Below, one piece after another: positions 1-53,195 of a stretch of DNA of 53,195 nucleotides. Position numbers and translations under genes: made by a program. The notes under the pieces were generated by a model. It worked only from the letters and a program-made list of their open reading frames with translations. It searched no databases and had not been told where the DNA came from. Source of the stretch: Oscillospiraceae bacterium (GTDB lineage Bacteria; Bacillota; Clostridia; Oscillospirales; Ruminococcaceae); contig JAIKWY010000105.1 of the NCBI GenBank assembly GCA_024684395.1, positions 1 to 53,195 of the forward strand, given 5' to 3'. How positions within the stretch are numbered: the first letter of the stretch is position 1; every line of letters starts with the position of its first letter.

Positions 1-155
1 CCCGTGATCCGGAAACGCCCAAAAAGCGGAAGGCTGCTGCAAAGGCTGCGATGAAGGAGAATGCTCTCCCGCTCGCAGGGGCTGCGGTGGCAGGCATGGC
101 AGTGGCTGTCACGGCGGGCATTCTGCTCGGCGGCAAGAAACGCTCCGGGAAGTGA
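1..155 (+). CDS. C-terminus of an unknown protein with a terminal membrane segment (partial)
   Basis: The open frame enters the window at base 3 and ends at TGA 153-155, so only about 50 C-terminal residues are visible. They are a Lys/Ala-rich stretch, then LPLAG, then a hydrophobic run (AAVAGMAVAVTAGILLGG) and a basic tail KKRSGK. This is the layout of a C-terminal membrane anchor and loosely resembles a sortase sorting signal (LPxTG, hydrophobic segment, positive tail), but with A in place of T. The stop lies 32 bases before the GyrB-like gene on the same strand, so the two may be co-transcribed. Function cannot be assigned from this fragment. A plain C-terminal transmembrane helix is as likely as a sortase substrate. 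Confidence 0.6.
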   Translation, partial: RDPETPKKRKAAAKAAMKENALPLAGAAVAGMAVAVTAGILLGGKKRSGK

Positions 156-187
156 GCTTTTTTAGATATAGAAAGGATTTATGATAC

Positions 188-2170
188 ATGGCAAAGAGAA
201 AAGAAAACTATGGTGATGACAGCATCACGATGCTGAAAGGCGCCGACCGTGTCCGGAAGCGTCCTGCCGTGATCTTCGGCTCGGATGGTCTGGACGGCTG
301 TGCGCATTCGATGTTCGAGATCATCTCCAACTCCATCGACGAGGCACGTTCCGGCTTCGGTGACAAGATCATCGTCACCCGCTGGAATGACGGCACCATC
401 GAGGTCGAGGACTTCGGACGGGGCTGCCCGGTGGATTTCAATAAGACCGAAAACCGCTATAACTGGGAGCTTGTCTACTGCGAGCTCTATGCGGGCGGCA
501 AGTATGATTCGGCGGACGGGAGCTATGACTATTCCCTCGGTCTGAACGGTCTGGGTCTGATGGCGACGCAGTGCGCTTCGGAGTTTATGGATGTCACCGT
601 TCACCGTGACGGCTTTGAATATACCCTCCATTTCGAGAAGGGCGAGAATGTCGGCGGGCTCCAGAAGAAGCCCTATAAGAAGAAGCAGACCGGCACGCTG
701 ACTCGCTGGAAGCCGGATCTGGATGTCTTCACCGAGATCCTTGTGCCGGATGAGTTCTTCCACGACACCCTCCGCCGTCAGGCTGTTGTCAACCCGAACC
801 TGCGCTTCCTCTATCGGAGCGAGCAGGCGGACGGGAGCTTCCTCGAAAAGGAATACCTCTACGAGAACGGCATCACGGACTATGTAGAGGAGCTGGTTGG
901 CGACAAGGCGCTCACGCCCGTGCAGACATGGACGGCAGAGCGTACCGGACGCGACCGCGAGGACAAGCCGGAGTACAAGGTCAAGCTGAATGTGGCACTG
1001 ACCTTCTCCAACCAGATGAACCTGGCGGAATACTACCACAATTCGAGCTTCCTCGAATATGGCGGCTCTCCGGAGAAGGCTGTGCGCAATGCGTTCCTTT
1101 CGCAGATCAATGCGCTGCTCAAATCCTCCGGCAAGCTGCAAAAGAATGAATCTACGGCGAATTTTGATGACATCAGGGATTGTCTGGTGCTGATCTCGTC
1201 CTCGTTCTCCACGCAGACTTCCTATGAGAACCAGACCAAGAAGGCGATCACGAACAAGTTCATCCAGGAGGCCATGACGGAGTTCCTCAAGCATCAGCTC
1301 GAGGTGTACTTCATCGAGAAGCCCGAGGAGGCTGCCAAGATCGCCGAGCAGGTGCTCATCAACAAGCGCAGCCGTGAGAATGCCGAAAAAACGCGCCTGA
1401 ACATCAAGAAGAAGCTCGCCGGCAACATCGACCTTGCCAACATGGTGGACAAGTTCGTGGACTGCCGGACGAAGGACATCTCCCGCCGGGAGGTGTATAT
1501 CGTGGAGGGTGACTCCGCGCTCGGTGCCGTCAAGCTTGCCCGCGATGCCGATTTCCAGGCGGTCATTCCGGTGCGCGGCAAGATCCTGAACTGCCTGAAA
1601 GCCGATTATCCCCGCATCTTCAAGAGCGACATCATCACCGACCTGCTGAAGGTGCTCGGCTGCGGCGTGGAGGTCAACCTGAAAAACACCGGCAATATCC
1701 CGCAGTTCTCGCTGGAGAACCTGCGCTGGAGCAAGATCATCATCTGCACCGATGCCGATGTGGACGGCTTCCAGATCCGCACGCTCATCCTGACGATGCT
1801 CTACCGGCTCACGCCGACGCTCATCAAGAACGGCTATGTCTATATCGCAGAATCGCCGCTCTATGAGATCACGACCAAGAAGCAGACCTACTTCGCCTAC
1901 ACGGAGAAGGAGCGTGCCGACATCATCAAGAAGATCGGCGGGGAGAAGTTCACCATCCAGCGCTCCAAGGGTCTTGGTGAGAATGAGCCGGAGATGATGA
2001 GCCTGACCACCATGAACCCCGAGACACGCCGTCTCATCCAGGTCATGCCGGACGATCCCGCCCGCATGGAGGAGATGTTCAACCTCCTGCTCGGCGACGA
2101 CTTGCAGGGCAGAAAGGACTTTGTGGCACAGTACGGCGGCGATTATATCGAGCTGGTGGATGTTTCCTGA
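188..2170 (+). CDS. Divergent type IIA topoisomerase subunit B (GyrB/ParE paralogue)
   Basis: 660 residues, the usual length of GyrB/ParE. It carries the ATPase and TOPRIM halves of a DNA gyrase or topoisomerase IV B subunit, which drives strand passage with an A subunit. ATPase motifs: VRKRP near residue 25, FEIISNSIDEA (normally YEVVDNSIDEA; catalytic Glu and Mg-binding Asn kept), DFGRGCPVD (normally DNGRGIPVD), and GLNGLG in the lid. TOPRIM motifs: VEGDSALGAVKLARD, DADVDGFQIRTL and QRSKGLGENEPEM, so the metal-binding acidic residues are present. The ATG at 188 follows AAAGGA at 172-177; the ATG at 181 is out of frame. The changes in otherwise near-invariant positions suggest a second, paralogous topoisomerase rather than the housekeeping GyrB. 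No A-subunit gene lies downstream, so a partner may be upstream of the window. Confidence 0.9.
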   Translation: MAKRKENYGDDSITMLKGADRVRKRPAVIFGSDGLDGCAHSMFEIISNSIDEARSGFGDKIIVTRWNDGTIEVEDFGRGCPVDFNKTENRYNWELVYCELYAGGKYDSADGSYDYSLGLNGLGLMATQCASEFMDVTVHRDGFEYTLHFEKGENVGGLQKKPYKKKQTGTLTRWKPDLDVFTEILVPDEFFHDTLRRQAVVNPNLRFLYRSEQADGSFLEKEYLYENGITDYVEELVGDKALTPVQTWTAERTGRDREDKPEYKVKLNVALTFSNQMNLAEYYHNSSFLEYGGSPEKAVRNAFLSQINALLKSSGKLQKNESTANFDDIRDCLVLISSSFSTQTSYENQTKKAITNKFIQEAMTEFLKHQLEVYFIEKPEEAAKIAEQVLINKRSRENAEKTRLNIKKKLAGNIDLANMVDKFVDCRTKDISRREVYIVEGDSALGAVKLARDADFQAVIPVRGKILNCLKADYPRIFKSDIITDLLKVLGCGVEVNLKNTGNIPQFSLENLRWSKIIICTDADVDGFQIRTLILTMLYRLTPTLIKNGYVYIAESPLYEITTKKQTYFAYTEKERADIIKKIGGEKFTIQRSKGLGENEPEMMSLTTMNPETRRLIQVMPDDPARMEEMFNLLLGDDLQGRKDFVAQYGGDYIELVDVS

Positions 2171-2204
2171 GCATCCCTGATCTTAGCGAAAAGGAGCGAT
2201 CAAT

Positions 2205-3572
2205 GTGGCAACTTTAGACGAGACCAAATCGGATGGCATTTCCCTGAAATCCACGCACTGGCTCATGATGGCAGTATCCATCGTACTGGCTGCGGTGCTG
2301 CTGTGCGAGACGTTTCTGGCTTCCTACTATTTCAAGCAGCTCTCTTCGGCGACGGATGCCTATATTTCGCTGCAACAGGATGCCGCTCAGCTCATGAGTG
2401 CTTCCGACTATCTGACCGATGAGGTGCAGACCTTTACTGTCACCCGGGACCGGATGCATATGGATAAGTATTTTGAAGAAGCCGATGTGACACAGCGCCG
2501 TGAGAAGGCGCTCGATGCTATGCGGGAGGCTGTGGGCGATACCGAAGCGATGCAGCGCCTCGATCAGGCGATGACCAATTCCGTGGAGCTCATGGACAGG
2601 GAATACTACGCAATGGCATTGATGGTCAGTGCGCTGCACATCCAGGACTGTCCGGCTGTCATCAGCGGGATCGAGCTGCTCCCGGAGGATGCCGATTTAG
2701 AGGAGGATGACAAGATCCGGATGGCACAGGGCATGGTACATGACGAGATTTATTATGGCTGTAAACAGGACATCCGGCGGGAGATCGAAAACTGTATCAG
2801 TGAGCTTGAAACGACCACCCACAGCGTGCAGGAGAACTCCGGCAGCATGATGAACGGCAGACTGCGCTTTGTGCGGATCCTCGTCATTGCACAGACGATC
2901 GCCATGATCACCGTGCTGGTGATGACGTCCTATCTGGGCATCAACCCGATCCTCAAAGGCGTGGAGCGTATCAAGCAGGACAGCAAGCTGCCGATCATCG
3001 GCTCGCATGAGTTCCGCTATCTTGCCCGCAATTACAATAAGATGTACGAGGCGTTCCAGAACAGCATTGCACAGATGGATTTTGAAGCCACCCATGACAA
3101 GCTGACCGGTCTTTACAACAAGGACGGCTATGAGGTGCTGCGGGAGAGCATCGACCTCGAAAGCTCGGCAGTGCTGAAAATGGATGCGGCATATCTCAAG
3201 GACATCGGCGATGTCTATGGCATCGACCAGCGTGAAAAGGCAACGCAGAAGCTGGCGGAGGCGCTCAAGGGGACATTCCGCTCGGAGGATTATATCTGCC
3301 GGATCGGCGAGTATGACTTCGTGGTGTTCATGATCCATGTTTCGCCGAAGCTCCGGGATCTCATCGAGAACAAGGTGGAGCATATCAACGATCTGCTGGC
3401 GGATACCACGGACGGCGTGCAGGAGCTGTCCGTCTGTGCCGGCGTGGCATTCGGATCCGGTGTGGATGCCTGTGATGAGGTCGTTGCCCGTGCCGACAAG
3501 GCGCTGAAACAGGCGAAGGATTCCGGCAGCTACAGCTGTCTGTTCTATGAGCCTGAAAATCAGGACGAATAA
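2205..3572 (+). CDS. Membrane sensor with degenerate GGDEF domain
   Basis: 455 residues. One membrane helix near residues 17-40, a helical extracytoplasmic region, a second helix near 222-245, then a C-terminal GGDEF-like domain that starts at HDKLTGLYNKDGY. The signature loop reads RIGEYDFVVF where an active diguanylate cyclase has R-x-GGDEF, so the catalytic Gly-Gly-Asp/Glu-Glu set is lost. Cyclic-di-GMP synthesis is unlikely; a GTP- or nucleotide-sensing or scaffold role is inferred. The start is GTG at 2205 with AAGGAG at 2191-2196. An ATG at 2203 overlaps it in another frame and stops after four codons (MWQL). It lies 34 bases after the topoisomerase gene and is probably transcribed with it. 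A terminator follows. Confidence 0.8.
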   Translation: MATLDETKSDGISLKSTHWLMMAVSIVLAAVLLCETFLASYYFKQLSSATDAYISLQQDAAQLMSASDYLTDEVQTFTVTRDRMHMDKYFEEADVTQRREKALDAMREAVGDTEAMQRLDQAMTNSVELMDREYYAMALMVSALHIQDCPAVISGIELLPEDADLEEDDKIRMAQGMVHDEIYYGCKQDIRREIENCISELETTTHSVQENSGSMMNGRLRFVRILVIAQTIAMITVLVMTSYLGINPILKGVERIKQDSKLPIIGSHEFRYLARNYNKMYEAFQNSIAQMDFEATHDKLTGLYNKDGYEVLRESIDLESSAVLKMDAAYLKDIGDVYGIDQREKATQKLAEALKGTFRSEDYICRIGEYDFVVFMIHVSPKLRDLIENKVEHINDLLADTTDGVQELSVCAGVAFGSGVDACDEVVARADKALKQAKDSGSYSCLFYEPENQDE

Positions 3573-3581
3573 GATACAAGA

Positions 3582-3613
3582 AACCTCCTTCCTCGATCAT
3601 GGGGAAGGAGGTT
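3582..3613. terminator. Bidirectional intrinsic terminator
   Basis: Perfect 11-bp stem AACCTCCTTCC / GGAAGGAGGTT with a 10-base loop. T-rich sequence follows on the plus side (TTTTG), and the other strand begins with A/T on its flank. It separates the convergent genes ending at 3572 (plus) and 3621 (minus). Confidence 0.85.
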
Positions 3614-3620
3614 TTGTTCG

Positions 3621-4178
3621 TTATCTGAGCAGGCTTTCCGGAGCGGCATCGGCATCGAACATCTGAAAGAGCGCATCGCCGGAGAGGAAGGCTTCTTCAT
3701 CCGGGAGAAAGCCCTGAGCGATCAGCTTGTCAAGACAGGCGTTCTGCGCATCGGTGAAGCAGGCTCCGAAGGCGTCACGGTACTCCCGCAGCAGGGAAGC
3801 AGCTTCCGTCTCGGAGAGATAGTCCTCGGCGTCGTCGGGATCCATGCCGGACTTGTCATCATCCGTGCAGAATGGGGTATAGCTGCCGCCGGCAAATTCC
3901 ATGATCCGCCGGAAGACCGCATCCGGCAGGTTTGCGGCATATTTCTGACATGTCCCCGGTCCGATCTCGATGAAGAGCACGCTGTCATCCTCCCGCCATG
4001 CGAACAGGTCGCCGTAGCCGTTGACCGCAAAGACGGTCAGACCGTCCATGCGCAGCGTATCGTTCCAGAGCTGCTTCCGGGATGCCATTGCGTCGGCGTC
4101 GAGAAACTCCATCTCGGTGAGCCAGACGTTCGTGATGCCGTTTTGCAGCAATTTAGCGTATATCTCAGCATTGTGCAT
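3621..4178 (-). CDS. Unknown protein, possibly SMI1/KNR4-like
   Basis: 185 residues, soluble, acidic. I do not recognise the family with certainty. The central stretch VNGYGDLFAW followed by VLFIEIGPG is reminiscent of SMI1/KNR4 or DUF1851-type domains, which often act as immunity proteins or in cell-surface stress, but this is only a resemblance. The start ATG at 4178 lies inside the last codons of the HAD phosphatase gene (14-base overlap), so translation is coupled to it. It is the last gene of the minus-strand riboflavin-linked run and ends next to the terminator at 3582-3613. No toxin gene that it could counteract is visible nearby. Confidence 0.65.
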   Translation of the reverse strand: MHNAEIYAKLLQNGITNVWLTEMEFLDADAMASRKQLWNDTLRMDGLTVFAVNGYGDLFAWREDDSVLFIEIGPGTCQKYAANLPDAVFRRIMEFAGGSYTPFCTDDDKSGMDPDDAEDYLSETEAASLLREYRDAFGACFTDAQNACLDKLIAQGFLPDEEAFLSGDALFQMFDADAAPESLLR

Positions 4179-4992
4179 AGCTGTTCTCCTTTGCGTGCCC
4201 GCCTGTGAAGAAGCCGAAATGCTCCATCGCCTTATAAATGCCGTCGTGATAGAGATCCTCTGTCACATAGTCCGCATGGGGGAGGAGGAGGCCGCCATTG
4301 CCCATCGCAATGCCGGTGCCGGCTGCTTCGAGCATGGGCAGGTCGTTGAGACTGTCACCGATGGCGTAGGCATGGGATTTGTCGATGCCGTGATAGCGGA
4401 GGACATACTCTGCGCCCGTGCGCTTGGAGCAGCCCTTGGGTGCCATTTCTCCGAAGCCCCAGCCCCGGTCGATGAAGTCGAAATACGGTGCGATCCCCGC
4501 CTTGAAGCCTTCGAGGTCGCTCTGCTCGTCATAGGCGATGACGAATTTGTCGAAGCCGAAGTCCGCATCGTCCACACTGCGCCAGACGTTCTTCTCCTGC
4601 ATCCGGAACGTGTCACGGATGACCTTGATGAAGGGGAGATCCCGTGTCTTGGGGTCGAAGTAGAACGCATCCCGCCGCTCATACAGCGGGGCACAGTCGG
4701 TCGCACGGACGAGCTCTGCCATTTGTTTGCAGACCTCCGGCGGATTGGTGCGGTAGAAGACCTCCTTGCCGCCGCATTCGATGTATGTCCCGCAGCCGCA
4801 GATATAGCCGTCAAAGCCTAAACAGCGCACATCTGCATCCACATTGATGACCGGACGCCCGGTGTTGACATAGAGCAGATGCCCCGCTTCCCGGGCAAGG
4901 CGCAGCGCCCTGACGGTGCTCTCCGGGACGAAGTGCCGTGCCGAATCCTCCATCAGGGTGCCGTCTATGTCAAAAAACATGATTTTTTTCAT
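4165..4992 (-). CDS. Cof-type HAD phosphatase
   Basis: 275 residues. All HAD motifs are visible: the nucleophile motif FFDIDGTL near residue 7, NTGRP (motif II) near 43, and the acidic motif AIGDSLNDLPML near 219 (GDxxND), with the C2-type cap between. This is the Cof/YwtE class of small-molecule phosphatases. The gene follows ribH after a 96-base spacer holding two hairpins. The riboflavin pathway needs a phosphatase for 5-amino-6-(5-phosphoribitylamino)uracil, and in Bacillus Cof-like HAD enzymes (YcsE, YwtE) do this. That role here is inferred from position. A general sugar-phosphate phosphatase is the alternative. SD AGGAG lies upstream of the ATG at 4992. Confidence 0.88.
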   Translation of the reverse strand: MKKIMFFDIDGTLMEDSARHFVPESTVRALRLAREAGHLLYVNTGRPVINVDADVRCLGFDGYICGCGTYIECGGKEVFYRTNPPEVCKQMAELVRATDCAPLYERRDAFYFDPKTRDLPFIKVIRDTFRMQEKNVWRSVDDADFGFDKFVIAYDEQSDLEGFKAGIAPYFDFIDRGWGFGEMAPKGCSKRTGAEYVLRYHGIDKSHAYAIGDSLNDLPMLEAAGTGIAMGNGGLLLPHADYVTEDLYHDGIYKAMEHFGFFTGGHAKENSYAQC

Positions 4993-5022
4993 CCGTTTTC
5001 TCCTGTTTCAGATCGATGGATA

Positions 5023-5078
5023 CCTTCCCCGTTGGGGAAGGATACGGAGTAAGGGGGGACTGCGCCCCCCTTACTCCG
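5023..5078. repeat. Bipartite palindromic intergenic element, copy 1
   Basis: Two adjacent hairpins lie between ribH and the HAD gene. The first is CCTTCCCC / GGGGAAGG (5023-5041). The second is a perfect 14-bp stem CGGAGTAAGGGGGG / CCCCCCTTACTCCG (5045-5058 and 5065-5078) with loop ACTGCG. No T-run follows. The same arrangement, with the loop sequence CGCAG on the minus strand, occurs at 13337-13393. Confidence 0.75.
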
Positions 5079-5088
5079 CTTGTTTGTG

Positions 5089-5550
5089 TTATATTTTTTT
5101 CAGCAGGGAAGCCAGTTCGAGGGCGCCGAGGGCACAGTCATAGCCCTTGTTGCCAGCCTTTGTGCCGGCACGCTCGATCGCCTGCTCGATGGTGTCGGTC
5201 GTGAGCACGCCGAACATCACCGGAACGCCGGTCTCGAGCGAAACGGATGCGATGCCCTTGGAGACCTCGGCGCATACATAGTCATAATGGCTCGTGGAAC
5301 CACGGATGACAGCGCCGACACAGATCACGGCGTCGTATTTGCCCGAATTTGCGAGCTTCTTGGCAACGAGCGGGATCTCGAACGCACCCGGCACCCATGC
5401 CAGGGCGATGTCGTCCTCCTCCACGCCGTGACGGCGGAGACAATCCTCCGCACCGCCGACGAGCTTGTTGACGATAAATTCATTGAAACGGGATGCCACA
5501 ATGGCGATCTTTAGCCCTTTTCCTTCATAAATACCTTCGATCAGATGCAT
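5089..5550 (-). CDS. ribH: 6,7-dimethyl-8-ribityllumazine synthase
   Basis: Joins 5-amino-6-ribitylaminouracil and 3,4-dihydroxy-2-butanone 4-phosphate to give the riboflavin precursor. 153 residues, normal for the family, which forms icosahedral or pentameric shells. Visible family motifs: ASRFNEFIV near the N-terminus, [22 protein letters not shown] with the conserved catalytic His, and FGVLTTDT. The start chosen is ATG at 5550 because GAAAGGAG sits at 5558-5565; an in-frame ATG at 5574 has no such site and would overlap the end of ribBA. It follows ribBA by 20 bases and is under the FMN riboswitch of the operon. Confidence 0.96.
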
Positions 5551-5570
5551 GATTTTGCTCCTTTCTATGA

Positions 5571-6767
5571 TCACACTTGTTCGAGCAGATGCCCCATCTT
5601 CTCACGCTTGGTCTTCAGATAGAGCAGGTCATTTTCCTGCGGTGCGATCTCGATGGGCTCACGGCTGAAGATTTCGATGCCGTATTCCGAGAGATCGCTG
5701 ATCTTTTCGGGATTGTTGGTCATGATGCGCAGGCGGGTCGCTCCGAGGTCTTTCAGGATCTGTGCGCCCTCACTGTAGTCCCGCAGATCGGCAGGGAATC
5801 CGAGCTCGACATTCGCTTCGACCGTGTCACGCCCCTTCTCCTGGAGGTCGTAGGCACGCAGCTTGTTGATGAGCCCGATGCCACGCCCCTCCTGCCGGAG
5901 ATAGACGAGCACGCCACGCTTTTCCGCAGCAATGCGCCGCATCGCTTCATCGAGCTGCTGTCCGCAGTCGCACCGTGCAGAGCCGAACACATCGCCTGTC
6001 AGGCATTCGGAATGTACCCGGCAGAGCACCGGCTTGCCGTCGGCAACATCGCCCATGACGAGCGCCACATGATCACAGCCGGTAATGCCGTTGCGGTAGC
6101 CGTAGATCATGAAATCGCCGTATTTGGTCGGAAGATGGGCGCTTGTGACACGCTCCATGAAGGTGTCCTTCATCCGGCGGTAGCGCTGGAGCTCCCGGAT
6201 GGTCGTGATGCAGAGCCCATGCTCCTGCGCAAACTGCTTCAGCGCTGTGGTGCGCATCATCGTGCCGTCCTCTGCCATGATCTCGCAGCAGAGCCCGCAC
6301 GGCGCAAGCCCCGCTAATCTCAGCAGATCCACGGTCGCTTCCGTATGTCCGCCACGTTCGAGCACGCCGCCGGGCTTTGCTTCGAGGGGGAACATATGCC
6401 CCGGGCGCCGGAAGTCATGCGGATCAAAGCTCTCCACGCATTTGCGTGCGGTATAGGCACGCTCCTCCGCGGAAATGCCGGTGGTGGTGTCCACATGGTC
6501 GATGGATTCGGTGAACGCCGTGCAGTGGTTGTCGGTGTTGTTGGTGACCATCTGGTGCAGCCCGAGCTTGCGGATATAGTCGCTGCTCATCGGCATACAG
6601 ATCAGCCCACGTCCATATTTTGCCATAAAGTTGACATTTTCTGTTGTTGCGGACTCTGCCGCACAAATGAGGTCGCCCTCGTTCTCACGGTCGGGATCGT
6701 CGATCACAAGGATCAGCTTGCCCGCCCGCAGCGCATCGAGCGCTTCTGGGATAGTATTGATCTCCAT
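5571..6767 (-). CDS. ribBA: Bifunctional 3,4-dihydroxy-2-butanone-4-phosphate synthase / GTP cyclohydrolase II
   Basis: 398 residues, the standard length of the fused enzyme. The N-terminal RibB half (about 1-200) shows [16 protein letters not shown], the acidic metal/substrate loop, and [14 protein letters not shown]. The C-terminal RibA half shows the zinc site [18 protein letters not shown] and the catalytic stretch [11 protein letters not shown], ending with TNNPEKI. It supplies both starting branches of riboflavin synthesis, from ribulose 5-phosphate and from GTP. The ATG at 6767 has AAAGGA upstream. It follows a small unknown gene by 28 bases, with ribH next. Confidence 0.97.
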
Positions 6768-6795
6768 TGGTAGTCCTTTCTAAAAACGCCTATGT

Positions 6796-7176
6796 TCAGG
6801 CAAGTTCCAGATACATCCAGTCTTCAAGATCCTCGACGGGGTCATAATTGTACTTCGGGACCTTGTGGACGCAGACGCTCTGGGTGAGGAAGCATGGCAC
6901 TTCCTTGCCGGTGTCGAAGTCCGTGAGCAGCACACCGACCAGGATGCCATCCTTCACGATGATGCCCTTGCAGTAGATGCTGTACGCAAGCGGCATCGGG
7001 GTCGCTGTCTTTTCCTGTGTGTACGGCTTGTCATCCCCGGTATGGATATAAAGATGATGTGTTTCGAGCTGGAAGCACTCCATCTGCTCTGTCAGGCTCT
7101 TGCCACGCAGCTTTTCTGCCGCTTCCTCCGGGAGTTCGCAGGCTCCGAAGCTCTTATCATATGCAATAACGTCCAT
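6796..7176 (-). CDS. Unknown 126-residue protein within the riboflavin operon
   Basis: A soluble acidic protein with several Cys and His residues scattered through it and no signal peptide or membrane segment. I do not recognise the family. The ATG at 7176 has a good SD site (AAAGGAG, 8 bases upstream). It lies between another unknown gene and ribBA on the same strand with short gaps (18 and 28 bases), so it is transcribed with the rib genes. A role in flavin metabolism is possible but unproven, and insertion of an unrelated gene into the operon is the alternative. Confidence 0.7.
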   Translation of the reverse strand: MDVIAYDKSFGACELPEEAAEKLRGKSLTEQMECFQLETHHLYIHTGDDKPYTQEKTATPMPLAYSIYCKGIIVKDGILVGVLLTDFDTGKEVPCFLTQSVCVHKVPKYNYDPVEDLEDWMYLELA

Positions 7177-7194
7177 TTTACGTACTCCTTTGCT

Positions 7195-7701
7195 TTAATC
7201 CTGGGGATCGGAATGATCCTCCAGCCGGATGTTGAGACCGCTGACCGTTTCGATCAGTTCCTCACGGGCATCCGTGCCCGCCAGCCGCTTCCCCAGCTCC
7301 GTGTAGTCCTCATGTTCGAGCATCAGCAGACAGTCATCTGCAAGTGATGCCGCTTCACGCAGATCATGCAGGGGCTTTTTGAAGAACAGCACACCCGTGG
7401 TGCGGGCAAACGCCTCCCGGACAGCCCTGTCTGCCGTGCGGTAAACATCTTCCAGACCGGCTTGTGCAGCCTCCTGCGCATAGTCCGTATCGTTGGCGGC
7501 AGCGTCAAGCAGGATGCCGCAGAGCCACACCTCGATGCAGAGGTCTTCCGGGATGCGCTCGCTCCGCTCGGCATCGTCGATCGCATACATCGCATCGGCA
7601 AATGTCTGCAATCTTGTTTCGAGCAGCGCAGCCGCATCCTCTGCCGTGCTCACGGTGCGCAAAAATGCCCCTGCGGGTGCAAACGTAAATGCAGAGATCA
7701 T
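7195..7701 (-). CDS. Unknown 168-residue protein within the riboflavin operon
   Basis: The start is set at ATG 7701 because AGGAGG lies just upstream; the longer open frame up to 7809 would overlap ribE and has no SD. The protein begins MISAFTFAPAG and is predicted mostly alpha-helical, rich in Ala, Glu and Asp, with no membrane segment. The family is not recognised. The start is 8 bases from the ribE stop, giving tight coupling, and the next unknown gene follows after 18 bases. The two unknown genes sit together between ribE and ribBA, unlike the standard ribD-ribE-ribBA-ribH order. Confidence 0.7.
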   Translation of the reverse strand: MISAFTFAPAGAFLRTVSTAEDAAALLETRLQTFADAMYAIDDAERSERIPEDLCIEVWLCGILLDAAANDTDYAQEAAQAGLEDVYRTADRAVREAFARTTGVLFFKKPLHDLREAASLADDCLLMLEHEDYTELGKRLAGTDAREELIETVSGLNIRLEDHSDPQD

Positions 7702-7709
7702 ACAGCCTC

Positions 7710-8351
7710 CTACAGGAATCCGTGCTCGGCGAGAAAATCTGCCGAAACACCGCCGCTTTCCTTTGCGGGACGGCAGAGCTTCTCGACATATTTGGCAAGG
7801 ATGTCGCACTCTAAATTGACCGCATCACCGGGCTTCCGGGCAAGGAGCGTGGTCTCGCTGCCGGTGTGCGGGATGATCGAGACGGAGAAGTCCTGTGCCG
7901 TGACAGCTGCCACGGTCAGGCTGATGCCGTCGATGGCGATGCTGCCCTTTTCCACGATATAGCGCAGGATCTCATCCGGCGCTGCGATCGTGACCCAGAC
8001 GGCGTTCTCCTCCCGCCGGAGGTTCCGGACGGTGCCGGTGCCGTCGATATGCCCGCTGACGATATGCCCGCCGAAGCGCCCGCCGGCTGCCATTGCCCGC
8101 TCTAAATTCACTGCCGAGCCGGCGGAAAGGCTGCCGAGATTCGTCCGGCGCATCGTTTCCGGCATCACATCAGCGGAAAAACTGCCCGCATCGAAGCGGC
8201 AGACCGTCAGGCAGATGCCATTGACGGCAATGCTGTCACCGATGCGGACATCTGTGAGCACCCGGCTGGCGGACACTGTGAGCGTACAGGCAGTGCCGCC
8301 TTTCTGTATGCGGGAGATATGTCCGATCTCCTCGATGATCCCCGTAAACAT
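7710..8351 (-). CDS. ribE: Riboflavin synthase, alpha chain
   Basis: 213 residues. It dismutates two molecules of 6,7-dimethyl-8-ribityllumazine into riboflavin and the pyrimidine precursor. The N-terminus MFTGIIEEIG is diagnostic. The two repeated lumazine-binding barrels are visible: the first with IGDSIAVNGICLTV and GGRFGGHIVSGHIDG, the second with KGSIAIDGISLTV and HTGSETTL. The ATG at 8351 overlaps the ribD stop by one base (TAATG), so translation is coupled. The symbol follows the Gram-positive and E. coli usage for the alpha subunit. Confidence 0.97.
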   Translation of the reverse strand: MFTGIIEEIGHISRIQKGGTACTLTVSASRVLTDVRIGDSIAVNGICLTVCRFDAGSFSADVMPETMRRTNLGSLSAGSAVNLERAMAAGGRFGGHIVSGHIDGTGTVRNLRREENAVWVTIAAPDEILRYIVEKGSIAIDGISLTVAAVTAQDFSVSIIPHTGSETTLLARKPGDAVNLECDILAKYVEKLCRPAKESGGVSADFLAEHGFL

Positions 8352-9463
8352 TACAGCGTCCTGCCCTGATGGTCGTCATGGAGGACTTCAAAGTCGAGCA
8401 GGACATCCTCGCCGAAGCGGGAGATCGTCGGAGGTGCGAGCCGGTAAGCTTCCTCCACCTCGTAGACGCCAAGACCGCCGACAGCGGATTTTGCCGAAAC
8501 GCCGCCGAATACCTTCGGTGCGATATAGACCTGCATCTGCTGCACGATACCGGAGCGCAGGGCTGCTTCATGCAGCGCCGCACCGCCTTCGAGCAGTACC
8601 GAGTCGATGCCGAGGCTGCCGAGCTTGCGCATGAGCGAGCGCAGGTTGACACGTCCGTCCGAGGAGACGATCTCGAGCACATGCACGCCCCGCTTTTCGA
8701 GCAGCTCGGTCTTGCGGCTGTCCGAACCACAGCAGGCGACATAGGTCGGGATCTCCTTGGCGGTGGCGACCAGCTTGCAGTCCAGCGGGATCTGCAAATT
8801 GGAATCGCAGATGACACGCACCGGATTGCTCGGATTCTCCACACGGCATGTCAGCATGGGATCGTCCGCCAGTACCGTGCCGATGCCGACCATGATGGCA
8901 GCGCAGCGCTTGCGCATCTCGTGTACATGGCGCCGTGCCTCCACGCCCGTGATCCAACGGGACAGACCCGCACGGGTGGCGGTCTTGCCGTCGGCAGTCA
9001 TGGCGATCTTCAGGATGACATACGGTGTTTTTGTCGAGATATAGTGGAAAAATATCTTGTTGAGCTTCATGCACTCTTCCTTCAGGAAATCCCGCACGAC
9101 CTCGATGCCGGCAGCTTCCAGCATGGCAGCGCCCTTTCCGGCAACGAGCGGATTCGGATCCATCGAGCCGATCCACACCTTGGAGATGCCCGCCTTGATG
9201 ATGGCATCCGTGCAGGGCGGCTGATGTCCCTGGTGGCAGCACGGTTCGAGCGTGACGAACAACTCCGCACCCACGGGACTCTCGGTGCAGGCGTTCAGCG
9301 CATTGACCTCTGCATGTGCTTCTCCGTATTTCTGATGCCAGCCCTCTCCGATGATCTCCCCGTCACGCACGATCACCGCACCGACAAGGGGATTCGGATT
9401 GACGAAGCCGACACCGTTTTCTGCGAGCTCTATCGCCCTTTTCATACATTCTTCCGGTTTCAT
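8351..9463 (-). CDS. ribD: Bifunctional pyrimidine deaminase / reductase
   Basis: 370 residues. The N-terminal deaminase domain shows the zinc site HAEVNAL and PCCHQGHQPPC. The C-terminal NADPH-dependent reductase begins near VILKIAMTADGKTAT and ends near DVLLDFE, with LLEGGAALHEA as the family G-rich turn. It carries out two consecutive steps after GTP cyclohydrolase II. It is the first gene of the operon, with SD GGGAGG upstream of the ATG at 9463. The FMN riboswitch, a terminator hairpin and a consensus promoter lie directly upstream on the same strand. Confidence 0.97.
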   Translation of the reverse strand: MKPEECMKRAIELAENGVGFVNPNPLVGAVIVRDGEIIGEGWHQKYGEAHAEVNALNACTESPVGAELFVTLEPCCHQGHQPPCTDAIIKAGISKVWIGSMDPNPLVAGKGAAMLEAAGIEVVRDFLKEECMKLNKIFFHYISTKTPYVILKIAMTADGKTATRAGLSRWITGVEARRHVHEMRKRCAAIMVGIGTVLADDPMLTCRVENPSNPVRVICDSNLQIPLDCKLVATAKEIPTYVACCGSDSRKTELLEKRGVHVLEIVSSDGRVNLRSLMRKLGSLGIDSVLLEGGAALHEAALRSGIVQQMQVYIAPKVFGGVSAKSAVGGLGVYEVEEAYRLAPPTISRFGEDVLLDFEVLHDDHQGRTL

Positions 9464-9480
9464 AAGATCCCTCCCAAAAA

Positions 9481-9511
9481 TGCAAAAAATCCCCGGAATG
9501 ATGTTCCGGGG
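9481..9511 (-). terminator. Riboswitch-controlled terminator before ribD
   Basis: On the minus strand a perfect 8-bp stem CCCCGGAA / TTCCGGGG with a 5-base loop is followed by ATTTTTTGC. It lies between the FMN aptamer and ribD, so it is the likely expression platform: transcription would stop early when FMN is bound. Confidence 0.88.
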
Positions 9512-9541
9512 CAGGTGTTAAAGACGGTGCAGTGCAGTACG

Positions 9542-9672
9542 CCGATCTTCTCCCATCCGGACTTTACCGTCGGTGCCGGAATCTCACCGGCTCAGCCTGA
9601 AGGCTCACGGACTTACGGGTTCGCACCCGCTTACCGTCGGTTATGAATCACACATATCCCGAAGCATCTTCT
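9542..9672 (-). promoter_or_regulatory. FMN riboswitch (RFN element)
   Basis: Read on the minus strand, the conserved RFN blocks appear in order: GATGCTTCGGGA, ACCGACGGTAAG, TAAGTCCGTGAGCC, GGTGAGATTCCGGCACCGAC, GGTAAAGTCCGGATGGGAG and AAGATC, with the two ends closing P1. It binds FMN and switches the riboflavin operon off by transcription termination, given the hairpin at 9481-9511. The first block is slightly off the common GGGGCAGGGTG form. Confidence 0.93.
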
Positions 9673-9684
9673 ATGATTGTAACT

Positions 9685-9713
9685 ATTATACACCCATACG
9701 CAGATTTTGTCAA
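9685..9713 (-). promoter_or_regulatory. Promoter of the riboflavin operon
   Basis: Perfect consensus: TTGACA (complement of 9708-9713), 17-base spacer, TATAAT (complement of 9685-9690). Transcription should start near 9678, just before the riboswitch. Two 13-bp direct repeats abut the -35 box on its upstream side. Confidence 0.92.
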
Positions 9714-9744
9714 GGGGAAATGCGAAAATAGAAGGGGAAATGCG
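9712..9744. repeat. 13-bp direct repeat upstream of the rib promoter
   Basis: AAGGGGAAATGCG occurs at 9712-9724 and again at 9732-9744, exactly 20 bases apart, next to the -35 box of the rib promoter. It could be a protein site or a chance duplication. Confidence 0.7.
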
Positions 9745-9750
9745 TGATCC

Positions 9751-9817
9751 GGTGCAGGTTCACTGCAAAGCCGCCCCGCAGCCGCTTTCAACCTGTTTTG
9801 TACAGGCGGCTTTTTTT
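9751..9817 (+). terminator. Structured, terminator-like segment between rib promoter and tRNA
   Basis: A small hairpin TGCAG / CTGCA (9753-9767) is followed by mutually exclusive pairings that end in a T7 run at 9811-9817: AAAGCCGCC with GGCGGCTTT, or CCTGT with ACAGG nested inside GCCG / CGGC. No gene ends just upstream on this strand, so it may end a short RNA or be a relic. Confidence 0.5.
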
Positions 9818-9879
9818 GACTGACTGCGCCCCTTTCCGGCAGGAAAACGGGCTTTCTGTGAAAAAATTTGCATAAACGC

Positions 9880-9908
9880 TTGACAAACACTGCAAGCTGT
9901 GCTATAAT
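9880..9908 (+). promoter_or_regulatory. Promoter of the tRNA gene
   Basis: TTGACA at 9880-9885, 17-base spacer, TATAAT at 9903-9908: a perfect consensus, 20 bases before the tRNA. Confidence 0.9.
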
Positions 9909-9928
9909 AATAAAGCTGGTTCAAAAAT

Positions 9929-10002
9929 GGCGGTATAGCTCAGCTGGCTAGAGCGCTCGGTTCATACCCGAAAGGTCGGCGGTTCAAGTCCACCTACCGC
10001 TA
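9929..10002 (+). tRNA. tRNA with CAT anticodon (elongator Met, or Ile2)
   Basis: Cloverleaf: acceptor GGCGGTA / TACCGCT, D stem GCTC / GAGC, anticodon loop TTCATAC (CAT at 9963-9965), T loop TTCAAGT, discriminator A, no encoded CCA. It lacks the three G-C pairs of an initiator tRNA. Three pairs are weak: G1-T72, C27-A43 in the anticodon stem and C51-A63 in the T stem. Elongator tRNA-Met fits best by similarity; tRNA-Ile with lysidine-modified CAT cannot be excluded. Confidence 0.88.
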
Positions 10003-10013
10003 CTTCAAATGCA

Positions 10014-10039
10014 AAAGCCCGATTTATTCGGGCTTTTTT
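10014..10039 (+). terminator. Terminator of the tRNA gene
   Basis: Stem AAAGCCCGA / TCGGGCTTT (10014-10022, 10028-10036) with a 5-base loop, running into a T6 tract. Confidence 0.92.
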
Positions 10040-10084
10040 GCATATCTGGAAGATCTTCACCTGACTAAAAAAAGGACGTTGCTT

Positions 10085-12451
10085 ATGTATCGAATGATCA
10101 TCATCCCGCTTGTGGTTGCGGCATTTTTCGTCATGCTGAGCTGCTTCTCATGGAAGCAGGCTCCGGAATCGAAGGGATCCGGGAAAAAGAAGAAGGAGAA
10201 AGCGCCGCCGCCCAAGCAGCCGAATGTCTTTCTGCCATTCCTTGCGGCATTTGCGGAGATCGCCTTCTTCATGCTGTACCGGCTCCTGCATCATCTGTTC
10301 ATGGCAGGGGATGACTACCTCATCCCGAAGTCGGTCTGCATCCTGTTCTGCATGGCAGTGGATGCGGTGGTGCTCATGCACATGTATTTCCGGAACACCA
10401 AATGGCTGGAGCTTGCCGGAAAGTTGGCGATTTTGGCAGTTGTGCTGTTTTATGCGGAATTTGCCCTGTTCAATGCAAAGAGCTTCACCACCGATTACCG
10501 GACGGAGACTGTCGGCTCCGAGGCTTTCGTTCTGGCGGACGGCGACACCTCCACCGAGGTGCTCGGCGATCACATCGAGATCAAGCAGAATGCAACGGTG
10601 GAGATCCGTGCGGTGCCGGAATGGACGAAGGCTTGCTCGCTGCATCTCGAACAGGCGGAGAAGCACCGCCCCTTCCACATCAAGCTGCTGATGGAGGATG
10701 ACAATTTCCAGATCAGCTATGCGCCGGTCGCCAACAAGCTCACGAGCACCTACGGCAGGGACGTGGACTTCACGATGAAGACCTTCGGCGATCTGTATGC
10801 GGTGAAGTTCGAGTTCTCGGAGCTGACTACGCCGGTGGACTTCTACTCGATCACATGCAGCAACAAGCTGCCGTTCCATTTCAACGGACTGCGCTATATT
10901 GCGCTGTTCGTACTGCTCGGACTGGTCATCATGGTGCTCCAGCTGCGGCTGCATGAGGTCGTGTTCGACCCGAAGAACAAGCGGCATGTCGCAGCGTTTG
11001 CGGCGGTGACGGTGCTGTGTACCTGCTCCGCCTTCCTCATGTGGATCCCTGACCAGGAGCCGATCAGCTATCCGGAGAAATTCAATGCGAACCATGCCAA
11101 TCCGTATGAGCAGACGTTCGATGCCTTCCAGAACGGTCAGATCGCCATCAATGTGGAGCTGGATCCGCAGCTTGCGGGGCTCGGCGAGAATCTCTATGAC
11201 CGTTCCGTCCGTGACGAGCTGCACATCGACTATGCCTGGGACAGAGCCTATTACAACGGCAAGCTCTATTCCTACTTCGGCGTGGCACCGGTGCTGACGT
11301 TCTATTATCCTTATTACTGGATCAAGGGCGGGCTGCCGACACAGGCAACGGTGAATTTCTGGTTCTCGTTCGTCTCGATCGTATTCCTCTGCCTGACACT
11401 GTTCGAGATCGTCAAGCGCTATTGTCCGAGGGCGAATTTAGTGCTGTTTCTGCTGTTTCTGCCCGTGGCGACGATGCTTTGCGGCGATTACTACTTCCTG
11501 CAATACCCGAACCAGTACAACATCGTGGTGGCAGCGGGTTTCTGCTATCTGCTGATCTCCATGTGGGCGGCGCTCGTCTCCCTCAACATCAAAAAGCCTG
11601 CGCTGCGGCTCACGATGCTGGCGGTCTGCGGCATTTTCTGCGTACTGAGTGCGGCATCCCGTCCGTGCATGGTCATGGGCGAGGTGGTTCTGCTCCCGGC
11701 ATTCTTCAGCATGATGTCCGACCGCAGCGCAAAGAAAGGCTACCGCATCGCACAGGCGGCAGCGGTCTTCGTTCCGGTCATGGCGGGCATCGCAGGGATG
11801 CTGGCGTACAATGCAGCCCGGTTCAGTTCGCCGTTTGACTTCGGCGAATCCTACCAGCTGACGGTGAGCAACATCAAGGCGAACCGGTTCTTCATCTCCG
11901 AGCTGCCGGCGGCGGTCTATCACTATTTCCTCCAGCCGGGCGTGGTCAAGAATGTGTTCCCGTTCTTCACCTACAGCGTATTCAACCTCGATAACTACGG
12001 CATGTTCAAGTACTACGAGATCATGTTCGGTCTGTTCAATTTCCCGATCCTGCCGCTGGGCTGCATCATGCTGCCGCAGTATCTGAAAAAACGCCGTCAT
12101 CCCGGCACGGATCCGCTCCGCACCGAGGCGAAGGTGTTCGCAGTGCTCTGTCTGGTCATGGCAGTGGTGCTGGCATGGGTGGAATTTTGCAAGGGCGGCG
12201 CTTCCATCCGCTACCAGATGGATCTGGCGCATCTGATGGTGTTCCTTTCCGCTGTTGTGCTGCTGACGCTCCTGCGCAGACCCGGGCGCTATCTGTATCC
12301 CTGCACCGTCATTGCGATCGTGCTCAGCCTGCTCATCAAGTTTGTGATGATGATCCACATCACCACAGAGGGCTACATCACAACGACCCTCATCACGCAG
12401 CATCCGACATGGCATGAGATCCTGGAAGATATGTTCATCTTCTGGGATTGA
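10085..12451 (+). CDS. Large polytopic membrane protein, probable GT-C-like glycosyltransferase
   Basis: 788 residues from ATG 10085 (AGGA at 10073-10076; the upstream in-frame TTG at 10079 lacks proper spacing). Hydrophobic segments occur at the N-terminus, about residues 55-140, and then as many helices from about 275 to the end. A soluble loop of about 130 residues (TTDYRTETVG onward) lies between. The stretch WDRAYYNGKLYSYFGVAPVL before a membrane helix is seen in uncharacterised GT-C-fold (ArnT/PMT-like) transferases of clostridia, which use lipid-linked sugars outside the membrane. I infer a role in glycan transfer. No neighbouring gene supports a specific substrate. It lies after the tRNA and ends before a convergent gene. 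Confidence 0.75.
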   Translation: MYRMIIIPLVVAAFFVMLSCFSWKQAPESKGSGKKKKEKAPPPKQPNVFLPFLAAFAEIAFFMLYRLLHHLFMAGDDYLIPKSVCILFCMAVDAVVLMHMYFRNTKWLELAGKLAILAVVLFYAEFALFNAKSFTTDYRTETVGSEAFVLADGDTSTEVLGDHIEIKQNATVEIRAVPEWTKACSLHLEQAEKHRPFHIKLLMEDDNFQISYAPVANKLTSTYGRDVDFTMKTFGDLYAVKFEFSELTTPVDFYSITCSNKLPFHFNGLRYIALFVLLGLVIMVLQLRLHEVVFDPKNKRHVAAFAAVTVLCTCSAFLMWIPDQEPISYPEKFNANHANPYEQTFDAFQNGQIAINVELDPQLAGLGENLYDRSVRDELHIDYAWDRAYYNGKLYSYFGVAPVLTFYYPYYWIKGGLPTQATVNFWFSFVSIVFLCLTLFEIVKRYCPRANLVLFLLFLPVATMLCGDYYFLQYPNQYNIVVAAGFCYLLISMWAALVSLNIKKPALRLTMLAVCGIFCVLSAASRPCMVMGEVVLLPAFFSMMSDRSAKKGYRIAQAAAVFVPVMAGIAGMLAYNAARFSSPFDFGESYQLTVSNIKANRFFISELPAAVYHYFLQPGVVKNVFPFFTYSVFNLDNYGMFKYYEIMFGLFNFPILPLGCIMLPQYLKKRRHPGTDPLRTEAKVFAVLCLVMAVVLAWVEFCKGGASIRYQMDLAHLMVFLSAVVLLTLLRRPGRYLYPCTVIAIVLSLLIKFVMMIHITTEGYITTTLITQHPTWHEILEDMFIFWD

Positions 12452-12492
12452 GCAGGGGAGGCAGGGAGCCACTGCTGCGTTACATAAAGCAA

Positions 12493-12522
12493 AAGCCTGA
12501 GAGTTTTCACGCTCTCAGGCTT
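12493..12522. terminator. Bidirectional terminator between convergent genes
   Basis: Perfect 11-bp stem AAGCCTGAGAG / CTCTCAGGCTT with an 8-base loop. T-rich flanks occur on both strands. It separates the genes ending at 12451 (plus) and 12527 (minus). Confidence 0.85.
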
Positions 12523-12526
12523 ATTC

Positions 12527-13276
12527 TTATTCCTGTACTGCTTTTTTGGCGATGGAGAGCAGCTCCTTGTCCTTGTCGCTGATGACGCCGTCTTCTTCGA
12601 TCCACCAGCGCACCGAGTCGGCAAAGGTCTCTGTTGTGTCGTAATGCTGCCATGTGACCGCTGCACCGTGGTCGATGGCGAACTGTGCCGCTGCGATGAT
12701 CTCGTCGGTGGTCTCGCCGTCCCGGAACCTTGGCTCCGGCTTTGTCTCGAAGGTATAGGCGAAGCCCCAGTAGTCGAAGTCGAAGAAATCATCGAGCGAA
12801 CACTTGTAGATCAGCTTCCCGAAGGCGTTCTCATCGTCGAAGCGTGCCCCGTGGTCAACGGCGATCTGCATGATCTCGATGTCGCAGTTGGAGAGCCCGT
12901 ATTCGAGGAGGCTCGTCTGGTTCTGGTCGAGGTAGTAGATCAGCTCGGGCTGTTTGTCGAGCAGCGCATCCAGAGCGGACATGTCATGGCGGACGATGCA
13001 CTGCTTCATGTTGTCCACATCGGACATGTTGAGTGTCACGGTGCCGCCGCTGTAATCGCTGAACTCCGGGAAACGCTGCGAATGCACATACCAGATCACG
13101 CACGCCGCCCCGAGGACGGCGGGGATCGAACCGATGATGTACAGGATGACCGCCGCAGTCTTGTGCTTCTTGATGAGCAGCACGGTCGCAATGATGAGCA
13201 AAATGAGCGAGACCACAAAAATACCGCCGATGATGAACAGCGCCAGTCCGGCGATCACTATTCCCATAAATGCCAT
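12527..13276 (-). CDS. Membrane protein with ankyrin-like C-terminal region
   Basis: 249 residues. Two hydrophobic segments (about 5-35 and 43-63) are followed by a soluble domain. That domain has repeated helix-turn units such as SLLEYGLSNCDIEIMQIAVD and IIAAAQFAIDHGAAV, which are degenerate ankyrin-type repeats (ALxxG/A...DHGA). The role is probably protein binding at the membrane; no enzyme motif is seen. The ATG at 13276 has a strong SD (AAAGGAGG). The gene lies downstream of the ABC permease on the same strand, behind the palindromic element at 13337-13393, so partial read-through from the ABC operon is possible. Confidence 0.75.
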   Translation of the reverse strand: MAFMGIVIAGLALFIIGGIFVVSLILLIIATVLLIKKHKTAAVILYIIGSIPAVLGAACVIWYVHSQRFPEFSDYSGGTVTLNMSDVDNMKQCIVRHDMSALDALLDKQPELIYYLDQNQTSLLEYGLSNCDIEIMQIAVDHGARFDDENAFGKLIYKCSLDDFFDFDYWGFAYTFETKPEPRFRDGETTDEIIAAAQFAIDHGAAVTWQHYDTTETFADSVRWWIEEDGVISDKDKELLSIAKKAVQE

Positions 13277-13336
13277 AGACGAACCTCCTTTATGTGATAC
13301 GATCTCCCTTTACTCCGATAACAAGTAAAGTTTTCC

Positions 13337-13393
13337 CCCTCCGCAAGCGGGGGGAGGAAGGGGTTTTAAAGGGGCTGCGCCCCCTTAAAACCC
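13337..13393. repeat. Bipartite palindromic intergenic element, copy 2
   Basis: Same layout as the element at 5023-5078. One hairpin has arms CCCTCCG / CGGGGGG (13337-13354). A second has a 14-position stem GGGTTTTAAAGGGG / CCCC-C-TTAAAACCC (13361-13374 and 13380-13393) with a single A-C mismatch that becomes G-U in minus-strand RNA. The loop reads CGCAG on the minus strand, as in copy 1. It sits 25 bases after the permease stop codon. Confidence 0.75.
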
Positions 13394-13418
13394 GCTTTTT
13401 CTATAGCATGAATGTCTG

Positions 13419-15749
13419 TTACTCTACGCAGCGGAGCTGGTCGGTCAGGCTGTCCTTCTGCATCCGCTGCAGCGGGATGAAGGATGCGGCTGCTGCTGCG
13501 AGGAATACCACGGCTGCCGAGATCCAGATGAGTGGGAGCGGTTCGGTGAAATGGATGATCTCGCCGAAGACCTCCTCCAGCCCGATGACTTTCAGGAAGA
13601 GATACATTTCGAGGAAGAGCACCTCGATCGTCACGGTGGCTGCGATGCCGGAGGTCAGGGCGTATTGCAGGCATTCGATCACAGTCATGGCACGGAGCTG
13701 CCCCTGTGTCATGCCGATGCACTGCAATGCGGCAAGCTCATGCTTGCGGTTGAGCATCCCGGTGGAGATGGTGTTCACCATATTGACAATGGCGATCAGA
13801 CCGATCAGAACGCTCAGGAAGCCGAAGCCGATCTGGATCGCACCGACAGTCGTGCGTCCCTTCCGGAGGTCGCCGAAGAAGTCCTCATCCAGCTCGAACA
13901 CATCGTCATGTGCCAGGAGGAATGCCTTTGCTTCCTCGTAGGTGCTGTCGTCCCGGAGCACGAGCCGGATGTTCTCGGTGCCGTCGCTGTTGATGAGACT
14001 GCCGTAGCTGCCGGCATAGGCGTAGGCGCCGTTTTCATAGGCATCGAGCGTGCCGGCAAGGAGGAGCATGTTGGAGTAATCGTGGGATACGCCGAAAAAC
14101 TTCTTTGCCTGCGCATCGGTCTTTGCAGCCGGTGCGGAACCGCCAACGGGGAGCGTGGCGGCTGTCCATTCTGTCAGATAGCGGTAGAGCAGCGCATGTT
14201 CGCCTGTCACCGGATCGTCGAACACATAGTCCTCCACCTGCGCCTGTTCCTCGGCGGTCATGGCGTTGTAGGCATCGTCTGTGACGAGCGTCCTGCCCTG
14301 TACTACCACGTCAAACTGTGTGTATTTCTTCAAAACATCGGCAAGCGACTGCTCCGTGAAATTGGTAGGGTGTGTGATGAGATAGCTGCCCTGCTCGGTC
14401 AGCGTCTCATAGGGGACGGGCGAGCCGCCGATAAAATGGCTGTCGAAGGTCTCCTCCGGATAGTAGAGCAGCAGACAGAACAGCGGCTCCGAATCCTCAT
14501 CAAAGGGGATGTAGGCGAGCTGTGTCTTGGTGAAGGTGTCGATGTCGAAGTAGCCGCTCTCCCGGATCAGACCGAGCCCTTCCTTGTAGCTCAGCGGATC
14601 GGCGGGATCGACCTTGATGTTCACGCCGAAGTCATAGTCGAGGTCGAGCACTTCGACCGTTTTCTCAAAGGCTGCGAAAGCCTGCCGCAGGACGAGCGAA
14701 AACGATGCCACCAGCAGAATGGAGACTGTCAGCGACATCACCGTCACGACGAAGCGCTTTGTCTGGCGGCGGTTATTGCGGGCGGCAAGCATCCCTTTCC
14801 AGCCGAACAGCAGTCCGAGCAGGCTGAAACGGCGTACCTTCCGGATCTTGTTCTCCCGGTTGCTGATCGCCTGGATGGGGGACATTCTGATGATACGCAT
14901 ACCTGTGCCATAGGCGGAGATCATCACCCAGACGAGCCCTGTCACGGCGCCCAGCACCAGCAGCAGGGGAGAGCAGTGCAGCTTCATGACTGCCGTGATC
15001 TCCTCGGCGGTGAAGAATGCCTCTGCGACACCGCTTGACCGGATCGCCTGGAACACGCCGAAGCTCAGCCCCAGTCCGAGCAGAATGCCCACCGGGATGC
15101 CCACGATGCTCAGGAACAGTCCCTCCCAGGTGATGATGCGGACGATCTGACCGGGCGCAGCGCCGGTGCATTGCAGAATGCCGTACTGCCGTTCACGCTC
15201 CTTGGAGCTGATCTCGAATGCCGTGTCGATCATCAGGCGCAGTGCCAGCACGAAGAAGATGATGAAGATGAAGAACAGCGCCAGCCGGTAGACGGCATAG
15301 TATTTTGAGGCGAAGTCGAGACGATCCAGCTCCACGAGCTCGAAATTGACGTCGATGAGGTCTTCCTTATAGGTCTCCTTCAGGTCGCTGTAGAGGTATT
15401 TGTCCGGGAAGATGGTATTGATGTAGAGCCCGAAGTCCTCGTGGTAGGTATTGATCATGATCGCTGCTGAGAGGGAGCCGTCTGCTTCGGTGATCCGTTC
15501 GCAGGAGGTGAAGTCCGGGTTTGTCTCAAGCTGGGCAAATTCCTCTTCGGTGAGCTGCATCAGCTTGAAGTGGTAGGGCTTTTCGTAATAGGCAGCATCC
15601 CGCCGGATGCCCATGTATGTCGAAAATGCGATGAAGAGCAAGGTCACGAGCGCCAGTGCTACGGCGATGCTGCACACGGTGAAGAAGCTGTGGCGCTTCT
15701 GTGCTTTGATATAGCGTAACGCCAGGAGCCGCTCAAACATCTGCGCCAC
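13419..15749 (-). CDS. FtsX/MacB-type ABC transporter permease
   Basis: 776 residues. A membrane helix near the N-terminus is followed by an extracytoplasmic domain. Then comes a first FtsX block with helices (about 155-290), including ISSKERERQYGILQCTGA, the cytoplasmic coupling segment typical of the family. A large extracellular domain (about 350-630) precedes a second FtsX block (about 645-765) with NRKHELAALQCIGMTQGQ. This is the two-block type found in antimicrobial-peptide exporters and lipoprotein or peptide efflux systems. It overlaps the ATPase gene by 17 bases, so the two are coupled. No two-component system lies beside it, so a BceAB-style sensor role is not supported locally. Confidence 0.9.
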   Translation of the reverse strand: MAQMFERLLALRYIKAQKRHSFFTVCSIAVALALVTLLFIAFSTYMGIRRDAAYYEKPYHFKLMQLTEEEFAQLETNPDFTSCERITEADGSLSAAIMINTYHEDFGLYINTIFPDKYLYSDLKETYKEDLIDVNFELVELDRLDFASKYYAVYRLALFFIFIIFFVLALRLMIDTAFEISSKERERQYGILQCTGAAPGQIVRIITWEGLFLSIVGIPVGILLGLGLSFGVFQAIRSSGVAEAFFTAEEITAVMKLHCSPLLLVLGAVTGLVWVMISAYGTGMRIIRMSPIQAISNRENKIRKVRRFSLLGLLFGWKGMLAARNNRRQTKRFVVTVMSLTVSILLVASFSLVLRQAFAAFEKTVEVLDLDYDFGVNIKVDPADPLSYKEGLGLIRESGYFDIDTFTKTQLAYIPFDEDSEPLFCLLLYYPEETFDSHFIGGSPVPYETLTEQGSYLITHPTNFTEQSLADVLKKYTQFDVVVQGRTLVTDDAYNAMTAEEQAQVEDYVFDDPVTGEHALLYRYLTEWTAATLPVGGSAPAAKTDAQAKKFFGVSHDYSNMLLLAGTLDAYENGAYAYAGSYGSLINSDGTENIRLVLRDDSTYEEAKAFLLAHDDVFELDEDFFGDLRKGRTTVGAIQIGFGFLSVLIGLIAIVNMVNTISTGMLNRKHELAALQCIGMTQGQLRAMTVIECLQYALTSGIAATVTIEVLFLEMYLFLKVIGLEEVFGEIIHFTEPLPLIWISAAVVFLAAAAASFIPLQRMQKDSLTDQLRCVE

Positions 15750-16434
15750 CTCCCTGACCGGTCAGCTCATCGCCGATGATCTTTCCGTCAGACAGCGTGA
15801 TGATGCGGTCGCATTGCCGTGCGATGCTTTCATCATGGGTGATGAGGAGCATGGTCTGCTTCCGTTCCCGGTTGGAGCGGCGCAGCAGAGCGATGATCTC
15901 GGCGGACTGCTTGCTGTCGAGGTTGCCGGTCGGCTCATCGGCAAGGATGACGCCCGGTGCCGTGAACAGCGCCCGCCCGATGGAAACACGCTGCTGCTGT
16001 CCGCCGGAGAGCTGTGACGGCAGATGGCGCCGCCGCTCGGTCAGCCCCATGAGCTGCAGCATCTCCTCTACCTTTGCCGGTTCCGGCTTCTGCCCGTCCA
16101 TCACAACGGGGAGGGTGATATTTTCCTCGGCATCGAGCACCGGGATGAGGTTGTAGAACTGGTAGATCAGTCCGACCTGACGGCGCCGGAAGACGGCTAA
16201 GTCCTTGTTGTTCAGTGCATAGATGTCCTGCTCGTCCAGGAAGACCTTGCCTGAGGTCGGACGGTCTACGCCGCCTAAGATATGCAGCAGGGTGGATTTG
16301 CCCGATCCGGATGCCCCCACGACGGCTGCGAGCTGTCCTTCGGGGACGGTGAAGCTCACATCATCGAGCGCACGTACCTCGTTTTCGCCTTTTCCATAGA
16401 TCTTGCAGATGTGTTCCACTTTCAGAGAGCCCAT
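15733..16434 (-). CDS. ABC transporter ATP-binding protein (MacB/LolD class)
   Basis: 233 residues, a single nucleotide-binding domain. Walker A GASGSGKST near residue 40, Q-loop in IYQFYNLIP, signature LSGGQQQRVSIGRAL, Walker B VILADEPTGNLD, and H-loop LITHDES. The GNLD variant after Walker B is typical of the MacB/LolD/SalX class that partners FtsX-type permeases. It energises the permease encoded directly downstream. SD AAAGGAGC lies before the ATG at 16434, and a promoter lies at 16467-16495. Confidence 0.95.
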   Translation of the reverse strand: MGSLKVEHICKIYGKGENEVRALDDVSFTVPEGQLAAVVGASGSGKSTLLHILGGVDRPTSGKVFLDEQDIYALNNKDLAVFRRRQVGLIYQFYNLIPVLDAEENITLPVVMDGQKPEPAKVEEMLQLMGLTERRRHLPSQLSGGQQQRVSIGRALFTAPGVILADEPTGNLDSKQSAEIIALLRRSNRERKQTMLLITHDESIARQCDRIITLSDGKIIGDELTGQGGGADV

Positions 16435-16466
16435 TTTTATTGCTCCTTTCTTTTATACTTGGTTTT

Positions 16467-16495
16467 ATTATAGCATACTTCATTCAAAAATGCAA
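16467..16495 (-). promoter_or_regulatory. Probable promoter of the ABC transporter operon
   Basis: On the minus strand, TTGCAT (complement of 16490-16495), 17 bases, TATAAT (complement of 16467-16472). The -10 is perfect and the -35 partial. Confidence 0.65.
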
Positions 16496-16525
16496 TGGAA
16501 CCTGAATGTTTTTTGGAACACCAAA

Positions 16526-16552
16526 AGCCCCTGCATCTGCGATGCAGGGGCT
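16526..16552 (-). terminator. Terminator of the S1-domain gene
   Basis: Perfect 12-bp stem AGCCCCTGCATC / GATGCAGGGGCT with a 3-base loop, followed on the minus strand by TTTTGG. It lies 11 bases after the S1 gene stop. Confidence 0.88.
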
Positions 16553-16563
16553 GAACTGCTGAT

Positions 16564-17517
16564 TCAGGAACGTTCCGTCCAGACGCCGTCAAAGACGGTC
16601 TCGATATGCTTGCCGGAGCTCTCCGGGGTGTAGACCCAGCGGTCGATGTGATCGCCCTGGTAGAAATACCGGATCGGTTCCGGCTTGGCACCCTCCTCGC
16701 AGATGTCCACAAGGATCAGCTTGACCTTGAGCTTCTCGGGGATGAGCGCTTTGATGTATACACTTGCCCGCTGACCGATGGCGACCGGCTGACGCAGCTC
16801 GGCAAGACCTGCCAGGTTCGGCATGAGCTCGATGAATACGCCGTATTTCTCGATCGAACGGACGATGCCGGTCGTCGTTTCGCCGGCGTGATAGAGAGCG
16901 GCATTTTCCTCCCATGTGCCGAGCAGCTCCTTGTGGGAGAGGCAGATGTGCTTGTTCTGGAGCCCCTTGACGATCACACGGATCCGCTGTCCTACGCTGA
17001 AACGGTCGGACGGGTGGGAGATGCGTGACACGGAGATCATGTCGATCGGCACCATCGAAGCCACGCCGCAGCCGATGTCTACAAATGCCCCGAACGGCTC
17101 CAGATGCGTCACCCTTGCGCCGATGATGTCACCGGGCTGGAGCTTGGCAAGGTATTCCGCCTGACATGCTTCCTGCACGATGCGGCGGGAGAGGATCGCC
17201 AGCGGCTGCCCCTCGGCATCCGTCTCGATGCGCAGCACCCGGAAGCAGACCGGCTTTCCGACACGGGCGATCAGCGCGATGTCCCGTACCTCGCCCTCTG
17301 CGATGCCGACGGCACCTTCTGCACGGGGGATCATGCCCTTCATGCAGGGGAGATCGACCCAGAGATTGTGGCTGCTGTCACAGACGGTGACCCTTGCTTC
17401 GAGGATCCTGCCGGTGAGCTGCGCCTGTGCGAGCGACTGCGGGGTAGAGAGCGCCTCTCTGTTTTCCTGCGTGTCGATCAGGTCGCCCTCCGGATAGTAT
17501 GATAAATGTGTATTCAT
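16564..17517 (-). CDS. S1-domain RNA-binding protein
   Basis: 317 residues from ATG 17517, chosen because GGAGGT lies 8 bases upstream; the open frame continues upstream without an SD. At least two S1 folds are visible: one near 130-205 (LQPGDIIGARVTHLEPFGAFVDIG ... LSHKEL), one near 215-285 (HAGETTTGIVRSIEKYGVFIEL), plus a weaker one N-terminal at 30-105. This is the layout of short ribosomal-protein-S1-like proteins of Firmicutes, which bind RNA or ribosomes. The N-terminal S1 copy departs from consensus. A long leader of about 155 bases separates a consensus promoter from the start, which allows leader-based control. It is monocistronic, with a terminator directly downstream. Confidence 0.9.
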   Translation of the reverse strand: MNTHLSYYPEGDLIDTQENREALSTPQSLAQAQLTGRILEARVTVCDSSHNLWVDLPCMKGMIPRAEGAVGIAEGEVRDIALIARVGKPVCFRVLRIETDAEGQPLAILSRRIVQEACQAEYLAKLQPGDIIGARVTHLEPFGAFVDIGCGVASMVPIDMISVSRISHPSDRFSVGQRIRVIVKGLQNKHICLSHKELLGTWEENAALYHAGETTTGIVRSIEKYGVFIELMPNLAGLAELRQPVAIGQRASVYIKALIPEKLKVKLILVDICEEGAKPEPIRYFYQGDHIDRWVYTPESSGKHIETVFDGVWTERS

Positions 17518-17677
17518 GCTTTCGACCTCCGATTCATGATTTCGGTCAGTAATGACCCGGGCTGAACCCATTCCATCCTATGCGCCAGCGATCCGAATTA
17601 GAATACGGCGTGAAAGCCAAGGACTTTTTTATTGTTTCTGTAATCCATACTGAACGATCACAGTGTGGTACAACATT

Positions 17678-17706
17678 ATCATACCACTTTTCTTCTGTTT
17701 TGTCAA
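17678..17706 (-). promoter_or_regulatory. Promoter of the S1-domain gene
   Basis: On the minus strand, TTGACA (complement of 17701-17706), 17 bases, TATGAT (complement of 17678-17683). The leader to the ATG at 17517 is about 155 bases and contains a GGTCA / TGACC hairpin. Confidence 0.85.
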
Positions 17707-17774
17707 GTATTATTCATGTCATTTCTGATAGAAAATGGACATAGTTTTGTCATAAAATGAACTACTTGACAGAT

Positions 17775-18128
17775 TTATCGCTTTTTGTGCTGCATGTGAT
17801 AGGCGCCGAGCGACTGCATGATTGCCGATACACGGGTCTCTGACGTGCTGTCACAGATGACGGTGAGTTCGGCATTCAGGCGTTTCAGGTTCTCCGGGAT
17901 GTGACTTCCGTCGATCTCTGCATAGAGGACATCTGTGGCATAGTTCATCATCCGCAGATTTGCCGGCAGCATCGTGAAGCGCTCCCGCCCCCGTGCGGGC
18001 GGCACCGAACGTCCGAGCGGGCGCACGGTGATCCGGCGGATACTCTTCACGCTGCGGCGGATGCGTCCTGCCGCCAGATCGGCAAGCTCCTCGGTCTCAA
18101 AGATTCCGCTCACTTTGCATAATTCCAT
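17775..18128 (-). CDS. Unknown 117-residue protein
   Basis: A basic protein with an N-terminus of the form SGIFETEELADLAAGRIR, a pattern seen in small stress proteins of the YflT (heat-induced stress protein) type in which a beta strand leads into a helix that faces Glu/Asp. That similarity is weak and given only as a lead. The middle holds an Arg/Pro-rich stretch (RPLGRSVPPARGRER) likely to be disordered, and the C-terminus ends HMQHKKR. SD AAAGGGG lies before the ATG at 18128. The gene is divergent from the DUF951-prfA operon. No clear promoter was found in the 110 bases upstream. Confidence 0.65.
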   Translation of the reverse strand: MELCKVSGIFETEELADLAAGRIRRSVKSIRRITVRPLGRSVPPARGRERFTMLPANLRMMNYATDVLYAEIDGSHIPENLKRLNAELTVICDSTSETRVSAIMQSLGAYHMQHKKR

Positions 18129-18238
18129 ATCTTGTGCCCCTTTCCATGACCGGCAACGATTTGGCTGTCGCCTTGCATAGGTTATGGGATGAAATTTTAT
18201 GATTATTCAACAAAACAAAAAAAATTGCTGTCAGACAG

Positions 18239-18267
18239 TTGCCTTTTGCTTGAAAATGCGGTATAAT
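18239..18267 (+). promoter_or_regulatory. Promoter of the DUF951-prfA operon
   Basis: TTGCCT at 18239-18244, 17 bases, TATAAT at 18262-18267. The -10 is perfect and the -35 matches four of six. It lies 41 bases before the first start codon. Confidence 0.75.
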
Positions 18268-18307
18268 ATTTTTAGCTATCGCTCATTTTATGAAAGGGGT
18301 GCTCACA

Positions 18308-18496
18308 ATGGATGTGCGTGTGGGAGACAGACTGCTGATGAAAAAACAACACCCCTGCGGTTCCAAGGAGATGCTCGTTCTGCGCACCGGCATGGATTTC
18401 CGGCTGCGCTGCATCGGCTGCGGGCGGGAGTTCATGGTGCCCCGGCTCAAAATAGAGAAGCATATCAAGAAGATCACACATCAGGACGGTGAATAA
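18308..18496 (+). CDS. DUF951 family protein
   Basis: 62 residues. It has the conserved DUF951 core: [15 protein letters not shown], then [19 protein letters not shown], with a CxxC pair (CIGC) and a further Cys that could bind metal. The family is widespread in Firmicutes and of unknown function. The ATG at 18308 is preferred because AAAGGGG lies 8 bases upstream; the in-frame ATG at 18290 overlaps that SD. It is first in an operon with prfA, two bases after its stop, which suggests a translation-related role by association only. Confidence 0.9.
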
Positions 18497-18498
18497 GT

Positions 18499-19575
18499 AT
18501 GTTTGAAAAGCTGCTGACGATGGAGGCGCACTACGAAGAGATCAGTGGACAGCTCTCCGACCCGGCAGTCATCGGCGACCGTGAGCAGTATGCGGCGCTC
18601 ATGAAGGAATACAAGAACTTGACGCCCATCATCGAGGCGTTCCGGGCATACAAGACTACCCGGGAGGAGCTCGAGGAGGCTAAGGAGCTGCTTTCCTCCG
18701 GTGAGGCGGATGCGGAGCTGCGGGAAATGGCACAGCTCCAGCTCGATGAGGCAAAGTCCGTCATCGAGGAGCAGGAGCAGGCGCTCAAGATCCTGCTGCT
18801 CCCGAAGGATCCCAACGATGACAAGAGCGTCATCATCGAGATCCGAAGCGGTGTCGGCGGCGAGGAGGCTTCGCTCTTTGCCAACTCCATCTACCGCATG
18901 TACAGCATGTATGCCGAGGCGCACCGCTGGACGCTCGAAGTGCTCAGCGCCTCTCCGACGGAGCTGGGCGGCTTCAAGGAGATCAGCTTCTCCGTGGAAG
19001 GGGAGGGCGCTTATTCCCGCCTGAAATACGAGAGCGGCGTTCACCGTGTGCAGCGTGTGCCGGAAACGGAATCGCAGGGGCGCATCCAGACTTCTGCCGT
19101 GACCGTTGCCGTACTTCCGGAGGCGGATGAGGTGGAGCTGGAGATCAATCCCACCGACCTGAAGATCGACGTATTCCGGTCGAGCGGTGCCGGCGGGCAG
19201 CATATCAACAAGACGGAATCCGCCGTCCGCATCACCCATCTGCCGACGGGCGTTGTGGTGGAGTGTCAGGACGAGCGCAGCCAGCATAAGAATAAGGATA
19301 AGGCGATGAAGGTGCTCCGGGCTCGGCTCTATGAGGCAATGCAGCAGGAGCAGACCGACAAGATCGCCTCCGAGCGGAAGATGCAGGTCGGTTCGGGCGA
19401 CCGTTCCGAGCGCATCCGCACTTATAACTTCCCGCAGGGGCGCATGACCGATCATCGCATCGGGCTGACGCTCTACAGGCTGGAAGCCATCATGAACGGG
19501 GATCTGGACGAGATATTCGATGCGCTTGCCACCGCCGATCAGGCGGCAAAGCTGGCGGGACAGGAGCAGTCATGA
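18499..19575 (+). CDS. prfA: Peptide chain release factor 1
   Basis: 358 residues, the normal RF1 length. It recognises UAA and UAG in the ribosomal A site and triggers peptide release. The GGQ motif ([17 protein letters not shown]) lies near residue 234. The stop-recognition domain includes the [12 protein letters not shown] stretch typical of RF1 (PxT-like loop at [14 protein letters not shown]). The last four bases overlap the start of tsaC (ATGA), so the two are translationally coupled. It starts two bases after the DUF951 stop. Confidence 0.97.
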
Positions 19576-20585
19576 CGAAGCTGCTGCATGATACGAGAGA
19601 AGATATTGCCGAAGCGGCTGCGCTGCTTCGTGCAGGGGAGCTGGTGGCATTCCCGACCGAGACGGTCTACGGGCTCGGCGCCGATGCCAGACGGGCAGAC
19701 AGCGTGCGGGCGGTCTTTGCCGCAAAGGGCAGACCGGCTGACAATCCGCTGATCGTCCATATTGCGGATATGGAGATGCTGCCGGAGATCGCTTCTGAGA
19801 TCCCGGAGATCGCTTTGCGGCTGAGCAAGGTGTTCTGGCCGGGACCGCTGACGATGGTGCTGCCGAAGCAGCCCGTCATCCCCGAGGTGACATCGGGCGG
19901 GTTGGATACCGTTGGCATCCGGATGCCGTCCCATCCTGTGGCAAGGGCGCTTATCGCTGCATCGGGCTGTCCGATCGCTGCGCCGTCTGCCAATCGTTCC
20001 GGCAGACCGAGCCCGACGACGGCAAGGCATGTCATGGACGATATGGACGGGCGCATCGCTGCCGTTCTTGACGGCGGACAGTGCGAGGTCGGTGTCGAAT
20101 CGACGGTCATCTGCTTTGATGATGCCGAAACCATCCACATCCTGCGGCCGGGTCTGATCTCGGCGGAGGACTTAGCGCCCTATGCAAAGCATGTCTATGT
20201 GGACAAGGCGATCTTTGAGCAGATCGCACCGGATGCGAAGGTCGCATCCCCGGGCATGAAGTACAAGCACTATGCCCCCAGGGCTAAGATACTGCCGGTG
20301 GATGCACCGGATTTTGATGCATTTTCCGCCTATGTGCTGGCACATGCGCAGGAGGATACCTGGTGTCTGCTGTTTGATGCCGACCCGGAGATCCCCGGCG
20401 TGAAAGCCATGCGCTACGGCGATGACGGCGCCGCACAGGCGCACGATCTGTTCCTGCGCTTCCGGGAGCTGGACGAAGCCGGAGCGGGGACTGTTTATGT
20501 TCGTATGCCGCAGAAGACCGGGGCGGATCTGTCCGTCTACAACCGGCTCATGCGAGCGGCTGGATTCGAGGTGATAACGGTATGA
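19572..20585 (+). CDS. tsaC: L-threonylcarbamoyladenylate synthase (Sua5/YwlC type)
   Basis: 337 residues, so the long Sua5 form with the YrdC domain (about 10-200) and a C-terminal Sua5 domain. It makes threonylcarbamoyl-AMP for the t6A modification of tRNAs that read ANN codons. Visible motifs: [37 protein letters not shown], and the substrate loop [18 protein letters not shown]. The inter-domain [11 protein letters not shown] sequence is also typical of Sua5. It overlaps prfA and coaE by four bases at each end, and this prfA-tsaC neighbourhood is common in Firmicutes. Confidence 0.95.
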
Positions 20586-21217
20586 GCGAAAAGGATACTC
20601 TCATCGTAGGCCTGACCGGACAGACCGGTGCCGGCAAGAGTACGGCAGCGGAAGTGTTCCTCGGGCAGGGCTTCGTGCATATTGATGCCGACCAGATCAG
20701 CAGGGAAGTGGTCGAGCCGGGAAAACCGTGCCTTGACGAGCTGTTCGACTTCTTCGGCAGCAGGATCAAGAACCCGGACGGTTCCCTGAACCGGAAGGTA
20801 CTGGCATCTATCGCATTCTCGGACAGAAAGAAGCTCGAAAGCCTCAACAGCATCTGTCACCCGTACATCACGGAGGAGATCTTTGAGCGCATCAAGTACT
20901 ACTCGGGGCAGGGCGAGCATTTTGTGCTGCTCGATGCACCGACGCTGTTTGAGAGCCGTGCTTCGGATTTCTGCGATCTCATCATTTCCGTCATCGCCGA
21001 CCCGGACATCCGCCGTGACCGCATCATGAAGCGGGACGGTCTGACCGAGGAGGAGGCGCTGTGCCGGATGAATGCGCAGCTGCCGGAGGATTTCTTCATC
21101 AAGGAGTCGGATCATGTCATCCGCAACAATGACGGGCTGGCAAAGCTCTGCGCCCTCTCGGAGGAGGTCGCTGACAAGATCAAGGCATATTATGTACAAC
21201 GCTATCACAGCAAATAA
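20582..21217 (+). CDS. coaE: Dephospho-CoA kinase
   Basis: 211 residues, slightly longer than average. It catalyses the last step of coenzyme A synthesis, ATP-dependent phosphorylation of the 3'-hydroxyl. P-loop GLTGQTGAGKSTAAEVF near residue 11, DADQISREVV (conserved Asp-Ala-Asp), LLDAPTLFES in place of the usual DVPLLFE, and the lid segment DIRRDRIMKRDGLTEEEA. It overlaps tsaC by four bases. Identification is firm despite a fairly divergent sequence. Confidence 0.92.
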   Translation: MSEKDTLIVGLTGQTGAGKSTAAEVFLGQGFVHIDADQISREVVEPGKPCLDELFDFFGSRIKNPDGSLNRKVLASIAFSDRKKLESLNSICHPYITEEIFERIKYYSGQGEHFVLLDAPTLFESRASDFCDLIISVIADPDIRRDRIMKRDGLTEEEALCRMNAQLPEDFFIKESDHVIRNNDGLAKLCALSEEVADKIKAYYVQRYHSK

Positions 21218-21244
21218 TGTAGCTACAGAAAGGTGGTCATTATC

Positions 21245-22657
21245 ATGGCAAGAGGCAAGAAGGAAGAAAATGACGCAAAGGCATTGAAGGAGGCGCTGTT
21301 CTCCTCCAAGAAGCACGCCGCACAGCGCATGGACGACAAGGAGATGCAGCAGTGCGAGGCATTCAATGCGGAGTATATCGCATTCATGAACCGCTGCAAG
21401 ACCGAGCGTGAGGCTGCGGGGTTCTTTACCGAGACGCTCGAAGCAAAGGGCTTCAAGCCGTTCAAGCCTGGTATGAAGCTGAAAGCCGGCGACAAGGTCT
21501 ATCTGAACAACAGAGGAAAGGCTGTCATCCTGGCGACGATCGGCACGGCGCCCATCACCGATGGCGTGCGGCTGTGTGCGGCGCATATCGACTCGCCCCG
21601 CCTTGACCTGAAGCAGCATCCGCTGTATGAGGCGGAGGAGATCGGCTATTTCAAGACACATTACTATGGCGGCATCAAGAAGTACCAGTGGACTGCCATC
21701 CCGCTGTCTCTGCACGGCGTGATCGTGCGCAGCGACGGCGAGAAGATCACCGTGCGCATCGGTGAGGAGGAGGGCGATCCGGTGTTCTATATCACCGATC
21801 TGCTGCCGCACCTTGCCACCGAGCAGATGAAGCGCCCGCTCTCGACCGGCATCAAGGGCGAGGAGCTGAACATCGTGGTCGGCTCCATGCCGTTCAAGAC
21901 GGATGCAGGTTCTGAGCTCGTGAAGCTCGGTCTGATGAAGCTCCTGAACGAAAAATACGGCATCGTGGAGGATGATTTCCTCTCCGCCGAGCTCGAGATC
22001 GTGCCGGCATTCCCGGCAAAGGAGGTCGGCTTCGACCGCAGCATGATCGGCGCTTACGGTCATGACGACAGAGTGTGCTCCTTCCCGGCATTCCGTGCTT
22101 CCCTCGACGTGGAGAAGCCCGTACACACGAGCGTTGTCATCCTCACCGACAAGGAGGAGACCGGCAGCGACGGCAACACGGGTCTGTGCTCTTCTTATCT
22201 GAAATATTTCCTCATGGACTTAGCGGAGTGCTTCAAGGCGAACGGCAGACATGTCATGAGCGCTTCCAAGTGCCTGTCTGCGGATGTGAATGCGGGCTTT
22301 GACCCGACCTTCCCGGAGGTGCTCGAGCGCAACAACTGCGCCTATATCAACCACGGCGTATGCGTGACCAAATTCACGGGCGCACGGGGCAAGTCCGGCA
22401 CTTCGGATGCTTCGGCGGAGTTTGTCGGCGAGATCCGGCAGATCCTCGATGCGGGCAATGTCATCTGGCAGACCGGTGAGCTCGGCAAGGTCGATATGGG
22501 CGGCGGCGGCACCGTTGCGGCATATATCGCCAACCTCGACATCGACACCATCGACATCGGTGTACCGGTGCTCTCGATGCACGCACCCTATGAACTCGTG
22601 GCAAAGACCGATGTCTGGGCGGCATACCGGGCATTCAAGGTCTTCCTGGAAAGCTGA
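21245..22657 (+). CDS. M18 family aspartyl aminopeptidase
   Basis: 470 residues. A cytosolic zinc aminopeptidase of the M18 family (bacterial ApeA/LAP4 type, forming tetrahedral dodecamers), which removes N-terminal residues, often acidic. Metal and catalytic motifs: AAHIDSPRLDLK, ILTDKEETGSDGNTG (catalytic and ligand Glu), a substrate/metal Asp in SADVNAGFDP, and SMHAPYELVAKTD near the C-terminus with the last His ligand. The start is ATG 21245, with AAAGGTGG 8 bases upstream; the alternative GTG lies within the SD. It lies 27 bases after coaE, in the same run. Confidence 0.93.
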   Translation: MARGKKEENDAKALKEALFSSKKHAAQRMDDKEMQQCEAFNAEYIAFMNRCKTEREAAGFFTETLEAKGFKPFKPGMKLKAGDKVYLNNRGKAVILATIGTAPITDGVRLCAAHIDSPRLDLKQHPLYEAEEIGYFKTHYYGGIKKYQWTAIPLSLHGVIVRSDGEKITVRIGEEEGDPVFYITDLLPHLATEQMKRPLSTGIKGEELNIVVGSMPFKTDAGSELVKLGLMKLLNEKYGIVEDDFLSAELEIVPAFPAKEVGFDRSMIGAYGHDDRVCSFPAFRASLDVEKPVHTSVVILTDKEETGSDGNTGLCSSYLKYFLMDLAECFKANGRHVMSASKCLSADVNAGFDPTFPEVLERNNCAYINHGVCVTKFTGARGKSGTSDASAEFVGEIRQILDAGNVIWQTGELGKVDMGGGGTVAAYIANLDIDTIDIGVPVLSMHAPYELVAKTDVWAAYRAFKVFLES

Positions 22658-22665
22658 GGTAAGTT

Positions 22666-22884
22666 ATGTTTAGCTATATGGATCTGACGATCACGCTGAC
22701 GGATGCGGACGGCACCACGGTACAGGAATGGGCATTCAAGGAAGTGCTGATCGACAGCACGGAGCATGGCATTCTGCTGCGGAACAAGAAGAACAAGATC
22801 GTGTTCTTCATCAAGCCGAGCCGTGATCTGACGCTCACCATCGAGGAGACGGGCGAGGATCACTGCACCTACAAAGCGAACTGA
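22666..22884 (+). CDS. Unknown small protein (72 residues)
   Basis: Begins MFSYMDLTITLTDADG and is mostly predicted beta strand, ending with a short acidic tail. I do not recognise the family. The GAGG used as SD is formed by the stop region of the preceding M18 gene (TGAGGTAA), with an 8-base gap, and the following exonuclease gene starts 8 bases after its stop in the same manner. Tight spacing on both sides supports that it is a real gene in this operon. Confidence 0.7.
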   Translation: MFSYMDLTITLTDADGTTVQEWAFKEVLIDSTEHGILLRNKKNKIVFFIKPSRDLTLTIEETGEDHCTYKAN

Positions 22885-22892
22885 GGTGGCAT

Positions 22893-23642
22893 ATGAAGCT
22901 GATCTCATGGAATGTCAACGGATTCCGGGCGTGTCTCACCAAGGGGTTTGAGGAGCGCTTCCGGGAGTTTGATGCGGATGTGTTCTGCATCCAGGAAACC
23001 AAGATGCAGCCCGAGCAGGTGACGACCTCCTTCGAGGGCTACACACAGTATTTCAACAGCGCCGTGAAGAAGGGCTATTCCGGCACGGCGGTGTTCACCA
23101 AGACCGAGCCGCTGAATGTGACCTTCAACTTTGAGGGGCATACGGATGAAGGGCGTGCCATCATCGCCGAGTACGAGACGTTCCGGCTGGTGGATCTCTA
23201 TGTGCCGAATGCACAGCGGGAGCTTGCCCGCATCGACTACCGGATGCAGTGGGAGGATGACCTGCGGGCGTTCCTCACGGAGCTCGACAAGGATAAACCG
23301 GTCATCGTCTGCGGCGATCTGAACGTCGCTCACAACGAGATCGACCTGAAAAATGCCAAGGCGAACATCGGCAACGCCGGCTTCTCCTATGAGGAGCGTG
23401 GAAAGTTCGATGAGCTCCTGGCGGCAGGCTTCACGGATACGTTCCGGTATCTCCACCCCGACCAGAAGGATGCCTACTCCTGGTGGTCGTATATGGGCAG
23501 GGCGAGAGAGAAGAACGTCGGCTGGCGGATCGACTATTTCCTCGTCTCCAACCGCATCGCTGAAAAGATCCGGAAGGCGGAGATCTTCCCGGAGGTCATG
23601 GGCAGCGATCATTGCCCGGTCGGTCTGGAAATTGATATTTAA
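22893..23642 (+). CDS. xth: Exodeoxyribonuclease III / AP endonuclease
   Basis: 249 residues, the standard length. A DNA-repair enzyme that cuts at abasic sites and degrades 3' ends. All ExoIII motifs are visible: SWNVNGFRA, IQETKMQ (metal-binding Glu), YVPNAQ, CGDLNVAHNEIDL, the WWSYMGRAREKNVGWRIDYFL block with catalytic Asp, and SDHCPVGLEI with the catalytic His. SD GAGGTGG overlaps the stop of the preceding small gene. It is the last gene of the plus-strand housekeeping run. A hairpin lies 25 bases downstream. Confidence 0.96.
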   Translation: MKLISWNVNGFRACLTKGFEERFREFDADVFCIQETKMQPEQVTTSFEGYTQYFNSAVKKGYSGTAVFTKTEPLNVTFNFEGHTDEGRAIIAEYETFRLVDLYVPNAQRELARIDYRMQWEDDLRAFLTELDKDKPVIVCGDLNVAHNEIDLKNAKANIGNAGFSYEERGKFDELLAAGFTDTFRYLHPDQKDAYSWWSYMGRAREKNVGWRIDYFLVSNRIAEKIRKAEIFPEVMGSDHCPVGLEIDI

Positions 23643-23667
23643 CGTAAAATAGCCATATTGCAACTAT

Positions 23668-23697
23668 CGATCTCCCTGCGAAACAGCGGGGAGATCG
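23668..23697. other. Hairpin after xth
   Basis: CGATCTCCCTG pairs with CAG-CGGGGAGATCG across the loop CGAAA. It is strong but lacks a T-run on either side, so it may be an mRNA end stabiliser rather than a complete terminator. Confidence 0.6.
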
Positions 23698-23813
23698 TTG
23701 ACAGCTTGTGGAAACCTGGGTTTTCAACAGGTTTTTCCCAAGATAAAAACGCAAACATCATAGAAAGAAAAATTGTGCATTCCGATGATTTTTTTGAAGT
23801 TTTTCATAAACTC

Positions 23814-23842
23814 TTGCAAGAATTTTCAGAATGGTGTACAAT
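23814..23842 (+). promoter_or_regulatory. Promoter of the acyl-transfer gene set
   Basis: TTGCAA at 23814-23819, 17 bases, TACAAT at 23837-23842, followed by an 80-base leader to the MBOAT start. Of the four genes downstream, the first two follow at once; a 215-base gap precedes the third. Confidence 0.7.
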
Positions 23843-23921
23843 AAAAAGGCGGCTTATTCACCGCTATGCACATCAAAAATCGTTTGGAATACAAAAACTG
23901 TAGAACAGAGGCGACACGTAC

Positions 23922-25322
23922 ATGATCTTTTCAAGTCTGATTTTCCTGTACCTGTTCCTGCCCTTGTGTCTGTTGTCGTATGCGGCAGTCAAGAGGGTCT
24001 CTGACCGGAACATGGTACTGATACTGTTCTCCCTGCTCTTCTATGCGTGGGGCGAACCCAAGCGCATCGTCTATCTGCTGCTGAGTGCGGCGGTCAATTA
24101 CATATGCGGCATCGGCGCCGGAAAGGCGAAACCGATCTTCCGGAAGATCGCCGTCGGCATCAGCCTGATCTTCAACATCGGCATGATCGGCGTCTTCAAG
24201 TACAGCGGCTTCCTTGTCGAGAACATCAATGCCATCTTCGGCGCCCATTTCCCGGTGCCCGAGATCGCTCAGATGATCGGCATCAGCTTCTACACCTTCC
24301 AGGTCATGTCCTATGTCGTGGACTGCTACTGGGAGAAGGTCGAACCGCAGAAGGATCCGCTCAAGCTGCTCCTGTATGTCTGCCTGTTCCCGCAGCTCAT
24401 TGCGGGACCGATCGTCCGCTACAGCACCATTGCGGCGGAGATCGAGAACCGTGAGACGACCTTGCAGGATCTCAGCTATGGTCTGAGCCGTTTCGTGGTC
24501 GGTCTTGCCAAGAAGGTCGTCCTCGCTGACCAGCTCTTCCGCATCGTGGATCAGTTCCTCGGCAGCAAGCCGGAGGACCTGACGATCTGCGCTACCTGGT
24601 ACGGCATCATCGTATATTCGCTCTATATTTATTTCGACTTCTCCGGTTATTCCGATATGGCGATCGGTCTTGGTCGGATCTTCGGATTCCACTTCGACGA
24701 GAACTTCCGGCATCCGTATCTCTGCAAGGACATCCAGGAATTCTGGCAGAGATGGCATATCTCCCTCGGTACGTTCTTCCGTGACTACCTGATGCCCGTT
24801 CCCGTGTTCGGCATCCGCAACAAGTACCTGAGCCTTGCGCTCGTATGGCTCTGCACCGGCATCTGGCACGGCGCAAGCTGGAACTATGTCCTCTGGGGCG
24901 TGTACTACGGCGCATTCATTTTGCTCGAGACCAAGATCGGCAAAAAGAAGATGAAGAAGGTGCCCATCGTGCTGCGGCATATCTACAGCAAGCTGGTCAT
25001 CATCATCGGCTACGGTCTGTTCTATTTCGAGGACTTCAAGCAGCTCGGTCTGTTCTTCCGGAACCTGACCCCGTTCAATCCCAACGGCTTTTTCAGCTTT
25101 GCGGAGCAGATGTCTTTCTACAACAACCTGTTCCTGCTGATCGCCGGTGTGCTCTGCTGCTTCCCGCTCCTCGACATCCCGAAGAAGATCACCGAGAAGC
25201 ACGAGGCGCTCAAAGCACCGATCTCCGTTGTCGGGACGGTCTGCTGCGCTGTGCTGCTCGTCCTGAGCAGTATCCTGCTCGTGGATGCCACGACAAAGGC
25301 ATTCCTTTACTACAGATTCTAA
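23922..25322 (+). CDS. MBOAT family O-acyltransferase (AlgI/DltB-like)
   Basis: 466 residues, with about ten membrane helices. It begins MIFSSLIFLYLFLPL, the typical AlgI-class N-terminus. The family motifs are FAGPIVRY-like LIAGPIVRY, FWQRWHISLGTFFRDYL (conserved Trp-His region), and GIWHGASWNYVLWG containing the catalytic His. Proteins of this family move acyl groups from a cytosolic donor to an extracytoplasmic glycan (alginate acetylation, D-alanylation by DltB). It is followed by a DHHW protein and, further on, FkbH and acyl carrier protein genes. The acyl group carried is therefore probably not simple acetate but an acyl-ACP (inference). SD AGAGGCG lies upstream of the ATG. Confidence 0.92.
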   Translation: MIFSSLIFLYLFLPLCLLSYAAVKRVSDRNMVLILFSLLFYAWGEPKRIVYLLLSAAVNYICGIGAGKAKPIFRKIAVGISLIFNIGMIGVFKYSGFLVENINAIFGAHFPVPEIAQMIGISFYTFQVMSYVVDCYWEKVEPQKDPLKLLLYVCLFPQLIAGPIVRYSTIAAEIENRETTLQDLSYGLSRFVVGLAKKVVLADQLFRIVDQFLGSKPEDLTICATWYGIIVYSLYIYFDFSGYSDMAIGLGRIFGFHFDENFRHPYLCKDIQEFWQRWHISLGTFFRDYLMPVPVFGIRNKYLSLALVWLCTGIWHGASWNYVLWGVYYGAFILLETKIGKKKMKKVPIVLRHIYSKLVIIIGYGLFYFEDFKQLGLFFRNLTPFNPNGFFSFAEQMSFYNNLFLLIAGVLCCFPLLDIPKKITEKHEALKAPISVVGTVCCAVLLVLSSILLVDATTKAFLYYRF

Positions 25323-25361
25323 GCGTTTCACGGGGGTGCTCCCCGCCAAGGAGGCATTTAC

Positions 25362-26795
25362 ATGGCGAATCCATCGCATTACAGCGAAGAGGAGCTCGAT
25401 GTCAAGGTCGATCATAAGGAACAGCGCAGAAAGCGTGCTGAGCTGAAAGCGCTGCAATTCAATGTCCTGACGATCGTTACGATCATGATGCTCATCGCTG
25501 TATTCCTGGCTGTCGGGAAAAGGCCGACACAGTCCTTTGAGGAGAACCGTGACCTTGCCAAGTGCCCGAAGTTCACCTTCGAGAGCTACCTGGACGGCAC
25601 GTTCACCGCAGAGTTTTCCGAGTTTTATAACGATGCTGTGCCGATGCGCAGCACCTTCAAGGGCATCATCTCTGATTTCCGTGGGCATCTGGGCATCCCC
25701 TACGAGGGCGCAGAGCTCATCGGTAATGTACCGACCACACAGAAGGATCCCGATCAGACACCGGCAGCGACCGAGCCTGCGACCAAGCCTGCGCCGACTG
25801 AGAATGCGCCGGTAGGCGATCCCGATGCGACCGGTGCGCAGGAGGAGACTGAGGCAGAGACAGAGCCGGAGACCACTGAGCCTGTGGAGAATCCCTATGA
25901 GGATGAGGACAACGGCGAGATAGCCAATAACATCCTCATCGTCAAGGACAGAGGTATCATGCTCTTCGGCGGCAGCATGAGCGCTGCGGAGAACTATGCA
26001 TCCATCGTCAACGACTACAAGACGGCGCTCGGCTCCGATGTGAACGTCTACTCGATGGTCGCTCCGACGGCTGTATCCTTCTATCTGCCGAAGAAGTTTG
26101 CGAACGCATCCAACAGTGAGGCAGAGAACATCGACCACATCAACAGCTGCCTGAACGGCGTAACGCCCATCGACGTCATTGCCAAGCTTGATCCGCACAA
26201 GCAGGAAGCCATCTACTCCCGCACGGATCACCACTGGCAGCCGCTCGGTGCCTTCTATGCCGCTGAGGAATTTGCCAATGTGGCAGGCGTTCCGTTCGCC
26301 CCGCTCGACAAGTATGAGACGGTCGTCAAGGAAGGCTATGTCGGCACGCTGTACGGCTATACCGGTTCTCAGACATTGAAGGACAATCCGGAGCCGTTCA
26401 TCTACTACAAGCCGACCAACAACATCACCACCACCTACTACAACCCGGATATGACCAACGAGCGTGAGGCACCGCTGATGCTGAACATCGACAACCTTGA
26501 AGCATCGAGCTGGTATCTGGTATTCATGGGCGGTGATGAGCGTATCACGCATGTGGAGACCGACTGCAAGAACGGCAGAACGCTCTTCATCATCAAGGAC
26601 AGCTACGGCAACGCACTGGTACCGTGTCTGACCAGTTCCTTTGAGGACATCTGGGTCGTGGATATGCGCTTCTTTGAGCAGAATATCATCAGCTTCATGA
26701 AGGAACGCGACGTGACCGATGTGCTCTTTGCCATGAACACCTACAGTGCCAACAGCGGCAATGCTGACAAGTGCCGCACCATCATGAACCAGTAA
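25362..26795 (+). CDS. DHHW family protein (AlgX/AlgJ-like), membrane anchored
   Basis: 477 residues. A short basic cytoplasmic N-terminus, one membrane helix near residues 40-58, then an extracytoplasmic region. Residues about 125-190 form a Pro/Glu/Thr-rich low-complexity linker (repeats of TEPAT, TEPETTEP). The catalytic-type motif YSRTDHHWQPLGAFYAAEEF lies near residue 285, with a later KDSYGNALVP stretch that matches the family Ser-containing block. This is the DHHW/AlgX-like SGNH fold, which accepts or transfers acyl groups on surface polymers in partnership with MBOAT proteins. SD AAGGAGG lies before the ATG. The linker inside the fold is unusual for AlgX-like proteins. Confidence 0.88.
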   Translation: MANPSHYSEEELDVKVDHKEQRRKRAELKALQFNVLTIVTIMMLIAVFLAVGKRPTQSFEENRDLAKCPKFTFESYLDGTFTAEFSEFYNDAVPMRSTFKGIISDFRGHLGIPYEGAELIGNVPTTQKDPDQTPAATEPATKPAPTENAPVGDPDATGAQEETEAETEPETTEPVENPYEDEDNGEIANNILIVKDRGIMLFGGSMSAAENYASIVNDYKTALGSDVNVYSMVAPTAVSFYLPKKFANASNSEAENIDHINSCLNGVTPIDVIAKLDPHKQEAIYSRTDHHWQPLGAFYAAEEFANVAGVPFAPLDKYETVVKEGYVGTLYGYTGSQTLKDNPEPFIYYKPTNNITTTYYNPDMTNEREAPLMLNIDNLEASSWYLVFMGGDERITHVETDCKNGRTLFIIKDSYGNALVPCLTSSFEDIWVVDMRFFEQNIISFMKERDVTDVLFAMNTYSANSGNADKCRTIMNQ

Positions 26796-26849
26796 TCCAT
26801 AGCTTATGATTCTGTTTCGTATTGCTGTGGATCACAAAGGCTGATCGTT

Positions 26850-26884
26850 GTATTGCTTTCCCGCCGAAGGCGGGAAAGCAATAC
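26850..26884. repeat. Perfect 16-bp palindrome
   Basis: GTATTGCTTTCCCGCC and its exact complement, separated only by GAA. It lies in the 215-base gap between the DHHW gene and the FkbH gene. There is no T-run on either side, so it is not a standard terminator; an mRNA-processing or extragenic palindrome role is possible. Confidence 0.85.
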
Positions 26885-27010
26885 GTCTAAGAATTTAGAA
26901 ATTTGCAACCGATCATACGCAAGCTACGCCGCTGTTATAGCTGCGTAGCTTTGCGGCTATCTGAGGAATCGCTTTTTTGCGGTCATCGACCGGCTATGAA
27001 GGAGGAACCT

Positions 27011-28801
27011 ATGCTTCAGGAATTATGCTACCCGTTTGACAGCGCCGATATTATGCAGAGACGCCGCAAGCTGCTGCGTCAGCTCAAGGAGAATGAGGGC
27101 AATGTGAAGCTGCGCATTGCTGTGCTCGGCGGCTCCACCACGAGCGACATCGTGAAGATGCTCGAACTGTTCCTCCGGAACCGGGGCATCGTGCCGGAGT
27201 TCTATGAGTCCGAGTACGCCCGCTACTGGGAGGATGCGATGTTCGAGAACCCGGAGCTTGAAGCCTTCAAGCCGGAGCTCTTCTTCATCCATACCTCGAG
27301 CCGCAACATCAAGGAGATGCCGTGCGTTTCCGATTCCAAGGAGCTCTGCGAGCACAAGCTCGAGCAGACCTATGCGCATTTTGAGCAGATGTGGGAGCGT
27401 CTTGCTTCTGTATATGGCTGTCCCATCATCCAGAACAACTTCGAGATGCCCATGACACGCCTGCTCGGCAACCGTGAGGCTGGCTGTCCGCAGGGCAAGA
27501 TCGACTTCATCACCCGTCTGAACGTGAAGTTCTATGACTATGCGGCTTCGCACAAGAATTTCTATATCCATGACATCCAGTATCTCTCCGCCTGCTACGG
27601 GCTCGACAAGTGGCTGGAGCCGTCGTACTGGCATCTGTACAAGTATGCGCTTGCCGTGCCGGCGATCCCGGAATTTGCCTATAATCTGTCCAATATCGTT
27701 TGCTCCCTCATGGGCAAAAATAAGAAGGTGCTGGCGCTCGACCTCGACAACACCCTCTGGGGTGGTGTCATCGGCGATGACGGGCAGGCTGGTATCGAGA
27801 TCGGACAGGAGACCTCGATGGGGCAGGCATATGCCGAGCTCCAGCAGTATATCAAGGATCATTCTCAGATCGGCGTGCTGCTGACGGTCAATTCCAAGAA
27901 TGACTACGAGAACGCCATCTCCGGTCTGGAGCATCCGGACGGCATCCTGAAGCCGGATGACTTCACGCTCATCAAGGCGAACTGGGAGCCGAAGTCCCAG
28001 AACCTGCTTGATTCGGCAAATGAGCTGAACCTGCTGCCGGAGAGCTTTGTCTTTGTGGACGACAATCCCGCAGAGCGTGCCATCGTCAGTGCGCAGCTGC
28101 CGGATACGCCGGTCGTGGCGTTCGATTCCGTGGAGCAGTGCATCTTAGCGATCGACCGCAGCGGCTATTTTGAGGTGACGAGCCTTTCGGGCGACGATGC
28201 CAAGCGCACGGAGATGTACAAGGCAAATGCGCAGCGTCAGGCGGCGGCGCAGCAGTTCGGGAATTATCAGGACTTCCTGCTGAGCCTCGACATGGTGGCA
28301 GAGATCCGGGATTTCGACGAGATCCACCTCCCTCGCATCACCCAGCTCACCAACAAGAGCAACCAGTTCAACGTGACCACCAAGCGTTACACGCAGACCG
28401 AGATGGAGGAAACGGCAGCAAGCCCGGACTACATCCGTCTGTATGGGCGGCTTGAGGATAAATTCGGTGACAACGGCATCGTGTCCGTGGTCATCGGTAA
28501 GAAGGAGCAGACCACACTTCACATGGAGCTGTGGCTGATGAGCTGCCGTGTGCTCAAGCGTGACATGGAGCTTGCCATGCTCGATGAGCTGGTGAAGGCT
28601 GCCAGGGCGCAGGGCATCACCGAGATCATCGGCTACTACTATCCGACCGCCAAGAACGCTATGGTCAAGGAGCTGTACGGCACCTTCGGGTTTGAGAAAA
28701 CTTCGGAGGATGCGGACGGCAACAGTGTATGGAAGCTGGCGACTGCGGACTATCAGCCGCAGAACCACGTGATCAAGATCAAGGAGGAGAGTACAGTATG
28801 A
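27011..28801 (+). CDS. FkbH-like HAD-IIIC family protein (glyceryl-ACP synthesis type)
   Basis: 596 residues from ATG 27011, with AAGGAGG 8 bases upstream; the open frame extends further 5' without an SD. Three parts: an N-terminal SGNH-like region with RIAVLGGSTTSD, a HAD-IIIC domain near 238-370 with VLALDLDNTLWGGVIGDDG and FVDDNPAERA, and a C-terminal acetyltransferase-like region with ELWLMSCRVLKRDMELAML. FkbH-type enzymes remove a phosphate from 1,3-bisphosphoglycerate and load the glyceryl group onto an acyl carrier protein in polyketide and tetronate pathways. Its stop overlaps the acyl carrier protein start by four bases, which supports the same chemistry. The substrate here is inferred. 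Confidence 0.9.
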   Translation: MLQELCYPFDSADIMQRRRKLLRQLKENEGNVKLRIAVLGGSTTSDIVKMLELFLRNRGIVPEFYESEYARYWEDAMFENPELEAFKPELFFIHTSSRNIKEMPCVSDSKELCEHKLEQTYAHFEQMWERLASVYGCPIIQNNFEMPMTRLLGNREAGCPQGKIDFITRLNVKFYDYAASHKNFYIHDIQYLSACYGLDKWLEPSYWHLYKYALAVPAIPEFAYNLSNIVCSLMGKNKKVLALDLDNTLWGGVIGDDGQAGIEIGQETSMGQAYAELQQYIKDHSQIGVLLTVNSKNDYENAISGLEHPDGILKPDDFTLIKANWEPKSQNLLDSANELNLLPESFVFVDDNPAERAIVSAQLPDTPVVAFDSVEQCILAIDRSGYFEVTSLSGDDAKRTEMYKANAQRQAAAQQFGNYQDFLLSLDMVAEIRDFDEIHLPRITQLTNKSNQFNVTTKRYTQTEMEETAASPDYIRLYGRLEDKFGDNGIVSVVIGKKEQTTLHMELWLMSCRVLKRDMELAMLDELVKAARAQGITEIIGYYYPTAKNAMVKELYGTFGFEKTSEDADGNSVWKLATADYQPQNHVIKIKEESTV

Positions 28802-29043
28802 ACAAGGATCAGGTAATGGCAAGACTCACGAAGGTTTTCCGGGATGTGTTCGACGATGATTCCATCGTGCTGAGCGATAACACATCTGCAAAGGACATCG
28901 AGGACTGGGACAGCCTGGAGCACATCAACCTCATCGCCGCTGTGGAGAAGGAGTTCAAGATGCGCTTCCAGATGAAGGAGGTCTCCGGCATGAAGAATGT
29001 CGGCGAGATGGCTTCCATCGTTGCAGAGAGAGCAAAGAAGTGA
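28798..29043 (+). CDS. Acyl carrier protein
   Basis: 81 residues from ATG 28798. The phosphopantetheine site is DWDSLEHINL with Ser at residue 39, and the helical layout is that of a type II ACP. A longer in-frame start inside the FkbH gene is possible but unlikely. The overlap with the FkbH stop (ATGA) indicates coupled translation, and it probably carries the group made by the FkbH-like protein. It is not next to fatty-acid synthesis genes, so it is a dedicated carrier. The terminator at 29049-29086 ends the operon. Confidence 0.93.
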   Translation: MNKDQVMARLTKVFRDVFDDDSIVLSDNTSAKDIEDWDSLEHINLIAAVEKEFKMRFQMKEVSGMKNVGEMASIVAERAKK

Positions 29044-29048
29044 GCAAC

Positions 29049-29086
29049 TGCCCCTGGGTCTGCAGACTCAGGGGCATGTTCGTTTT
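29049..29086 (+). terminator. Terminator after the acyl carrier protein gene
   Basis: TGCCCCTG / CAGGGGCA (29049-29056, 29069-29076) enclose an inner GTCTGCAGAC palindrome. TGTTCGTTTT follows. Confidence 0.85.
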
Positions 29087-29112
29087 GGCATACAAAAAAT
29101 AGCCGGAAAGTA

Positions 29113-29141
29113 TTGCATTTTCCGGCGGGATGTGGTATAAT
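29113..29141 (+). promoter_or_regulatory. Promoter of the tRNA-Arg region
   Basis: TTGCAT at 29113-29118, 17 bases, TATAAT at 29136-29141. Transcription would run through the broken tRNA half and into the intact tRNA-Arg. Confidence 0.75.
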
Positions 29142-29177
29142 GATATAGGTCGCTTGTTTGCGGCTCGGAATAGATAC

Positions 29178-29216
29178 GCCACGGTAGCTCAGTAGGATAG
29201 AGCGGACGCCTCCTAA
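29178..29216 (+). pseudogene. 5' half of a tRNA-Arg(CCT) gene, cut after the anticodon loop
   Basis: Acceptor strand GCCACGG, TA, D stem GCTC / GAGC with the loop AGTAGGATA, anticodon stem GACGC and loop CTCCTAA all read as a normal tRNA with anticodon CCT. After that the expected GCGTC is replaced by ACAAT, and no T arm or matching CCGTGGC follows. The cut falls exactly at the anticodon loop, a common attachment site for integrative elements, so this is probably a left att junction. Confidence 0.8.
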
Positions 29217-29259
29217 ACAATCGCGCGAGCGTATGCCTTTTCTGTTTCAAATTGAATAT

Positions 29260-29333
29260 GTCCCGGTACCTCAGTAGGATAGAGGGTTCGCCTCCTAAGC
29301 GAAACGCCGCAGGTTCGATTCCTGTCCGGGACG
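29260..29333 (+). tRNA. tRNA-Arg (CCT anticodon)
   Basis: A complete cloverleaf: acceptor GTCCCGG / CCGGGAC, D stem CCTC / GAGG, anticodon stem TTCGC / GCGAA with loop CTCCTAA (CCT at 29294-29296), T stem GCAGG / CCTGT, discriminator G. All stems pair, with one G-T. No CCA is encoded. It shares the D loop and anticodon loop with the half-gene upstream but has a different acceptor stem. Confidence 0.95.
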
Positions 29334-29338
29334 CTTTA

Positions 29339-29380
29339 CAACAGCGAAAATGTACGATATTGCGTGCGTTTTCGCTGTTG
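29339..29380. terminator. Long hairpin downstream of tRNA-Arg
   Basis: Perfect 12-bp arms CAACAGCGAAAA / TTTTCGCTGTTG with an 18-base loop. A/T-rich tips mean it could end transcription from either side: the tRNA from the left, the recombinase from the right. Confidence 0.6.
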
Positions 29381-29403
29381 GTGTATCGCACTGCAAAAAC
29401 CAG

Positions 29404-29426
29404 ATCTGTTAGAACATCTAACAGAT
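29404..29426. repeat. Perfect palindrome near the recombinase
   Basis: ATCTGTTAGA, ACA, TCTAACAGAT: exact 10-bp arms with a 3-base centre. It lies between the tRNA and the recombinase 3' end, where attachment-arm or protein sites are expected. Confidence 0.75.
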
Positions 29427-29501
29427 GTCAACTCTAAAACTGGTCAGGCGGCCTGCAAAAAACGCCAACAGGATTGCAGTCCTGCGGGGCTCCGGAAGGC
29501 T

Positions 29502-29521
29502 CATGCGCCAACATGCGCCAA
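29502..29521. repeat. Tandem 10-bp repeat, candidate recombinase arm sites
   Basis: CATGCGCCAA occurs twice in direct tandem; a related CGCCAAC lies at 29463-29469. Short direct repeats beside a tyrosine recombinase are typical of arm-type binding sites, but this is inferred. Confidence 0.6.
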
Positions 29522-29567
29522 CGAGACCGCCTGTTCCGTGTGGTTTGCTGTAGTGTGTACAGTGGAT

Positions 29568-30878
29568 TCAGGCGTTTTCGTCCTCATCCACAGGATCGTC
29601 AGGGGCGAACAGAAGTTGTTCCATCTCATCGGCCAGCTTCTGCCGCTCCTCATCCACAATTGCTGCGTAAGTGTTCATCAGCATGTCCGTGGTGCTGTGT
29701 CCCATGTCTCCCTGCACTGCCTTGATGTCGTGGGATGCCCGGAGCTTTGCAGTGGCACCGGAATGGCGCAGACTGTAGAATCCCACTTCCCGCAGTTCGG
29801 TCGTTCCCAGGAACTTTTTCCAGCGCTTTGCGACCATCTCATGGGTGATCGGCCGACCGATGTCCTGACAGAAGACAAGCCCGTAGTCCTGATAGATGTC
29901 CAGCGACCGGGCCGGAGACTTGCGCTGTTCCTCGTGATGGGCAGCCAGTTTCCCGGCAAGTGTTGCTGAAAGATAGATCCGTCGGACACTCTTGTCTGTC
30001 TTGGGCTTTTTGAGCACCAGCTTTGTGGCGGTATCCCGTCCTGTGGCGGACGGAAAGATCCGGTAAACCACGGTTTTGGTGTCGTCAATGGCCTTCTGGC
30101 TCAGACGTGCAAGCTCCTGCCGTACTTGCAGATACGGCTTCCCTTGCTTCGGACGGAGATGCAAGTCCTGCCAATCCAGCCCCAGCAGTTCGCCGGTTCG
30201 CAGTGTGCAGCTGAACATGAGCTGCATCATCAGGCGCTGCTCGGGATCCTGACAGAGCCGGAGCGCTGTTTTGAATTCGTCCTCTGTCCATTGCTCACGT
30301 TCGTACTTCTCCTCCTTCGGCAGTTCCGCGCCGATTGCCGGATTGGAGTCGATGTAGCCTTGCTTCACGGCAAGCATCAGCGCCGGACGAAGGATCTTCT
30401 GTACCTCACGGATAGTGCGAGGGGTAACGTTCCCCGGATCGCCTTTATGATTGCCCCGGGCAGCCGGTTTCGTCAGCAGATCATTGTAGTAGAGCTGAAT
30501 GTCACTTGGCCGGAGCTCCGTAATAAGCGCATCCCCGATATACGGCGTGATGTAGTTACGGTTGACGGATTCCTTGCTTTTCAGTGTGCTTGCCTCCCAT
30601 TTGCGGTTGGCATTGCCCTGCTCAAAGTAGAGATTGACAAGCTCCTTGACGGTCAGTACAGATCTGGTAACAACGGCTTTCTTCCTCGACGGGAGGTTTT
30701 CGCCGTATTTGCGTCCTTCCCGCTCGGCAGCCTCTACATACGGCAGAAGAAGCTGTGCCTCGCGGAGATTGGCGCAGTGGATATTGTACTGATGCTCTTT
30801 GCCATATGCATCATAATAGCGCTGGACGACATAGTAGGTTATGCCATTTTTCCGCCTTTTGGGTTGGATCGAAGCCAT
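29568..30878 (-). CDS. Tyrosine recombinase / integrase
   Basis: 436 residues. An N-terminal arm-binding region (about 1-80), a core-binding SAM-like domain (about 85-170, VLTVKELVNLYFEQG onward), then the catalytic domain (about 200-420). Catalytic set: Arg in CTLRTGELLGLDW, Lys in the KKPKTDKS turn, YSLRHSGATAKL with the second Arg, GHSTTDML with the His, and the Tyr in MNTYAAI. This is the ICE/prophage type of Firmicutes. It lies 235 bases from the tRNA-Arg and its 3' end faces that tRNA. SD GGTGAG is contributed by the end of the excisionase gene, three bases upstream. Confidence 0.95.
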   Translation of the reverse strand: MASIQPKRRKNGITYYVVQRYYDAYGKEHQYNIHCANLREAQLLLPYVEAAEREGRKYGENLPSRKKAVVTRSVLTVKELVNLYFEQGNANRKWEASTLKSKESVNRNYITPYIGDALITELRPSDIQLYYNDLLTKPAARGNHKGDPGNVTPRTIREVQKILRPALMLAVKQGYIDSNPAIGAELPKEEKYEREQWTEDEFKTALRLCQDPEQRLMMQLMFSCTLRTGELLGLDWQDLHLRPKQGKPYLQVRQELARLSQKAIDDTKTVVYRIFPSATGRDTATKLVLKKPKTDKSVRRIYLSATLAGKLAAHHEEQRKSPARSLDIYQDYGLVFCQDIGRPITHEMVAKRWKKFLGTTELREVGFYSLRHSGATAKLRASHDIKAVQGDMGHSTTDMLMNTYAAIVDEERQKLADEMEQLLFAPDDPVDEDENA

Positions 30879-30880
30879 GC

Positions 30881-31099
30881 TTACTCACCACCCTCTCCAT
30901 AAAGATACTCGAGGAAGGATGCTTTGAGGATGCGATATACTTTGCCTATGCGAAGCACCTTGAACGGGGAGCCGGTCTGGAACGCCTGTTCAATGAGCGC
31001 ATACGCTGCGGACATGCTGACACCAAGCATAACTGCACAGTCCTCAACTCGGAGGGTTACGCATTCCTGGGGCTCTGTGATGACGGTTGTTTTTTTCAT
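30881..31099 (-). CDS. Excisionase-like DNA-binding protein
   Basis: 72 residues from ATG 31099; the in-frame ATG at 31108 lies directly on the AAAGGA SD, so the shorter start is preferred. The fold is of the MerR/excisionase winged-helix type, with TLRVEDCAVMLGVSMSAAYALI (helix-turn-helix) and VLRIGKVYRILKASFLEYL (wing and second helix). Such proteins bend att DNA to favour excision by the recombinase encoded directly downstream. It is transcribed with the recombinase from the consensus promoter at 31154-31182. Confidence 0.88.
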   Translation of the reverse strand: MKKTTVITEPQECVTLRVEDCAVMLGVSMSAAYALIEQAFQTGSPFKVLRIGKVYRILKASFLEYLYGEGGE

Positions 31100-31130
31100 A
31101 ATGCTCATCCTTTCTTCTTAATGATAAAAA

Positions 31131-31148
31131 CGATACTCTCAGGTATCG
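31131..31148. promoter_or_regulatory. Inverted repeat, candidate operator of the excisionase/recombinase operon
   Basis: CGATAC, TCTCAG, GTATCG, with A- and T-runs outside (31126-31153). It lies just after the -10 box of the excisionase promoter, and ahead of the divergent repressor. It could be a repressor operator or, on the minus strand, a short terminator since GTATCG is followed by TTTTT. Confidence 0.65.
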
Positions 31149-31153
31149 CTTTT

Positions 31154-31182
31154 ATTATACTCCATTATTTTTCGTTTGTCAA
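31154..31182 (-). promoter_or_regulatory. Promoter of the excisionase/recombinase operon
   Basis: TTGACA (complement of 31177-31182), 17 bases, TATAAT (complement of 31154-31159): perfect consensus. It overlaps the leader of the divergent regulator gene. Confidence 0.9.
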
Positions 31183-31202
31183 GCCTTTTGGAGGTGTTTT
31201 TT

Positions 31203-31787
31203 ATGAAATTTAATGATTATGCTGGGAGTAAGATTCGTTCTATCAGGAAAAGAAAAAAAATCAGAACTTCTGAATTGGCAAAAGTCTGCGGAGTATCTGA
31301 ATCAGAAATGCGTCACCTGGAAAATGGCACAAGACTCATAACGGATGCGCAGATTGAAAGAGTGGCCGAGTGGCTGCAAGTTTCGCCAGCAGCCCTTCGT
31401 TCACGGAATATCGTTGACTATTCTGATATTATGCATATTCTATTTGAGTTTGGCTTGTATTCCATTATTGAACCTGTTGTAAATGAAGAAGGTACATTTC
31501 TGAAAGTTAATGATCCTTCTTTAGTTGCTTCTATTCAAGCATGGATGGAAAAGAAGGATGAAGTTCAAAGTGGTAAGCTAACTAAAGGAGATCTTGAGAG
31601 TTGGCAAGACCATTTCCCAGATTCTATGCCTGGTCATTCAGAACCAAAGCCATATACGCCTCCATTACCTGATCCAAGTGATGTCGTTGGAGTGCATCTT
31701 ATTACTAAGGAGTATACGCCGGAGGAGATGCTTCGTCAAATGGAGGAAGGTCTTGTTCAAGACGCAGTTATTGACGATGATGAATAA
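31203..31787 (+). CDS. Xre-family transcriptional regulator
   Basis: 194 residues from ATG 31203, with GGAGGT 8 bases upstream; the longer open frame from 31176 would put the SD inside the coding region. The N-terminal helix-turn-helix (about 8-62) reads IRSIRKRKKIRTSELAKVCG then VSESEMRHLENGTRLIT, followed by a C-terminal acidic region with no recognised domain. It is divergent from the excisionase/recombinase operon, with an inverted repeat between them, so it is the likely repressor of excision. The gene is clearly AT-richer than the flanking chromosomal genes, which supports transfer. Confidence 0.88.
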   Translation: MKFNDYAGSKIRSIRKRKKIRTSELAKVCGVSESEMRHLENGTRLITDAQIERVAEWLQVSPAALRSRNIVDYSDIMHILFEFGLYSIIEPVVNEEGTFLKVNDPSLVASIQAWMEKKDEVQSGKLTKGDLESWQDHFPDSMPGHSEPKPYTPPLPDPSDVVGVHLITKEYTPEEMLRQMEEGLVQDAVIDDDE

Positions 31788-31850
31788 GGTCAGCTACGAC
31801 TCACTGTAATGCGTTAATCCGGGCAAGCTCATGAACCATGTATCACAGAA

Positions 31851-31885
31851 AAACCCGTATCTCGGTGTGAGATACGGGTTTTGTT
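31851..31885 (+). terminator. Terminator after the Xre regulator
   Basis: Perfect 13-bp stem AAACCCGTATCTC / GAGATACGGGTTT with a 5-base loop, followed by TGTTTT. Confidence 0.92.
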
Positions 31886-32145
31886 TTACTGAATGGAGTA
31901 ACATACGCAGATAAGCCACTTTTCTTCTATCGCACATAAAGCGTAGGGGAATACTGGATGTTGGATATATTTTTCTGAGTGAATATCAGCCGTTTCGATA
32001 CACTTTTATGATGGAATCATTGATGCAGGAGAACGAATAGGGGGATTATAGAGGGTCTGGAAGCGTATTCTGCATCCTATGATTCAAAGACGCCTTTATC
32101 AGTTTCTTGCATTCGTGAAAACAGAGAAGTCTTTTTTGATTTGGA
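31886..32145. other. Intergenic stretch between regulator and mcrB, nothing recognised
   Basis: About 260 AT-rich bases with stops in all plus frames and no clear SD, repeat or RNA. The mcrB promoter follows at its right edge. Confidence 0.6.
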
Positions 32146-32174
32146 TTGACTTTTTGTGCAATTTATGGTATACT
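32146..32174 (+). promoter_or_regulatory. Promoter of the McrBC operon
   Basis: TTGACT at 32146-32151, 17 bases, TATACT at 32169-32174, with further TATAAT-like boxes directly downstream (to about 32188). The start codon lies 35 bases later. Confidence 0.8.
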
Positions 32175-32209
32175 ATAATATGATATAATACATGCTTAGG
32201 GAGGCTGCT

Positions 32210-35050
32210 ATGATAGATTCTAACAAAATCGCTGCTGCGATCGAGAGCTACAAGCACTATTTCCCAGACCACTGGGCAGATGAAATGTACAAGTGGGAGG
32301 CTGTCAAGCATTTTCAGGAGCACTGGGATATGGATGCTCCTGATTTCGGGGAGATGTTCAAGAAAGCGACGGACAAGACCTCCAATCTGCTTGCGTCCGG
32401 CTATGCCTACCCCAGAGGCATGATTCTTGAATTTGCCAAAGCGGATGATGACGCTGTCCGGGAAATGTTCCGCAGGCTCTATGATGAGAGACTTGATCTT
32501 ACTGACAGGATCAATGGGTTTATTCGTACTTCTGGGGAATTGCGCCAAAAGTATGGCAAGGATAAGTGGAAACAGCATTATCAGAACACTAATTACATCA
32601 GCACCTATCTGTGGCTGATGTATCCGGACAAGTATTATATCTATAAGTACGAGCTGTTTCGGAAATGCGCGGAGTTGCTGGATGATTCGTATCGTCCCAA
32701 AGCCAACGGCTCTGCGGAGACCATGATCGGCGGCTATCGGATGTATGATGAGATCCGGAAGATCTTGCAGGCTGACGGCGAGATCCGGCAGATGTTGCAG
32801 GGTGCTTTGACAGAATCGTGCTATCCGGATCCGGAGTTGGTGACGGCAACGATTGATTTTGGCTTTTATGTTGCACGGTTTTATCTGGATGATTCAGCAA
32901 AAGCTACTGAGCATGAGGGCGGATGGTTCCCCACCCCCGAGGAATACGATCCCGGGCTGTCTGTTGAGGACTGGCGTGCATTGTTGGCGGATGCGGAAGT
33001 GTTCGACGAGAACAGCCTGACGGTGGTGCAGCGGATCTATGACATGGGCGGACAGGCGACCTGTAAGGAGCTATCCGATCAGTATGGCGAGGATCCCGGA
33101 TTCTATAACGTTATTTCGTCTAAACTTGCGAAGCGGGTTCGCAAGAAAACCGACTGCCCCTTGATCAAGGATGAGATCAGCGACAATGCAAAGTGGTGGC
33201 CGATTCTATATGTAGGACATCCTGCGGGGAAAGATACCAAGGGCGCTTATGTGTGGAGACTGCGGGATGAGCTGAAAGAGGCATTGGAAACGATGGAACA
33301 GAAAGTAACGAATTCATGGCTATTGGCATGGAATCCCAAGAACTATGACTGGGAAGGGGTTGATGAAAAGTACAACTACTATACCATGTTGAAGACCGTC
33401 AGAAATGGTGAAGAGTATTTTGAGTCATGGAGATGCCATAGTAAACAAGTCAAAAAGGGCGACAGGATCTACATTATCAGATTAGGAGTTGAACCAAAGG
33501 GAATTGTAGCAACCGGGTACGCAGCAAGCGACAGCTATGAGGAAAATGGAATAAGTTTAGTTGATATTACAATTACTAATACGATAGACTATAAGACGGA
33601 GGAGATTATTCCACAGGAACAACTAATTGAATTGTTTCCTGATCAACAATGGAGTCCACGAGGGTCGGGAATATCTATTAAACCCGATGCTGCGCAGTGG
33701 CTGATTAAAAACTGGAGTAGTAGGTCAATTGTCAGAAGTGACGATAATACCACAGAATCACTTACTGTTTCAAACTCCGAGTTTCTGAAATACTTTTCCC
33801 CATTGATCCAAGCATTAAAAGACCTCGGCGGTAGTGCAACGAGAAAAGAAGCTCATGAGAAAGTAATTGAGCTGATGGGAATCTCCGATGATGAGCTTAG
33901 TGTTACCTATGAAAAGACCGGAGCAAGCCGTGTGCTGAATCAGATCGACTTTGCAAGAAACGACCTTGCTCATGAAGGTTTTATCAGCAGTGAAATCAAG
34001 GGTGTGTGGGCACTTACTGAACTTGGCATGACGATTGAAATGACACGGGAGCTTGCAGGTCGTATTCGTACCAAGTGGATAAAAATCTGTACAGCCAAAC
34101 GCAAGGGTGAACCTGTTCCGGTAATTGATCTATCACAATACTATAAAAAGAAGGTTGACCATAAATATACAAAGAAAGGTTTCTTAAATGACGTATTCAT
34201 CACAGAATCTGAATACGACAAACTCCGCACGCTCGTCCTCAGAAAGAAAAACATCATCCTTCAAGGTGCACCCGGTGTCGGAAAGACCTACGCTGCGAAA
34301 CGTCTGGCGTATTCCATCATCGGGGAAAAGAACGAGAACCGCATCTGTATGGTGCAGTTCCACCAGAGCTACTCCTACGAGGATTTCATCATGGGGTACA
34401 GACCAAATGACAATGGCGGATTTGAGATGCAGAGTGGTGTCTTTTACAATTTCTGCATCCGCTGCAAGGAGAACCCTGATGAGCCGTATTTCTTCATCAT
34501 CGACGAGATCAACCGCGGCAACCTGAGCAAGATCTTCGGTGAGCTGCTGATGCTGATCGAGGCGGACAAGCGTGGCGCAGAATACAAGCTGAACCTCGTC
34601 TATGACAACAAGCCTTTCTATATCCCAGAGAACCTGCACATCATCGGCATGATGAACACCGCCGACCGCAGCCTCGCCATGATCGACTATGCCCTGCGCA
34701 GACGTTTCAGCTTCTACACGATGCAGCCGGCGTTTGAACATGCCGCAGTGAACGGGTTTAAGACGTATACCGATCAGATCGCTTGCGAGCGGTATCATAC
34801 TGTCATTGCCAAGATCAGAGAGCTGAACGCTGCCATCCGCAAGGACACCACTCTCGGCAAGGGCTTTGAGATCGGGCACAGCTATTTTTCTCCGGCGGAT
34901 CCTTCTGTGATCGACGATGCGTGGGTGCGGAATGTCGTGGAATACGAGATCGTCCCGCTGCTGGAGGAATATTGGTTTGACGATGGCAAAAAAGTCGAAG
35001 AATGGGCAAAGGTGCTCTATCAGGCATTAGGTGAGGACTATGACAGTTGA
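32210..35050 (+). CDS. mcrB: McrB-type AAA+ protein with EVE-like and Mrr-N-like domains
   Basis: 946 residues from ATG 32210 (GGGAGG upstream). The C-terminal AAA+ motor has Walker A GAPGVGKT near 686, Walker B FFIIDEINRGN near 761 and the McrB signature MMNTADRS near 813. Upstream of it, residues about 367-460 (SWLLAWNPKNYDW ... GDRIYIIRLG) look like an EVE/PUA-type reader of modified bases. Residues about 520-610 look like the Mrr N-terminal winged helix. The N-terminal 220 residues are a further uncharacterised module. McrB proteins use NTP to move along DNA and recruit the McrC nuclease to modified foreign DNA. The gene overlaps mcrC by 11 bases. Confidence 0.93.
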   Translation: MIDSNKIAAAIESYKHYFPDHWADEMYKWEAVKHFQEHWDMDAPDFGEMFKKATDKTSNLLASGYAYPRGMILEFAKADDDAVREMFRRLYDERLDLTDRINGFIRTSGELRQKYGKDKWKQHYQNTNYISTYLWLMYPDKYYIYKYELFRKCAELLDDSYRPKANGSAETMIGGYRMYDEIRKILQADGEIRQMLQGALTESCYPDPELVTATIDFGFYVARFYLDDSAKATEHEGGWFPTPEEYDPGLSVEDWRALLADAEVFDENSLTVVQRIYDMGGQATCKELSDQYGEDPGFYNVISSKLAKRVRKKTDCPLIKDEISDNAKWWPILYVGHPAGKDTKGAYVWRLRDELKEALETMEQKVTNSWLLAWNPKNYDWEGVDEKYNYYTMLKTVRNGEEYFESWRCHSKQVKKGDRIYIIRLGVEPKGIVATGYAASDSYEENGISLVDITITNTIDYKTEEIIPQEQLIELFPDQQWSPRGSGISIKPDAAQWLIKNWSSRSIVRSDDNTTESLTVSNSEFLKYFSPLIQALKDLGGSATRKEAHEKVIELMGISDDELSVTYEKTGASRVLNQIDFARNDLAHEGFISSEIKGVWALTELGMTIEMTRELAGRIRTKWIKICTAKRKGEPVPVIDLSQYYKKKVDHKYTKKGFLNDVFITESEYDKLRTLVLRKKNIILQGAPGVGKTYAAKRLAYSIIGEKNENRICMVQFHQSYSYEDFIMGYRPNDNGGFEMQSGVFYNFCIRCKENPDEPYFFIIDEINRGNLSKIFGELLMLIEADKRGAEYKLNLVYDNKPFYIPENLHIIGMMNTADRSLAMIDYALRRRFSFYTMQPAFEHAAVNGFKTYTDQIACERYHTVIAKIRELNAAIRKDTTLGKGFEIGHSYFSPADPSVIDDAWVRNVVEYEIVPLLEEYWFDDGKKVEEWAKVLYQALGEDYDS

Positions 35051-36095
35051 CAAGGGCATTTTCATCCGGAACATCTACTACATGCTGTCCTATGCCTTTC
35101 AGATCCTGAAGCAAGAAGATTATCAGCAGGTTGCTGGCGAGGATTTCGAGAAGATCCATGATCTGTTTGCGGAGATCCTCGAAAAGGGCGTTTCACGGCA
35201 GGTCAAGCAGGGCTTGTACCGCGCGTATGTGCCGATGCAGGAGGATCTGTCCGTCATCAGGGGCAAGGTGCAGCTCAATGCAACGATCGCCCTGAAAGCG
35301 CAGCATAAGCAGAAGATTGCCTGCGAATATGACGAGTTTTCCGAGGATAATCTCTACAACCAGATCCTGAAAGTCACGATTCACCATCTGATCCATGCAG
35401 CGGATGTGAGCGCCGAGCGGAGGCAGAAGCTCCGGCGGCTGCTCCCGTTTTTCGGCAATGTCACGCTGATCCAGCCGGATCATATCGCATGGAACCGCCT
35501 GATCTACCAGCGGAACAACCGGAATTATGAGCTGCTGCTGAATATCTGCTATCTGGTGCTGAACAGCCTGCTGCAAACAACGGAGGACGGAAACTACAAG
35601 CTGATCGAATTTTCGGATGAGCATATGGAACGGCTTTATGAGCGGTTCATTCTGGAGTATTACAGACAGCATCATCGCGAGCTGCATCCGAATGCTGTAC
35701 AGGTGGATTGGAATCTGACCGAGCAGCCTGACCAGACGATGATCCAGTTCCTCCCCACGATGCAGACGGATATTACTTTGCAGAAGGACGGCAAAACACT
35801 CATCATTGATGCGAAGTATTACGGCAAGTCGATGGTGCAGAACTACTCGAAGGAAACGCTGCGCTCTGGGCATCTGTACCAGATCTTCGCCTATGTGAAG
35901 AACATGGACAAGGACAATAGCGGCAATGTTTCAGGCCTGCTGCTCTATGCAAAGACTGAGGAAGAACTGTTCCCGGAGGGTGAACCGTTTGTCATTGGCG
36001 GCAGCCGGATCGGTGCAAGGACGCTGGATCTGAACCGGGAGTTCAGGGGGATTGCGGGGCAGTTGGAGGATATCGTAAAACATTTCTTTACGTGA
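35040..36095 (+). CDS. mcrC: McrC-type nuclease subunit
   Basis: 351 residues from ATG 35040; an in-frame GTG at 35031 is possible but AGGTG fits the ATG better. It has the McrC/LlaJI layout: an N-terminal DUF2357-like helical part and a C-terminal PD-(D/E)xK nuclease. The catalytic set is an Asp in MQTDITL and DAK in LIIDAKYYGK near residues 243-262. It acts with the McrB motor encoded just upstream to cut modified DNA. The stop region TGAGG supplies the SD for a 43-residue membrane peptide that follows at once. Confidence 0.92.
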   Translation: MTVDKGIFIRNIYYMLSYAFQILKQEDYQQVAGEDFEKIHDLFAEILEKGVSRQVKQGLYRAYVPMQEDLSVIRGKVQLNATIALKAQHKQKIACEYDEFSEDNLYNQILKVTIHHLIHAADVSAERRQKLRRLLPFFGNVTLIQPDHIAWNRLIYQRNNRNYELLLNICYLVLNSLLQTTEDGNYKLIEFSDEHMERLYERFILEYYRQHHRELHPNAVQVDWNLTEQPDQTMIQFLPTMQTDITLQKDGKTLIIDAKYYGKSMVQNYSKETLRSGHLYQIFAYVKNMDKDNSGNVSGLLLYAKTEEELFPEGEPFVIGGSRIGARTLDLNREFRGIAGQLEDIVKHFFT

Positions 36096-36102
36096 GGTTA
36101 TT

Positions 36103-36234
36103 ATGAGCTATACAATGCAGCTTTTGCTATGGAACTGGTTTTTATTTGTTCCGTTTGCAGCGCTGCTGATGCTGTTGCTGTATCTCGCTGAGACAGCGCT
36201 GTCGATCTCGATCGGAAGCGGCATGACGACATAA
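36103..36234 (+). CDS. 43-residue membrane peptide behind mcrC
   Basis: ATG 36103 to TAA 36234. The sequence starts MSYTMQLLLWNWFLFVP, continues with a Leu/Ala-rich run that makes one membrane helix (about residues 7-28) and ends with a Ser/Gly tail. SD GAGG overlaps the mcrC stop codon, with five bases to the ATG. It is too short for usual gene calling. Nothing in it is recognised. Possible roles are a membrane-acting effector or anchor of the McrBC system, or a chance ORF; its spacing, SD and following terminator argue for a gene. Confidence 0.55.
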   Translation: MSYTMQLLLWNWFLFVPFAALLMLLLYLAETALSISIGSGMTT

Positions 36235-36237
36235 TGA

Positions 36238-36270
36238 GGAGCCTGCGGAGATCATTTCTCCGTAGGCTCC
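36238..36270. terminator. Terminator between the McrBC operon and the Nudix gene
   Basis: 14-bp stem GGAGCCTGCGGAGA / TCTCCGTAGGCTCC (one G-T) with a 5-base loop. It starts four bases after the stop of the membrane peptide and lies between convergent units. Confidence 0.82.
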
Positions 36271-36307
36271 TGTATTATGTTTGGATGATGGGAACAATCA
36301 TATACCC

Positions 36308-36709
36308 TCATTTCATACATTTCTCAATCCGCTTAACGATCTCAAGATCCGCCGGCAGCCATTCCACACGATCCAGCTCGTCCCGCGTGAGCCACTTTGC
36401 ATCCAGTGCCTCCAGCAAAACCAGATCGCCCTTTATGACCTCACACCAGAAGCAGTCCATTGACAGATGAAAATCAGGATAATCATATTCGATCGTCCCG
36501 ATCCGGTCGCCGACTCTGATTTCAGTCGCAAGCTCCTCCCGGATCTCCCGTACCAGAGCTTGCTGCGGCGTCTCTCCGGGTTCGACCTTGCCGCCGGGGA
36601 ATTCCCACTTGCCTTTGAAATCGCCATAGCCTCTTGCGGTGGCGAAAATGCGGCTTTTCTCCTGTAACGAATCGCATATCACAGCCGCAACAACCTTGAT
36701 CGTTTTCAT
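36308..36709 (-). CDS. Nudix hydrolase (MutT-like)
   Basis: 133 residues. The Nudix box GGKVEPGETPQQALVREIRE followed by EL matches G-x5-E-x7-REUxEExGU, so a nucleoside diphosphate-x hydrolase is expected. It has the length and N-terminal KVVAAVICD of MutT/8-oxo-dGTPase proteins and also of CTP- or NAD-type homologues; the substrate is open. The start at 36709 is four bases after the helicase stop, so it is the second gene of a two-gene operon. The pair, and not an isolated housekeeping MutT, suggests a joint role, probably in defence. Confidence 0.93.
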   Translation of the reverse strand: MKTIKVVAAVICDSLQEKSRIFATARGYGDFKGKWEFPGGKVEPGETPQQALVREIREELATEIRVGDRIGTIEYDYPDFHLSMDCFWCEVIKGDLVLLEALDAKWLTRDELDRVEWLPADLEIVKRIEKCMK

Positions 36710-36713
36710 GCTC

Positions 36714-39700
36714 TTACCCCACAGTCAGTTGATTGGTCTTCCGGAGATACTTCGCAGGAATCGGCTTCCGGAGCTTCCACACGATGTCCAGCGGCTTTGA
36801 GCCCTCCGACTTGACATAATCTGCAAGTCCCAGAAATGTATACGGCGCCGCACCGAGCTTGGTACTCTTGTATTCACGGACAAACAGCATCACATACGTT
36901 CCCATCTGGCGATGATGGATGTAGCGCTGACCGGTTTTGCTCTGCGGTGTTGTGGTGCTCTGGCTCTGCCAATGGAACAATTCGCTGTTGATCGAATAAT
37001 CATGATACATCGTCGTAGGAGAATAGTCCCTGTCCGACTTGTTGAGCGTGACAAACAGTAGGTCGGTCTTTTTGTCCTCCAGATACTTCACACCCTCACG
37101 GACGGTATCCGGCTTCATGAAGTCAAGCGCCACGAGGATCTGGTCACGGGTGTAGCTGCAATGCACGTCCAATGGGCAATCATACTCCGTCTGTACAGGC
37201 TCGTCGATGAAGTCGATTTTCTCGTAATTGTAGTACAGCAGTTCCAGCATCTCTGCAAGCATGACAGGCGACTTTGCAATCTGGCGGAATCCTTCCAGCG
37301 GGTCAGTAAAGCCGCAATCCTCATTGGATTTCTGCCAGATGGTGAATTGCAGCATCTGCCACATTTTCTGCTGAACACCATCGAAATCCTCGATGCGATA
37401 CCTGCTGATTTCAGGCAGATAATCGACAACAAGCTCGATCAAGCGGTGTGAATCCATATAGGACAGGCGGGGCAGCGCCTTGGTGATGACGTCCTCTATT
37501 TCCTCGGAGAAATCCTCCTGAACGCCTGCCTGCACACAAAGCCTTGCAAAGCTGCATTTCGTACTATAAATCGCACTGAGATCGAGATGATAGTAGTCCA
37601 GAAAATCGGCAAGGGTCAGCGGCCTTCCGCTGTCCTCTGTGAAGGTGGACAGCTTCTTGATGAGGGCGGTCTTATTGCCCACAGCCTGCCGGATATTGTC
37701 GAGGATATACTTCTGCGCCTGTTTCTCCAGCTTGATATAGCAGCCTTTCGGGAGCAACGGGAAGCCGGTCTCGATCTCGTGTCTGACGCTGCGCTGCGTA
37801 TTGCCCAGCAGTGCTGCAAATTTCGACTCAAAGTTGTATTTGCTGTGCGCCTGACCGATAAAGTCGAGCACCGTCAGACAGTCCTTGCCCTCGCTGAGAC
37901 GCAGACCACGCCCGAGCTGTTGCAGGAACACAGTCAGGCTCTCTGTGGGACGCAGGAACATGACCGTATTGACCTCGGGAATATCCACGCCCTCGTTGTA
38001 CAGGTCTACCGTGAAAATGAATCTGATCTCACCGTTTGCCAGCTTCGCCTGTGCCGAATCACGTTCGTCCTTTTTGCTGTCGGCGGTCAGAGCGATGGAA
38101 GGGATATGATGCTCATTGAAACGCAGCGCCATATACTCGGCGTGCTCTTTCGAGACACAGAAGCCAAGTCCCTTGACCTGCTCCAGATCTGCGACATACT
38201 TGTTCAGCTCTTTCAGAATCAGCATGACGCGCATATCGTTTCCGGTGTAGATATTGGAAAGCGCTGTCCTGTCGTAGCCTCCACGTGACCACTTGATGTC
38301 GTGCAGATCAACATCATCCGACACGCCAAAATAGTGGAACGGACAGAGCAGCTTTCTGTCGATCGCTTCCGGCAAGCGGATCTCCGCAGCAATGCGGTTC
38401 TCGAAATACGGCAGAATCGACTTGCCGTCCATACGCTCTGGTGTAGCAGTCAGTCCGAGCAGGATCTTCGGCTGATAATAGGCAAGCAGCCGCTGGTAAG
38501 TCGGTGCAGCAGCGTGGTGGAATTCGTCCACGATGATGAAGTCATAGAAGTCAGGCGATGTGATCTGATCCAGTGCCTGTGAATTGAACGTCTCGATGGA
38601 GATAAACAGGTGATCAAGGCTATCCGGCACAACACCTCCATAGAAAAGCTCACCAAAGTTTGCATCATGGAGTACGCCGCGGAAGCATGTAAGGCTCTGC
38701 TTCAGAATCTCTTTTCTGTGTGCCACAAAGAGCAGCCTTGCATGTCCGTTCTGCTGCCGGAAGCGTTTGTAATCAAAAGCGGAAATAACAGTCTTACCTG
38801 TACCTGTTGCCGCAACGACAAGATTTTTGTAGTGTCCCCGGATAGAGCGCTCGGCGGTCAGCTTATCAAGTATCTCCTGCTGATAGGAAAACGGACGAAT
38901 ATCAAAGCTGTAGTCAGTGTTCTCTCCGTGATATTTCTCCGCTTTGAGCGCCTGCAACAGATGCTGTCTGTCATCGGCAGAATACAGCGAAAAATCGGTA
39001 CTGTTCCAGTAGCTTTCAAAAGTAGCGATGATCTTTCGGATGGTATGCGGCTGATCGTGTGCTGTGATTTTCAGATTCCATTCGAGGCCGCTGGTCATGG
39101 CGGCATTGGACATATTCGATGAGCCGACATAGGCCGTGGTAAAGCCTGTATCACGATAAAACACATAGGATTTTGCATGGAGCCGTGTACGTTCCGTGTC
39201 GTAGGACACCTTGATCTGTGTATTGGGCAGCTTGCGCAGTTCTTCCACTGCTTTCACATCCGTTGCACCCATATACGAAGTTGTGATCACACGCAGCTGT
39301 CCGCCGCGGTTGGTGAAGTCGGTGAGCTCATTCAGAATCAGCACAAGCCCGCTCCACTTGATGAAGGAAACGAGCAGATCAATCCTGTCGGCGGAAACGA
39401 TCTCCTTTTTCAGCTCGGTCATCATCTGCGGTTCATGGTCGGCACCCGTGAACAGTGAGCTTGAGGCGAGGGAAGTTTCGGGGCGTGTCATCGTGATGTG
39501 CCCCCGCACAGCATCGGCATTGTTCTGCCTATTGGCAACCGCAAGAAGCTGCTCCGCACGCTGATCGACGCTCAGGCCGTCAAATTCCGCATCGCCGGTA
39601 AGCTCGGTCACTGCCGAGACGATCCTGTTGGCAAGCCCGAGCTGCCCCTCAATATCATCACCCGCAAGGCAGGAAAGCCCCTTCTCAATCACCTCGGACA

Positions 39701-39830
39701 GATCGCCGGCCAGCACCTGCGGCGCTTCTGCCTTGTCGATACTGCGCTTGTCGATCAGCTGTGCAGCGGTATCTATCTCGCCGGATAGGTCTTTGTTGAT
39801 GACTTGTTCGTATAGGCCGGGTTTGAGCAT
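36714..39830 (-). CDS. PLD-like nuclease / SF2 helicase with DUF3427-like C-terminus
   Basis: 1038 residues from ATG 39830 (GGAGGT upstream). The longer frame up to 39908 overlaps the promoter -10 box and is excluded; an ATG at 39890 is an outside alternative. Order of domains: helical N-terminus, PLD-type phosphodiesterase with RLHAKSYVF (HxK) and GSSNMS near 215-240, SF2 helicase with ATGTGKT near 343, VDEFHHAA near 435, GLTATPERM, and QQLGRGLRL near 640, then a C-terminal domain of the DUF3427 type. This is a COG3886-like HKD nuclease-helicase found on defence islands. A Nudix hydrolase gene is coupled to it downstream. Confidence 0.9.
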   Translation of the reverse strand: MLKPGLYEQVINKDLSGEIDTAAQLIDKRSIDKAEAPQVLAGDLSEVIEKGLSCLAGDDIEGQLGLANRIVSAVTELTGDAEFDGLSVDQRAEQLLAVANRQNNADAVRGHITMTRPETSLASSSLFTGADHEPQMMTELKKEIVSADRIDLLVSFIKWSGLVLILNELTDFTNRGGQLRVITTSYMGATDVKAVEELRKLPNTQIKVSYDTERTRLHAKSYVFYRDTGFTTAYVGSSNMSNAAMTSGLEWNLKITAHDQPHTIRKIIATFESYWNSTDFSLYSADDRQHLLQALKAEKYHGENTDYSFDIRPFSYQQEILDKLTAERSIRGHYKNLVVAATGTGKTVISAFDYKRFRQQNGHARLLFVAHRKEILKQSLTCFRGVLHDANFGELFYGGVVPDSLDHLFISIETFNSQALDQITSPDFYDFIIVDEFHHAAAPTYQRLLAYYQPKILLGLTATPERMDGKSILPYFENRIAAEIRLPEAIDRKLLCPFHYFGVSDDVDLHDIKWSRGGYDRTALSNIYTGNDMRVMLILKELNKYVADLEQVKGLGFCVSKEHAEYMALRFNEHHIPSIALTADSKKDERDSAQAKLANGEIRFIFTVDLYNEGVDIPEVNTVMFLRPTESLTVFLQQLGRGLRLSEGKDCLTVLDFIGQAHSKYNFESKFAALLGNTQRSVRHEIETGFPLLPKGCYIKLEKQAQKYILDNIRQAVGNKTALIKKLSTFTEDSGRPLTLADFLDYYHLDLSAIYSTKCSFARLCVQAGVQEDFSEEIEDVITKALPRLSYMDSHRLIELVVDYLPEISRYRIEDFDGVQQKMWQMLQFTIWQKSNEDCGFTDPLEGFRQIAKSPVMLAEMLELLYYNYEKIDFIDEPVQTEYDCPLDVHCSYTRDQILVALDFMKPDTVREGVKYLEDKKTDLLFVTLNKSDRDYSPTTMYHDYSINSELFHWQSQSTTTPQSKTGQRYIHHRQMGTYVMLFVREYKSTKLGAAPYTFLGLADYVKSEGSKPLDIVWKLRKPIPAKYLRKTNQLTVG

Positions 39831-39854
39831 GGGGGACACCTCCGAAATGATGTA

Positions 39855-39879
39855 TTTTAGAGTAATGGCATCTCTAAAA
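39855..39879. promoter_or_regulatory. Inverted repeat downstream of the helicase promoter, candidate operator
   Basis: Exact 8-bp arms TTTTAGAG / CTCTAAAA with a 9-base centre, about 20-45 bases after the predicted start of transcription. Confidence 0.65.
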
Positions 39880-39906
39880 AGCATTAACATAGAACCGTCT
39901 CCTTCC

Positions 39907-39935
39907 ATTATACGCTAAAAAGCAGTTGCAGTCAA
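39907..39935 (-). promoter_or_regulatory. Promoter of the helicase-Nudix operon
   Basis: On the minus strand, TTGACT (complement of 39930-39935), 17 bases, TATAAT (complement of 39907-39912). Transcription should start near 39900. Confidence 0.85.
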
Positions 39936-40016
39936 TGGCTTGCCGTGTTTTTATGACGATAAATGATCTGAGTATCCCATCTGGAATGATGACATGTCTA
40001 TATGAGTTTCTCTTTG

Positions 40017-40244
40017 TCATGAAGAACCGCATGAAATCCCTCTCATCATGTGATATAACAGAACTGGTACAACTCTGCATGGGACGATGCACCTATGATG
40101 ATATGTATCTGGCACAAAATCCGTTTTCCCGGATGTGCAGTAAGCGGCAAAAAGCTCACGTGAAATCGCTTCAAACACATAGCTGACATGATTCTCGATG
40201 AAGGCAGACTGGATCTTCTGGAGTACATATGCGGTGTTGTCCAT
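40017..40244 (-). CDS. Possible small gene or remnant between the island and the pectin locus
   Basis: 75 codons beginning MDNTAYVLQKIQSAFIENHV, with a weak SD (AGGGGTG) close to the ATG. The first half looks like a normal amphipathic helical protein; the second half is rich in Cys, His and Arg and looks like read-through in the wrong frame. This would fit a gene broken by frameshift. No family is recognised. The alternative is non-coding sequence; the rest of the 500-base gap (39831-40342) holds only the promoter and operator of the helicase and the terminator at 40288. Confidence 0.25.
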   Translation of the reverse strand: MDNTAYVLQKIQSAFIENHVSYVFEAISRELFAAYCTSGKTDFVPDTYHHRCIVPCRVVPVLLYHMMRGISCGSS

Positions 40245-40287
40245 CACCCCTATTATCCGCCATAATCACGCACCAATTATGCAAACA

Positions 40288-40316
40288 GCAGCCTCCGGAT
40301 CGGAACCGGAAGCTGC
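40288..40316 (-). terminator. Terminator of the GH43-PL11 gene
   Basis: On the minus strand GCAGCTTCCGG pairs with CCGGAGGCTGC through one G-U, with a 7-base loop, followed by TGTTTGC. It is a moderate terminator. Confidence 0.65.
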
Positions 40317-40342
40317 CTGAAAAGGGGGGTTATGAAGAAGTT

Positions 40343-43300
40343 TCAATGGATGATGCGGATGTCAGGTGTTTCCGGCAGCTGCATCCCCGTACCGAGATAA
40401 TAATCCAGCATGTGGGACTGGAAATAGCCCTTTGCCGTCATGCAATTGCGGTAGCACGGATTCTGTGCAAGGCAGTAGAGCCGGGTGTCGGTCGGGTCGG
40501 TCGTTTCCAGGATCACAAGCTTGGAATAATCGGAGCTTGTCATGATGACCTCCTCCCGCCAGTCGCCGGTGATGTCTGCATAGAACATCGGCGCACCGCG
40601 TTCGGATCCGGTAGCATCGGTCAGTTTCCAAGGAGAAAGCAGACGATCTACAGTACCGTTTTCGTAATTGAACTTCTCAAACTTCTTGTCGTTGTAGGAT
40701 TCCGAAAGGAGATCGCCATCCCACCAGAGACGGATGCACGGATACAGCACGTTATCTCCGATCCGCTTGCCGTTGTGGTTGTAGAGCCCCTGGAACGACC
40801 AGCACTCGAAGCCGTCATACCGAGGATCAATGTCGCCGATGTTGCCGCGTCCGACATCTGCCGTGCCTTCCTTGGCATAATTCGTCCAGATCATCTTTCC
40901 GGTCGAGGCATTGTAGTAATATTCGAGCAGCCCGAACTGATTATTCTGTTGAATGCCGTAGCCCATCATTTCATTGCCGTTGTTGGCATTATCAAATGAG
41001 CCGACAAACCAGCGGTCTCCGTGGACGATCTCGTCGATGTGATACCGCAGGGAGCCGTCACCGTTCAGGCAGTAGCCCATGTGCAGGACTTCGTCCCTGC
41101 CGTCATAGTCCACATCGGCAACACGGATCTGATGCGCCTCTGCATAGCCGTTCTTGTACTCCGTGCGGTCATTGAACAGCACTTCGTTCTTGTACTTCCA
41201 GTGCATCTGAAACTTGCCGTTCTGGTAGCCATAAGCACAGGTCACAGAGTTGAAGGTCTTGTCTTTGTTGCGGTTCTTCATCCAGCAGACAACGGAAGGA
41301 TGCTCGCCATCGAGGTAGCCGATCTCCATCATGCACGCCATCGGACCGATATTCACATAATCCTGCGGCACCGGAGCCGAGGCTTTGAGGGAGCCTGTCC
41401 TGCCGTCAATGACGGCAATTTCCTGCGCCTGTGTGTTGGAGTTGGTATATTTCTTGCCGTCACCGAAGGTCACGCCGTCCGCAATGCGCAGGCAAATGTC
41501 TGCAATGCCGTCGCAGTCCATGTCATAGACCGTCACACCGTCCCACATGCCGACATCAATGGCGGAAGCGCCGGGGGAAATGTTGTTCTTGTTCTCGGAA
41601 TTGTAGCCGAGGTCGATGGTGTAGAGATAGGTGCCGTCGCTCTTGTATGCTTCGAGCTTCTGGTGCTCGTCCGTATTACGATCTACAAGATAATCATACG
41701 TCCCATCGCCGTCAAAATCGCCAACCCAGACAAAATGGATCTGGCTTCCCGGCTTGATGTTGACGATGCGTACATTCTGCGTGGAATTTGCCGGGAGCGT
41801 ATCGTTGCTGTCGGTTTCGAGCTCTTTGCCGTTTACGACTGCCTTGACAGTGTAGCTGTTATCTATTTTCAGATCAGCCGTGCTGTCTGTAAAATTGGTA
41901 CCCCCGGTGAGGGGGGCATCATTTAGTTTTACCGTCTTGCCGTCCGTGGTACGGTACACATTGAACGCCGTTTCCGGCAGATCCGATGCAAGACTGCGCC
42001 AGCTTATGAACACGTCTTTGCCATTACTGACCGCACTCACGCCACGGTTCAGATACTCCATCTGGCGTTTACCGGTCAGTTGCCTGACAGACACCTCATC
42101 AGCGGCTTCGGTCGGTTCCGGATCTGCCGGGGCAACTGCTTCGCCCTCAGTACAATATGCCGGCTCGATCACGGCATGACCATGCAGATACTTGGTCAGG
42201 TGAACGGCATCGAGGACATTGGTCTTGCCGTCTGCATTCACATCGCCAATGCCGGAGGTCAGCGCATCCATGCCGTAGAGCAGCCCACGTTTGAGCAGTC
42301 CAAGATCAAAAATGTCGATCTCGCCGTCACGGTTCATGTCACTGCGGAGGTAGGACGACGGTGCTTCGTAGGGCTTGACGGCGGCAAAGAAATTTACGCT
42401 GTTGGCAACACCGTTCACGCCGATCGTCACGGTCTCGCCGGGCTTCACATCCTTGCGATAGATCTGGTAGGTTACCTGCGGGTCACCGTCATCGGTCAGG
42501 GCATCGGCTGTCCTTGTCCAGCCGGAGAGCCATGCCGGAGTATCCTGCTCCAGACGGGCGTCCACGCCGAGAAATACCGTCGCATCCTCCGCTACGGTAA
42601 AGCTTGCCTGATCGCCGCCGAACTTCTTGGAGTTGCAGGCGGTTTTCAGCCATTCAGCGCCTTGCAGTTTCTCAGGTACACTTGTGAATGTAAACGTCCG
42701 GTCGCCAAAGACGGCATCCCCGGTCTTGAGCCCGTTCTCAATGCTCCACCCGGCAGCGTTCGTCGTATCAGCGATCTGCACATCCCGGATGAGCGTTCCC
42801 TGTAAGGGTGCTGCTTCAGTAGGCGGTTCAGTGGGCGCTTCCGTCACAGGCTGTACATCGCCGGACTTCCCGATGAGTGTAAAGTCATCCGTCTTGACCC
42901 ATGCGCCCGCCTTGGCATCGGTGTAAATGCCGACCTCGCACTTGCCGTTTGTGACCTGAATATCAGGAATGGTGACTTCCTTCCAGTTGCTGCCCGCATC
43001 CTTGATGTTGACCTGCTGATCTGCACCGCCGTAGCCCTTGACGTAGATGTAGCTCTGGTTGATGGTGCCGCTCGACTTGGCGTAGGCTTTCAGCGTGTAG
43101 GTGCCGTTGGGGAGCGTGACATTCTGGGAGAGCGTTCCCTTGAAATCCTGATCGCTCCAGTGCTGCATACACCAGTTACCGGTGCGACCGCCCTTGGAGT
43201 TGGAATTGCCGGAGCCCCCATTTTTCCAGCCCGCCATGGTGGACTGCGAGACTCTGTCCGCCTCAAAGGTCGGGTTCAGGATATAGTTGTTGTTCTCGCC

Positions 43301-44356
43301 GACTGTCCATTCGCCGGTCTGCGCATTGAAATGAAATTCCGATACGGAGTTGAATTTCACATGGTTCCCGTCCACAGTCAGCGGCACCCACTGGTTATAG
43401 CCGAGACCGTTGCCGGCAAAATCGCTCCATCTGTCGCCGCAGTAGAGGACGGTCTCCTGCTTGGTTCCCTTCACGGTGTAGAAGAAGCCGGTCTGCGTCA
43501 CATGCGAGAAATCCTCGTCCGTTCCCTCCATGACATCCCACTTGGTATAGGGGCCGTAGATGTTGTCTGCGACCATGTAGTAGCTGTGTGAGGAATTCCA
43601 GCCGTGGAGATCAGATGCGCAAAAGTAATACTTGCCCTTGTACTTGAACATGCAGTTGCCCTCACGCCCGGAGCCCTTGGCGACTTCTACCGCAGGCTCT
43701 GCGGCGAGGTAGTCGCTATCCCGGAGCTTTGCCACATACTGGTGCCCACGTCCGCCCTTGTTGGAGCAGATGAGATAAGCCTGACCGTCATCATCAACAA
43801 AGATCGTCTGGTCGCCGGTGCCCTGCTTCTGCACATTCTGGATCTGATCCTGTACGTTTTTGACCTCGAAATTGCCGGTCGGCGTGGAGCAGGACGCAAA
43901 CAGAACAGAGTCGTTATACTGTGTCACAAGGACATACTGCTTCGACTTTGGGCAGTAGGCAACGCCCAGTCTGCCGACCCAGTACGCCCAGTTCCAGCCC
44001 TTGGAGCTCGGCGTGAGGACATCGTTCTCGAATTTCCAGTTGACTAAGTCCTTGGAGGAGTAGCAGGACACGGATACAAACGAGGTGTCCTCGTTCTTCT
44101 TGGTCGGGCTGGCTGCGTAGGTCTCAGCGCCCTTGTAGTGTACGCCGTACCAGTAATAGGTATCGCCGAACTGGAAGATGCCGCCGCCCTGGGAATAGAT
44201 GTTGTTGCCGCTGGTATCCTTCCAGAAGCAGTCGTTGACGATGAGATCACCGGCGGCGCTGACCGGCATCTGCGATACGGACGGCATTGCGGTCAGCAGC
44301 ATCGCTGTGCTGAGCAATGCAGCGCCGAGGCATTTGGTGAGTTGCAGTTTTCTCAT
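40343..44356 (-). CDS. Secreted GH43-CBM-dockerin-PL11 multidomain enzyme (rhamnogalacturonan I degradation)
   Basis: 1337 residues from ATG 44356 (GGGGG 9 bases upstream). Order: signal peptide about 1-35; GH43 glycosidase about 38-350 (NDCFWKDTSGNNIYSQGGGI, GDQTIFVDDDGQAYLI, EGNCMFKYKGKYYF), of the galactanase/arabinosidase-like type; a CBM4/22-like beta-sandwich about 358-500; Pro/Thr linker; a second carbohydrate-binding-like module about 515-665; a type-I dockerin about 668-730 (SDMNRDGEIDIFDLGLLKRG and GDVNADGKTNVLDAVHL); then a PL11 rhamnogalacturonan lyase from about 757 to the end. The dockerin in the middle, not at the end, should attach it to a scaffoldin. It shares a promoter block with the gene at 49713. 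Confidence 0.9.
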   Translation of the reverse strand: MRKLQLTKCLGAALLSTAMLLTAMPSVSQMPVSAAGDLIVNDCFWKDTSGNNIYSQGGGIFQFGDTYYWYGVHYKGAETYAASPTKKNEDTSFVSVSCYSSKDLVNWKFENDVLTPSSKGWNWAYWVGRLGVAYCPKSKQYVLVTQYNDSVLFASCSTPTGNFEVKNVQDQIQNVQKQGTGDQTIFVDDDGQAYLICSNKGGRGHQYVAKLRDSDYLAAEPAVEVAKGSGREGNCMFKYKGKYYFCASDLHGWNSSHSYYMVADNIYGPYTKWDVMEGTDEDFSHVTQTGFFYTVKGTKQETVLYCGDRWSDFAGNGLGYNQWVPLTVDGNHVKFNSVSEFHFNAQTGEWTVGENNNYILNPTFEADRVSQSTMAGWKNGGSGNSNSKGGRTGNWCMQHWSDQDFKGTLSQNVTLPNGTYTLKAYAKSSGTINQSYIYVKGYGGADQQVNIKDAGSNWKEVTIPDIQVTNGKCEVGIYTDAKAGAWVKTDDFTLIGKSGDVQPVTEAPTEPPTEAAPLQGTLIRDVQIADTTNAAGWSIENGLKTGDAVFGDRTFTFTSVPEKLQGAEWLKTACNSKKFGGDQASFTVAEDATVFLGVDARLEQDTPAWLSGWTRTADALTDDGDPQVTYQIYRKDVKPGETVTIGVNGVANSVNFFAAVKPYEAPSSYLRSDMNRDGEIDIFDLGLLKRGLLYGMDALTSGIGDVNADGKTNVLDAVHLTKYLHGHAVIEPAYCTEGEAVAPADPEPTEAADEVSVRQLTGKRQMEYLNRGVSAVSNGKDVFISWRSLASDLPETAFNVYRTTDGKTVKLNDAPLTGGTNFTDSTADLKIDNSYTVKAVVNGKELETDSNDTLPANSTQNVRIVNIKPGSQIHFVWVGDFDGDGTYDYLVDRNTDEHQKLEAYKSDGTYLYTIDLGYNSENKNNISPGASAIDVGMWDGVTVYDMDCDGIADICLRIADGVTFGDGKKYTNSNTQAQEIAVIDGRTGSLKASAPVPQDYVNIGPMACMMEIGYLDGEHPSVVCWMKNRNKDKTFNSVTCAYGYQNGKFQMHWKYKNEVLFNDRTEYKNGYAEAHQIRVADVDYDGRDEVLHMGYCLNGDGSLRYHIDEIVHGDRWFVGSFDNANNGNEMMGYGIQQNNQFGLLEYYYNASTGKMIWTNYAKEGTADVGRGNIGDIDPRYDGFECWSFQGLYNHNGKRIGDNVLYPCIRLWWDGDLLSESYNDKKFEKFNYENGTVDRLLSPWKLTDATGSERGAPMFYADITGDWREEVIMTSSDYSKLVILETTDPTDTRLYCLAQNPCYRNCMTAKGYFQSHMLDYYLGTGMQLPETPDIRIIH

Positions 44357-44423
44357 AAAAAAATACCCCCTTGAACATGTTAAAATGGTTTTCTGTTTCG
44401 TTCCGATCCCGTTTTCTGTATCC

Positions 44424-44452
44424 ATTATAAACGATTTCGAGGGGGTTGCCTA
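44424..44452 (-). promoter_or_regulatory. Promoter of the GH43-PL11 gene, with conserved block
   Basis: On the minus strand TAGGCA (complement of 44447-44452), 17 bases, TATAAT (complement of 44424-44429). The 15 bases CCATAGGCAACCCCC over the -35 are identical to those at 49610-49624 before the PL11-CE12 gene. Confidence 0.82.
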
Positions 44453-44552
44453 TGGGAAAAAAGATGCGATTTTGCAGATAATCTATCCTGGCGCAGTTTG
44501 CTATGCGCTTTTGCAGCGCAAAGAATTGATTTTCAAAACACAATATGACACA

Positions 44553-44583
44553 AGAAGCGGAGCAGTCATTCTGCCCCGCTTCT
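44553..44583 (-). terminator. Terminator of the AraC-type regulator
   Basis: 13-bp stem AGAAGCGGGGCAG / CTGCTCCGCTTCT (one G-U on the minus strand) with a 5-base loop that contains the stop codon of the gene. Confidence 0.75.
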
Positions 44584-46713
44584 GTGTACTTCTCTGTATT
44601 CACTCGGTGTCATTCCGATGGCACGCTTGAACTGCTTGGTGAAGTAGACATAGGATGCATAGCCACAGCGTTCGGCGATCTCCGTAACGCTCTGCTCCGT
44701 TCCGGCAAGCAGCTCTTTCGCACGCTCCATCCGCAGCGTGATGACGGTCTCGATGATGCCTGTTCCGAAGTACTGCTTGTAGGACTTCTGGAGATGCCCC
44801 CGGCTGATGTGGAGCATGTCGGCAATGTCCTCGATGCGCCATTCCCGTTCGGGATGGCTGCGGATGTCCGCCTGTAACTGGCAGAGCTTGTCGAAAAGTG
44901 CATCCCGTTCGCTGCTCTTACGCATGGAATAGGTGAACTGCACCCGCAGCATGGCCTGCTGGAGCATCAGTTCCGGGCTTTGCGCAGGGGTGATCGCTTC
45001 GCTGACGGTGAACGGCAGCCGATGGTACAGGCTACCCTTACGGAGCGCCGGGAAGAGCGTCTCCAGAAGCTTGGTATCTTTGGTGAAGACCGCAATGCCG
45101 TCCGGCGAAAGCGCACAAGCGATGTCATCCGGATGTAGGGCGCTGTGCAGGATCTCTGCAAACGCACGTAGCCGCTTGTGCAGCTCCTCCGGCGTAAGCT
45201 GGCAGAACAGTAGCTTGAAATCCGTGATCTCCACATACACAAGGCTGTATCCCGATGCCGGACGAAACGCCTGCCATGTCCGGAATCCGGTCACTGGATC
45301 GGTCTGCGAAGCGGTCAGCGCATGGACACCGAGCTGCCGCTTCTGGAACAGTGTCAGGAGTGTGTTGACCTCGCCGATCAGGCGGATATAGGTGCTGTCG
45401 TAGGTGCAGGGAAGCTTGCCGAAAGACAGTGCCGCATAGCCGAAGCAGATGTTCTCGCTGTGCAGCGGTGTCAGAAAATAGGCACAGGGCTTGTCCTGCC
45501 CGAAGAACGGGAGCACATCATCTGCATGGAATGCCATGTCCGGATAAGCGAGCCTTCCGTCATCAAACCGCTCGGAAGCAATGCGCATTTCGCTCTCATG
45601 TGTCAGCGTTCGGAGCTGTGCGCCCTGTTCGATCGACTGGCAGAACGGCTCCGTCAGGCAGATGGCAAAATGCCGCATCCGGTAAAGATAGTACGCCATA
45701 CCTGTGATCCTTTGCAGCATTTCCGGGAAGCTCTGTTCCTGTGCATACCGGATGACCATGTCTTCGCTTTCCAGACCGCTGCGGAAGATACGCCTTGTGG
45801 CCTTCTCGTGCTGTTCCCTTGCTGTGAGCCGGGTGATGCCCCGGCAGCCGCAGGTCAGTCCAAGGCGCAGTCCTTCCCGGCTGTCATGCACACGGGCAGG
45901 GATCCCGCCTGAGATCGTGCGGTAGAGCCGCCGGAACGCATCGGCGCCGAGCTGGAAATTTGCGCGCCGGTAGCTCGTGATGCGGCTGTCCGCCTCAAAA
46001 TCCTCGCTCTCGCAGTCGAATCCAGCAACGGCAATGTCCTCCGGCACAAGCAGGCCGTCGTTTTCGAGCGCTTCGATGAGTGCTTTTGCGCTGATGTCGT
46101 TGCCGCAGACGATCGCCTCCGGCTGTTCGAGTTTTCCTTCGAGGATGTCAGCGGCGAGCTCTCTTGCAGCATCCTTCCAGAAATCGCCGTAGCGGTACCA
46201 GCTTTTCTCATAGGGCAGTTGATGCTTTTCCATTGCCTCGAAATACCCTGCAAGCCGCTGCACCGCATCCGGAAATTTCTGGGGACCCGTCAGGCAGTAG
46301 ATCTTTGTAAAGCCGTGCTCCTCGATCAGATGCTCGGTCAGCTTACGGAAGGGGCGGCAATCGTCAGCGGCGGTGTTGTCAAAATAGGGATGTGCATCGC
46401 CGCCGTCAATGGTCATCACGGGCTTGCCGCTTTTCCGCAGGAGCTTGTCCAGACGGGCGGCAACATCGGGATGATAGACAAAACGGGGATCATACAGGAA
46501 ACCGTCAAACCGCCCGGAAAGGATCAGTTCGAAGATGCTCTGCTCCTCCATACGGAACGAATTTGTGGTCTTGTTCAGGTGGTAGACAGAGGACAGCACG
46601 GCGATGTCGCAGTCGGACTTGAATGCCTGCCGGATGATACCCTCGATCACACCGGCTGTGCGTTCATAATTCGGCTCGATCGCAACAATGCCGATCAGCA
46701 GACGTTTTTTCAT
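44566..46713 (-). CDS. LacI-like / degenerate GGDEF / AraC transcriptional regulator
   Basis: 715 residues from ATG 46713 (AGGGGGTG upstream). Three parts: an N-terminal periplasmic-binding-like sugar sensor (about 1-280; LLIGIVAIEPNYERTAGVIE, ICGNDISAKALIEALE-type turns as in LacI proteins), a middle domain about 480-610 with DPVTGFRTWQAF and SLVYVEITDFKLLF that resembles a GGDEF fold without its signature, and a C-terminal AraC helix-turn-helix pair (about 615-712; IEDIADMLHISRGHLQKSYK and VTEIAERCGYASYVYFTKQF). It lies among the pectin enzymes, divergent from the arabinanase gene, and is the likely local regulator. Confidence 0.9.
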   Translation of the reverse strand: MKKRLLIGIVAIEPNYERTAGVIEGIIRQAFKSDCDIAVLSSVYHLNKTTNSFRMEEQSIFELILSGRFDGFLYDPRFVYHPDVAARLDKLLRKSGKPVMTIDGGDAHPYFDNTAADDCRPFRKLTEHLIEEHGFTKIYCLTGPQKFPDAVQRLAGYFEAMEKHQLPYEKSWYRYGDFWKDAARELAADILEGKLEQPEAIVCGNDISAKALIEALENDGLLVPEDIAVAGFDCESEDFEADSRITSYRRANFQLGADAFRRLYRTISGGIPARVHDSREGLRLGLTCGCRGITRLTAREQHEKATRRIFRSGLESEDMVIRYAQEQSFPEMLQRITGMAYYLYRMRHFAICLTEPFCQSIEQGAQLRTLTHESEMRIASERFDDGRLAYPDMAFHADDVLPFFGQDKPCAYFLTPLHSENICFGYAALSFGKLPCTYDSTYIRLIGEVNTLLTLFQKRQLGVHALTASQTDPVTGFRTWQAFRPASGYSLVYVEITDFKLLFCQLTPEELHKRLRAFAEILHSALHPDDIACALSPDGIAVFTKDTKLLETLFPALRKGSLYHRLPFTVSEAITPAQSPELMLQQAMLRVQFTYSMRKSSERDALFDKLCQLQADIRSHPEREWRIEDIADMLHISRGHLQKSYKQYFGTGIIETVITLRMERAKELLAGTEQSVTEIAERCGYASYVYFTKQFKRAIGMTPSEYREVHRSGAE

Positions 46714-46744
46714 TGGCGCACCCCCTGTTCTGGTTCTGTGTACT

Positions 46745-46773
46745 ATTATATCATAGATCTGTCCGGAATGCAA
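46745..46773 (-). promoter_or_regulatory. Promoter of the AraC-type regulator
   Basis: TTGCAT (complement of 46768-46773), 17 bases, TATAAT (complement of 46745-46750). It is divergent from the arabinanase promoter 62 bases away. Confidence 0.75.
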
Positions 46774-46835
46774 CATTATTTTTCATGAAGAAAAGCTGCT
46801 TTGCAAAACTATCACAAACAGGACTAAAAAAGACA

Positions 46836-46864
46836 TAGACATTTTTGACATAATCCGTTATAAT
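46836..46864 (+). promoter_or_regulatory. Promoter of the GH43 arabinanase gene
   Basis: TAGACA at 46836-46841, 17 bases, TATAAT at 46859-46864. A small CCCTC / GAGGG hairpin lies in the leader. It does not share the block seen at 44424 and 49612. Confidence 0.78.
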
Positions 46865-46927
46865 TGGTGTAGAACCCTCCGGATAGAGAGGGCAAAAGGG
46901 TATGATAAAACAGAAAGGGTTTTGCGT

Positions 46928-49465
46928 ATGAAGAAAAGAAGAATACTTGCAGCGCTGCTGTCCATGGGACTGCTGCTTTCCGCACTGCCGGTCAGCGCTG
47001 TTTCCGCCGCCGGGAGCCGTGTCTCCGTTCACGATCCGTCCGTCATCAAGGACAAGGACGGCAGCTATTTCATCATTGGCTCGCACCTGGGGGCTGCACG
47101 GTCGAACGACCTTGTGAACTGGACATGGGCTGCCAATTCCAACACCGGAACGAAGACCACGACCTTTTTTAAGGACATCTACACCGACCTTGCCAAAGCG
47201 AACACCTGGGCGAATACGTCCGCTGGGTATGACCTTTCCGGCAATCTCTGGGCACCGGATATCGTCTGGAATCCGGTAATGAACAAGTACTGCATGTATC
47301 TCTCCGTCAATGGTGAGAACTGGCATTCGTCCATTGTCCTCTGCACCGCTGACAACCTTGAAGGGCCTTACAAATATGTGGATACTATTGTGTATTCCGG
47401 TTTTGAGACAAAGCCTGCGAATGCCGCCAACAGCTACAAGAACACCGATGTCGAGAAAGTCCTCGGTGCGAACCCCGACCTTTCCCGCTACCTGAACAAT
47501 GCCGGCAGATGGAATGCAGAGTACGGCACGAACGCCATCGACCCGGGTGTGTTCTATGATGAAGCCGGGAATCTCTGGATGGTCTATGGTTCGTGGTTCG
47601 GCGGGATCTATATGCTGGAGCTGGACGAAAACACCGGTCTGCGAGACTACAACGTCAAGTATCCGACAAGATCGAACGGCGGTGCCGTCCAGTCGGATGC
47701 CTACCTCGGCACACATGTGGCAGGCGGTCACTGGGTGTCCGGTGAGGGGCCGTATATCGAATACATGAAGGCACCCGGTTCGGACAAGGGATACTACTAT
47801 CTCTTCCTGTCCTATGGCTATTTCAATAACAAGGGCGGCTACAATATGCGCATCTTCCGCAGCGAGGACCCTGCCGGGCCGTATGTGGATATGAACGGGA
47901 ATTCTGCCATTTATGCAGCGGGCGGGGATAATATTGCCGGTAACATCGGGCAGCGGCTCATGTCGAATTACCAGTGGGACTGCAACGCCAAGCCCAACAC
48001 CGCACAGGGTCACAACTCCGCACTCATGGACGATGACGGAAAGCTCTATGTCATCTACCATAACAAATTTGATGATAATTACGGTGCACACGAGGTGCGT
48101 GTGCATCAGCTTGTGATGAACGAGGACGGCTGGTTCTCGGCGGCACCGTATGAGTATTCCGGCGAGTCGATCTCCCCGAACGGTCACACGCCCGAAGCCG
48201 TCACGGGCGACTATCGCCTTATCTGGCACAACCCGAACCAGAAGTTTGAGAATGAGAAGTCTGCCGACGTGGAAAAGCCCATCAGCATCACACTGCATGA
48301 GGACGGCACCGTGACTGGCGACATCACAGCGACATGGGAAATGCGGAACGGGACGCCCTACATGAGCTTCACCTGGGGCGGTGTAACATACAAAGGCACC
48401 TTCATCGTGCAGGAGGATGAAGCCACTGCACCTGTGAAGCGGATGTGCTTCACGGCGACCGGCATCAACATCTGCATCTGGGGCAGCAAGACGGAGGCCT
48501 ATGATCGCATGGAGGATCTGGTGCTGAACGATCCGGCAAGCGATCTCGTGTTCAACTGGGATTCCGTGAAGAATACAATGCCCGGTGCATCACTGCAGAT
48601 TGGCGAAACGGATCTGCTTTCCGGCGTCAGCTACTATATCATCAACCAGAACAGCGGCATGTCTCTTGATCTCCCGGAGGGTAAGACAGAGGAGGGCACG
48701 AACCTCCGGCAATGGGCGTTCAACGGCAGCTTTGCGCAGCAGTTCCGGATCATAGCGGAGGAAAACGGCTGGTGCCGCATCGCTTCTCTCGGCGATGAGG
48801 GCAAGGTCATTGCCGTGGCAGAAAACAGCGCTGCGGACGGCACGAATGTCGAGCTGCAAAGCTACACGGGCGCAGACAACCAGCTGTTCCGGCTCGTGCA
48901 GGAGGGCAACAACTATGGCATTCTCTCCAAGTGTTCCGATGCAAAGAGTGCGCTTGATGTATATGAATGGTCGAAGGATAACGGCGCCAATATTGCACAG
49001 TACCCATACCAGAGCTTTGCGTGTCAGCTTTTTGCGATCAGACCTGTGGCGCCTGCCGTGAATGACGGCGTGTACAGCATGCGCAAGACTGCGGATGGTC
49101 AGATAACAGGCGCATTCAGTATCAGCAAGCTCGATGACGGCAGTTATGATGTGACGGATGCAGCCGGAGCAACGGACACCTGCACAGTGCGCTGCAATAC
49201 GGACGGCAGCTATACCTTCACCAAGGCTGACGGGCAGGAAACGGCGTATGTGCTCGAACCGGTTTTTGCATCTGCCGAGCCGGAGCGCATCCGTGGCGAT
49301 GTGAATGCGAACGGTGCATTGGAGGTCATGGACATTGTCATGATGCAGAAATATCTCCTGAACCTGGGCAGCCTGACCGACTGGGAGATGGGCGACATGA
49401 ACGGGGATGAGACTCTTGATATATTTGATCTGGCACTTATGAAGCGTGAGCTTCTCCTGAAATAA
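46928..49465 (+). CDS. Secreted GH43 endo-arabinanase-like enzyme with ricin-type CBM and dockerin
   Basis: 845 residues from ATG 46928 (AAAGGG upstream). Signal peptide about 1-28. The GH43 domain (about 30-400) has HDPSVIKDKDGSYFIIGSHL with the catalytic Asp, LWAPDIVWNP, IDPGVFYDEAGNLWMVYGSW and an EGPYIEY acid, as in endo-alpha-1,5-L-arabinanases (GH43 subfamilies 4/5). A beta-barrel C-terminal domain of the same group follows (about 410-540). Next a ricin/CBM13-like trefoil (about 565-700, NSGMSLDLPEGK and repeats ending QQF/QLF), then a type-I dockerin at the end (GDVNANGALEVMDIVMMQKY and GDMNGDETLDIFDLALMKRE). It should hydrolyse arabinan side chains on the cell-surface cellulosome. Confidence 0.93.
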   Translation: MKKRRILAALLSMGLLLSALPVSAVSAAGSRVSVHDPSVIKDKDGSYFIIGSHLGAARSNDLVNWTWAANSNTGTKTTTFFKDIYTDLAKANTWANTSAGYDLSGNLWAPDIVWNPVMNKYCMYLSVNGENWHSSIVLCTADNLEGPYKYVDTIVYSGFETKPANAANSYKNTDVEKVLGANPDLSRYLNNAGRWNAEYGTNAIDPGVFYDEAGNLWMVYGSWFGGIYMLELDENTGLRDYNVKYPTRSNGGAVQSDAYLGTHVAGGHWVSGEGPYIEYMKAPGSDKGYYYLFLSYGYFNNKGGYNMRIFRSEDPAGPYVDMNGNSAIYAAGGDNIAGNIGQRLMSNYQWDCNAKPNTAQGHNSALMDDDGKLYVIYHNKFDDNYGAHEVRVHQLVMNEDGWFSAAPYEYSGESISPNGHTPEAVTGDYRLIWHNPNQKFENEKSADVEKPISITLHEDGTVTGDITATWEMRNGTPYMSFTWGGVTYKGTFIVQEDEATAPVKRMCFTATGINICIWGSKTEAYDRMEDLVLNDPASDLVFNWDSVKNTMPGASLQIGETDLLSGVSYYIINQNSGMSLDLPEGKTEEGTNLRQWAFNGSFAQQFRIIAEENGWCRIASLGDEGKVIAVAENSAADGTNVELQSYTGADNQLFRLVQEGNNYGILSKCSDAKSALDVYEWSKDNGANIAQYPYQSFACQLFAIRPVAPAVNDGVYSMRKTADGQITGAFSISKLDDGSYDVTDAAGATDTCTVRCNTDGSYTFTKADGQETAYVLEPVFASAEPERIRGDVNANGALEVMDIVMMQKYLLNLGSLTDWEMGDMNGDETLDIFDLALMKRELLLK

Positions 49466-49473
49466 TCATTCAG

Positions 49474-49512
49474 ATAAACCGGGGATCCTGTAGAGGATTT
49501 CCGGTTTATTTA
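49474..49512 (+). terminator. Terminator after the arabinanase gene
   Basis: AAACCGG-GGATCC pairs with GGAT-TTCCGGTTT over a 6-base loop, followed by ATTTATG. It is a reasonable though imperfect terminator. Confidence 0.75.
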
Positions 49513-49611
49513 TGTCATATTCAGTCATGAGTCATCTGCCTATATCGCACAATTATGCATATCAAAAGCAGTGCAGGGAAAATAAAACCCTGAAATGCAT
49601 GCTTCTTTCCA

Positions 49612-49640
49612 TAGGCAACCCCCGGAATATCGTGTATAAT
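49612..49640 (+). promoter_or_regulatory. Promoter of the PL11-CE12 gene, with conserved block
   Basis: TAGGCA at 49612-49617, 17 bases, TATAAT at 49635-49640. It matches the GH43-PL11 promoter over CCATAGGCAACCCCC and further downstream, so both genes are likely controlled together. Confidence 0.82.
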
Positions 49641-49712
49641 GATGACAGTAACAGGAACGGGACCTGGAACACAGGAAAAAGAGAAAATCGCTATCATCAA
49701 GGGGGAATCACT

Positions 49713-52700
49713 ATGCAAAAAAGAAACCGCATTGCCGCATGGCTTGCAGCGCTCGGTGTCTGCCTGTCCATTGCACCGGCGCTGCCCGCAAACGCTGCCT
49801 ATGGTGTCGGCGGCACGGGAAACAACATCGTCGAGTATCTCGACCGCGGCATCTATGCCATCCGTTCAGGCAACGGCATGTTCGTGAGCTGGCGCTTCAA
49901 CGCCAATGACCCGGACGATGCCGAGTTCCGGCTCTACCGTGGCAGCGACCTGATCTACACGAGCAAGGCGGGTCAGGCGACAAGCTTCTATGATGCATCC
50001 GGCAGACAGGATTCCAAATACCGTGTGGATCTGGTCTCCGGCGGACAGGTCATCTCCTCGGAGACCTGCAAGTTCAATTCCGGTGCGAATTACTTCGACA
50101 TCAACCTGAACAGCCCCGGCTCCCAGTATTCACCGAACGACTGCTGTGTCGGCGACGTGGACGGCGATGGACAGTACGAGATCTTTCTGAAATGGGATCC
50201 GAACAATTCGCAGGACAATTCCAAATCCGGTAAGACCGACAAAGTCTTTATCGACTGCTACACCCTCGAGGGCAAGCAGCTCTGGCGCATCGACCTGGGC
50301 GTGAACATCCGTGCAGGTCAGCATTACACGCAGATGTGTGTGGCGGATTTCGACTGTGACGGCCATGCGGAGCTCATCACCAAAACTGCCGACGGCACAA
50401 AGGATGGCAAGGGAAAGGTCATCGGCGACGGCTCCAAGGACTACCGCAACGGCAATGGTTATGTGCTTGACGGTCCGGAATACATGACACTCTTTGACGG
50501 GCAGACCGGCGCAGCGCTTGACACGATCAATTTCCCGGTGCCGAGAGGAAAGGTCAGCGACTGGGGCGATAATTACGGCAACCGTGTGGATCGCTTTAAC
50601 AGCGGTATCGCCTATCTTGACGGTGTGCATCCCTCGGCAGTCTATAATCGTGGCTACTACACCCGTATGACGATCTCGGCAGTCGATGTTGTAGATGGAA
50701 AGCTGAAAGTCCGATGGATCTTCGACTCCAACACCAAGGAGAATGGCGCAGCCTATGGCAACGGCAACCACAATCTGATGGTCAGCGACGTTGATGATGA
50801 CGGCAAGCAGGAGATCTGCATGGGCGACTGCATGATCGATGACAACGGGAAGCTCCTCTGGTCATCAGGCAAGGGACACGGCGATGCCATGCATCTGGGC
50901 GACCTGATCCCGGAGCGTCCGGGTCTGGAGCTCTGGCAGTGTCATGAGCATGAACCATATGGTGTTTCGCTCTTTGATGCGGCAACCGGAAAGACAATCT
51001 TCCATATCGACGGCGACAAGGACACCGGTAGATGCTGTGCCGACAATGTCTATGCAGGCAATCCGGGCGCAGAATTCTGGGGTGCAAGACCTGCCAAGGC
51101 AGTTCTCGACAAAAACGGCAAGACGATCGCTTCTCTCAGCCCGTCCATGAACTTCCTGATCTATTGGGACGGCGATTTAGAGCGTGAAATGCTGAGCGAT
51201 ACGATGATCTCCAAGATGAAGTCCACATCGCAGATCGACTACTTCTTTACCGCCGAGGGCTGTGCCTCCAACAACAGCACCAAGGCTGTTCCGTGCCTGA
51301 CTGCCGATCTGTTCGGCGATTGGCGTGAGGAGCTCATTATGCGCACGACGGACAACAAGAAGCTGCGCATCTGGTGTTCTACTGCGGAAACGAAGGTACG
51401 CCTGACGACGCTCATGCATGATGTGCAGTATCGAGCGCAGACCTGCTGCGAGCAGAGCTCCTATAATCAGCCGCCGCATACGAGCTACTATCTCGCCTCG
51501 GATGCCGCACTGCCGGAGCGCCCGAATGTAAAGGTGCTCGGCGCTGAAAATGTGCAGCCGCCGACCACAGCACCCACCGAAGTCCCCACAGAACCGCCGA
51601 CACAGCCTGTCACCACGCTCCCGGAGCCGGAAGCACCGGAGGAACTCATCTACGGCGATGTAAATTTTGACGGCGTGGTGGATGTGTTTGACCTTGCGTG
51701 CGTGAAGAAGCAGATGCTGAACCCCATCTTCGGCAGAAATGCCCTCCGCCGCGCGGACGTGGATGCAGACGGAAAGGTGACAGTTGTCGATGTGGTGGCG
51801 CTCCAGAAATATCTGCTGACCGGGCAGTATGTGCCGGCATATGAGAACAGGCAGACATTCAGCTATGCCATCGACCAGAAGATCGGCAAGGGCGTTCACG
51901 AGGATACGAATGAAGGCTTCCTCGAAAAGGCGTATGTCAACCTTGAAAACGAGACAGGCAGCTCGCTCGACTGGACTGTATTTGCACCGGTGGATGGCAA
52001 TTATCTCTGCTCCTTTGGCACGGCGAACGGCAGCGCCAATAACCGCCAGATGAAGATCGAAGTGAATGAGAATACCGATTTCTGGGTGCAGGATTTCCTC
52101 ACCACGGGCGCATGGACGACCTGGCAGGAGCGTGGTATCGTGCTCCCGCTGAAGGCTGGCAAGAACACCATCCGCATGACCTCTCTGACCGCAGAGGGCG
52201 GCCCGAATTTCGATTATCTCCGGACGGAATGGACAGATGAGCCGCTCGCTGAGATCTACACCGAGCCGGTGCAGGAGACGCAGCCCATCCAGCAGAACCA
52301 AAGTCGCACGATCTACATTGCCGGCGATTCGACCGTGCAGACCTACAAGGCATCCGATGCCCCGCAGCAGGGCTGGGGCGCATTCCTCGGCGAACATATG
52401 CCGGAGGGCGTGACTGTCTCCAACCATGCGATCGCAGGGCGCTCCTCCAAGAGCTTCTATGACAACGGCAGACTGGACACCATCCTGAATGCGATCAAGA
52501 AGGACGACTATCTGCTCATCCAGTTCGGCATCAACGATTCCGCCTCCACCAAACCGGAGCGCTATGCGCCGACCTGCGGACAAGTCCCCGGCACAGCAGG
52601 CAGCTTTGAAGACTACATGGCAAAGTACATCGAGGGCGCAAAAAACAAGGGCGCAAAGCCAATTCTGGTGACGACCGTCATCGGTCTGAAATCCTACAAG

Positions 52701-52958
52701 GACGGCAAATTTCAGACCAGCTACGGCAACTACTGCGACAGCATGAAGAAGCTGGGGGCATATTATCAGATCCCGGTCATCGACCTGAACACGCTCATGG
52801 TCAACCACTACAACAGCATCGGCTACGATGCCGCTTACAAATATCACATGGTCTCCACCGGCAACGGTTCAACCGATATGACACACTTTACCGAAACAGG
52901 CGCCAGAGCCGTGGCAAGGCTCGTTGCAGAAGACATGCAGCGGCAGGGACTTGTGTAA
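49713..52958 (+). CDS. Secreted PL11 rhamnogalacturonan lyase - dockerin - CBM35-like - CE12 esterase
   Basis: 1081 residues from ATG 49713 (GGGGG 8 bases upstream; the open frame continues upstream over the promoter and is rejected). Order: signal peptide about 1-28; PL11 lyase about 30-605, starting with VEYLDRGIYAIRSGNGMFVSW and with calcium-site motifs such as CCVGDVDGDGQYEIFLKWDP; Pro/Thr linker; internal dockerin about 647-708 (GDVNFDGVVDVFDLACVKKQ, DVDADGKVTVVDVVALQKY); CBM35-like domain about 713-843; CE12 acetylesterase about 865-1081 with AGDSTVQ, GRSSKSF, GINDS and DMTHFTETGA. It would remove acetyl groups and cleave the rhamnogalacturonan I backbone in one enzyme. Confidence 0.93.
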   Translation: MQKRNRIAAWLAALGVCLSIAPALPANAAYGVGGTGNNIVEYLDRGIYAIRSGNGMFVSWRFNANDPDDAEFRLYRGSDLIYTSKAGQATSFYDASGRQDSKYRVDLVSGGQVISSETCKFNSGANYFDINLNSPGSQYSPNDCCVGDVDGDGQYEIFLKWDPNNSQDNSKSGKTDKVFIDCYTLEGKQLWRIDLGVNIRAGQHYTQMCVADFDCDGHAELITKTADGTKDGKGKVIGDGSKDYRNGNGYVLDGPEYMTLFDGQTGAALDTINFPVPRGKVSDWGDNYGNRVDRFNSGIAYLDGVHPSAVYNRGYYTRMTISAVDVVDGKLKVRWIFDSNTKENGAAYGNGNHNLMVSDVDDDGKQEICMGDCMIDDNGKLLWSSGKGHGDAMHLGDLIPERPGLELWQCHEHEPYGVSLFDAATGKTIFHIDGDKDTGRCCADNVYAGNPGAEFWGARPAKAVLDKNGKTIASLSPSMNFLIYWDGDLEREMLSDTMISKMKSTSQIDYFFTAEGCASNNSTKAVPCLTADLFGDWREELIMRTTDNKKLRIWCSTAETKVRLTTLMHDVQYRAQTCCEQSSYNQPPHTSYYLASDAALPERPNVKVLGAENVQPPTTAPTEVPTEPPTQPVTTLPEPEAPEELIYGDVNFDGVVDVFDLACVKKQMLNPIFGRNALRRADVDADGKVTVVDVVALQKYLLTGQYVPAYENRQTFSYAIDQKIGKGVHEDTNEGFLEKAYVNLENETGSSLDWTVFAPVDGNYLCSFGTANGSANNRQMKIEVNENTDFWVQDFLTTGAWTTWQERGIVLPLKAGKNTIRMTSLTAEGGPNFDYLRTEWTDEPLAEIYTEPVQETQPIQQNQSRTIYIAGDSTVQTYKASDAPQQGWGAFLGEHMPEGVTVSNHAIAGRSSKSFYDNGRLDTILNAIKKDDYLLIQFGINDSASTKPERYAPTCGQVPGTAGSFEDYMAKYIEGAKNKGAKPILVTTVIGLKSYKDGKFQTSYGNYCDSMKKLGAYYQIPVIDLNTLMVNHYNSIGYDAAYKYHMVSTGNGSTDMTHFTETGARAVARLVAEDMQRQGLV

Positions 52959-52999
52959 CAGTGCATGATATAGCAGATTCCAAGCTTTCTATAATGTGA

Positions 53000-53030
53000 G
53001 AAGCACCGTCTTGGGGTAAGGCGGTGCTTC
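53000..53030. other. Hairpin between two secreted-enzyme genes
   Basis: 13-bp stem GAAGCACCGTCTT / AAGGCGGTGCTTC (one G-T) with loop GGGGT. No T-run follows and the SD of the next gene begins nine bases later, so it probably allows read-through or protects mRNA. Confidence 0.7.
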
Positions 53031-53048
53031 GTGCAAAGGAGGATTATT

Positions 53049-53195
53049 ATGAAAACAAAGAGACTTGCGGCGCTTCTGTTCGCCGTAACCATGATAACGT
53101 CAGCACTATCATTGCCGCAGCTTCCGACAAACGCAGCGGATGTGCGGAAATTCGACCTCGGCGGCAATGTCCAGAGCGGTTGGACAAGTGTCAGT
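53049..53195 (+). CDS. Secreted protein, start only; probable pectin-related esterase or lyase
   Basis: 49 residues are visible, from ATG 53049 (AAAGGAGG upstream), and the gene runs off the window. They show a signal peptide (MKTKRLAALLFAVTMITS onward, cleavage after NAA near residue 30). The mature start DVRKFDLGGNVQSGWTSVS is the common N-terminal motif (KFDFG-x-GxTxVS) of secreted rhamnogalacturonan acetylesterases and lyases of Firmicutes. It lies downstream of the PL11-CE12 gene behind a hairpin, likely in the same operon. Product identity is a guess from 19 residues. Confidence 0.7.
   Translation, partial: MKTKRLAALLFAVTMITSALSLPQLPTNAADVRKFDLGGNVQSGWTSVS

Follow-up and report, generated by a model that had tools for sequence, protein, structure and literature searches.

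The locus considered here raises the question of what an FkbH-type loading enzyme and its acyl carrier protein (ACP) do beside a membrane O-acyltransferase (MBOAT) and a DHHW/AlgX-like protein. It lies in a window of 53,195 nucleotides, the whole stretch of DNA analyzed, from an Oscillospiraceae bacterium (GCA_024684395.1, contig JAIKWY010000105.1). A sequence-only reading had cast the four proteins as loader, carrier, MBOAT channel and extracellular SGNH-like transferase, in parallel with the Dlt system. These roles are supported by the linkage of the genes, the HAD residues of FkbH and the donor segment of the MBOAT, and we consider it reasonably probable that the locus specifies an MBOAT-SGNH pathway of surface O-acylation that is fed by a carrier protein and has a glyceryl load.

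Gene Organization of the Locus

The features of the locus are as follows.

23814..23842, +, promoter-like site 5' of the MBOAT gene, TTGCAA-17-TACAAT (consensus match only)
23922..25322, +, MBOAT membrane O-acyltransferase, 466 aa (PF03062 89 bits, cut-off 27)
24780..24827, +, MBOAT donor-side segment RDYLMPVPVFGIRNKY, R287-Y302 (alignment with DltB helix HC)
24867..24869, +, MBOAT His316 of GxWHG, the conserved MBOAT histidine (invariant, 17 rows)
25302..25319, +, MBOAT C-terminal FLYYRF, residues 461-466, matching the FXYXXF acyl-shuttle motif
25362..26795, +, DHHW/AlgX-like SGNH-type protein, 477 aa (PF14286 173 bits, cut-off 25)
26226..26237, +, DHHW motif D289-W292 (invariant, 16 rows)
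26601..26603, +, DHHW-protein Ser414 of KDSYGNA, candidate catalytic serine (invariant, 16 rows)
26850..26884, +, palindrome between the DHHW and FkbH genes
27011..28801, +, FkbH-type HAD-IIIC protein, 596 aa, with FkbH_N, HAD and C-terminal domains (TIGR01686 291.5 bits, cut-off 146.65)
27737..27760, +, FkbH HAD motif LDLDNTLW, residues 243-250 (alignment)
28544..28546, +, FkbH Cys512 in MSCR, which may carry the acyl thioester during loading (Cys in every aligned row printed)
28798..29043, +, dedicated ACP with the phosphopantetheine Ser codon at 28912-28914, DSLEH (family alignment, profile)
29049..29076, +, terminator-like stem of 12 pairs, 3' of the ACP gene (consensus match only)

All four genes are intact and follow one another on the plus strand in the order MBOAT, DHHW, FkbH, ACP, as the sequence-only reading had it and as open reading frames and profile matches bear out; the four-base overlap that it reported is the ATGA at 28798-28801, which holds the FkbH stop and the ACP start. 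FkbH probably starts at 27011, downstream of an AAGGAGG, rather than at the mechanical reading-frame start at 26903. The 215 bases between DHHW and FkbH contain the strong palindrome at 26850-26884, a repeated element of the window genome that stands outside the mechanism. Three promoter-like sites were found against 3.8 expected in shuffles, and five terminator-like stems against 4.5 expected; the site and stem listed above are weak as evidence. The start that had been given for the set, 23814, is the position of the promoter-like site. Among the listed reading frames of at least 60 aa, no small DltX-like gene was seen between the four genes, and by reading frames and domain profiles the operon has neither a PKS nor a FabH, dehydrogenase or methyltransferase gene.

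The Loader and the Carrier

Besides its TIGR01686 match, FkbH matches the HAD-IIIC model TIGR01681 (62.9 bits) and FkbH_N PF21211 (48 bits), and it aligns with PDB 3slr over residues 21-368 (phmmer E 2.7e-42). The key residues of the HAD site had been set beforehand as a test; by alignment they are intact, with the motifs DLDNT, SKN, Lys and DDN all present, so dephosphorylation is expected. Asn replaces the Cys of 'CSKN' in the window protein, at a position that varies in both FkbH clades.

The ACP scores weakly in library models, with 18.4 bits for PF00550 (below the cut-off of 20.8) and 22-27 bits for NCBIfam ACP models, also below their cut-offs. The serine after Asp37 is invariant across 21 aligned relatives, and a profile of these relatives matches PDB 2lml, a 'putative acyl carrier protein', at 94.8 bits. 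Judged by alignment and profile, its identity is clear at the family level despite the weak library scores. Searched against the window genome, the profile finds this ACP as its sole match at E values up to 0.001.

The Membrane and Extracellular Components

The MBOAT scores 153.5 bits against the DltB equivalog TIGR04091, short of the cut-off of 375, and the two PDB matches of its profile, 8jem and 6bug, are both DltB. It belongs to a clade of 42 rows with an SH-aLRT of 100, hereafter R-type. The FXYXXF acyl-shuttle motif, as defined in the relevant passage of PMC12148441, is fused to its C-terminus as FLYYRF. The DHHW protein has an N-terminal hydrophobic anchor (by eye) and also matches ALGX PF16822 (36 bits), while its profile matches PDB 4nzk at 418 bits and PatB1 (5v8d) at 85 bits. 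PatB1 is a wall-polysaccharide acetyltransferase. D289, H291 and S414 are invariant in 16 rows, and we assign Asp and His of the DHHW motif to the catalytic triad that is expected from the AlgX/PatB families.

Recurrence of the Gene Set

The sequence-only reading had made its proposal depend on linkage of the four genes in related genomes, and this linkage is found. In the window's bacterial family, 57 of 148 sampled genomes bear FkbH; at the 55 examined at FkbH (G015 and G046 left out), the MBOAT-DHHW-FkbH-ACP order and content recurs in 17, and strict counting gives the full set in 28 of the best 80 named loci. FkbH and ACP accompany an R-type MBOAT (profile score > 600, within 4.5 kb) at 44 loci, 41 of them non-redundant once near-copies are removed, and DHHW and ACP are both present at all 42 loci that have an R-type MBOAT within 4 kb, near-copies included. 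The flanks of these loci have almost no neighbours in common, so the four genes form a unit. No polyketide, tetronate or methoxymalonyl partner genes occur among the gene clusters common to the flanks. The recurrence of the set is more than chance.

The FkbH proteins of the set form one group (support 98/93; 24 rows, 18 labelled as set), apart from a second group of 29 rows, 22 of which have other partners. Across the 148 genomes, the FkbH of the set's group (R-FkbH) and the R-type MBOAT are each present in 25 and together in 23 (Fisher p 1.7e-22, without correction for kinship). Six of the eight genomes whose R-type MBOAT lay outside profile training have R-FkbH at a distance or on a separate contig. 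FkbH is missing from G028 and G139, two genomes of the same genus, which counts against the proposal.

The Donor Segment of the MBOAT

Where relatives read RDYxYIPLGGNR, the window MBOAT has RDYLMPVPVFGIRNKY (R287-Y302), which aligns with helix HC of DltB, the helix contacted by DltC according to PMC11035591. Among 115 MBOATs surveyed, PLGG(NR) is absent in 58 of the 59 that have an ACP no more than 5 kb away and kept in 35 of the 44 with neither ACP nor FkbH near, the control MBOATs being hand-chosen from a ranked list. On the tree, the correlation comprises five independent changes, too few, and a sign test is not significant (median p 0.5). The dedicated ACP is present and conserved, and the donor segment suggests that it feeds the MBOAT; we regard the difference by nearby ACP as the strongest of the new evidence.

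One genome is in keeping with this pattern: G113, which is 99% complete and yields no match to FkbH, has an R-clade MBOAT that retains PLGGNR, and the ACP match there is weak (36.7 bits, against 108-143 for set-type ACPs in the same search). Other cases speak against the proposal. Four FkbH genes (L051, L073, L120 and L154) stand beside an MBOAT of the PLGG type and lack an ACP in the surrounding 5 kb, so the two enzymes can also be combined in other ways. The genome of L051 (G054), whose FkbH is of the R clade, has a set-type ACP on another contig, which argues against a simple rule of 'ACP in genome, no PLGG'.

Proposed Mechanism and Alternative Readings

The pathway can be rationalized into five steps. 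(i) FkbH would take the acyl group of 1,3-bisphosphoglycerate, an intermediate of sugar breakdown. (ii) Its HAD site would remove the phosphate, leaving D-glyceryl on the ACP phosphopantetheine, as expected from FkbH chemistry. (iii) Glyceryl-ACP would dock on the cytosolic MBOAT helix that matches the DltC-binding one of DltB, as homology and the ACP-linked loss of PLGGNR suggest. (iv) At the outer face, the MBOAT would hand the glyceryl group over to its own shuttle motif, at the tyrosine of the C-terminal FLYYRF. (v) By analogy with PatAB and Dlt, the DHHW protein may accept glyceryl on Ser414 and esterify hydroxyls of a surface glycan, the predicted acceptor.

The glyceryl load is suggested by FkbH chemistry together with the absence of tailoring genes, and a carrier-fed surface acylation with another load, such as a phosphoglyceryl, lactyl or oxidized three-carbon unit made by enzymes encoded elsewhere, appears unlikely to us. 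Sister and related sets hold MaoC and SDR, split transketolase or glyoxalase-fold genes beside FkbH/ACP, so that tailoring of FkbH-loaded ACPs is common in Clostridia, and the enzymes for this may be encoded away from the set; against such a load speak the intact HAD site, with dephosphorylation expected, and the count of zero among 42 R-type loci for MaoC, SDR, split transketolase, VOC and GNAT-like partners within 4 kb. The acceptor, in turn, might be a secreted small molecule, lipid or protein, given that no glycan cluster or glycan genes were seen directly flanking the window set and that set loci share so few neighbours. We find this very doubtful, since the DHHW protein is related to PatB1, the Eisenbergiella tayi relative has glycosyltransferase family 2 and DUF6056 proteins around it, and another relative adjoins a family 1/4 glycosyltransferase.

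A more radical reading makes the MBOAT-DHHW pair an ordinary acetyl-CoA-dependent O-acetyltransferase, with FkbH and ACP as mere neighbours making an unrelated product. ACP-less MBOAT-DHHW pairs are indeed common in the window's bacterial family, the fused shuttle is of the type described for acetyl-CoA users, and the pair is set off from FkbH by 215 bases that include a repeat element. Mere neighbours, however, would hardly account for 41 non-redundant linked loci, for R-FkbH and R-type MBOAT co-occurring even when non-adjacent, or for the loss of PLGGNR near ACP. One genome (G108) has MBOAT-DHHW-ACP without an adjacent FkbH and only a divergent FkbH elsewhere, an arrangement in which the ACP goes with the MBOAT pair, and Lachnospiraceae have a separate FkbH-ACP-MBOAT arrangement. 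We therefore hold the acetyl-CoA reading to be quite improbable and retain the carrier-fed glyceryl pathway.

Comparison with Known Systems

Like Dlt (DltABCDX), the set combines a carrier protein, presumably loaded in the cytosol, with an MBOAT and an anchored external SGNH-type transferase. Unlike Dlt, it has FkbH in place of the DltA ligase and DHHW in place of DltD; it bears within the MBOAT the FXYXXF motif that the separate DltX microprotein carries in Dlt; and it is expected to transfer an acid without an amino group, whereas Dlt D-alanylates teichoic acids. DltA (TIGR01734, cut-off 559.85) is over its cut-off in none of 18 set genomes, and the best match in the window genome (236 bits) lies in a 1424-aa open frame. 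The parallel with Dlt thus stands as a comparison; with its shuttle fused as in acyl-CoA systems, the set is a hybrid and no copy of Dlt.

The acyl-CoA systems PatAB, AlgI with AlgX, WssH and B. cereus PatA1/PatB1 similarly pair an MBOAT ending in FXYXXF with a separate AlgX/PatB-like protein with Asp-His and Ser. They differ from the window set, which has a dedicated ACP and a loader and in which PLGGNR is replaced. According to PMC12148441, where it treats MBOAT-SGNH systems whose shuttle is fused, these have no carrier protein. The glyceryl-ACP modules of tetronates, methoxymalonyl-ACP and suomilide contain FkbH of the same family, with 1,3-bisphosphoglycerate as the expected donor, and in the tetronate and methoxymalonyl modules FkbH likewise adjoins a stand-alone ACP. 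We also count bryostatin among such pathways. Unlike these polyketide and peptide modules, the window set has an MBOAT as its output and no PKS partner genes. The FkbH-ACP-MaoC-SDR-GNAT-like set (sister clade, 29 rows), also from the window's bacterial family, has homologous FkbH and ACP, but MBOAT-DHHW is replaced by a dehydratase, a reductase and a protein that looks GNAT-like by eye and has no Pfam hit.

The sequence-only reading had known of no description of surface glyceroylation, a statement that needs narrowing: in the passages cited, Campylobacter flagella carry a dimethylglyceric acid derivative of pseudaminic acid (PMC7099621), and a glyceric acid is reported in C. difficile lipoteichoic acid (PMC10642750). 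Both place a glyceric acid derivative on a surface glycan, and the Campylobacter flagellar glycan locus has an fkbH-domain gene, cj1302. In those same passages, however, the Campylobacter derivative is tied to cj1295, no role is stated for cj1302, and no MBOAT route is described for either glycan.

Significance for Gut Clostridia

The window set is one branch of a wider family whose other branches have tailoring enzymes and probably load other acyl groups. More tentatively, gut Clostridia may possess a family of ACP-fed MBOATs that put custom short acyls on surface glycans (glyceryl in the window type, dehydrated and reduced, lactyl-like units with MaoC and SDR, ketol-extended with split transketolase, epimerized with the glyoxalase-fold gene), the donor segment reporting acyl-CoA (PLGGNR) or carrier protein as the source. 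Neglectibacter sp. X58 (window type) and Eisenbergiella tayi DSM 26961 (other type) bear no MAG mark in their records, so a test in culture should be possible.

Among MBOAT-SGNH pathways, a 2025 mechanistic paper assigns a carrier protein to Dlt and says, in the section concerned, that the others have none. The set breaks this division: its carrier protein goes together with an acyl shuttle fused to the MBOAT and with a loading enzyme familiar from polyketide pathways. The presence or absence of PLGGNR is a candidate sequence marker of donor type for unassigned MBOATs. If the wider family of ACP-fed MBOATs exists, it would stand next to Dlt as another class of surface acylation that depends on a carrier, supplied by glycolysis instead of amino acid activation. 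For the window set, the prediction is that gut and rumen bacteria bear glycerate as a new ester on their surface, with a direct tie to the glycolytic pool.

The gene set and its surroundings

The window is contig 76 of 225 in a 4.2 Mb assembly. The sequence-only reading had described an MBOAT acyltransferase, a DHHW protein, an FkbH-like protein, and an acyl carrier protein (ACP) in this order on one strand, and they are so present on the + strand, with FkbH and ACP overlapping by four bases. The features of this region are:

23814: promoter-like site, a consensus match of a kind about as frequent in shuffles
23922–25322, + strand: MBOAT, member of the set
25362–26795, + strand: DHHW, member of the set
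26850–26884: 35-base palindrome with seven further genome matches at 79–94% identity
27011–28801, + strand: FkbH, member of the set
28798–29043, + strand: ACP, member of the set
29049–29076: terminator-like stem of 12 pairs, a consensus match of a kind about as frequent in shuffles
29260–29334: tRNA-Arg (CCT), immediately preceded by a partial tRNA-like repeat (by eye)

The palindrome, which recurs in the genome, lies in the 215 bases that separate DHHW from FkbH; a 205-base query from this gap gave nine matches in the genome, two of them the query place itself. The intergenic RNA around the palindrome folds far better than shuffles (z −6.1).

Upstream of the set are housekeeping genes (CoaE, M18 aminopeptidase, and exodeoxyribonuclease III), and downstream are the tRNA-Arg and then a tyrosine integrase. 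After the tRNA-Arg, the region 29181–36095 encodes the integrase on the minus strand, an HTH regulator, and two proteins named by eye, an AAA protein of 952 aa that resembles McrB and one of 354 aa that resembles McrC. PADLOC assigned the first of these two a type II restriction model (72 bits) and the second nothing. The region has the look of an integrated element with defence genes that adjoins the set. A 1064-aa protein at 36714–39908 (minus strand), with PLD, ResIII, and DUF3427 domains and an adjoining NUDIX gene, matched PADLOC's model for a type IV methyl-directed restriction enzyme at 800 bits. Two dockerin-bearing rhamnogalacturonan lyases of family 11 (40343–44425, minus strand, and 49512–52958, plus strand), the first or second also having GH43 and the other a GDSL esterase domain, are of the kind found in cellulosome-type pectin degradation and suggest that the source organism is a fibre degrader.

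Recurrence of the set

FkbH is present in 57 of the 148 genomes of the family. We fetched 57 stretches around FkbH matches from 54 genomes (G015 and G046 were left out), together with the window's own and three around other MBOATs of the window's genome, and classified their ORFs using profiles built on the window's proteins. The order MBOAT-DHHW-FkbH-ACP was found in 17 of the 55 FkbH-bearing genomes examined, window included; in one of these (locus L035) DHHW is divided between two ORFs. Locus L037, outside the 17, has two DHHW-type ORFs, but its MBOAT is elsewhere and not beside FkbH. R-type MBOAT, i.e., the window's own kind (profile score over 600), occurs together with FkbH and ACP in 44 loci, or 41 without near-copies. 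Beyond the set, flanking neighbours are hardly common to different loci. The four-gene set is a real, recurrent unit, and its linkage in related genomes, whose absence the sequence-only reading had named as refuting, is borne out by the 17 genomes and 41 non-redundant loci. Three loci have several DHHW-type ORFs one after another between MBOAT and FkbH, numbering four in each of L100 and L102 and three in L103.

A named collection holds at least 585 FkbH relatives, of which the best 80 were kept and are therefore chosen for likeness to the set's FkbH. The closest named loci among the matches listed, at 84, 82, and 78% FkbH identity, come from MAGs that bear the labels Oscillospiraceae, Ruminococcus, and Clostridia. 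Under strict rules, the full set is present in 28 of these best 80 loci, and of the 45 whose flanks both reach 5 kb or more, 35 have a same-strand MBOAT within 5 kb of FkbH. In many Lachnospiraceae loci, including that of Eisenbergiella tayi, the arrangement is FkbH-ACP-MBOAT and the MBOAT belongs to another subfamily. In a class-wide sample of 391 genomes, the FkbH profile finds a match (E up to 1e-100) in 31, of which 23 score at least 694 bits and eight 340–491 bits.

A profile of 17 set-linked MBOATs, run over the same 148 family genomes, gave some match at E up to 1e-50 in at least 139; R-type was assigned from the score, the donor segment, and the tree. R-type MBOAT and R-clade FkbH occur in 25 genomes each and together in 23 (Fisher p 1.7e-22, not corrected for kinship), with G015 counted among the R-clade FkbH genomes by a fragment at 57% identity. 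R-clade FkbH is without R-type MBOAT in G054 and G123, and the MBOAT without R-clade FkbH in G108 and G016, the latter 55% complete and lacking any FkbH or ACP match. Eight genomes have an R-type MBOAT but contributed no row to the profile, and in six of them R-clade FkbH is on a different contig or far away; in G099, the two genes are at contig ends and may thus in truth adjoin. G108 has MBOAT-DHHW-ACP with no adjoining FkbH and a divergent FkbH elsewhere in the genome, so the ACP accompanies the MBOAT-DHHW pair.

Active sites

The sequence-only reading had named loss of key residues from the HAD site of FkbH as evidence against it; in the alignment, the DLDNT, SKN, Lys, and DDN motifs are all present. 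The cysteine of 'CSKN' was rejected as an essential loader residue, being Asn in the window and variable in both FkbH clades; the MSCR cysteine (Cys512), which is Cys in every FkbH row printed, distant outgroups included, is the preferred candidate. Invariant in their alignments are D289, H291, and S414 of DHHW (16 rows), H316 of MBOAT (17 rows), and the serine of ACP (21 rows, three from the sister FkbH clade). The molecule names of PDB entries 3slr (FkbH relative BF1531), 4nzk (DHHW relative), and 2lml (ACP relative) gave no function beyond 'putative acyl carrier protein'; 2lml is a Geobacter ACP proposed for lipopolysaccharide.

Relation to the Dlt system

Like Dlt, the set encodes both a carrier protein and an MBOAT, and to this extent the proposed likeness holds; membership of Dlt was rejected on the DltA, DltB, and DltX tests. 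DltA (TIGR01734) exceeded the cut-off in none of the 18 set genomes, with sub-threshold matches in 17 (best 274 bits vs. a cut-off of 560), and the window MBOAT scored 153.5 as DltB against a cut-off of 375. Its C-terminus reads FLYYRF, so the carrier protein is paired with a fused acyl shuttle, whereas in Dlt this FXYXXF motif is on the separate DltX microprotein. The motif is at the C-terminal end of 109 of the 115 MBOATs examined. According to a 2025 paper (PMC12148441), MBOAT–SGNH pathways other than Dlt lack a carrier protein.

The MBOAT donor segment

Between the conserved FW-RWH and G-WHG of MBOAT lies a donor segment, onto which, in our alignment, fall the DltC-contacting residues of DltB, namely Met302, Val305, Ile306, Met309, and Lys312 of helix HC, with Arg317, as named in an excerpt of PMC11035591. 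The usual reading in MBOATs that have no ACP nearby is RDYxYIPLGGNR or a close variant. In R-type MBOATs the segment is RDYLLYVPIFGKR or something similar (RDYLMPVPVFGIRNKY in the window), and Lachnospiraceae MBOATs adjoining an ACP have a longer unrelated insert. Among 115 distinct MBOATs of at least 430 aa (identical last 200 residues dropped), PLGG is absent in 58 of 59 with a same-strand ACP within 5 kb, in 8 of 12 with FkbH but no ACP within 5 kb, and in 9 of 44 with neither. These nine comprise seven R-type MBOATs (six in genomes with R-clade FkbH elsewhere, one in the 55% complete genome G016), L123, whose FkbH and ACP are on the other strand, and L091; L123 was kept as counted, as was L109_13547, the second MBOAT of its locus, 4.4 kb from an ACP. 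L091, from the window's own genome (contig 208, adjoining a DHHW gene), reads GGWYG and lacks the shuttle motif and the WHG histidine; because of the latter, this seeming exception is probably inactive as an acyltransferase, judging by its sequence.

PLGG is kept by four FkbH-adjacent MBOATs (L051, L073, L120, and L154), none with an ACP within 5 kb. L051, which stands beside an R-clade FkbH with a set-type ACP on another contig, speaks against a simple rule by which an ACP in the genome goes with loss of PLGG. In an MBOAT tree made by a 'quick' method without the donor-segment columns (106 rows, i.e., the 115 minus a hand-made near-copy list), a single row of the R group (42 rows, SH-aLRT 100), L243, carries PLGGNR. 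Its genome, G113 (99% complete), has no FkbH match, no ACP in the stretch, and a best ACP match of only 36.7 bits, so that L243 fits the rule. By mean identity, L243 is nearer to R-type in all comparable windows except three spanning residues 281–360, which hold the donor segment; by best match, roughly the first hundred residues of L243 side with neither type. Its donor segment is either the product of a single natural exchange or was kept from an ancestor. Five changes of PLGG state are needed on the tree, and in a sign test over independent pairs on its 106 rows the PLGG/ACP link was not significant; sampling was not random, as the unlinked MBOATs were selected from a ranking by similarity to R-type.

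FkbH clades and the acyl group

The FkbH tree has 58 rows and takes in only proteins of at least 400 aa with a score above 300, for which reason G015 and some fragments are absent; L037 was placed by hand among the set rows. A 24-row group (98/93) contains all 18 set-labelled rows and six others, and a second group has 29 rows, 22 with other partners. The other common set, found in this sister clade (e.g., L056, L066, L069, and L077), comprises FkbH, ACP, a MaoC dehydratase, an SDR, and a GNAT-like protein (labelled by eye; no Pfam hit), often with a penicillin-binding-protein-like gene (by eye) upstream on the opposite strand, and is perhaps a lactyl-ACP route ending in N-acylation. In L119, L130, L133, L144, L167, and L174, FkbH is followed by split transketolase halves and then ACP, with MaoC in five of the six and an MBOAT directly after ACP in the first four; such loci may place a TPP enzyme within an acyl-ACP pathway.

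In excerpts of PMC7489565 and PMC13122637, FkbH enzymes are reported or proposed to form glyceryl thioesters from 1,3-bisphosphoglycerate. Within 4 kb, none of the 42 R-type loci has a gene for MaoC, SDR, split transketolase, VOC, or a GNAT-like partner, while 29 loci with other MBOATs have MaoC (10), SDR (6), transketolase halves (6 and 5), and VOC (3), families confirmed by Pfam on examples. In bryostatin loading, FkbH action is followed by dehydration and reduction to lactyl. Given FkbH chemistry and the absence of tailoring partners, glyceryl itself is the simplest load, and likely that of the ACP in the window.

Acceptor and overall reading

The window flanks were rejected as naming the acceptor. 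The relatives of DHHW include Bacillus cereus PatB1, which acts on a polysaccharide of the wall. In E. tayi, FkbH-ACP-MBOAT is surrounded by genes for two glycosyltransferases of family 2, one YdjC protein, and three DUF6056 proteins, and L127 has a family 1/4 glycosyltransferase; these glycosyltransferase neighbours point to surface glycans as the acceptor.

Among the open-licence papers listed, none linked FkbH to an MBOAT in surface modification, and those on FkbH with polysaccharide, capsular polysaccharide, or teichoic acid, or on glyceroyl esters, gave no description of this four-gene set. The claim that surface glyceroylation was undescribed stands for FkbH/MBOAT in such papers, but not for glyceric acid as such: excerpts report dimethylglyceroyl-pseudaminic acid on Campylobacter flagella (PMC7099621) and glyceric acid in C. 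difficile LTA (PMC10642750). FkbH and MBOAT are named together in two papers, PMC10143770 and PMC13122637; an excerpt of the latter deals with a cyanobacterial peptide for which there are a glycerate-loading FkbH domain and a sugar-acylating MBOAT. The set is most likely a carrier-fed variant of MBOAT–SGNH surface acylation, in which FkbH would load the ACP and the carrier would feed the acylation of the cell surface.
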